In this document: piece after piece, positions 1 to 38,226 of the stretch
How positions within the stretch are numbered: position 1 is the stretch's first letter
How the letters are laid out: the number at the start of each line of letters is the position of its first letter
NCBI GenBank assembly: GCA_002712285.1
Contig: PATC01000022.1
Span: 1 to 38,226, forward strand
Direction: 5' to 3'
Source of the DNA: Methanobacteriota archaeon
GTDB lineage: Archaea > Thermoplasmatota > Poseidoniia > Poseidoniales > Thalassarchaeaceae
Length of the DNA stretch: 38,226 bases
Made by a program: the position numbers and the translations under genes
Notes under the pieces: generated by a model
What the model was told of the DNA's origin: nothing
The model's database searches: none
The model's input: only the letters and a program-made list of their open reading frames with translations

Positions 1-2035
1 ACTCAGACATGAACATCCAATTCTCACCATCCATAGCAACGGTGAGTAAATGCTCACTGGGGTCCTCACCAGCAGCCAGAAGATCAGATCGGACACCATC
101 GAGATAAGACAGGAAGTCAGATACTGCAGCCTCTGGTGTCATAGAACCATACTGGAACGCCACTCGATCGGAGATGACACGGTCACGGAAAATTACGGCT
201 ATCTCACCGCCGGCATCGCCCTCTACAATCCAAGGTGTCGCTAATTGTGTAGCATCATCAACATCGATAGAGCCTCCACCCAACGTCGTAGATTTAGCGA
301 GAATCTCCTCATCGGAGACCATCCATTGAATGCCTACATCAGTTACAGGCTGCACCATCGGTGGAGATACTGCTTGCTCTGAAGGCCACATACCTGTAGG
401 ACGGAAGCCGAGTTCTGCTTCGAATAGATCCATTCCGTTGGTGAGATGTGTACGGACATCGTCTGGCCATGCATCCTTGTTGACACGAATACCATCTTCG
501 AAAGTCCAACCATCCATCATCAGGAGTGGCATAATTGGATGATAGTACGGCGTGGTAGTCAATTCGACTTGTCCGGCTGCCGCAAGTTGGCTGTACATCG
601 GCAAAACATTAGCCATGTGTGAGTGCTGTTGATCGATTACGTAGGTGAGGTCCGCAGGAGTATAATCACGCCCCTTCACAAAGAGATCCATTAGTCCCTG
701 ATCCGTTTGTGATGGACCATTGTATGTTGAAGGATTGTCAAAAAAAGGAGCATATTCACCCTTCACATAGTCAGGAGAGAACTGGAAAAGATACCAGAGA
801 ACTTGGAGATCAAGAAGATCTTGAGCGGGAAGGAGGTCATCATCCATGATTGTAGCAGGTTTCAGATTGTGGAGAGTTACATCGTAGATTTCCTTGTAAC
901 GTATGCTCGCTGGCATAACCCAGGCGTTGGGATCTTCTGCACTGACGTTGTAAATCCACCCACTATTCCAGAATGACTGGAATTGCATTGTATGTAATTC
1001 GAGGTCCGTTGCATTCGGGTATCCTGCAACTGTTCCATCAGGATTGATCGGCCAGTCACGTCGGGCGAAGTCCGTGTGGATATCTGGCGTCTCGTTGCGA
1101 TGATAGTCCACTAACTGCTCAAGGAAAGAAGGTACAAGATTGTAGGTTACTTGAGTGCCAGGATATTGCGAAAGGATACCAGGGGAATCGACATACTCTG
1201 TCATTGCGTGGACGCGAACCCAAGGGAGTTCGTACATCCCTGTGAGCTTATTCTTGTAATATGGTTGATGCTGGTGGAAAACAATTGCAACATTTAGCGC
1301 ATCGTCCTCCTTGTCAATTACATTTGCAGTCTGGATTTCCATCTGATTTGGTGCGCCGCTAAGATTTCTGTCAGATAGATGATACAAATGTGTGAAGGTC
1401 TCAGCTCCGTTGGAAGATGCTGGGTTCAGAGATGGGAAAGAAGTCCAGACATTACCTGCATCCTGCCATTGTGCCCAGATTACGAAATCCACCTGTGTTG
1501 GGTCACCCAAAACTGACCATGGCACCGAGACCTCTGTCACCATATTGTCCGCCCAACCAATATACCGATCACCTGGGAAGGTATGTACATCCGTAGCGGT
1601 GTTCTCCTCATGAGTAGCCGTCCAGCCACTAGACTGGTGAGCCAGGATGGCATGATAGCTAGAATCCTCTAGGACGAATGCATGATCAGCGGCAAAGGGA
1701 AGAACATGAGAGAAACCCCAATCAGAAGAGAGGGATGAACCACCTTCACTTGTATTCAAGTACACGAAAATATCTGCGCCTTCAGTAGATGAAAGGTCGG
1801 TTCCATCCCATCCGAAGGATAGGTGTGTCTGGTTCCATGTAAGATGTAGTGTGACACCATTAGAGTCGGTCCCCATCATTGAGTCTGCGGACCAGTCATT
1901 GAGATTTCCATCGATTACGATGTCTTCTGGAGTTGACGCCGTGACAATTCCTAAGAGGCATGGGCATGTGAAAACGAGAATCATAAAAATAGAGACAAAG
2001 GCCCCTCTACGACCGCCCATAGATACCCCTCTCAT
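1..2035 (-). CDS. Secreted GH57-family glycoside hydrolase (amylopullulanase-like), 3' end truncated by window start; N-terminal CBM9/DOMON-like module
   Basis: Manual reverse-strand translation gives one open frame from ATG at 2035 (alternative 2020) to the window edge: MRGVSMGGRRGAFVSIFMILVFTCPCLLGIVTASTPEDIVIDGNLNDWSAD...VAIVFHQHQPYYKN...GMWPSEQAVSPP...VIFRDRVISDRVAFQY...MDGENWMF. HQHQP, WPSE and FRDxxISD motifs are GH57-like. Not in the ORF track because no stop lies in the window. Confidence 0.85.
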   Translation of the reverse strand, partial: MRGVSMGGRRGAFVSIFMILVFTCPCLLGIVTASTPEDIVIDGNLNDWSADSMMGTDSNGVTLHLTWNQTHLSFGWDGTDLSSTEGADIFVYLNTSEGGSSLSSDWGFSHVLPFAADHAFVLEDSSYHAILAHQSSGWTATHEENTATDVHTFPGDRYIGWADNMVTEVSVPWSVLGDPTQVDFVIWAQWQDAGNVWTSFPSLNPASSNGAETFTHLYHLSDRNLSGAPNQMEIQTANVIDKEDDALNVAIVFHQHQPYYKNKLTGMYELPWVRVHAMTEYVDSPGILSQYPGTQVTYNLVPSFLEQLVDYHRNETPDIHTDFARRDWPINPDGTVAGYPNATDLELHTMQFQSFWNSGWIYNVSAEDPNAWVMPASIRYKEIYDVTLHNLKPATIMDDDLLPAQDLLDLQVLWYLFQFSPDYVKGEYAPFFDNPSTYNGPSQTDQGLMDLFVKGRDYTPADLTYVIDQQHSHMANVLPMYSQLAAAGQVELTTTPYYHPIMPLLMMDGWTFEDGIRVNKDAWPDDVRTHLTNGMDLFEAELGFRPTGMWPSEQAVSPPMVQPVTDVGIQWMVSDEEILAKSTTLGGGSIDVDDATQLATPWIVEGDAGGEIAVIFRDRVISDRVAFQYGSMTPEAAVSDFLSYLDGVRSDLLAAGEDPSEHLLTVAMDGENWMFMSE

Positions 2036-2144
2036 GTATCGAGGATATGATTTTCACCCGATATCCACCCTTCTCAGGCTGTAGGATGAATTATATGACT
2101 CAGGAAGCGGATGGGGTTGCTCCGATGGGAGGTGTGTTACGCCG

Positions 2145-3779
2145 ATGACAATCGTATATTTGACCGCAGAGATTGGACTCAAGTCCGACCTCCATACGTA
2201 TTCTGGAGGATTGGGCGTCCTCGCAGGAGACCACGTCAAATCAGCTGCAGATGCAGGAATCGACCTGGTCGCAGTGACTCTTCTCTACCGGCAAGGATAC
2301 AGTGAGCAACACCTCGATGATGACGGAATACAGACTGAATCATACAGAGATATTGACCCAGCACAACACTTAGAGGATACTGGTATCGAGATTACCCTAC
2401 CACTCGACGGGATACAAATCCAATCTCGACTATGGAAGATGGTAGTAGAGGGTGTTAATGGATCAAAAGTGGATGTCATCTTCCTCGATACAAGACACCC
2501 TGAGAATCCTGAAAGATTTGCCAATCTAGGTGAACGCCTCTACGGGGGCGATGATTCAACGCGTATTCGGCAAGAATACCTCTTAGGAGTGGGAGGAATT
2601 CATGCGCTCGATGCGCTTGAAATCGAAATCGATGGTTTACACCTCAACGAAGGACATTGTACATTCGCAGCTCTTGAGATGCTAAACCGTGGCTGGTCTC
2701 GTGAAGAACTCAAACAAAGGACACTCTTCACGACTCACACGCCGGTTCCGGCAGGTCATGACCGCTTCACATGGCACGCAGTTGAGGAAGTCCTCGGTGA
2801 TTTACTGCCAGACGATGTCAGAGATATCGCGAACAGTGGGGACACCTGTTCGATGAGTCATCTCGGTATTGGACTCTGTGGGTCCACTAACGCCGTATCG
2901 AAACTCAATGCTGAGGTTGCCTCCGAGATGTTCCATGGAACTAGAATTCATCCGATTACGAATGGTATCCACCATACTACGTGGACTAGTACCGCAACTG
3001 CAAATCTGTTTGATGAACAAATTCAGGGTTGGCGAAGTAATCCAGAACGAGTTCGAGAGGCTTTCGACATTCCTGCAGATGCATTGAGGATGGCCCGTGA
3101 GAAGAATCGCTCATTTCTACGACAAATGGTGGAAGAACGCACCGGCGTAATTCTTGATCCAGAGCGACTCACCATCGGTTTTGCACGACGCTTTGCGACC
3201 TACAAAAGAGCAAATCTCGTGTTTTCCAACCTTGCACGACTGCGCACGATAGGTGCAGGTCGTATCCAGTTCGTGTTCTCAGGGAAGGCCCATCCTCGAG
3301 ATGAAGGTGGGAAAAACCTGATTCGACAAATCTTCGAAGGTGCTCAAGAACTGCGTGATGAGATCCCGGTTGCATTCCTTCAGGACTATTCGATGGAAAT
3401 TGGTCGGGCGATGACAGGGGGAGTAGATGTATGGCTCAATAATCCAATTCGGCCAATGGAGGCCTCTGGAACAAGTGGAATGAAGGCTGCTATGAATGGT
3501 GTTCCAAATCTCAGCATCCTAGATGGATGGTGGCCTGAGGCCTGTATTCATGGAGTAAATGGCTGGGCTATTGGGGACTCAGAAGGCGAGCGTGACGATG
3601 AGAGAGATGCAAACGCTCTGTATCGAATCCTCGAACAAGACGTTCTACCTGTTTGGGAAAACGACCGAGACAGATGGACGAGTATTATGTTGGCTTCGAT
3701 GGTTGCTAGTGCGGGATTCACAGGGGCTCGGATGATTCAAGACTACATCAGATTCTACGACGATTTTAGGACGGACTGA
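2145..3779 (+). CDS. glgP: Alpha-glucan (maltodextrin/glycogen) phosphorylase, GT35, short archaeal form
   Basis: 544 aa; MTIVYLTAEIGLKSDLHTYSGGLGVLAGDHVKSAADAG, FARRFATYKRANL, RPMEASGTSGMKAAMNGVPNLSILDGWWPEA are characteristic of GT35/GlgP. Confidence 0.93.
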   Translation: MTIVYLTAEIGLKSDLHTYSGGLGVLAGDHVKSAADAGIDLVAVTLLYRQGYSEQHLDDDGIQTESYRDIDPAQHLEDTGIEITLPLDGIQIQSRLWKMVVEGVNGSKVDVIFLDTRHPENPERFANLGERLYGGDDSTRIRQEYLLGVGGIHALDALEIEIDGLHLNEGHCTFAALEMLNRGWSREELKQRTLFTTHTPVPAGHDRFTWHAVEEVLGDLLPDDVRDIANSGDTCSMSHLGIGLCGSTNAVSKLNAEVASEMFHGTRIHPITNGIHHTTWTSTATANLFDEQIQGWRSNPERVREAFDIPADALRMAREKNRSFLRQMVEERTGVILDPERLTIGFARRFATYKRANLVFSNLARLRTIGAGRIQFVFSGKAHPRDEGGKNLIRQIFEGAQELRDEIPVAFLQDYSMEIGRAMTGGVDVWLNNPIRPMEASGTSGMKAAMNGVPNLSILDGWWPEACIHGVNGWAIGDSEGERDDERDANALYRILEQDVLPVWENDRDRWTSIMLASMVASAGFTGARMIQDYIRFYDDFRTD

Positions 3780-3783
3780 GAGG

Positions 3784-5067
3784 ATGCCCTCGGCCAATCT
3801 AAATCGCAACCTAGGCATCCTATGTCACATAACTAGCCTCCCAAATCCGCACCTTGGCAGAGATGGAGCAATCCGATTTCTTGATGTCGTTGATGACATT
3901 GGAGCATCAGTCTGGCAGATGCTTCCGATCCATCCTCCAGACTCCCACGGATCGCCTTACTCATCTTCATCGGCATTCGCTGGCTGGAGTGGTCTCATCG
4001 ATGCTGATTTAGTAGATTCAGTTAGCCAAGATGAGGTGGATGAATTCCTCAATGAACAGCAATCATGGATTCATGATTACGCGACTTTTCGAGTTCTGAA
4101 GGAGAGATTCAACGAGGCGGCATGGACAGATTGGCCAGATGAATGCAGGAACCGGAGCGTAATCAACCTCGACTCAAATGAGACTATCCGATTCAACGAG
4201 ATTATCGAGGAACAGGTAAGATTCCATCAGAATTGGTTGTGTCTCCGTGAAGCGGCGATGAAGAAGAGTATCCAACTCTACGGAGATGTTCCCTTCTTTG
4301 TATCTCATGACTCCGCTGATGTCTGGGCAGCGCCTCATCGATTCTGTCTCGATACGTTCGGCAAACCGACTCACGTCTCAGGTGTACCACCGGACTATTT
4401 CTCAAAAACAGGGCAACGATGGGGGACGCCACTATACCATTGGGAAGCTCACCGTGACGACGGATTTGCTTGGTGGAAGAACCGTATGAAACGGATGTTC
4501 GAACTCTTCGATCTCGTCCGTATAGATCACTTCCGTGCATTCGAGGCCGCATGGTCGATACCAGTGCAACATCCTACAGCAGAGCATGGCCAATGGAAAG
4601 AAGGACCGGGGGACGAACTTCTTCAGAAAATTGTCGAGGTATGTCCCTCCGGAATCATTGCAGAAGATCTCGGAATTATTCCAAAGTCGATACATGATAT
4701 GAGGAAGCGTCATTCAATTCCAGGCATGGCGGTACTCCAATTCTCGAACGAGGACCCGGGTAATCCCCATCACCCGGACAATCATCGCAAGGATACCGTA
4801 GTCTATACTGGCACTCATGACAACAATACCACTGTTGGCTGGGGGAATATCCCGGTTGAAGACATGATTATCTCGGCAATGACATCTCCTGCAGGGCTTT
4901 GCGTTATCCCTATTCAAGACGTCCTTCAATTGGGTTCTGAAGCAAGGATGAACACCCCCGGAACGACGGAAGGCAACTGGTGCTGGACATTTGAGTGGAA
5001 GGATTTGGAATCAATGCCAGTTGATTGGTTCAGAGAGAACGCTACTCGACTTCGACCAAGGACCTAA
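3784..5067 (+). CDS. malQ: 4-alpha-glucanotransferase (GH77, amylomaltase)
   Basis: 427 aa; HITSLPNPHLGRDGA, DVPFFVSHDSADVWA, VSGVPPDYFSKTGQRWGTPLYHWEAH, VRIDHFRAFEAAW, IIAEDLGIIP, YTGTHDNNTTVGW. Starts 4 nt after the glgP stop. Confidence 0.92.
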   Translation: MPSANLNRNLGILCHITSLPNPHLGRDGAIRFLDVVDDIGASVWQMLPIHPPDSHGSPYSSSSAFAGWSGLIDADLVDSVSQDEVDEFLNEQQSWIHDYATFRVLKERFNEAAWTDWPDECRNRSVINLDSNETIRFNEIIEEQVRFHQNWLCLREAAMKKSIQLYGDVPFFVSHDSADVWAAPHRFCLDTFGKPTHVSGVPPDYFSKTGQRWGTPLYHWEAHRDDGFAWWKNRMKRMFELFDLVRIDHFRAFEAAWSIPVQHPTAEHGQWKEGPGDELLQKIVEVCPSGIIAEDLGIIPKSIHDMRKRHSIPGMAVLQFSNEDPGNPHHPDNHRKDTVVYTGTHDNNTTVGWGNIPVEDMIISAMTSPAGLCVIPIQDVLQLGSEARMNTPGTTEGNWCWTFEWKDLESMPVDWFRENATRLRPRT

Positions 5068-7826
5068 TTACGCCGTGCCATCATTGCAAACGAACTCAGA
5101 AGTAAGAACATGCCAATACTTCCAATCAGAATTAATCGTGTACTCTGCGACATCCCTCCCGCAGATTCATCATCATTGGTAGAATTAGGAGGATCTGTTT
5201 CAATGGGTATGTTTGGGGTAATACCTCCGTCGGTGCTACCATCTCCATCTGGTTCTTCAGGGCAAGAGCAATCTGAGGGATCTCTTGATGAGCCATCCCA
5301 GCAAATATCAGTCGGACATACAATAGAATCAGGGTTATTCGTAGAGTTGGTCTCATTATTGGTCCCATTTTGTAAATCCGAATCAGTTGTATTGGAATCA
5401 TTGCCTTGAACCGGTTGTGTGCTAGGGTACTCACAGGATCCATCATCAAACTCTGCATTCTCATTGTAATTCGTTGCATTGAGGTCAGTACAACCCTCAA
5501 TCTGCTGGACGGGATATGTGCATGAACCATCGTCTTCTTCGGCCAATGGATCATGATTCGTTGCATTCAGATCTGTGCAACCTTGGACTGGATCGGGTTC
5601 AGGGAATGTGCATGTACCGTCATCCACCTCTGCCGTCGGATCGTAGTTATCTGCGCTAGAATCTGTGCATCCTTGGATTGGTTCTGGCTCGGGCTCAGGA
5701 TCTACTGTTGCAGTCTCATTCGTGAGTATAGTCACACTATGCGAAGTCAGATTAAGCATGGTGGTTCCATTCTCAATACCGCCATCACCGAATATTGTGA
5801 GATGATCGACGAATAATGAACCAACATCAATAGATGCATCTGTAGTTCCACGATTCAAGGCAACAAGGCTTGATTGTTCGCCAATCGATCGTTGGTAGAC
5901 AACTATGTCCGAGGAGTTGTGAATAGATACGTAACTGCCACGACGAAGGGAATCTAACTCCGACCTCAGAAGTCCAAGTTGACTGATGTTCTCAAGAAGG
6001 CCTCGCTCGCGGTCATTCTGAGTAGAATTATCCCGCCACATGTGACGGTTATCCGGATCGGCACCGCCAAACTCTCCGTATTCATCGCCCATATAGATCA
6101 TCGGTGCACCAGGAGTAGTCAGCAGCCATCCGTGAGCTTGTAATGAAGCCCGATATGGATCATCTGTTCCAGGCTGTCCAGGAAGGCCTTGCTCGACCCA
6201 CTGATTCCATTCATCTGCAGTCCCAGGGTCTGCTCTCGAAGCGAAACGAGAGACATCGTGACTTCCGACAAAGGGAACCATCACGGCGCCTTCTGTGTAC
6301 TGATCCTGACTTCGGGCCGTCCAATAATCAAGGTGGATGTAGTCATCCTGACCTGTTGCGAACACTCGGTCTGAAGTCGCATGGTACAACACGAAATCTG
6401 CCTGACCATCGAGAGCATTTGGACCAATATACTGGTTGATGGTATTGTATTGCTCTGAGTTTGAAGCGAGATCGTGTCCCGACCACCCCATCGCAGTTTC
6501 ACCCTTAAGGTAGATATCCGTGCCAGCTGTCTCAAATCGTTCATTGATTCTAACTGCGAGATTGGTAATTGCAAGATCATCGACATGCTTCACAGCATCA
6601 ATTCGCCCGCCATCAAGATCGAAGGTTTCAATCCACCATAGAACATCTTCAATCATCTGCTCAGACGCATTTCTTTCCTTCCAATCTACATCTGGCATGT
6701 AGTCTCGGAACAGACATTCAAGACGATGCTCGGTCCAATCACACCCCGGCTCACCGCAAATACATCCCTCGTTAAACCAATCTGGGTGATCGACATGATA
6801 CGGATGATCTTCATGGACATGATTCACTACAAAGTCACCCATTACACGAATCCCTGCATCATGAGCAGCATCAACGAGAGCATGGAGATTTTCTTCCGTG
6901 CCAATACGAGGATCGATGCTCCTCGGTTCAACAGGCCAGTATCCGTGATAGGCAGAAACTTGGTGTATGCTATCGGCAGCAAGTCCTGTTCTATTTGCAC
7001 CTTCGTTGAATGGGGTAAGCCAGAGAGCATTGACCCCGAGATTAGTGAAATAGCCTGATTGAATCTGCTGTGTTACTCCCTCAAGATCACCACCCATCCA
7101 GTCTGCACCTTGAGCCGCCTCTGATATCGCAACGGGATCATTGGAAGTATTTCCGTTCACGAATCGATCGGTCATCACCATGTAGATTATAGCATCATCC
7201 CACACAAATTCTGCGCCTTCACCTATCCAAAAAGGTAGGAGAAGATCGTCAGCAGGAACCCCTGAGGAATCAGTCCCCTCAATGTGGATCGTATGCTTGC
7301 CATCTTCCAACCCACTCAAGTCGAGGACCCAAGACCAGTTTCCCTCGTACCACGTAGAACCAGAAAGACCTGAAGGTGTGCCTGAAGGTGCATCCCCTCC
7401 GGACCCTGCATGCCACTCAACTGTGAGAATTTGATTCTCAATCGAATGAGTGTACATCGGCCGAGTGTCATTTTCTACCCGTGCAATACTGTTCTCAAAA
7501 GAATCACAATATCCGGTGTAAGGATTCACTGGATCCATTATCCAATTTTCATCAATAACGAACTTGTAGCAATAGTGACCATGTTCAAGATCTACCCCTA
7601 CAGTCCAGTTTCCGGGGGTCTCTTCAATCAACGACGTGCCTGTAGTCCAATTATTCCATTCACCCATTACCTCGACGGTTGTAGCTGAACCCTGCCAAGA
7701 GAAGGGATGGGTTGAATCGCGCTGACGGACAATGGAACGGCCATCAGAATCACCCGACACGAGGATTCCGAGAGAGGAAAAAAGAAGGATAGAAAGCACC
7801 GAGAAAGCCAGTGCTCGTGATCTCAT
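5064..7826 (-). CDS. Secreted, C-terminally membrane-anchored alpha-amylase (GH13) with CBM48/20-like starch-binding N-terminus and three Cys/Asp-rich C-terminal repeats
   Basis: MRSRALAFSVLSILLFSSLGILVSG signal peptide; FSWQGSATTVEVMGEWNNWT..NWTVGVDLEHGHYCYKFVID starch-binding-like; GH13 motifs DFVVNH, GGRIDAVKHV, KGETAMG, FVGSHDVSRF; QGCTDxxAxNYDPxAExDDGSC repeats; C-terminal TM LILIGSIGMFLLLSSFAMMARRN. The ORF track starts at 7886, but the ATG at 7826 gives the signal peptide and an ATGA overlap with malK. Confidence 0.92.
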   Translation of the reverse strand: MRSRALAFSVLSILLFSSLGILVSGDSDGRSIVRQRDSTHPFSWQGSATTVEVMGEWNNWTTGTSLIEETPGNWTVGVDLEHGHYCYKFVIDENWIMDPVNPYTGYCDSFENSIARVENDTRPMYTHSIENQILTVEWHAGSGGDAPSGTPSGLSGSTWYEGNWSWVLDLSGLEDGKHTIHIEGTDSSGVPADDLLLPFWIGEGAEFVWDDAIIYMVMTDRFVNGNTSNDPVAISEAAQGADWMGGDLEGVTQQIQSGYFTNLGVNALWLTPFNEGANRTGLAADSIHQVSAYHGYWPVEPRSIDPRIGTEENLHALVDAAHDAGIRVMGDFVVNHVHEDHPYHVDHPDWFNEGCICGEPGCDWTEHRLECLFRDYMPDVDWKERNASEQMIEDVLWWIETFDLDGGRIDAVKHVDDLAITNLAVRINERFETAGTDIYLKGETAMGWSGHDLASNSEQYNTINQYIGPNALDGQADFVLYHATSDRVFATGQDDYIHLDYWTARSQDQYTEGAVMVPFVGSHDVSRFASRADPGTADEWNQWVEQGLPGQPGTDDPYRASLQAHGWLLTTPGAPMIYMGDEYGEFGGADPDNRHMWRDNSTQNDRERGLLENISQLGLLRSELDSLRRGSYVSIHNSSDIVVYQRSIGEQSSLVALNRGTTDASIDVGSLFVDHLTIFGDGGIENGTTMLNLTSHSVTILTNETATVDPEPEPEPIQGCTDSSADNYDPTAEVDDGTCTFPEPDPVQGCTDLNATNHDPLAEEDDGSCTYPVQQIEGCTDLNATNYNENAEFDDGSCEYPSTQPVQGNDSNTTDSDLQNGTNNETNSTNNPDSIVCPTDICWDGSSRDPSDCSCPEEPDGDGSTDGGITPNIPIETDPPNSTNDDESAGGMSQSTRLILIGSIGMFLLLSSFAMMARRN

Positions 7827-8602
7827 TCTTCTTCGCCCCCAAACAGTTCGTTCGCCGTCTCTACTATGTCGTTCAGGTGAGCACATAGGAATCCTTCGAT
7901 GAACGGATTCACCGGATTCCTGTAGACATCCATTGGCGGACCATGCTGCTGAAGCACGCCCTCATTGAGTACTGCTATACGATCTGCAAGTGTCATTGCC
8001 TCAATCTGATCATGGGTGACGTAGACTGTCGTCATCCCTAGTTCATCGTGTAAACGACGAATTTCGACCCGCATCTGTTGCCGCAGTTCAGCGTCGAGAT
8101 TTGAAAGGGGTTCATCCATCAACAATACCTTTGGTTTCTTGATAAGCGCACGGCCAAGGGCGACTCGTTGACGTTGCCCCCCAGACAACTGCTTGGGCTT
8201 CTTTTCCAATTCCGCAGTGATACCTAGTAAATCCGCCGTTTCACCAACACGCCACTGAATCTCATCATCTTCAGGTCGGTCATCGCCCTTCAGCATCCTG
8301 AGGCCGAATGATAGGTTGTCCGCGATTGTCATGTGAGGATATAATGCGTAGGATTGGAACACCATCCCAATCCCTCGGGCACCAGGGGGGAGATCATTGA
8401 CGCGAGCATTTCCAATCATTACATCACCCTCAGTTACCTCCTCAAGACCTGCGAGCATACGCAAGGTTGTGGATTTCCCACAACCAGACGGTCCGAGTAG
8501 TACGAGAAATTCGCCATCCTCAATCTCAAGATTAAGCCCGTCCACGGCTGTGAAGCCATTTTCATATCGTTTCGTCACTCTTCTGTAAGTTACATTGACC
8601 AT
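7823..8602 (-). CDS. malK: ABC transporter ATP-binding protein, MalK/MsmK-type, short form lacking most of the C-terminal regulatory domain
   Basis: 259 aa; Walker A GPSGCGKST, LSGGQRQRVALGRAL, Walker B VLLMDEPLSNLDA, TVYVTHDQIEAMTLADRIAV, then QQHGPPMDVYRNPVNPFIEGFLCAHLNDIVETANELFGGEEE*. Confidence 0.92.
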   Translation of the reverse strand: MVNVTYRRVTKRYENGFTAVDGLNLEIEDGEFLVLLGPSGCGKSTTLRMLAGLEEVTEGDVMIGNARVNDLPPGARGIGMVFQSYALYPHMTIADNLSFGLRMLKGDDRPEDDEIQWRVGETADLLGITAELEKKPKQLSGGQRQRVALGRALIKKPKVLLMDEPLSNLDAELRQQMRVEIRRLHDELGMTTVYVTHDQIEAMTLADRIAVLNEGVLQQHGPPMDVYRNPVNPFIEGFLCAHLNDIVETANELFGGEEE

Positions 8603-8606
8603 TCAA

Positions 8607-9887
8607 TCACCCCTTTACTCCACCTGCACTCAGTCCTTCAATCAAGAAGCGTTGGAACGCAATGAACAAAACAACTACTGGCAAACTAACCAGTAATGAT
8701 GCAGCGGCAAAGTCACCCCATGCTTGACCAGTAGAAGAAATTAGAGAAGCAAGTCCGACTGGTAATGTATACATTTCTTCGCTCGTATTGAAAGTCAATG
8801 CAAGGAGGAATTCATTCCATGCAGCGAGAAATGAAAACAATGCTGTCACTGCAACAGCAGGTAGTGAGAGAGGAAGGACAATTCTCCAGAATACCTGAGT
8901 CTGACTACAACCATCTACCAAAGCCGCCTCTTCGAGTTCTCTCGGTACTGTATCAAAGAAACCCTTCAACATCCATACACAAAGCGGTAAGGCTGTGACT
9001 GAGTAAGCAAGTATTAGGCCAAGAGAGGTATTTAGCAGCCCAAGAGCCTTCATCACAAGGAAGTAAGGAACGAGGATGATTACTCCGGGGAACATCTGCA
9101 CAAGAAGGAAAGCAAACATCGCTGAATCACGGCCTCGAAATCGGAAACGACTGAAAGCATATCCAGCGGGAATCGCAAGTGCCAAACCTAGCAGAGTTGT
9201 TCCTATGGACACTATGAACGAATTTCTAGTCCATAACCAGAAGGATTCAGAGGAAATCAATTTCTCAAAATGCTCTCCTGTGATCTCATCCATGAAACCC
9301 CCGCCCAAGGCATTCTCTGGAGATAAGGCAACATCAAGAATCCATAGAATCGGTAGGGCGACTGCAGCAACAGCATGGAAGAGAATGAGGTGATGCAAAG
9401 CATGGCTGTGCTTCATCGCCATCATCTTGTTCTTTCTGAGGCCAAGCTCTGCTGCCTTAACCGTTAGACGGCCTGAGACCCAGAGAGTTACCATTGGCAT
9501 CGACCCGGCTGCGAGAACAAGAACAAAGGGTATTGCAGCCCATGCTGTGAACCAAATATCGATCCAGAGACTAGGGCCATCTAAGTGATGCAGAATTGAG
9601 AGGAATAGACCGATTCCAGATATCGCGAGGGCTCCATCACGAATATTTTTGGTTCCATGATCTAACTGCCTCAATAGAACAAGGACTACAAGATGCACTA
9701 GAACAATAGACGTAGACGAATATATTGCATCTTGATTAGCCCTGATTAAAGAAAGACCAACTGAGAGTAAAGCCACGATAAGAACGAGAGGATAGTAAGA
9801 ACGTATACTCTCAATCTCCTGTGGAACATACCATCTTCGTGCAAGATCTGACTTTGACGCTCGAGGCATATTATCCATGGAACTCAT
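8607..9887 (-). CDS. malG: ABC sugar transporter permease, MalG-type, with extra N-terminal membrane region
   Basis: Binding-protein-dependent permease domain (NSFIVSIGTTLLGLALAIPAGYAFSRFRFRGRDS...EEAALVDGCSQTQVFWRIVLPLSLPAVAVTALFSFLAAWNEFLLAL). The ORF track starts at 9968; ATG at 9887 gives an ATGA overlap with malF. Confidence 0.9.
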   Translation of the reverse strand: MSSMDNMPRASKSDLARRWYVPQEIESIRSYYPLVLIVALLSVGLSLIRANQDAIYSSTSIVLVHLVVLVLLRQLDHGTKNIRDGALAISGIGLFLSILHHLDGPSLWIDIWFTAWAAIPFVLVLAAGSMPMVTLWVSGRLTVKAAELGLRKNKMMAMKHSHALHHLILFHAVAAVALPILWILDVALSPENALGGGFMDEITGEHFEKLISSESFWLWTRNSFIVSIGTTLLGLALAIPAGYAFSRFRFRGRDSAMFAFLLVQMFPGVIILVPYFLVMKALGLLNTSLGLILAYSVTALPLCVWMLKGFFDTVPRELEEAALVDGCSQTQVFWRIVLPLSLPAVAVTALFSFLAAWNEFLLALTFNTSEEMYTLPVGLASLISSTGQAWGDFAAASLLVSLPVVVLFIAFQRFLIEGLSAGGVKG

Positions 9888-11356
9888 GTGACCGCCTCCG
9901 TAGCATTTGTGCGCTTCATGTATGTCCATGAAAAGACAACTAGCATCGCGAAGATTACTACTGACCAAGCGGCTGCAACACCATACGCACCATCACGAAA
10001 AGCAACATCGTAGACATATGTGATCAAAATGTCTGTCGAACCGGGTCCATCGAAATCGAGATTTGGACCCCCATCTGTCATCAGATATATCACGTTGAAC
10101 ATATTGAACGTCCAAATAAAACCAAGAAGAGACAAGGGGACAAGAGCGCTCCTAAGATTCGGTAGTGTAAGGTGTCTAAATTGACTAAAATTCCCAATCC
10201 CATCGACCTCTGCAGCCTCATACATCTCTTTTGGTAGAGCTTGTAAAGCGCCAGATATCGACATCATCATGAATGGTATTCCAAGCCAAATATTGACCAT
10301 AATTACTGCAAATCGAGCACCATTGGCATCTGCAAGGAGATTCAAATCTGTACCCAATAAATCGTTTATCGCTCCGGCTGGTTCGAACATACCACGCCAT
10401 ACGAGGACGGTGATGTATGAGGGGATAGCCCATGGCAGAAGTAGCATCGTTCGATACACTGTCTTTCCACGTAAACCATGCTTGTTGAGTGCAATAGCAA
10501 GAAGGAGGCCTAAGCCAATGTGGGACACGACATTCACCAATGTCCAAAGTAATGTGAACCCAGTCACTCGAAGAAATCCAGAGGTAGAGAATACTGTAAC
10601 GAAGTTCTCTATGCCAACGAAAACATGCTCACCCAATTGAGATTGATCTGCATTCGTCAAAGCAAGCCATATGCCATAGATTACAGGATAGAATGTCAAT
10701 ACAGCGAGAGACAGCAAAGCAGGTGCGATATACAAGTGTGCACCCTTTGAAGAAGTGCGGCCATCACGATAATCCAACCAACGTAGACCAAAGAGTAGAG
10801 CTATGAGACTAAGAGAAATCGAACCAATAGCAAAAAGGTAAGGTGACGTCTTGAGAGGCTCAGCCAATTCATCCTCTGCCGTCGAACTGCTTGCAATTAC
10901 AGATGATAGAACCTCAGTGTTATTGGGATAAATTGTCAGTACAGCAAAGTAGTATTCCTGTCCAGAAGGTATGCCGGTAAGTGTACATCCAACCGACAGT
11001 GTGCCATTTGGAATAACAGCAGTTCCATCAGATTCTCGATAAATCGGAACAAAAACTCCATCACCTGGATCATAATGACAATCATCATACCATTCGCCTA
11101 TTTCTGGTTGCATCAAACCTGTTGTTTCACCTACAATGATAATCGAATGCAGTATAGATTCATCCGTTCTAGAAAACTCAGAATCATTCATCATAATCTC
11201 ATAGTGAGTTCCATTCGTAGATGGTTCAGAAAACGCCATTTCAATGTCTACTTGACGGTAGCCGACAGAACCGTCTAACACAATCTGATTCACAGAACCT
11301 GCTGAAACAATGCCAAAAAGAAGTGGACAAAGAAGAAGCAACAAAAGACGTTTCAT
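9884..11356 (-). CDS. malF: ABC sugar transporter permease, MalF-type, with signal peptide and N-terminal extracellular (FN3-like) domain
   Basis: MKRLLLLLLCPLLFGIVSAG signal peptide, ~140-aa soluble region, TM, then permease domain (LTFYPVIYGIWLALTN...EAAEVDGIGNFSQFRHLTLPNLRSALVPLSLLGFIWTFNMFNVIYLMTDGGP). Confidence 0.9.
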   Translation of the reverse strand: MKRLLLLLLCPLLFGIVSAGSVNQIVLDGSVGYRQVDIEMAFSEPSTNGTHYEIMMNDSEFSRTDESILHSIIIVGETTGLMQPEIGEWYDDCHYDPGDGVFVPIYRESDGTAVIPNGTLSVGCTLTGIPSGQEYYFAVLTIYPNNTEVLSSVIASSSTAEDELAEPLKTSPYLFAIGSISLSLIALLFGLRWLDYRDGRTSSKGAHLYIAPALLSLAVLTFYPVIYGIWLALTNADQSQLGEHVFVGIENFVTVFSTSGFLRVTGFTLLWTLVNVVSHIGLGLLLAIALNKHGLRGKTVYRTMLLLPWAIPSYITVLVWRGMFEPAGAINDLLGTDLNLLADANGARFAVIMVNIWLGIPFMMMSISGALQALPKEMYEAAEVDGIGNFSQFRHLTLPNLRSALVPLSLLGFIWTFNMFNVIYLMTDGGPNLDFDGPGSTDILITYVYDVAFRDGAYGVAAAWSVVIFAMLVVFSWTYMKRTNATEAVT

Positions 11357-12621
11357 CCACTACCCTCCAAATCAGATTCAAGAGCAGCATCAGCAGATAC
11401 CAAGGCTGTAGCAGCATCTAATTCACCGGAGTATACATTCTCAAAAGCGGTAACAAGTGGATCGTAAACCTTTGACATCGCTTCAGTCGTAGGTGCGGGA
11501 GTCCCGACCATCAACTGCTCAAGGAACCCTGAGATTACAGAATTCTCTGTCACCTCAGGATCAATGTATACATCGACATGAGTTGGCATAGTGTAAGTCT
11601 CTAACGCAAATTCACGTTGTGAATCACTCGAAGAAAGATGTAAAGCAAGACGAACTGACCACTCTTTCTGGGTAGATTGTTTCGAAACTGACCAACCCTT
11701 GTAGGTTACAAGAGGAGATACTCGTTCCCCAGTGGAATCAACAATCGGCAGTATCGATTGCTGCAATGGAATTCGTCCAGCTTCATATGTAGCCCAATTC
11801 CAAGGGCCATCAACGACCATAGCAGCTTTAGAACCAAGGAATTGAGTCTTCATCGATTCAGATTGAGTACCGGTCTGAACTACACCATGAGTCAGTTCTA
11901 AATCAATCATCCAATTCATGGCTTCTGCCGAACCATTAGAATCTAAAGTGGGGGTCCCATTTTCATCGAATAGAGAACCACCATATCCTGCTTGAAAACC
12001 AAACCACCAGTAGGCATTCTTCACTGGCATTGCGAGACCATAAACATCTCCTTGTGTCAATTGAGATGCAGCATAAACCATATCATCGAGAGTCCAATCT
12101 TCTGAAGGATAATCAATTCCTGCAGCATCAAATAGAACTGGATTGTAAATTAAACTCAAACAATCTTGGCTCGCAGGAATGCCGAGTAAATCTCCATCAT
12201 ATCTCATCGCATTGAGAGCCCTATCATCGAACTTTGAACGTTCGAGAGGTGTCAAATGAGGCCTCAAATCCTGCAATAGAGGATATCCTCCTACACGAAC
12301 TTCTCCAATTTCACCAAGTTGATCTGAAGAGAGACGAACTAAATCAGGTGCTTCGTCACCTTGTGCGGCAATCCTGAATTGTCGTGCTGCTTCACTGTAC
12401 GGAATCGCCGATGTTTCGACCTCTACACCCGGGTTAGAGGCCATAAATTGGTCAATTTGTGATTCGAATGCGGCCAATTCTTTACTTTCTGTAGCAAAAG
12501 AGTGCCATACGACTAATGATACGACCTCAGTATCATTTTCCTCAATTGAAGTATCAGGACTAACACATCCTGGTAGGAGAAAGAGAACAACGAGAATGAA
12601 TGTCGTCACGTTCCTTAGCAA
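11353..12621 (-). CDS. malE: Sugar ABC transporter substrate-binding lipoprotein, MalE-type
   Basis: Lipobox FILVVLFLLPGC; family-1 SBP pattern (SLVVWHSFATESKELAAFESQIDQFMASNPGVEVETSAIPY...). Likely TTG start at 12621 preceded by AGGTGAT; the ORF track extends to 12678. Stop overlaps malF start as ATGA. Confidence 0.88.
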   Translation of the reverse strand: MLRNVTTFILVVLFLLPGCVSPDTSIEENDTEVVSLVVWHSFATESKELAAFESQIDQFMASNPGVEVETSAIPYSEAARQFRIAAQGDEAPDLVRLSSDQLGEIGEVRVGGYPLLQDLRPHLTPLERSKFDDRALNAMRYDGDLLGIPASQDCLSLIYNPVLFDAAGIDYPSEDWTLDDMVYAASQLTQGDVYGLAMPVKNAYWWFGFQAGYGGSLFDENGTPTLDSNGSAEAMNWMIDLELTHGVVQTGTQSESMKTQFLGSKAAMVVDGPWNWATYEAGRIPLQQSILPIVDSTGERVSPLVTYKGWSVSKQSTQKEWSVRLALHLSSSDSQREFALETYTMPTHVDVYIDPEVTENSVISGFLEQLMVGTPAPTTEAMSKVYDPLVTAFENVYSGELDAATALVSADAALESDLEGSG

Positions 12622-12631
12622 TACATCACCT

Positions 12632-13315
12632 CTAGTCACCAAGAGTTTCCCCCGGGAACAAGATTGGCCAAATGGCACGAAGATCAGTACCTGTCACAAC
12701 TGGTACACCTGCATCAGCGAATGCAACATATGCCTCTTCTCTAGCAGGATTGAATCCGATAAATCGCGACCCTTCAATCTGCATGGAAAGATCCATGCTG
12801 TTGTCACCAACACTCACAATCTCAGATGGATGAATACCAAGGATACGATTGAGCTTAGAGACCATATCGCCCTTATCCCATGCAGAAACTCGACAGATTC
12901 CTTCATCGAGAAGGTATCCGTCGCCGTCATACTCAAAACCATTCGCTGCCCAATCATCGACTTTTAGCATGCCAGCAATCGTTGCAACGAAAAGATCGAC
13001 CCCCGCAGAGATAATGACCACATGGATTCCTCTCTCCTTGAGTTCAGATACAACTTCTCGTGCACCATCCATGAGACGAACGCCGCTATAACAGCGGAAT
13101 AACTCATCACGATGGATACGTGATTGGACTGCCTTCCAGAGACGTATGTCTTCACGCATGAACTCCTCATCGGTCAATTCCTTGTTCAGGAACGCCTTGA
13201 GTAAATTCGGATCACCTGTACCAAAATGGCTGTGAATAACGGCCCAAGAAGAACCTGCATCAGCAAGAACACCGTCGCAATCGAAGGCGACCGCTCTGAC
13301 CTCTGGCATATCCAA
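12632..13315 (-). CDS. HAD-superfamily phosphatase (phosphoserine phosphatase-like)
   Basis: 227 aa; VAFDCDGVLAD (motif I), VVIISAG (motif II), DKGDMVSKLN (motif III), SVGDNSMDLSM (motif IV). Start is TTG 13315 or ATG 13309. Confidence 0.85.
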   Translation of the reverse strand: MDMPEVRAVAFDCDGVLADAGSSWAVIHSHFGTGDPNLLKAFLNKELTDEEFMREDIRLWKAVQSRIHRDELFRCYSGVRLMDGAREVVSELKERGIHVVIISAGVDLFVATIAGMLKVDDWAANGFEYDGDGYLLDEGICRVSAWDKGDMVSKLNRILGIHPSEIVSVGDNSMDLSMQIEGSRFIGFNPAREEAYVAFADAGVPVVTGTDLRAIWPILFPGETLGD

Positions 13316-13349
13316 ACGCTCCGCTAACGCTAACTTAGTCCCATCGCCT

Positions 13350-13384
13350 CCGGATTGGACCGGGGGCTAAAGCCCCCGATCCGG
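13350..13384 (-). terminator. GC-rich hairpin downstream of giant surface-protein gene (candidate terminator / 3'-end element)
   Basis: CCGGAT-tggac-CGGGGGC-TAAA-GCCCCCG-ATCCGG: 7-bp perfect inner stem plus 6-bp outer stem with a 5-nt bulge. No clear U-tract follows. Confidence 0.5.
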
Positions 13385-13392
13385 GAGTCCGA

Positions 13393-13416
13393 CCGCGATA
13401 CTCAGGAGAGTCGCGG
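13393..13416 (-). other. Hairpin spanning the stop codon of the giant surface-protein gene
   Basis: CCGCGA...TCGCGG 6-bp stem with inner CTC/GAG pairing; the TGA stop (13404-13402) lies inside it. Confidence 0.5.
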
Positions 13417-16400
13417 TGGCTGAGTCGTCCCTTCGTAGGACATCAGAGGTGTTGCCACCTGACCACCTGGGACATAGGACACAGTTACAGTCACTGAGTC
13501 GAGCATGTCACCAGTAACTGGATCCTTCATCAAGATGTAGATGATATCACCAGCACCGAATCCTGTAGTGCAGTCTGCGTCAGGACCTGTGCAATCGATG
13601 CTGTCCTTGAACGTCACCATCGAATTACTATTCGACGGGAGACGGCCGTAGACACCACAGTTACCAGTAGCGTCACCCGAGTTACCCGAGTTATCAATCA
13701 ACGTTGAATCCGTTAGGCAAGTGTCTGCAGGAGCATACTTGTCAGTGAGGTTAACCAGTCGGAACTGCTGCTCTCCACTTGAGTCAAGCCACTCGAGTTG
13801 CACACGGACTGCTTGCGTTGCAAGTTCGGTCTGTGCACCGTTCACGGTGATCTTCCAAGCCCAGTTGTTCTCATCAGAGTCATCGATGCTCACATCAGTA
13901 AGGGCAGTTACGCGAGGTGCTGCCTTTCCAGAAGTGTCTGCAAGGGAACTAGACCAGACATAGATTGTTCCAGCAAGAACCACAGTGATTGCTACGAGTA
14001 GAATCGTTGCGATAACGGGGCTGACTGCCTCTTCATCTGCAGCAATGGTCTCGATTGCTAATGCTTCCTCGTCCTCTTCCCGGCGTGCCGAGATGAGGTT
14101 CAGACCAAGGAACAGACCAACAAGGCTCACAGAGAGTAGTCCTGGGAGGAACGAACTGACCGAGGACGCTTGCTTGAGTCCCACCATCTTCGGTAGGAGT
14201 GTGCCCACGTCAGTGGAGGTCATGTTGTTGTTCGCCCAGTTGAGTTCTTCTAGCGCTGGGCGCCGGAAGTTGTCAGTGACGTATTCCTCAGTGAACGGAT
14301 CGATAGTTCGGACTTCAGCGAAGGCTGCGAGTTCGTTTGTTGCTGAGTTCATCGTGATGTAACCAGTAACAAGAACTGTATCGCCGACACCTGGAACCTC
14401 TCCATCATCCCACTCTAGAGTGACCTGATGCTGGATTGCATTCGGGTTATCGTTTGCGGTGAATCGAACCTGAACATCATGCGGGTAGTTATACAACGAC
14501 GGGTCATCACCAGTGTTCGTGACTTCAACCGTGAATGGCACACGTGTGCCAGGCATAACAGCCTCGATGTTGAGGTAATCGAATCCGAAATCAGTGTTGA
14601 ACTGGTAGTCTGGACGAGCCTCGACGACGTTGTTCACGCGGATGTGGAGCGTGACGCGATCGCTTCTCTGATCATAGGTACTGTATCCCGCCTGACTGTA
14701 GTTGATGTAGTCAGGAGCCTCAGAGGTATCGTTCAGGTAAAGGTTGACAGTGCAGTAGTATCCGCTAGCTGGAACCATCTGATGGATTCCACCGTCACGG
14801 ACACCATCGCCATCAGCATCCTGTAGGAAGTCAATCTCACTGGTTGGCGCAGTAGTGGTAGCGTCAGGGATGAGTGTGATTTGCATCTCTTCTGTATCCT
14901 GATCGAGAGCGATTGTGAAGTAATGATCATAATCACAATTCGCAGTCTTAGCAACTTCCCACTGGTAATCTGCCTGCTGATGGTCGATGTCGAACATCAT
15001 GCGAGACATATCGAACGTGAGGTTGTCGACATTGGTGTCGTCCTCAGTGAGTTCGATATACCAATCTTCTGAATCACCGGCGGTGAGCTTGTCACCGTTG
15101 GCTACCTCGACGTACTTCTCTGCTTGTAGGTCTGGACCGTAGATGACTGGAGCATCGTTGATCGGGTTGACGATGAACTGGACGCTCATGTCATCTGCGT
15201 CATTCACTCCGTCAGTGAGTCCGAAGACAATGTCACAAGAACCGCCGGCTTCATTCGTTGAGTTCTCTGCGATGAGAATGCTCGTCGTTCCAGCCATGGA
15301 GATGTCGAATGGGACACAGCCATCTGCGTCAGCAGTCCAGTTGTAGATCTGCGGAACCGCATATGGGTTGTTGTCCGACTGAGAGTTTTCATTCGCCATG
15401 TCAATCACGAAGCTACCCGACTGGTTGTAGACGCTACCGAGGCTCTTAGGAACAGTGAATCCGTTCGCACCATCGATTGCTGCTTCATCACGGATATTGA
15501 TTCCGCCCTGGCCGTCGTCGGTAAGGACTAGACCACAGTCGTTGTTTGCGTAGTCATTCAGCGAATTGCAGATGATTGGCTTATCGTTGACATTGGTAAC
15601 GTTCCAGAAGAAGGTCTGGGTCGCGTTCAATCCATCAATGTCAGTCACAGTTGCCTTGAGGCGGTGACCACCGAACTGGTCGGCGAGAGTCGTTACCTCG
15701 AGAGATTGACCGTTCAGACCGTAGGAATACGGCGTGATGTATGTGTGCGTGTTCGCTGCCGAATCAACGACCTCCCATGTCAGATTGAGATCTTCCGTCT
15801 GGTAGTCCGCTGCCAACTCTGTCATACTTAGAGAAGTCATTCCAGTGTCCTCATCGACGGTCACGTCAATCAGGTTCTGGATAATCGGCTTAGCACGGAG
15901 GATATCAATCTCAACCTCTTGGTTCGTGGACATCATGACGTTCTTGCGCTCTCCCCAGTCCCAGTAGTCATTCTGAGCATCACGGACCTTGACGATAATG
16001 TCGTAAGGCCGAGCAGGAGTCGGCGTTGTCGTACCAGCATAGGTTCGGAAGATGAGTAGGAAGTCATCGAGAGTTCCATCTGCAAGATCCTCGCCTGTGA
16101 GGTCGAAGCCACCAAAGTCGTAGAAGTTCTGAGCAGTAGCGTTCAGCATATCCCATTCCTGTGGAGGGAATGCAGCAATCACGTGCCCGGTACTCTCTGC
16201 CTGAACAACAGTTAGCCACCGGACATCATCCGTTGGGGAACCGATACAGTCCCATGGGATTGCGAACTCGGAGTTCAAGTTGAACGTCGAGGTCACACCA
16301 GGGTATCCGAATCCTACGAAGGACGAGATACCGTTACACGAAGATGTGACATCAACCCAGTTACCGGTTGGAGTTACACGTTTGATTCCCCAGCTGGTTG

Positions 16401-19400
16401 CATCCTCCGCGAAGAGCATGAAGTCAGCCTGGAATGGTAGGTTGTGTGTAACATACCAATTGTCGCCAGTGGCACTTCCACCTGGAACGGTGTCTAGGTA
16501 GATCATTCCGTCAGATGCGGTGAAGGTAACACCAACAAGTCCTACGTAGAGGTTCGTAGCATCCCAAGTGATTCTCATCTCGCCACCAGAAGTGATGTTC
16601 TTGGCTACTGAACCTGGCATCATATCGTCAGCGATATTGGTCTCTGCGGTGTAGTCACCAAACCAATCAGCTAGGTCACCATCGGTCTGAATCACAGATC
16701 CAGCACGAGTGCGCCATGATGGGCTGACATACTCAGCACGAGAATGGGCCTCAAGAGGCACTTGTCCGCCAGTGAGAGTGTTGTAGTCCTCGTTAGATCG
16801 GATTGTCAGTGCCACATCAGAGGCGGGCTGGCCCATGTGGGTAACATCGAGATCTAGGAGGTTAGCTTCGTGGATGATTGCGCTGCTTGAAACACTCAAT
16901 TTGGTTGAGTCAAGCACACCATTTCCAACGCTGGTTACTGTGCTGAAAGCACCTGCATCAATCTGGACATTGGTGCTAGTCCAGGTCATGTTCTCAATCG
17001 AACCAGATGCAGTGTTGATTGTCTTCAACGTGGTGTCAGACGTACTAGTTCCTCCGTTCCATCGGAATTCCTTGTGCTTGTCAGTTAGGAGTCCAACATC
17101 ACCATCTGTGCTTAGATCTGTTAGGTCAAGGTCGTGTAGACCGCTGCTGGACGCAGAACTGATTCCAATACCATTGGTATCAGACACGTCGACAGTAGCA
17201 CCATTCACAATGATATCAACATCTTCTGCATCTACACCGTATCCATCTGCTACAATGAGCACGCCGCTACTGCTTCGTGCTTGAGATGTTCCACCAAGGT
17301 ATAGATCTCCACCCTCCATCTGGATTCCAGTTCCGAATCCGCTGATAGTAGTGTTCGAGAATGAAATGTCGTCGTTCGAACCAGCAACATTCACACCGAT
17401 GGAAGCAAGGCTTGGACCGGAACTTGTCGTTACAGTCACCGTGCCATACATGTCCGGGTGAGCACTGCAGTGATACTCATACACACCAGTCGTAGTGAAG
17501 GTGTGCGCGAAATACGAACCGTTGTTCATGAGTCCACTGTCCCAGACCGGTGAACCGGACGTGTTCTCTGTGGTACTGTGTTGGTAGTTGTTCGGATCCG
17601 AATTGTATTGAGTAGCATGCCATCGGACTGTATCACCAACTGAAATCGTGATGTTCTGCGGTGAGAATGCAGATGCACGAATCTGAACAGTGTGGACGCG
17701 AGCAGCTGCTCCACCGAGACTGGTGAATGAACTGCCTTCGTCGACGACTGTGCAGCCGTCAGTCACTAGAGCGTTAGAGATAGTCGAGACATCGTTGCCA
17801 CCCATGTTGATGGTTGAAGTCGTTCCACAGTTGTCTACATTGATCCCAACAGCGCTCGTTGGCGTTCGGCCACTGGTGAACGAAATTGTGTTGTCCATGA
17901 TGTCAACATCGTTGCTACCACGGACTCCGTAAACAGCAATACCACCGTCAGCATCAATCAATTCGTTGTCGGTGATGGTTCCATGACCACTCTGGACATA
18001 GATACCAGCGTTAGATGCGCTGCTAACACCACGAATGGTGTTCCCATCGATGTCCCACTGCTTTCCACTGCGAGAGTAAATCGGGTTCTCAGCAAGAATA
18101 TCGTTATCGACGATATCAATGGAGTTAGTCGTTGCATCCTGGATGTAGACACCATACGTTGGGATTGTAGATCCAGTGTAGGTGTTGTCCTCGATTAGGA
18201 TATCATCCGCCTTGGTGTTCAGGTATGCCCAGAAACCAAGTGATGTAGTGTCGACGAAGGTGTTACCTCTGACAATCATGTCATCGGTACCAGTTCCACT
18301 GTAGTAGGTCGAGTAAGCGTAGTAGTTGTATGGAATCATTACACCAGCCTGACAATCGTAGAACACGTTGTTCTCGATAAGAACATCGTCAATTCCTGCT
18401 GTTGAAACACAGACGTCGTTGTATTCAACTGAGCTGCCACTGGGTGGTACGCGATAGTGAGATACTGTGCTGTTCGTGAGAACGAACTCCGCAGGAGCAC
18501 CGTAGTAACCACGGCCAGAAGCCATTGTCGCAATTCCAACTAGGTCAGAGTTATTCACATTCCATCCAGCGTGATTGTAAGTTCCGGAGTTACCCAACCT
18601 GTATGCATGTGAACGGTCACCGTTATCCTCTCCAACAGAGATGACTGTGGTGTTGTCCATGTTAATCACCTGAGTGTAAGGATACTCCATTCGGATGTCA
18701 CCGACTCCGTTATATCCGCCAGTTACGAAGATTATGGAGTTGTTGAAATATGCAGGGTTAGCGCTATCCATGTAGTTGTAAGCGTGATCCATTAGGATGA
18801 CCTTGTCATTCTGCTCCCCAGCCATAGCATAGTATGCGTCGTATTGGGTGAGTGATCCTACTGTGGCTGTACTTCCATAGCCGACGTTCGAACAAGAACG
18901 CAAGTTGTTGTAAGAACTAGACGTGTATCGGTAACACACGTGGGCGTCAATCGACTCTACCATGTCTATGGTGTCAGCATTCGTTGGAACGTCTGCTAGA
19001 GTGACAGTCTCCATGATGTATCGGAAGTCACGTGAACTACTGGTATATTCATTGACATGCACGCCAGCTAGAGTCATTCCTGCGAGGTTCTTCGATTGAT
19101 GTCCAGAGTAGTCGACAGTGTATGCTGTGAACTCCATGTCTTCCGCAACACCGGTTGAACCGGTCTTGGCAGTAGCCACGAGACGCATGTCTGCATCTAG
19201 GAGCTTCAGGTTAACATCTGGTGCTGCTGATGAGTCAGCTTCCAGTGTTACGTCATAGAGACGGTTTCTGGAGAATTCTCCAGCACCATTCACATTAACG
19301 GTCTGAGAAACTGCCTGATCGGTTATCGTACCCTCGACATACGTCACGGTGCCCGCGCCGATTGTCATATCATCGGTGTTATCCTGGAAGGTTGAATCCA

Positions 19401-22400
19401 ACATGCGGACATCTCCAGATCCTGCGTGGTTCATTCCTACTGAAGAATCACGAACCATGAGGCTATCAAAGGCCCAATCAACCGAACTTGAACTCAGGAC
19501 ATTGATTCCTGAAGTTGCGGACTGAACAATTTCTCCTCCGAAGGTGAGGCCTGTAGAACCAGCTAGAACTAGACCACTTTGTGTCTGGTCATAGAGTTCC
19601 ATGTTCGTCATGGTAGTGCTGCCTGCACCGGAAGTGGTTAGGCGAACACCATACGCACCCTGTGTGACGTTGATATTATCGAATACCATGGCGTTGGAAC
19701 CATCAACGAGGATTCCTTCGTTAGCTGGTGCAGTGATGGTTACATCACTAATGCTTCCAGCCGCTCGTCCGCCACTGACTAGAATACCAGTATCTGAACC
19801 GGTAATCTGACCATTGTCAATCTGAGCAACGCCGAACTCGCGCGCCCACTGTCCCATTGTGGTGTGGTCTGTGCCTCCACGGTAGAGGAAGTCGAAACGG
19901 TCTTCGAAGTAGTTGTTCCTGTTGTGGTATACGTCGACCTTCAAGGTAACCGAATCATAGTTTGAAGCAGGGGTAGATACTGGTGGGAATTCGACTCTGA
20001 AACCAGCCGGGTTAGGGGTTCCGTAGCGGTATGCGTAATCCATACAGGAACCGTATGACCCCCACATTCCACGGTTTGAGTCAGGGGATTGAGGATACCA
20101 GCTTGGCCAGTATGCACCCCACCAGTGACGAGGGTAGTAGTTCGTGCTCTGAGTCAAACCATCTGCAGAGTTGACCCTGAATCCGAAGTTCAGAGGCGGG
20201 TTGTTGCTCGATCCGTTCGCCTGAAGTTGGGATGGACCGTAGTTAATCATGTACCAATAATACGCATACTGGTAGGAACCACCAGGGTTGTTCTTGTAGC
20301 CGTATGCGTTACAGTCCCAGTGAGGAGGCTCGCCGTAATTTGAGGCTGAGTCCGTGTTGAGGGTCATTGGGTGACCGTAAGTAATCAAATCCTCATCGGA
20401 GCCGTCATTGTCCAAGTCAGAACCTGTGCCATCATCAACATAGATGCGCAGACGATCGTAAATCATGTAGTAGTAGCTTGTACTGTATGCGTAGTAGTGA
20501 GCATTACCACCAGCGTAGACAGAGTTGAATGCCATCTGAACTACATCGTCATCGTTAGCGAAACGTGTGATATCGATTTCATGAGTTACCCATCCAGACT
20601 GACCCTGTAGGAGAGGGGAACGGTAAATGGTCGGAAGACTCATTCCACCGTAGTTCTCCATACCAACGTCATTGTTAGCAAGAGTGAAGTCATCGATGGA
20701 TGGAGCCGCGCTCTTAACTACAATTCCAGTGGCTGCGTTCTCAACAGTGATATCGTCGATATCAGTTGACGCAGAGTTCTCAATATGGAGACCTACACCG
20801 GTGTTCTGATTGTTACTGATTCGAGCATCGTCTGTAATCAAAGTACCACCGTTGACCTTGATGGTAGCCATGTCAGCATTGCTCGCAAAGGAACCGAGTG
20901 CGTAGGAATTATTCTCCATACGCATTGTAGCGCCTTCACCAATTAGTAGACCGCTCATGGTAGTGGAATCGTGCTTCATATCGCGGATGAAACTGTGATC
21001 CATGTTGAACTCACCATTCTCGATGTTCATCGTCCAACCATAGAGGCTGGAAGTGCCACGGATGTATCCGTCAACGCCGCCTGATGCGACACCACCAGTA
21101 AGAAGCAGCTTTGCTCCATTACGTAGCGTGATTGTTGGACTGTTAGTAGCCGAACTGTTCACGCTGAACTTGGTTCCATTCAGGTGCAGATTACAGTTGT
21201 CTAGAACCAGGTTCGTAGATAGTGTAATGATCTGCAGAGTGTAGAGAGCATAACTCTCGCCATTAGCACCAATGTATGAGGACGTGTTTCCAGTTCCAGA
21301 ACCATCGTCGACATTCAAGAAATTACAATCCTTGGTTGGTCCGTTCCAATCCTGTGGATAAGCCTCGAGCATGAAGTCTGCTCGTTCGCCAACCTCCAAT
21401 GGGAGATCGTGGCTCTGATCGTTGTAGTTGGTAGTATACCATACATCAGCTGGTGTTGTGATGTTCTGACCTGCGCCTCCAGCGATGCTGAATGAGTGCT
21501 CAGTGTAAGAATCAGTGACGACAGTTCCAGAGGAAGAGTACTCCAATCGATCTGTAATCAACCAAGCCTCAGCGAGGCCGTTATTGGCGCCGCCAGCAGT
21601 ACGAACAGTACCAACAACTGCAACTTCATTCACCGTGCAAGCTCCTGTTGCTGCTACATCAGGACAAGTGCCACTTGAAGTGACAACGGTTGTCGTAACT
21701 GCGTGGTCAGCAACGTAGGTGTTAGCATTGTTGATGGTTCGGTATACTCCAACAGTTGCGGTCTCACCGACGAACAATTCACCAGTAGGATGACTGACTA
21801 ATGTTGGACAAGTGTTCTGTCCCTCATATCCATTGGTCGCTGTGACACAGTCATCGGTTCCATAGGTAATGTCAATCAATCGGACACTTCCTCCAGTGTG
21901 GGACTGTCCAATGTTTACGAAGTCAGAATCAATGTCAGATACAGCGATTGTTAGAATTGTGTTCTGTGCAAATGCTGCGCCATGAGTACTACCAGAGTAA
22001 TCAAAGTCGGCTTCCGAAATTGTCACCATGTTCGACGAAGAGGATGAACCACAGTTTGAGACGACACCGGTATTGTCAGTGTCGATTACGACTGCCTTAG
22101 CCTCGACGTTCCATCCGCATCCGTAAACACCGATATGAGCTCCATCGTAGTTGTTGACGAAGACCTTGCCAGAATCAGGAGAACTGCCTGCAAAGTGCAG
22201 ACCAGGAGCTGTTCCGGTTGTGGTGAACGCGACGTTATCAATCGAAGTCGGACGAGTCCTTTCCAGATACAACTGCGATTGGCTGCTACTGGTTCCAGTG
22301 ACATCAATGTCTTGGAATACAGCATCATCACCAGTTGGCCCCATTACCGTGTTCGAACCTGCAGGAATCACCGAGATGAAGCCCTCCATGCCAGTTCCTA

Positions 22401-25400
22401 CGATATCATCCATCGTAACGGAGTCAGTCGCTTGGGTGTATACTGCACGATAATACCCCTCAAGATCGAGGTTGTACGCGTAGAACGACGAACCAGAGGT
22501 ACTGGTTGGGTCGTGATATACTGCACCGTCAGGATTCCAGTTAGTTCCTGGGCGTCCAGCATCAGTTGCCAAATCAGGGATGGTAATCGAGACGTTGCTC
22601 AACCATAGGTCATCGAAGTCGACGCTAATACCGTTAGAACGGGCATCAGTGATGGTGACGTTCTCCATAGTTAGGGAACCACCGCTGGAACCAGGGTAGT
22701 TGACAATCGCGCCACCCCAATCATTCCAGTTTGTGTTACACTCATCCATTGTACCCCATCGGAGTTCAACAATCGAATCCTCAGGTAGATCCATACAAGC
22801 ATCAGCAGCTTCGCTGATACTGAATCCAGTCATCGTGAATGATGTTCCTTGACCACTGCCGTGACTAATCGCCTTACCGACATTGGTGAAGGTCATGTTC
22901 TCCATTAGGAAGTCACCCACATTACCGTTGTAGCGTGGAGCGTTACCATGAGCACTACCCGCACTGATTGCGACTGTCATGTTCTCGAAGTTCGCGAAAG
23001 TGAACTGGTGACGGTCCTCGGTGGTGTGCGTTCCAGTGGTTGCTGTGCAACCGTTCGTGAATGCCAAACCAAGTGCGTTAGCAGAGGTTGTTCCGAGATC
23101 TGTGAAATTCACAGGAAGATCCTCGGTTCCGTTCACCCAGAGCTTGTTACAAGCCCCATTGAACAAGATACCTTTGCCCTCTGCAATCTCAATAGTAACT
23201 CCGGACTCGATAGTCAAGTCAGCGTTGACGGTAACATAGTCACCATTCGCAGGATTAACCCGAATCGGACTCATCTCAAGATCCCAGATAGTATCCTGAT
23301 TAATGTCTGCAGAGACATCAGTTCCAGCACCATCGAATGGAATCACCTTAGATCTGATTGAACATTCGTTGTTACTTGAACCGCCATAGCAGTAGTAGGA
23401 TGCATAGTAACCCCACCATGGAGCAAGGTCAACGTTACGGACATAACTTCCAGTAGATGGTAGAGCAGGCATAGTGGAGCCCCAACCGTAGTACATCATC
23501 TGTGCAGAGTTGCTAGAGGAACTGGTTGAGAACTGCATTGCGCCGTGGCGAATCGCGTGAATCTTGTGGCTGCTGTTACCGCTGTAGGTTGTTCCGAAGT
23601 ATTCGAAATCGAAGCCTGCAGGTAGATCAATGGTCGTACTGCACTGGTTTCTGTAACTGCTCCAGTAGCGTGTGCAGTAGTAGGTGTAAGGACGACCGTT
23701 GGAAGAACCTGTCAACTCCTCGTCGTAGTTAAACAACTCAGTCATGCCAACTTGGAATGCCTCGTAACCGTGGTTGTTCCCATCGGTAGCGATACGGTAG
23801 TTGTCTGTCCAGCGAGAGGCTGTGAATCCAGACTGGTATCCACTGCCTCGGCCAAGAATGTCTTCACCAAGAGCGCCATTGGGCGACTGATAACCGACCT
23901 TCTCGTAATCGTAATACATGTTACTGGAAGTATCGTAGAGGAACTCGATCTCATTCGAGACGTCGTAGAGCTTAACTTGCCAGCTACACTTGTACTGAGA
24001 ACCGAATCCACAGTTCTGGTCATGCCACTCAATTGTCATGACCTTCGTTGGCGTAACCAAATCATACGAGAATGCAGAGGTGTTCACCATGTTACCGTTG
24101 TTATCACGTGCGTGAATGGTGTATTGGACCGAGTTGCCACGGGATGTGCCCGGGATAATTGCGGACCAATCACACTCTGTCATCTCACAGCTGGTGAATC
24201 CGCCTGAAGGCGTCATCGGAACTACAGTAGCGCTAGACCATGTCGTGGAACCGTTAACTGAATCCATTGTCTGATACCTAATGAACGGCCGGTAAAGGTC
24301 GCCGTTGGAATCCTGACCTGCAGTGATATTCAATCCGGTCGGAGGATCTCCTGCGTCACTCATTGTGAACTTGATTGTTCGACCATCTTCCGTGTATGAA
24401 TCCATCAGACCAGCGTGGTCAACAACAGGCGGGAAAGTGTCAGGTGTTGGGCGGATGTTACTAGCCTTAGACACGATGTTAGGTCCACCGGCCGCATTGA
24501 ATCGGGTGTCAGTGACACCTACGTTGAATCCATTGAACTTGTAGCTCGTAGAGAACCATGTAGTGCAGTAGGCAGGGTTACCGCGAACGAAGTAGAAGTA
24601 TCCGTTCGAACCAACACAAGCCATGTTCCTAGAGGTGCTCGACCAGTAGGTCGTTCCGTTCAATGGCAAGTCACCAAAGTAACCAGTGTAATCAGGAGGC
24701 ATTACAACTCGGACATATCCGTCGTCAGTGTTACCACTAGACAGAGTTGTCTGGGTGAGGCCACCTGAAACCACCTCATCAATGCCAGTCTGAGTGCCCA
24801 AACCAAGGACACCTAGGGAAGATGTGGTCGTATCCCAGTAGTACATTAGGTTCATTCCAGGACCGTCATCGGCCGCGAAGGTGAGACCTGGGATATTGGC
24901 GGACTTTGCTGTCACACTAGCAGAGGTGGTGTATGTATTGTAGCGAGAGCCTAGATACTTCGCATTCCACTGTAGACCGCTTGTCTTGAAACAAGACGCA
25001 GAACCAGTGCCACAATTGCTGGTATCGAGTTCAATCATGTATTCACGGTTGTTCTCCCACATTGTTACCTGGTAAGTGAAGAAATTTCGGGCCTGATAGT
25101 AGAAGTAGTTGCTCTGCTCGTTAACTGCAATCTGTGTCTTGCGCTGATCATGCGGAGCATCTTCCACATCCTGTACGAAGTAATTGTACGGACTTGAAGG
25201 AGGCGTGATTGAAGCAGGCGTTCCAGTTCCGCCGGATGGCGTCGTGCCTGTATTGGGGCCATTGTTTGGACCAGTTGTAGACAAGTCACGGTATGCCCAG
25301 AAGTATTCGACATAATCGCCGAGGTTCACAGCAGGAATCTGAGCCTTGAAGTTACACTTAGATCCTGCAAGGCAGGTGCCAATCGAGGTCGCGGCTACAG

Positions 25401-27234
25401 CTGAGTATGAGCCGTTATTCACACGGTAGTGAAGTCGTGGACCTTGAGCACTAGTGGTGTCCACTCCTGAACCATCTGTCAAGCCGATGTAGAACGTACG
25501 GGCGTCCTCACGGTAGGTTGTAAGTCCAGTGTAAGGAGCAAAATCAGCAATTGGTGGGCTGGTGTCGCTACCGCCAGTGTAGCTGATTGCAATCCTTGGG
25601 AGTTCACCCGCGGCGTTACAGTATGCGTAGGTGCTTGTGCCACACATGTACCAGAATGGCTCATTTGAGTTACCATTCCTTAGACCGAGCCCGATAATGT
25701 GCCCGCTGCTACCTGCAGCATTTCCGTCAATTGCGTCCTGAATATCAGATTCGCCATTGCTGTTGAAGTCGAGTGTTCTAGAAACCATTCCGCTCCAGTA
25801 ATATCCCGGGTCGGAAAGTGTTGTAGTACTGCTTGATGCAGCACTGTTACGGATGTACCGGTTCAACAAATATCCACTACTGTAGAGGTATGAACTTGGA
25901 TCGATATGGTTTGAGGACTGGCTTGAACCGGACTTGAGAACAGTCATGGTCATTGCAGCAGAACCTGCTCTATACCGACCCATATGGACGTAGAAATCAG
26001 CGTCTTGGACAGTTGCACCAGTCGGGACTGCGTTGTTGAAGTCGAAACGGTACCAAGCATAGCGATAGTAGAAACTGTAACTGCTGCTCGTAGTGCAGGA
26101 CTGTACGGAGCGGTATCCACGGCATGTTCCGATGCTATACATGCTGTTTGTAGAGTATGCACGCTCGTATGTGGAAGACCACCATCCAGTGGTGCGATAG
26201 TAGTATGCGTATCCTGCACGCTGAGATCCCTGATTGATAGTGGGGTCAATCTGAACAGGGTAAACGCGTTCTTCGCTGAGAAGCCAATCGGTATCAACAA
26301 CAGTGGCAATCTCGATGACTTCGCCATATGAACGAATCACATAGAGGCCGAGGTGGCCATCAGGCGATTCGCCATTGAAGTTGCTCTGATCATAGATCAA
26401 AGGTCGACCAATTGTTACGAGTAGTTCACCTGTTTCGAGGTTGCGAACATCAATACTGGTGTTCGTTGTGGTCAACTTGCCACCTTCCTCAATCATGGAA
26501 TCCTCGATGAAGAGAGCATAGCCCGAAGGGATAATCATGGTCTCTTGTAGGCCGAAGTGACCTTCGAAGCCATCCGGAGCAAATGGCATGTCGCGGATGT
26601 TCAAATTCTGCTTGACGCCATCACTGGTAACCACGTAATCGATTTCGGCGTTAGTGTTCACCGGATATCGAATGACGTTAGCGCCAACAGAGATTGCCTC
26701 AGTAGCTGGCTCCTCAAGGTAAGGCATAGGGCTGAAACCCTCGCCGAAGAACCAAGCAGGCATTGGGTTGAGTCCAAAGCGAATCGGATCGATATTCTCA
26801 TCCAACTGGATAGTTACGCCATCCTGGAGGTTGTTAGCGAACTGAGTTTCAAAGGAGTTCTTTGTGACCTCCCAGCCAGTCGCAGTGGAATCGATATTCA
26901 GATCGATTTCCTCCCAAGAGCCATCTTCAAGATAGTGCATTGCACCGGCTCCTACAACAGCGAGACGTTCTCCGTCTTCACCAATGTAGGTCTTGGAGTT
27001 CTCTGTTCGGCTTCCGAGCAGCTCCTTGGCTGGATCGAATTCATCCAATCCAATCATTACGTCATTCTCAGGAAGTGCCAGCACATCCTCGGATTCATCG
27101 ACAATGTCGATCTCCTCGGCACCCGACGCCACGTCAGTGGCGGGGGCTACTGCAGCACTCCAGCTCATTCCCAACATCAGCAGCGTCAATACGAGCCAGC
27201 CGATACTTGTTGTCACATTCTTCTTTGTCATCAT
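13402..27234 (-). CDS. Giant (4610 aa) surface/adhesin-like protein: signal peptide, DNRLRE-like domain, duplicated modules, parallel beta-helix, cupredoxin, CBM9/DOMON-like, CARDB/cadherin-like stalk, TM, C-terminal archaeal pilin-like domain
   Basis: Single uninterrupted ORF; N-terminal SIGWLVLTLLMLGMSWSAAVAPA; NADLTIESGVTIEIAEGKGILFNG beta-helix entry; YEYHCSAHPDMYGTVTV copper motif; C-terminal SFLPGLLSVSLVGLFLGLNLISARREEDEE...AVSPVIATILLVAITVVLAGTIYVW. Confidence 0.93.
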   Translation of the reverse strand: MMTKKNVTTSIGWLVLTLLMLGMSWSAAVAPATDVASGAEEIDIVDESEDVLALPENDVMIGLDEFDPAKELLGSRTENSKTYIGEDGERLAVVGAGAMHYLEDGSWEEIDLNIDSTATGWEVTKNSFETQFANNLQDGVTIQLDENIDPIRFGLNPMPAWFFGEGFSPMPYLEEPATEAISVGANVIRYPVNTNAEIDYVVTSDGVKQNLNIRDMPFAPDGFEGHFGLQETMIIPSGYALFIEDSMIEEGGKLTTTNTSIDVRNLETGELLVTIGRPLIYDQSNFNGESPDGHLGLYVIRSYGEVIEIATVVDTDWLLSEERVYPVQIDPTINQGSQRAGYAYYYRTTGWWSSTYERAYSTNSMYSIGTCRGYRSVQSCTTSSSYSFYYRYAWYRFDFNNAVPTGATVQDADFYVHMGRYRAGSAAMTMTVLKSGSSQSSNHIDPSSYLYSSGYLLNRYIRNSAASSSTTTLSDPGYYWSGMVSRTLDFNSNGESDIQDAIDGNAAGSSGHIIGLGLRNGNSNEPFWYMCGTSTYAYCNAAGELPRIAISYTGGSDTSPPIADFAPYTGLTTYREDARTFYIGLTDGSGVDTTSAQGPRLHYRVNNGSYSAVAATSIGTCLAGSKCNFKAQIPAVNLGDYVEYFWAYRDLSTTGPNNGPNTGTTPSGGTGTPASITPPSSPYNYFVQDVEDAPHDQRKTQIAVNEQSNYFYYQARNFFTYQVTMWENNREYMIELDTSNCGTGSASCFKTSGLQWNAKYLGSRYNTYTTSASVTAKSANIPGLTFAADDGPGMNLMYYWDTTTSSLGVLGLGTQTGIDEVVSGGLTQTTLSSGNTDDGYVRVVMPPDYTGYFGDLPLNGTTYWSSTSRNMACVGSNGYFYFVRGNPAYCTTWFSTSYKFNGFNVGVTDTRFNAAGGPNIVSKASNIRPTPDTFPPVVDHAGLMDSYTEDGRTIKFTMSDAGDPPTGLNITAGQDSNGDLYRPFIRYQTMDSVNGSTTWSSATVVPMTPSGGFTSCEMTECDWSAIIPGTSRGNSVQYTIHARDNNGNMVNTSAFSYDLVTPTKVMTIEWHDQNCGFGSQYKCSWQVKLYDVSNEIEFLYDTSSNMYYDYEKVGYQSPNGALGEDILGRGSGYQSGFTASRWTDNYRIATDGNNHGYEAFQVGMTELFNYDEELTGSSNGRPYTYYCTRYWSSYRNQCSTTIDLPAGFDFEYFGTTYSGNSSHKIHAIRHGAMQFSTSSSSNSAQMMYYGWGSTMPALPSTGSYVRNVDLAPWWGYYASYYCYGGSSNNECSIRSKVIPFDGAGTDVSADINQDTIWDLEMSPIRVNPANGDYVTVNADLTIESGVTIEIAEGKGILFNGACNKLWVNGTEDLPVNFTDLGTTSANALGLAFTNGCTATTGTHTTEDRHQFTFANFENMTVAISAGSAHGNAPRYNGNVGDFLMENMTFTNVGKAISHGSGQGTSFTMTGFSISEAADACMDLPEDSIVELRWGTMDECNTNWNDWGGAIVNYPGSSGGSLTMENVTITDARSNGISVDFDDLWLSNVSITIPDLATDAGRPGTNWNPDGAVYHDPTSTSGSSFYAYNLDLEGYYRAVYTQATDSVTMDDIVGTGMEGFISVIPAGSNTVMGPTGDDAVFQDIDVTGTSSSQSQLYLERTRPTSIDNVAFTTTGTAPGLHFAGSSPDSGKVFVNNYDGAHIGVYGCGWNVEAKAVVIDTDNTGVVSNCGSSSSSNMVTISEADFDYSGSTHGAAFAQNTILTIAVSDIDSDFVNIGQSHTGGSVRLIDITYGTDDCVTATNGYEGQNTCPTLVSHPTGELFVGETATVGVYRTINNANTYVADHAVTTTVVTSSGTCPDVAATGACTVNEVAVVGTVRTAGGANNGLAEAWLITDRLEYSSSGTVVTDSYTEHSFSIAGGAGQNITTPADVWYTTNYNDQSHDLPLEVGERADFMLEAYPQDWNGPTKDCNFLNVDDGSGTGNTSSYIGANGESYALYTLQIITLSTNLVLDNCNLHLNGTKFSVNSSATNSPTITLRNGAKLLLTGGVASGGVDGYIRGTSSLYGWTMNIENGEFNMDHSFIRDMKHDSTTMSGLLIGEGATMRMENNSYALGSFASNADMATIKVNGGTLITDDARISNNQNTGVGLHIENSASTDIDDITVENAATGIVVKSAAPSIDDFTLANNDVGMENYGGMSLPTIYRSPLLQGQSGWVTHEIDITRFANDDDVVQMAFNSVYAGGNAHYYAYSTSYYYMIYDRLRIYVDDGTGSDLDNDGSDEDLITYGHPMTLNTDSASNYGEPPHWDCNAYGYKNNPGGSYQYAYYWYMINYGPSQLQANGSSNNPPLNFGFRVNSADGLTQSTNYYPRHWWGAYWPSWYPQSPDSNRGMWGSYGSCMDYAYRYGTPNPAGFRVEFPPVSTPASNYDSVTLKVDVYHNRNNYFEDRFDFLYRGGTDHTTMGQWAREFGVAQIDNGQITGSDTGILVSGGRAAGSISDVTITAPANEGILVDGSNAMVFDNINVTQGAYGVRLTTSGAGSTTMTNMELYDQTQSGLVLAGSTGLTFGGEIVQSATSGINVLSSSSVDWAFDSLMVRDSSVGMNHAGSGDVRMLDSTFQDNTDDMTIGAGTVTYVEGTITDQAVSQTVNVNGAGEFSRNRLYDVTLEADSSAAPDVNLKLLDADMRLVATAKTGSTGVAEDMEFTAYTVDYSGHQSKNLAGMTLAGVHVNEYTSSSRDFRYIMETVTLADVPTNADTIDMVESIDAHVCYRYTSSSYNNLRSCSNVGYGSTATVGSLTQYDAYYAMAGEQNDKVILMDHAYNYMDSANPAYFNNSIIFVTGGYNGVGDIRMEYPYTQVINMDNTTVISVGEDNGDRSHAYRLGNSGTYNHAGWNVNNSDLVGIATMASGRGYYGAPAEFVLTNSTVSHYRVPPSGSSVEYNDVCVSTAGIDDVLIENNVFYDCQAGVMIPYNYYAYSTYYSGTGTDDMIVRGNTFVDTTSLGFWAYLNTKADDILIEDNTYTGSTIPTYGVYIQDATTNSIDIVDNDILAENPIYSRSGKQWDIDGNTIRGVSSASNAGIYVQSGHGTITDNELIDADGGIAVYGVRGSNDVDIMDNTISFTSGRTPTSAVGINVDNCGTTSTINMGGNDVSTISNALVTDGCTVVDEGSSFTSLGGAAARVHTVQIRASAFSPQNITISVGDTVRWHATQYNSDPNNYQHSTTENTSGSPVWDSGLMNNGSYFAHTFTTTGVYEYHCSAHPDMYGTVTVTTSSGPSLASIGVNVAGSNDDISFSNTTISGFGTGIQMEGGDLYLGGTSQARSSSGVLIVADGYGVDAEDVDIIVNGATVDVSDTNGIGISSASSSGLHDLDLTDLSTDGDVGLLTDKHKEFRWNGGTSTSDTTLKTINTASGSIENMTWTSTNVQIDAGAFSTVTSVGNGVLDSTKLSVSSSAIIHEANLLDLDVTHMGQPASDVALTIRSNEDYNTLTGGQVPLEAHSRAEYVSPSWRTRAGSVIQTDGDLADWFGDYTAETNIADDMMPGSVAKNITSGGEMRITWDATNLYVGLVGVTFTASDGMIYLDTVPGGSATGDNWYVTHNLPFQADFMLFAEDATSWGIKRVTPTGNWVDVTSSCNGISSFVGFGYPGVTSTFNLNSEFAIPWDCIGSPTDDVRWLTVVQAESTGHVIAAFPPQEWDMLNATAQNFYDFGGFDLTGEDLADGTLDDFLLIFRTYAGTTTPTPARPYDIIVKVRDAQNDYWDWGERKNVMMSTNQEVEIDILRAKPIIQNLIDVTVDEDTGMTSLSMTELAADYQTEDLNLTWEVVDSAANTHTYITPYSYGLNGQSLEVTTLADQFGGHRLKATVTDIDGLNATQTFFWNVTNVNDKPIICNSLNDYANNDCGLVLTDDGQGGINIRDEAAIDGANGFTVPKSLGSVYNQSGSFVIDMANENSQSDNNPYAVPQIYNWTADADGCVPFDISMAGTTSILIAENSTNEAGGSCDIVFGLTDGVNDADDMSVQFIVNPINDAPVIYGPDLQAEKYVEVANGDKLTAGDSEDWYIELTEDDTNVDNLTFDMSRMMFDIDHQQADYQWEVAKTANCDYDHYFTIALDQDTEEMQITLIPDATTTAPTSEIDFLQDADGDGVRDGGIHQMVPASGYYCTVNLYLNDTSEAPDYINYSQAGYSTYDQRSDRVTLHIRVNNVVEARPDYQFNTDFGFDYLNIEAVMPGTRVPFTVEVTNTGDDPSLYNYPHDVQVRFTANDNPNAIQHQVTLEWDDGEVPGVGDTVLVTGYITMNSATNELAAFAEVRTIDPFTEEYVTDNFRRPALEELNWANNNMTSTDVGTLLPKMVGLKQASSVSSFLPGLLSVSLVGLFLGLNLISARREEDEEALAIETIAADEEAVSPVIATILLVAITVVLAGTIYVWSSSLADTSGKAAPRVTALTDVSIDDSDENNWAWKITVNGAQTELATQAVRVQLEWLDSSGEQQFRLVNLTDKYAPADTCLTDSTLIDNSGNSGDATGNCGVYGRLPSNSNSMVTFKDSIDCTGPDADCTTGFGAGDIIYILMKDPVTGDMLDSVTVTVSYVPGGQVATPLMSYEGTTQPPRLS
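13405..14028 (-). other. C-terminal archaeal type IV pilin-like segment (hydrophobic AVSPVIATILLVAITVVLAG helix plus ~180-aa globular domain) inside the giant CDS
   Basis: AVSPVIATILLVAITVVLAGTIYVWSSSLADTSGKAAP matches the archaeal pilin N-terminal (Pilin_N/DUF1628-type) pattern; same frame as the upstream 4400 aa with no intervening stop. Confidence 0.82.
16040..16700 (-). other. CBM9/DOMON-like module within giant CDS (approximate boundaries)
   Basis: QTDGDLADWFGDYTAETN...MRITWDATNLYVGLVGVTFTASDGMIYLDT...FNLNSEFAIPWDCIGSPTDDVRWLTVVQ; same pattern as the GH57 N-terminus. Confidence 0.6.
17427..17697 (-). other. Cupredoxin (type 1 blue copper) domain within giant CDS
   Basis: VHTVQIRASAFSPQNITISVGDTVRWHATQYNSDPNNYQHSTTEN...YFAHTFTTTGVYEYHCSAHPDMYGTVTV: His plus C-x2-H-x2-M copper ligand pattern. 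Confidence 0.85.
23400..25565 (-). repeat. Two tandem copies of a ~350-aa module within giant CDS (approximate boundaries ~24440-25565 and ~23400-24440)
   Basis: Copy 1 begins DTSPPIADFAPYTGLTTYREDARTFYIGLTD...CNFKAQIPAVNLGDYVEYFWAYRD; copy 2 begins DTFPPVVDHAGLMDSYTEDGRTIKFTMSD...CDWSAIIPGTSRGNSVQYTIHARD. Both continue into Cys-containing YDxx/ELDTS..FLYDTS and GYFGDLPLNGTTY / FDFEYFGTTYSGN segments. Confidence 0.65.
25570..26250 (-). other. DNRLRE-like domain within giant CDS
   Basis: PTINQGSQRAGYAYYYR...WYRFDFNNAVPTGATVQDADFYVHMGRYRAGSAAMTMTVLKS...SRTLDFNSNGESDIQDAIDG...GLGLRN...PRIAISYTGG, typical of DNRLRE modules. Confidence 0.55.
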
Positions 27235-27273
27235 TTCACATACCCCACTGTATGCACAGCAAATGAGGCTCTA

Positions 27274-27290
27274 TTTTGGATATAACCATA
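27274..27290 (-). promoter_or_regulatory. Candidate TATA box for giant surface-protein gene
   Basis: Reverse strand ..ATATGGTTATATCCAAAATAG.. about 45-55 nt upstream of the ATG at 27234. Confidence 0.35.
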
Positions 27291-27435
27291 TGGGTGCGAA
27301 TAGTTTGATTGACAAACGAAAAACCGCAAATTAAGCGAAAAAATGATGATATTTTTTGCGACATTTTCAGAATAGTACGTTTAGTTTGTAACATCAGAAT
27401 CTAGGAATTATTTCCGATTGTAAGTGAATCAGATC

Positions 27436-27465
27436 AAAAAAAAAACGCAGATTACCAAAAAAACA
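27436..27465 (-). terminator. Oligo-T tracts downstream of the 1072-aa surface-protein gene (candidate archaeal U-rich terminators)
   Basis: Reverse strand reads TTTTTTTGGTAATCTGCGTTTTTTTTTTGATC. Confidence 0.45.
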
Positions 27466-27550
27466 TGTATCACAACACATTGCAACCTAGCCCCCCTACA
27501 AGATAGAAAAATAGTATTCAACAGCCTTCGTCGAGCGAAAACTGGGAACT

Positions 27551-27577
27551 CCCCCGGGTCCCTCAAGGACCCTGGGG
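27551..27577 (-). terminator. GC-rich hairpin downstream of the 1072-aa surface-protein gene
   Basis: CCCCCGGGTCC-CTCA-AGGACCCTGGGG: GGGTCC/GGACCC plus CCCC/GGGG stem. Confidence 0.55.
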
Positions 27578-27588
27578 CGAACCTTACG

Positions 27589-27607
27589 TGATTGGTTAGA
27601 CCAATCA
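27589..27607 (-). other. Hairpin containing the stop codon of the 1072-aa surface-protein gene
   Basis: Reverse strand TGATTGG-TCTAA-CCAATCA: perfect 7-bp stem, 5-nt loop; the leading TGA is the stop codon. Confidence 0.55.
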
Positions 27608-30600
27608 GTAGTCGAATTCGTCGTCGCCGCCGCCGCCGCCACCGCGAGTCAAGATGACCGCGCCAACGATAACTGCAATTACAACAACACCGACAATCGC
27701 CATGATTGCGTTCTGAGAAATGCCGCTCTCAACTTCCTCAGTTTGCTCACCAGGAGTAGTTCCTGGGTCGACTACAGTCTCAGAGAGGTCTACCTTAGCC
27801 TGTGCTGCGTCGGAACCCATGTTGTTGTTCGCATCGACACCTGCTGCAGCGAAGAAGTACTCACCAGCACAGGTGCCAGCACATACGTCCTGCTTGGATA
27901 GAGTGACGGAAGTGGATGCATCCGTCATCTCCTGACAGGATAGACCATCGAAATCAGATGCTGCGAAGTCGAAACCAACCGACCAGCAAACCATCCAATG
28001 ATCTACATCATCGACGTTCTCAGCATTCCAGTTCAATGTGATATCAGTAGCTGACACTGTTGCCGTCATACCAGATACAGTTGGGGCAGGATCGACCTGC
28101 CCGTCTGCAGTAATTGATGCATGGGAACAGATGGTAGAGTTCGAGCCAACGCCATTAACGACGCGGACATCGAACTTGTATGCCTGAGAGTGAACACCGA
28201 CGAACGTATGTGATGTGGAACTGACATTCAGGGTTTGCTTGACGTCATCATCCACGAGGAACTCGATGCGATCTTCGTTAGTATCCAACAATGCACTGTC
28301 AACATAGTCCCAACTGACAACGATTTCGCCGGCTGCACCACGTGTAACACCATTACAGTCAACACCAGTCGCCGGAGGTTCGTCCGTGCTGGAAGCAATG
28401 AACACAGCGTAGGTAGTATCCTTGAGATTAGGGATATCACCTGGCTGACTCCAACTGAGAGTTACTCCGCCGGCGTCATTAGCTGTCTTCAGAGTCGACA
28501 TTGACGTCCAACCGGTACTACCTTGGAACCAAAGTGAGTAATCGTTGTTGATGTCGCCTGCGAAAGAGACCACTAGGGACTCAGGGCCAACATCGACAGG
28601 GGTGAACGTGTAGTATGACATTTGGGTGCCACTAGGATCATTTCCAGGACCTACGTTGAATGCAACAACAGAGTCATAACTTGCAGTCATTCCAAGGTCA
28701 GCGCCGGTGATAGCATCTGCATTGGTGATGGTAACATTGGTACCGACTGCGGTATTGTAGGTGAGAGAATAGTTTGCAGTCCATGCTGCATCACCCTCGC
28801 CACCAGAATATTCCTGAGGACCGAAGCGATTCCAAACGTTGATCTGCTGGATATCTTCGCCACATGCGCCGAATTCATCGCAAACAATCAACTTGACAGA
28901 GTTGCCGCCAATCCACATGAAGTCAGTGAAGTCGAGGTTACACATTGTCATCCCAACTCCTTCCATGCATGTGTCTATGTCTACTTCTGCGCGAGTACCT
29001 CCAGAGAGTTGCCATGCATAACTGAGCATAGATGGATCTTCGGTCTCAGAATCAGAAGCGCGAGCTTCAAAGAACAGAGGGTCACCCACAACAGGCGGAT
29101 CGTTCAAGAGATCACCTAAGCGGATGTCTACATTAGGAATATCGTTGATACCTTCAATCTGGGTAGCACGCTGGTTATCGGATGCCGTCAACTCTGAAAG
29201 AGATGGCTCGAGGAAGTTAGCTATAGCACGAATAGTGTGGTCACCTGGTGTGATGAATACCTGCATACATGCGATACCTTCCATCGTGGCTCCTTCCATA
29301 CCAGAGTCGTCAACACCCAAGAGCTTGTGAGAGTAAGCCTCCTCACCCTCCATCATTGTGCATTCATCTGCCCAATACTCCATCATGTTGCCATCAGGCC
29401 CTGTGACCTGGAAAGTAACGTTCCAGTCGTAAGTATTAGTCTGGTCAGAACCATCGTGTAGAACTGATGCCTTGAGCCATTGTTGGCCTACGTTAAGGAC
29501 GCCGCCAAACACACCGTCATCACCTAGAGTGAGGCTCTGCATGCGAATATTGTGGAAGACACCGAAAGTTCCAGTAATGGATCCGAAGTTATTTCCAGCG
29601 CGGTCGTCAATCTCAGATACGGACTCATAATTGACGAGAGTCGAACCCTGAGTATCATTAGTGGACTCATCAAGAGCCTCGCCTGTGTAAATCGTGTGGC
29701 CACCGAATTCGACGGACACACTGAACGCAGCGAATCCAGAGGTGGAGGCTGTATCAGGAACCATGTATCCATCAATAGAGAATACCTGATCAGCATCAAT
29801 CAACATACGAGTTTGGAGACAGGGGTTATCATTAGCAACACACGGGTTAGGGTGGGCTCCATTGTCAGAGGTTTGCTCAATGTCAGAGACATTGTGCCAG
29901 ACCTCAACTCCAGTGGTACTGTTACCGAGAATGTATTCAGGACTTTGGCCTTGGAAAGAGTCGATTGTGGCTTGGCTTCCAGGGTTCTGGGGGTCATCGA
30001 CTGTGGACATCTGTCCATCGAAAGAACCTGTGAAGGAGACACTCATCTTGGCCTCACGAGCCTGCCAGTCATCGATACTGCTGTGTGCAGAGATAGAAAC
30101 TCGGAATGGGGCCGCGTTTCCTGCGGAAACAGCCTGTGTTCTAGCAGCCTGCTCATCAGAGAAACAATCGTTACCGTCAAGCCAGCAGATGGATACACCG
30201 ATATCACTCCAGTCAACAACTGTGACATCGAATTCCATCTGGTTGTTAGTTAGATCAGTATCCTGACTAGTGGTATCCTCTAGCGTAACGCGGACACGGT
30301 AAGTTCCTGCGTTTGAGGGAGTCCAAACAAGGTCATCGCAAGGTGTCTGACCATCGCAACCACCCTCACGGACAGTGTATGCTCCGTTAGCGAGATAATC
30401 GCCTGCAGATAGGTTGTCATAAGCTGCACCGAATTGAGTCAGGCCAATGGCTTCGTCGCCGCCAGACCCTTGATCAGTACCAGCAATTCGAATCGGATTA
30501 GCCCCGTCGGCGTTAGCAATAACATCAACCTGAACATTCAGATTCTCAATCAGCACATCGCCATCATTGAGAATCACTAGTACGAATTTTACGTCTGTAC

Positions 30601-30823
30601 CAGCCTCAATCTGGTTGCGAGCATCGCCGGAAAATGCATCAATGTAAGTCTCACGCGGAGACGTAACATCGTGGAGTTTTACCTCATATGTTCCTTGGCG
30701 GCCGGCTTCAGCTGGCGCGCTCTCTTCATTCAGTTCTTCAGGCACGATGTATAGCAGCGTGCTTGCAATCATTAGTGCAATCATCATCAACGATAGCGTC
30801 TTCTTCATGGTCATGACCCCCAT
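27605..30823 (-). CDS. Secreted surface protein with CARDB/FN3-like domains, C-terminal TM and GGGGGG-DDEFDY tail
   Basis: 1072 aa; MKKTLSLMMIALMIASTLLYIVPEE signal; NQIEAGTDVKFVLVILNDGDVLIENLNVQVDV (CARDB-like); TVSGMTATVSATDITLNWNAENVDDVDHWMVCW (FN3-like); TM QNAIMAIVGVVVIAVIVGAVILTRGGGGGGDDEFDY*. Confidence 0.88.
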   Translation of the reverse strand: MGVMTMKKTLSLMMIALMIASTLLYIVPEELNEESAPAEAGRQGTYEVKLHDVTSPRETYIDAFSGDARNQIEAGTDVKFVLVILNDGDVLIENLNVQVDVIANADGANPIRIAGTDQGSGGDEAIGLTQFGAAYDNLSAGDYLANGAYTVREGGCDGQTPCDDLVWTPSNAGTYRVRVTLEDTTSQDTDLTNNQMEFDVTVVDWSDIGVSICWLDGNDCFSDEQAARTQAVSAGNAAPFRVSISAHSSIDDWQAREAKMSVSFTGSFDGQMSTVDDPQNPGSQATIDSFQGQSPEYILGNSTTGVEVWHNVSDIEQTSDNGAHPNPCVANDNPCLQTRMLIDADQVFSIDGYMVPDTASTSGFAAFSVSVEFGGHTIYTGEALDESTNDTQGSTLVNYESVSEIDDRAGNNFGSITGTFGVFHNIRMQSLTLGDDGVFGGVLNVGQQWLKASVLHDGSDQTNTYDWNVTFQVTGPDGNMMEYWADECTMMEGEEAYSHKLLGVDDSGMEGATMEGIACMQVFITPGDHTIRAIANFLEPSLSELTASDNQRATQIEGINDIPNVDIRLGDLLNDPPVVGDPLFFEARASDSETEDPSMLSYAWQLSGGTRAEVDIDTCMEGVGMTMCNLDFTDFMWIGGNSVKLIVCDEFGACGEDIQQINVWNRFGPQEYSGGEGDAAWTANYSLTYNTAVGTNVTITNADAITGADLGMTASYDSVVAFNVGPGNDPSGTQMSYYTFTPVDVGPESLVVSFAGDINNDYSLWFQGSTGWTSMSTLKTANDAGGVTLSWSQPGDIPNLKDTTYAVFIASSTDEPPATGVDCNGVTRGAAGEIVVSWDYVDSALLDTNEDRIEFLVDDDVKQTLNVSSTSHTFVGVHSQAYKFDVRVVNGVGSNSTICSHASITADGQVDPAPTVSGMTATVSATDITLNWNAENVDDVDHWMVCWSVGFDFAASDFDGLSCQEMTDASTSVTLSKQDVCAGTCAGEYFFAAAGVDANNNMGSDAAQAKVDLSETVVDPGTTPGEQTEEVESGISQNAIMAIVGVVVIAVIVGAVILTRGGGGGGDDEFDY

Positions 30824-30853
30824 TGGTCAAGCGCTGCTTAGGACTATCATCTC

Positions 30854-30861
30854 TATTTATA
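30854..30861 (-). promoter_or_regulatory. TATA box for the 1072-aa surface-protein gene
   Basis: Reverse strand CAATTGTATAAATAGAGATG about 30-40 nt upstream of the start. Confidence 0.6.
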
Positions 30862-30954
30862 CAATTGGGGAAGAACGATAGAAAAGAGTGTTTGAAAAGT
30901 ACCGAATCTCCGGATTGGAGCGTTCTATTTGTGGCATTTTCGATAAACGTGAAG

Positions 30955-33900
30955 TCAGGTCACCGATTTCATTACAGAATAAGGAGGGATTTGAGTAGTT
31001 TTAAGCAAGGACGGAGCGGTTGCAAACAAAGAAAATAAGATGGCAAAGAGTGGAATCATAACAAACTCAAGAATCGGGATAACAAAGGTACTTGCATCTG
31101 TAGCGACTACTGTTCGATACAAGACCCAATGGAGAAGAAAACCAACTACCCCACCTGAGATCACCCCTACACCACTCGTCCAGAAAACCTCCAATCCAAA
31201 GGTCATGTAGACCTCTCGCGGCTGGAACCCTATTGCACGCATAATTCCAATCTGCATGTTTCGTTGTTTAAGGGACCGATTTGTTACAACCGCCAATCCG
31301 ATGATGCCGACGATTAATCCGATTGCGAGGAAAGCCCGCACAAGACCAAGCAAGGACACTAGAACTGTTCGAATTTGATCAAATAGTTCCTCCACAACAA
31401 GGACTGTGGCACCATCAGCTCCGAGTTCACTTTGTAGTGAACTTGCAATAATCATCGAATCCTGATTATTCTGCACATTTACCCACACCATCGGCTCTGT
31501 CGTGGTCAACAAAGATACAGCTGAATCCTCTTGAAGCAGAACTCCCGACATCAGAAGAGAGGCATCTTCATCGAGAACTCCTATGATGCGAACCTCTGTG
31601 CTCAGCATGGAACGCTGTGGATCACGTAAATCAATGGACGAACCTACGCCCAAACCTAAACCTGATTGAGTCAGCCCCCCTAATGTAGTGTATGTGTCCT
31701 GAGCCACTGAAGCATCTACAATAGCTAGCGAAGGGTCTGATAGCACTGCAAGCCATACTTCTTTCTGATCGTCTGCGAGAGAGGAATCCCAATCGCTTAG
31801 AGGTAAGGCTCCCCCATCGATAAACGACTCATTGAAGCCTCGCACTTGAGTGTACCGAGGTTCGACATCCTCAGCCGTAAGGATACCTGTGCCAATCTCA
31901 AGTTGGGAATATGACTCAATGCCGTTACGAGCCAAGTCTTGCTCAGACCATGCCTCCATTACGGAGAGATCTAACCCTTGCCCGGCCCCCACTATGACAA
32001 TATCATAATCGCCACGTGCATCCTCACCAATATCCTCTATGTATGCGCCAAAAGATGCGCTATACCCTGATAGAACTATCAAAGCGAACACTACCACGCT
32101 GTACGTACACATTGTTAGTAGCGTACGACTACCCTGGGCCTTTGGATATGACAAGGCGAGATGAGCCATCGCAGAATATCTAGGATTAAATGAGAACAAA
32201 CGGCGAATGACTGCTCCAACAATAATGGGCCCAAGTGAGCCGGCAAGCATTACTGAACCAATGACCATGAATGCTCCTGATACAATTAGAGAAAGATCGG
32301 ATGCTTCCATCCCAGAACGAATAGGCCCATCTAACAAGACCCATAGCGCCATCGATATACCTATGATGGATGATGAAATGATGGACGCCCATTCCTTATT
32401 TGTGTGAATAGATGATAGGAATTCAGCCCTAACTGGAAGAATTCGATGGAATGCTGAACTAAGTGGCAAATGGAGAGTCAGAATAAGTAAGGCACCACCC
32501 GACACCCAGAGCAGATGATCTAAACCACCTGACGTATCAGGTATCAGGAGAAACATCCCCCACACAGCGATGGCACCTGCACCAGTCATGAGCGTCAATA
32601 AGACCTGTAAAAGTCCTGAAGATGTAGACGACTGAGGGAGGCCACGAAGATTAGACAGAACATCTTTCCTAGAGAGAAACAATGCTGTGAGAGAAAGAGT
32701 AAAGACTGAGAGAAGAAAACCTATCGTAGCCCCGAAAATTAACGATGACCAATCCCATGCAAAGGAGAAACCAACACCAAAACTTGCGACGAAGAATGCA
32801 TCAAGAGCACTCATCATCAATCCTGCAACAACTAGGCCTGAGAAAGCACCAAAAACCGAGGCAGGAGCGGAAAGAATTACGCCTTCGATGCGAATAATCC
32901 AACCAATATCGTTTGAGGAACCACCAATCGCTCTTAAGATACCCCAATCTCTCTTTCTATCGTCCGCAGAAATGACTTGTAAATTGACGATAAGCATCGC
33001 TCCCGCGGCGATAATGAATATCCCGAAAGTCAAGAAAAGGATAGAGAACGAATCGCCAGCACCGTCGATCGATTCGACAGCTTCCCGCTTGACTTGAATT
33101 AACGATGCTTCTGAGGAAGCTAAATCCGCTCGTGCGTCTGCCCACTCGTTGAGTGCAACAATAATTTGGGTAGCAAGGATAGCATCATTAGGAATATCAA
33201 CGAAAATAGAGGTACGGGGAACTTCGGACCCCAGAATACGTTCAGCAGCCTCCATAGTGATCGCACCAAGAACTGCAGATTCGATTGCTTCAAGTTCAGA
33301 ATCATCCAGTAGCAAATCAGATGTCATAACTGAACCTTCACTGATATTCAACGAATAACGGCTTTCTGTGAGATGCTTCTCAACGACAACAAAACCTGAG
33401 ACATTGAAATCAGTTTTCAGAAGAAGTTCGCCATCTCCAAAATCCAGTTCACCTTCCTCAGCAATCAGTAGCGTTGGAACTCGTATTCCTAAGCCTAGTT
33501 CATACCCATCAAAAAGAAATGGACGAAACGGCTTGTAAGGTGAAGAAGATACTGCGCCCAACGCAGTCGAAGAGAATACTGTTTCATTGTGTATCAATAT
33601 GATACGACCATCTGAATCAGGAGGTAAAGTAGGACCAGCGATTAACGAAGTACCGTTAGCGGAAGGAACTAGAAGCGTCCCATCATCGACTAAAACCCCT
33701 GCACTATTCAGGCCAAGGACAGAAGCATTTCCCAAGGGCAATTTAATCAATCCTCTTTCAGCATCCCATACCTCTACCCCGTTAGGACCATAGACGAAAA
33801 CATGGCCATCAATCACGGCAATTGAATTCGCCAAACCAGAATTTATGCAATTCGTGGCATCTGAGACAACCTTACAGACATGAGAACCGAAAAGTCCAGA

Positions 33901-35469
33901 ATACAATCCTGCAATAGTATCACCGTCCGTGGCAAGTATAGAAGAATCAACAGATCCAGAGATATCAACCGGAATTGGAACCCAATTCACATCATCATAA
34001 CGCACAAGATTTGCAGAATCATCCACAATGAAGGATACATGAATAGCATCGGATACAGCCATTGAGAACGGCTCTTTCGTAGGTGGTGTAATCGGATAAC
34101 CAGCAGGTAGTTCATCACTTGAATCATAAAACTGGATGAATGAACCATCGTAGAAATGATTCAAGGAGGCAGACTCCTCAATACCATCAATCACATCGAC
34201 ACTTACACTACCGTTCAATCCAATGTTTACGATGCCTCCATCTGTGACAATTACGACATCAGATGGCTCAATATGACCTCCTGAGTAGATACCTAGTACC
34301 TCATCTCCTGGCATTACAGTCCAACGATCCTCATCTGAAAAGACATCTCCAATTGGTAGAATTGCAATGGAACGACTACGTATCTCAGATACTCCACTCA
34401 AGGTTGAATCAATACCACCTATATCACCAGAATGAAGCAATCCACCCGCACTTGTACGAGAGAGAGTCATAGTCTCACCGGGACCTGCATTAGACCACTC
34501 AAAACCAGAATCTTCTGCAACCATCGAGGCCGAGAAGGTAGTCTCAATCAGCCCTTCTACACCCTCATTGAGATAACCTTCCATAACAGATCCTTGACCA
34601 GATACAACGGCCCTAGTAACGATACCAGATAGGTTCCGTAACGCTTGTGCTCGATCGATATCGGTGATTAGGAGAGGTTGAACTGCTACTGGCCAACCAA
34701 GGCCATTAGATGGAAGAATTTCGATTACTTTGAATTGGTGACTCTGACGATTTACTTCCTCGCCTAACATTTGCGTCCAAGAAAGATTAACAAAATCCCC
34801 TACTGCGAGTCCCAACGAATCAGCAAAGGCTTGGTTGATGAATGCAGGCTCATCTCCAACTCCATTAGCGTTAATCAAAGTAGACCAGCCAGATGCAGGA
34901 GTATACCAAGGGCCTTCAGATCGTGCAGATAGATTAGGAGCGAGCCATAATGCACTTGGATCAACCCTAGAACCGTCTAATCGAATAGCGGAAGATTGGG
35001 TATGCAATTCGACACTTACACCATCCACTTGAGAGTCGGACAGAATTACATCAAGCGCCTCTTGGATTCGAGTTTGATTCATCATTACAGGCATACCCGT
35101 AATTGGATCCGTACCTTCGATTGCCCAATCTGTCTGACCAAGACTAGATACTAATCGGTCCTCAAGAGTTGCATCGAAACTGTCCCCTACTACAAGTGAA
35201 CTGGTGATAACTGCAGAACCCAACATTAGACCAAAGAACACTATTGCGATTGAACGGCGTCGCACAGCAACATCTCTGAATGAGATGCTTGCCAACATAC
35301 GAATTCTCGGAGATAATGATGCATGTATAGCGACACGAACAGCTACATGAATACTCATAGCAAGAAGCCAGAAGGATATCCGGGATTGCGAGATCAATAG
35401 GTATGCCACTAACGCAACTGCGACGAGTAATTCAATCAACCAAGGCGCTAGAATACGCACACGGCTCAT
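30955..35469 (-). CDS. MacB/FtsX-family ABC permease with very large extracytoplasmic region (beta-propeller-like insertion)
   Basis: 1504 aa; ISFRDVAVRRRSIAIVFFGLMLGSAVITSSLVVGDSF; two FtsX cores (DDRKRDWGILRAIGGSSNDIGWIIRIEGVILSAP and LKQRNMQIGIMRAIGFQPREVYMTFGLEVFWTSGVGVISGGVVGF). Confidence 0.88.
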   Translation of the reverse strand: MSRVRILAPWLIELLVAVALVAYLLISQSRISFWLLAMSIHVAVRVAIHASLSPRIRMLASISFRDVAVRRRSIAIVFFGLMLGSAVITSSLVVGDSFDATLEDRLVSSLGQTDWAIEGTDPITGMPVMMNQTRIQEALDVILSDSQVDGVSVELHTQSSAIRLDGSRVDPSALWLAPNLSARSEGPWYTPASGWSTLINANGVGDEPAFINQAFADSLGLAVGDFVNLSWTQMLGEEVNRQSHQFKVIEILPSNGLGWPVAVQPLLITDIDRAQALRNLSGIVTRAVVSGQGSVMEGYLNEGVEGLIETTFSASMVAEDSGFEWSNAGPGETMTLSRTSAGGLLHSGDIGGIDSTLSGVSEIRSRSIAILPIGDVFSDEDRWTVMPGDEVLGIYSGGHIEPSDVVIVTDGGIVNIGLNGSVSVDVIDGIEESASLNHFYDGSFIQFYDSSDELPAGYPITPPTKEPFSMAVSDAIHVSFIVDDSANLVRYDDVNWVPIPVDISGSVDSSILATDGDTIAGLYSGLFGSHVCKVVSDATNCINSGLANSIAVIDGHVFVYGPNGVEVWDAERGLIKLPLGNASVLGLNSAGVLVDDGTLLVPSANGTSLIAGPTLPPDSDGRIILIHNETVFSSTALGAVSSSPYKPFRPFLFDGYELGLGIRVPTLLIAEEGELDFGDGELLLKTDFNVSGFVVVEKHLTESRYSLNISEGSVMTSDLLLDDSELEAIESAVLGAITMEAAERILGSEVPRTSIFVDIPNDAILATQIIVALNEWADARADLASSEASLIQVKREAVESIDGAGDSFSILFLTFGIFIIAAGAMLIVNLQVISADDRKRDWGILRAIGGSSNDIGWIIRIEGVILSAPASVFGAFSGLVVAGLMMSALDAFFVASFGVGFSFAWDWSSLIFGATIGFLLSVFTLSLTALFLSRKDVLSNLRGLPQSSTSSGLLQVLLTLMTGAGAIAVWGMFLLIPDTSGGLDHLLWVSGGALLILTLHLPLSSAFHRILPVRAEFLSSIHTNKEWASIISSSIIGISMALWVLLDGPIRSGMEASDLSLIVSGAFMVIGSVMLAGSLGPIIVGAVIRRLFSFNPRYSAMAHLALSYPKAQGSRTLLTMCTYSVVVFALIVLSGYSASFGAYIEDIGEDARGDYDIVIVGAGQGLDLSVMEAWSEQDLARNGIESYSQLEIGTGILTAEDVEPRYTQVRGFNESFIDGGALPLSDWDSSLADDQKEVWLAVLSDPSLAIVDASVAQDTYTTLGGLTQSGLGLGVGSSIDLRDPQRSMLSTEVRIIGVLDEDASLLMSGVLLQEDSAVSLLTTTEPMVWVNVQNNQDSMIIASSLQSELGADGATVLVVEELFDQIRTVLVSLLGLVRAFLAIGLIVGIIGLAVVTNRSLKQRNMQIGIMRAIGFQPREVYMTFGLEVFWTSGVGVISGGVVGFLLHWVLYRTVVATDASTFVIPILEFVMIPLFAILFSLFATAPSLLKTTQIPPYSVMKSVT

Positions 35470-35474
35470 GCCGA

Positions 35475-36188
35475 TTACTCCTCTTCCTGCCCAACAAGAC
35501 AGCCATCTGCAAGAGAAAGGATGCGCCCACAGCGAGAAGATACCCCCTCATCATGAGTCACCAAGATAATCGTCAACCCCTTGGCACGGTTGAGTTCCTC
35601 TAAAGCGGCAAGAATAGAACCAGAGGTCACAGAATCAAGATTGCCTGTTGGCTCATCGGCGAACAATACGCGAGGTTCATGCACTATAGCTCGAGCAATT
35701 GCTACTCTCTGCTGCTGCCCGCCCGATAGTTCCGAAGGGCGATGATTCGCCCGTGATTTTAATCCCATCAGCTTGAGAGTATCCAAAGCACTTTGTCGCG
35801 CTTCCTTGTGCGGGACACCCATCAACAAGAGTGGAAGTTCAACGTTCTCTATCGCTGTTAGAACTGGAAGCAAATGGTACTGCTGAAAGATAAAACCCAT
35901 CTTATGGCCACGAAGTCTAGTACGCTCGGCCTCCCCAATTGTGCTTATATCAACGCCTTCAAATCGAACACTACCTCGATCGTAGGAATCGAGAGTAGAG
36001 ATACAATTGAGAAGTGTTGTCTTTCCACTACCTGAAGGACCGGTTATGGCTACCATCTCCCCCTCAAATATAGAGAGAGAAACGCCTCGAAGTGCCTTGA
36101 CCTGGGAATCCCCCATGGGGTAGATACGCCAGAGTTCTTCAACGCCAAGAACCTCCTTCATGCCCCTTACTGCACCTCGGAGAGTCAT
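35475..36188 (-). CDS. LolD/MacB-type ABC transporter ATP-binding protein
   Basis: GPSGSGKTTLLNCISTLD, GFIFQQYHLLPVLTAIENVELPLL, LSGGQQQRVAIARAIVHEPRVLFADEPTGNLDS. Start likely ATG 36188 or 36161; the ORF track extends to 36287. Confidence 0.92.
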   Translation of the reverse strand: MTLRGAVRGMKEVLGVEELWRIYPMGDSQVKALRGVSLSIFEGEMVAITGPSGSGKTTLLNCISTLDSYDRGSVRFEGVDISTIGEAERTRLRGHKMGFIFQQYHLLPVLTAIENVELPLLLMGVPHKEARQSALDTLKLMGLKSRANHRPSELSGGQQQRVAIARAIVHEPRVLFADEPTGNLDSVTSGSILAALEELNRAKGLTIILVTHDEGVSSRCGRILSLADGCLVGQEEE

Positions 36189-36235
36189 AACACCTGTTCC
36201 GAGTCGTGAAATACTGTCCAACAATTCGGACACAC

Positions 36236-36487
36236 ATGGCAGAGGTCTTTGCATGGAAAATCCATCTGCGATTCTTTGGGCCAGCACAAGACCAGGCTGG
36301 TGTTAAGGAAACAGTCATGGCAGTAGTTGAGGGCACGACAGTTGGCGACGTGATCGAACGATTACAACTTGACAATTGGATGGGGGACCGGCTAAAAACG
36401 GCGATTGATGGCCGAATTGTCAACAAAGATGAGTTGCTTTACGATGGAGCGGAACTCGCGTTCCTTCCGCCAGTTTCAGGCGGTTAA
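36236..36487 (+). CDS. MoaD/SAMP-like ubiquitin-fold sulfur-carrier protein
   Basis: MAEVFAWKIHLRFFGPAQDQAGVKET...LLYDGAELAFLPPVSGG*: beta-grasp pattern with C-terminal diglycine. ORF track start is 36206. Confidence 0.85.
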   Translation: MAEVFAWKIHLRFFGPAQDQAGVKETVMAVVEGTTVGDVIERLQLDNWMGDRLKTAIDGRIVNKDELLYDGAELAFLPPVSGG

Positions 36488-36551
36488 AGAAACGTGACGA
36501 GAAACCCGTTCAACAGGAATTCATTTTCAAGTAGGAGCCGTTAGGGGGTTC

Positions 36552-36842
36552 ATGGCGCCGGGTACTGTTGAGATTGCAATCGTTGTAGGTCTATTCTTCA
36601 TCCTCTTCGGACCAACCCAACTTCCAAAATTGGCACGGTCTCTTGGTCAAGCGAAAACTGAATTCAATCGTGGGCTCAGAGAAGGAGGAGGAGAATCTAG
36701 CACTGAAGCAGATTTGGAGCGAGGGGGACGTACTGAAAATGTTGCACTAACTGAAGAAGCCTCGTCTAAGGGAATTGATGTCGAAGGAAAAACAGTTAAT
36801 GAAGTCAAGGAAGAAGTAGAATTCTCTCAATCAGAAGAATAG
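36552..36842 (+). CDS. tatA: Sec-independent protein translocase TatA
   Basis: MAPGTVEIAIVVGLFFILFGPTQLPKLARSLGQAKTEFNRGLREG: TM, hinge and amphipathic helix typical of TatA. Confidence 0.85.
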   Translation: MAPGTVEIAIVVGLFFILFGPTQLPKLARSLGQAKTEFNRGLREGGGESSTEADLERGGRTENVALTEEASSKGIDVEGKTVNEVKEEVEFSQSEE

Positions 36843-36853
36843 TAGAACTTCGC

Positions 36854-37357
36854 TTAGGACCCGCCGCGTTTTAGCTTGAGTTTAGAGCCGCAGTCGTCAC
36901 ATGTACCATATGTACGGCGGAATCGAGATACATTCTCTGGAGGAGCATGCAACTTTTTGCACCCCTTGCATTCCAGGACCCATTCCCAATGTTCTTTGAT
37001 TCCTTCATTCAACACAGGATGCCATCCTACACCGTGAAGTCCGGCTACATTCTGAATACGGTGATCATCTGAAACTACAATCGCCCGATGCTCGATAGCA
37101 ATCGCAAGCACGTCCAAATCGACTGATGAAAGGCCTGAGATATCTCCTGACGCCTGTGCTGCCTCCTTGGCTCGTTGCAAGGCTTCAGCCGAAGGATTTC
37201 GCCAATGAAGACGGAGTCCCTCGATTAGTAGAGCGCGGTCCTTATCGACACGTGCTATCTCCTCTCTTTGGCTATTCGCCACTAAGCCTCCTGACAAGCG
37301 ATTCGGTGGCAGATTCAGTAACGCACCGGTATCTAGGACCCTAGCTGCGCCGACCAT
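36854..37357 (-). CDS. nob1: NOB1-like rRNA maturation endoribonuclease (PIN domain plus zinc ribbon)
   Basis: VLDTGALL, SVDLDVLAIAIEH, VVSDDHRIQNVA (PIN acidic residues); CKGCKKLHAPPENVSRFRRTYGTCDDCGSKLKLK zinc ribbon. Confidence 0.9.
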   Translation of the reverse strand: MVGAARVLDTGALLNLPPNRLSGGLVANSQREEIARVDKDRALLIEGLRLHWRNPSAEALQRAKEAAQASGDISGLSSVDLDVLAIAIEHRAIVVSDDHRIQNVAGLHGVGWHPVLNEGIKEHWEWVLECKGCKKLHAPPENVSRFRRTYGTCDDCGSKLKLKRGGS

Positions 37358-37453
37358 GGACTGTACTGGAGAGTACTCCCTATTGAGACATACGGCTCAT
37401 TACATACCATAGAACACGCGGGTTTGATACGCAAGTGGTGTTGGCTTACTACG

Positions 37454-38062
37454 ATGGAACTTCCATCCAGCGTGACATCCTTGGTCGATTGGCTGGATAG
37501 TCTAGGATTAATTGGTCTAGGATTACTCACTTTCACGGAGGCAATAATACAGCCTATTCCACCTGAAACAATACTTATTCCAATGGCTTTGAACGAAACT
37601 ACCTACCTCGGTGCCTTCCTAATCAGTATCGTTGCTACCCTGACCTCGGTCGGAGGTGCAATCGTAGGTTACTGGATAGGTGGCCGAGCTGGACGGCCTC
37701 TAATCGAACGATTCGCATCAAAACGTAACGTGACAAGGTTGGATACTCTAACAACCCGATATGGCGTCGCTGGGATTTTCATCGCAGCTATTTCTCCAAT
37801 TCCATACAAGGTGTTCGGATGGATTGCAGGGGCTGGGAACATGGACTTGCGCATGTTCATCTTCGCTGGACTAATTGGACGAAGCATACGATTTTCGGCA
37901 TTTTCTTTTGGAATCGTCATGTTTGGAGAGGAACTGTTAGATGTACTCAATATCTGGACATTCACTGCATTAGGTATCGCAATAGGAATCGCAAGTTTGC
38001 CTCTTTTGAAATGGTGGAATGGACTTGCCGAGCCAGAAAACCAACCGAGTTCTTCCGATTGA
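37454..38062 (+). CDS. DedA / SNARE-associated family membrane protein
   Basis: MELPSSVTSLVDWLDSLGLIGLGLLTFTEAIIQPIPPETILIPMAL...GGAIVGYWIGGRAGRPLIERF...PIPYKVFGWIAGAGNMDLRMFIFAGLIGRSIRF. Alternative start 37424. Confidence 0.85.
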   Translation: MELPSSVTSLVDWLDSLGLIGLGLLTFTEAIIQPIPPETILIPMALNETTYLGAFLISIVATLTSVGGAIVGYWIGGRAGRPLIERFASKRNVTRLDTLTTRYGVAGIFIAAISPIPYKVFGWIAGAGNMDLRMFIFAGLIGRSIRFSAFSFGIVMFGEELLDVLNIWTFTALGIAIGIASLPLLKWWNGLAEPENQPSSSD

Positions 38063-38095
38063 TTCTTTTACGGTACGTTTGTCGGAGAATCTGTC

Positions 38096-38170
38096 GCTTG
38101 TGTGGTGTAGTTCGGTCCATCATGGCGGGTTTTCATTCCGTCGACCCGGGTTCAAATCCCGGCACGAGCA
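38096..38170 (+). tRNA. tRNA-Glu (UUC anticodon)
   Basis: GCTTGTG..CACGAGC acceptor stem; GGTGTAGTTCGGTCCATCAT D-arm typical of archaeal tRNA-Glu; GCGGG-TTTTCAT-TCCGT anticodon arm (TTC); CCGGG-TTCAAAT-CCCGG T-arm; discriminator A; CCA not encoded. Confidence 0.93.
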
Positions 38171-38226
38171 CTTTATTGGACGCATACTGGTCAAAAAATT
38201 GTTCAAATCATCCCCCATATCCAGCA

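Follow-up and report, generated by a model that had tools for sequence, protein, structure and literature searches.

The stretch of DNA analysed here (the window) is the entire 38,226-base contig (G000:C24) of a fragmented genome that is 74% complete, from Ca. Poseidoniales, which are abundant, uncultured archaea of the ocean. On its minus strand lies an open reading frame (27234..13402) that runs from ATG to TGA over 4610 amino acids without internal stops in the translation of the window. The encoded protein, hereafter the giant, consists in this order of a signal peptide, an ectodomain of ~4,330 aa, a transmembrane helix (TM1), an acidic loop of 19 aa, a pilin helix and a beta head. An initial annotation had recognized a transmembrane anchor followed in frame by a complete pilin-like domain at 13402-14160. 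The reading frame proved intact and the domain is matched by pilin profiles above their cut-offs; its strand needs correcting to minus, as the plus-strand translation of this interval contains stops. The genes and features are listed below.

13402..27234, minus strand: giant fusion protein, uninterrupted ORF, with orthologues of ~4,500-5,500 aa in both Poseidoniales families
27145..27234, minus strand: N-terminal Sec-type signal peptide (MMTKKN..IGWLVLTLLMLGMSWSAAV), the first hydrophobic segment, its position conserved in 10 relatives
17431..17685, minus strand: plastocyanin/azurin-like domain, aa 3184-3268 (PF00127, 31.4 bits, cut-off 21.2)
14215..14637, minus strand: last beta-sandwich domain of the ectodomain, aa 4200-4340 (AF2 beta strands, pLDDT mostly 80-90; paralogue alignment)
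14083..14151, minus strand: TM1, aa 4362-4384, predicted to run out-to-in, with RR after it (hydropathy; helix 171-201 of the AF2 model)
14029..14085, minus strand: loop RREEDEEALAIETIAADEE, aa 4384-4402, predicted cytoplasmic, in the place of a prepilin leader
14026..14028, minus strand: Ala4403, predicted -1 residue of a prepilin-peptidase site (A/VSPV, the slash marking the cut), invariant in all relatives
13405..14028, minus strand: type IV pilin module, aa 4403-4610, N-terminal helix and beta head (PF07790, TIGR02537; AF2)
27605..30823, minus strand: 1072-aa secreted protein with a C-terminal TM (p1072), directly upstream of the giant, conserved neighbour
12632..13315, minus strand: HAD-type phosphatase-like gene, directly downstream of the giant, conserved neighbour (tblastn)

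Directly past the stop codon of the giant, a GC-rich inverted repeat (CGGGGGCTTTAGCCCCCG) was spotted by eye at 13350-13385 and is a possible terminator. Also adjoining the giant, at 2145-12678, are glycogen phosphorylase/4-alpha-glucanotransferase-like genes, an alpha-amylase with an AMPK-type CBM and a sugar ABC transporter set, for parts of which roughly one relative in four has homologues close to the giant.

Hydropathy over the entire giant gives three hydrophobic segments, which are exactly the signal peptide, TM1 and the pilin helix, and the same is observed in 10 full-length relatives. At the junction, TM1 (SSFLPGLLSVSLVGLFLGLNLISA) leads through the loop into AVSPVIATILLVAITVVLAGTIYVWSSSLAD and ~180 further residues; the pilin module opens with AVSPVIATILLVAIT and has its beta head behind. 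The ectodomain is less easily classified. Its plastocyanin-like domain is the sole one above a curated cut-off, and besides it the Pfam and NCBIfam scans returned weak matches to Big_9/tandem-95 repeats (Ig-like). The alignment to several Poseidoniaceae giants is broken at aa ~3101-3280, around the plastocyanin-like domain, which thus looks like a lineage-specific insertion. A putative adhesin role is assumed from size, secretion and composition, and we keep the word putative because the ectodomain scans gave these matches only. No Pfam match to the PilY1 beta-propeller was obtained in whole-protein or fragment scans of the giant.

The search with archaeal Pilin_N profiles that the initial annotation had proposed gave a clear answer. 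Pilin_N (PF07790) matches at 35.7 bits (cut-off 25.2) and the archaellin/pilin N-terminal domain TIGR02537 at 44.4 bits (cut-off 20), both spanning aa ~4400-4466. The candidate explanation of a chance pilin-like TM segment was rejected on these above-cut-off profiles and on the invariance of the helix. A first structure search with a 418-aa two-domain model had returned low TM-scores and mixed beta-sandwich matches only, and the pilin module was therefore folded alone. The resulting AF2 model (pLDDT 76, pTM 0.68) consists of a helix at residues 4-28 and a beta head, and its best PDB match, the sole one under E=0.001, is the filament of Cuniculiplasma divulgatum (E=3.4e-4), a Thermoplasmatales archaeon. 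The next matches are the archaella of M. villosus and H. salinarum and the FlaF soluble domain (4zbh/4p94). TM-scores against the PDB matches are low (0.26-0.39 by query length), so that the model supports a pilin fold and leaves the subfamily unproven. The mature chains of two solved archaeal filaments (8rey, 5kyh) start at the equivalent of Val4404.

What defines a type IV pilin is a class III signal at its N-terminus. The module has, in its model, the long hydrophobic helix and beta-rich head of a pilin, and its -1 residue is Ala, one of the three residues (G/A/S) looked for there; the class III signal is absent from the precursor N-terminus, as the module begins at aa 4403 behind the signal peptide, the ectodomain and TM1. 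As this feature of pilin precursors is lacking, neither 'ordinary pilin' nor 'canonical modular pilin' is a fitting name for the giant.

The fusion is real and conserved. Of 176 class genomes with a completeness of 80% or more, 101 carry it in frame when a match to the junction profile at E<=1e-40 is taken as the criterion, and both Poseidoniales families (Thalassarchaeaceae and Poseidoniaceae) are represented among them. By manual count, 53 of these 101 genomes have frames of more than 4,400 aa, and 21 ORFs in a 60-genome set carry the N-terminal region and the pilin on a single frame. The frame through TM1, loop and pilin is uninterrupted at all 80 loci that were read out. Identity is 73-90% within the same genus and ~50% over the junction in the second family. 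Three genomes (G040, G398, G355) carry the C-terminal junction of the giant twice. Outside the Poseidoniales, a phylum scan gave matches covering the pilin region only, in short frames among those listed. The initial annotation had asked whether related genomes share the fusion, and had named a frameshift or homologues encoded as separate genes as evidence against it. Genome comparison found neither: no orthologue with the pilin part as its own gene occurs among the class-wide junction-profile matches, and the two matches without TM1 are both at contig ends (G409:C57, G290:C104). A sequencing or assembly artefact that fused two genes might be suspected, given that the window is the full contig of a fragmented and incomplete genome. 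We dismiss it, and its probability is negligible, because genomes that are independent of one another share the same junction across two families, one of them (G036, 2.06 Mb) being a single contig with the fusion ORF, and because every giant fully read has the same three hydrophobic segments.

Sequence constraint is unevenly distributed over the junction. In an alignment of 54 sequences, invariant columns amount to 19 of 27 in the pilin helix, 4 of 23 in TM1 and 0 of 16 in the loop, and a near-invariant helix exceeds what a mere membrane anchor needs. The helix of the giant is identical to those of stand-alone pilins at 27 of 31 positions on average for type A and at 18 of 31 for type B. The relatives provide 73 distinct loops, with a length of 16-21 aa wherever both ends were readable. 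The residue six before Ala is M, L, I or F in all 73, D stands three before it in 67, and D or E two before it in 71. The -2 residue, directly before Ala, is E in the window and is charged in 18 of 71 distinct relatives, being mostly A, M, Q or T; in stand-alone type A pilins it is E or Q. These patterns also bear on whether the pilin could be translated separately from a start codon within the loop, the fusion being incidental. ATG is indeed found six codons before Ala in 27 of the 73 distinct loops, where several type B stand-alone pilins begin. Yet the window has no ATG, GTG or TTG between TM1 and AVSPV, just as the initial annotation had stated when it judged separate initiation unlikely, and the position that is hydrophobic in every loop is encoded by ATG or TTG in just 29. 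A Shine-Dalgarno-like motif precedes 6 of the 27 loop ATGs, against 21 of 26 stand-alone pilin starts. A residue that is always hydrophobic, often without a start codon and seldom with such a motif points to constraint at the protein level and makes internal initiation very improbable.

The presence of the giant follows that of the filament machinery. In seventeen relatives, spread over seven genera of the family to which the window belongs, there is no match to Pilin_N, to the C-terminal query or to the N-terminal 337 aa of the giant, and no homologue of p1072. A further, very fragmented genome (G020) has no Pilin_N match and holds a piece of the C-terminus of the giant. The remaining 41 relatives carry Pilin_N, and 40 of them, as well as the window's own genome (G000:C42), have a homologue of prepilin peptidase. 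This homologue is divergent. Its identity rests on two sub-cut-off Pfam matches, to Peptidase_A24 (PF01478) and Arc_PepC_II (PF06847), on a weak FlaK_Arch match and on the motifs AAWLDxKERRVPN and HGGADxK, and its alignment against the sequences of solved structures gave no match. T2SSF platform genes are typically present in 4 or 5 copies in the pilin-bearing genomes and in 0 or 1 in the rest, and the window's genome has five matches. Thus both a peptidase homologue, below the Pfam cut-offs, and the platform protein that the initial annotation had suggested looking for are encoded in the same genome. As for the neighbouring genes, a p1072 homologue lies at the same place in nine of ten long loci read, p1072 itself having no Pfam or NCBIfam match, and the HAD-type gene is found near the giant by tblastn at 90 of 90 loci of the order. 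Across these relatives, then, the filament machinery, p1072 and the giant are retained or lost as a set. Rinke et al. (PMC6461757) describe a 'flagella operon' that every Poseidoniaceae genus and half of the Thalassarchaeaceae genera possess, and propose a role in adhesion or attachment; the distribution of the giant and its machinery matches the one given there. Five genomes of genera g6 and g7 (G014, G015, G024, G034, G035) have no Pilin_N match, a diverged peptidase homologue and one T2SSF gene, and perhaps hold a reduced filament system with unrecognized pilins. Frames of ~360 aa in Poseidoniaceae (G036:C1:1428798-1428878 and equivalents) give weak, mostly sub-cut-off Pilin_N matches, possibly belonging to another large pilin-like protein.

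A natural counterpart of the giant is provided by three hairpin-less paralogues from three Poseidoniaceae genera, L195 (G044:C120), L196 (G042:C26) and L197 (G270:C31). They are secreted proteins of 450-700 aa in which the last ectodomain domain of the giant is fused straight onto the pilin beta head, exactly TM1, the loop and the pilin helix being absent (IPQVVDIIVPEPVGEDGIPRFTFEFDD vs LPxVVRTIGA[..]KGVPRVTFDIED). When a paralogue is the query, its alignment to the giants falls into two blocks (roughly 1-128 and 149-284), with the hairpin between them. L195 and L197 have an extra hydrophobic segment close to the C-terminus. Since the paralogues are contiguous without the hairpin, both extracellular domains can form a single continuous unit, which suggests that they may pack together in the giant as well.

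We propose that the giant probably works as an inverted modular pilin. The ectodomain would be exported via Sec and would halt at TM1, leaving the loop in the cytoplasm, from where the pilin helix would re-enter the membrane in-to-out, as an ordinary prepilin does. TM1 would here take over the job of a basic leader in setting topology; because it ends in RR and returns the chain to the cytoplasm, the acidic loop can serve as a leader without more basic residues. The argument of the initial annotation that the internal leader is cytoplasmic if TM1 runs out-to-in still holds, while the acidity of this leader now seems less odd than it did, as TM1 fixes an N-in topology and stand-alone pilins are acidic near the site too (MKNENRNEE/A). 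In ordinary prepilins the leader stays cytoplasmic, where the peptidase cuts, and its topology obeys the positive-inside rule (PMC10191384); archaeal peptidases require G, A or S at -1, and a charged -2 residue is reported to be critical (PMC4371748). By analogy, the leader position and cytoplasmic site of the giant would correspond to theirs, and its class III site (..DEEA/VSPV) would be positioned on the peptidase's side of the membrane. Prepilin peptidase would then cut there and free the N-terminus of the pilin (predicted neo-N-terminus VSPVIATILLVAITV...). Judging from the residues around the site, such cleavage is likely and not certain, since Ala is invariant but the -2 residue is charged in a minority of relatives. 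The freed helix would pack with stand-alone pilins in a type IV filament or at the filament base, and the beta head would remain paired with the last ectodomain domain. After the cut TM1 would still hold the giant in the membrane, so that display on a filament would need a non-covalent link, which the paralogues alone suggest. The outcome would be a putative adhesin of ~490 kDa that an archaeal type IV pilus carries or has at its foot, with the 1:1 ratio fixed. The parts of this explanation differ in strength. The pilin module probably works with type IV filament machinery; the explanation taken as a whole is evenly balanced; and a lasting association of giant and pilin after cleavage falls slightly short of an even chance. 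That the internal site behind a TM is cut throughout the piliated lineages of this order, a dominant one among marine archaea, giving a two-chain surface machine of 0.5 MDa in which adhesin and filament subunit remain paired, is a somewhat more tentative extension.

The main rival is an uncleaved hairpin anchor, in which TM1 and the pilin module stay connected and the helix docks on filament bases or machinery, in a role comparable to that of ArlF/ArlG. It would account for the uncharged -2 residue of most relatives and would fit the similarity of the pilin head to the FlaF (ArlF) structures 4zbh/4p94; moreover, pilin-derived ArlF is reportedly secreted full-length (PMC8667602), and the hairpin-less paralogues show the two heads as a single unit without cleavage. 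Against this, the pilin helix and the Ala at -1 are more constant than an anchor requires, a peptidase homologue is present with the site on its side of the membrane, and a helix with an uncut loop on its N-terminus would presumably be difficult to accommodate in a filament core. We therefore regard the uncleaved anchor as rather unlikely, although it deserves more weight than a simple polyprotein, in which the cut releases a minor pilin, the TM1-anchored giant acts apart and the fusion serves only stoichiometry or co-insertion. Topology and site are compatible with such a polyprotein, and TM1 followed by RR resembles an ordinary C-terminal anchor. However, the two parts are unsplit in ~100 genomes of two families, though their separation would be easy in evolution, and the paralogues hold both head domains together even after loss of the hairpin, which makes this reading improbable. 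The initial annotation had left the choice between a polyprotein and a pilus-tethered giant; the conserved fusion it relied on stands under both, and the acidic leader is less of an oddity than it had held.

The inverted arrangement has several consequences. With its class III element internal and behind a TM helix, the giant allows one to ask if topology, and not position, is what prepilin peptidase recognizes. The uncut loop-pilin site would read ...IAADEEAVSPV... across the junction. If the site is cut, a class III signal can function away from the N-terminus, with a TM helix standing in for its leader. The conserved fusion also presents an alternative route for joining cargo to a filament subunit, ahead of the pilin and not behind it. 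For Poseidoniales, the giant is moreover a definite candidate for attachment to particles or cells, lost along with the pilins. Pilin predictors limited to protein N-termini would miss its internal module.

A giant pilin-fused protein is not mentioned in the searched passages of Rinke et al. (PMC6461757), and our literature search of open-licence papers gave no report of pilin-giant fusions or internal class III sites. In that literature we found no earlier description of a single gene that encodes a putative filament subunit along with a very large putative adhesin. Large modular adhesins shown by pilins are likewise known in the PilC/PilY1 tip adhesins, of which PilY1 has a gene of its own and bears a beta-propeller (IPR008707) at the C-terminus. 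The archaellum stators ArlF/ArlG (FlaF/FlaG) are pilin/archaellin-derived anchors, and the beta head of ArlF is among the best fold matches to the module. They are small, begin with the helix, are encoded in the archaellar operon and have neither a giant ectodomain nor a hairpin, and the giant differs in all of these respects, with its 4610 aa and with p1072, the HAD-type gene and sugar-transport genes as neighbours. The stand-alone Pilin_N pilins of the same archaea, as well as the Cuniculiplasma CdiPB (8rey), share the helix type and head type of the giant. Unlike it, they are made as short precursors, whose leaders are N-terminal and mostly include K/R, and they have no upstream ectodomain. 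A close parallel is with the modular type IV pilins, namely S. sanguinis PilB/PilC and more than 1,200 InterPro proteins, in which a non-pilin and often adhesive module is fused to a pilin module for display on the filament (PMC8179133). The giant resembles them in that modules not specific to pili, the plastocyanin-like domain and the weakly matched Big_9/tandem-95 repeats, are fused to a pilin. In modular pilins the pilin and its class III signal are N-terminal and the cargo comes after, whereas in the giant the cargo of ~4,330 aa comes first, a TM lies between and the site is internal. The most extreme multi-domain modular pilin given in the same work has 860 residues (PMC8179133), and the giant is more than five times larger with its module order reversed. 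The fusion is conserved, ordered and unexplained by known architectures.
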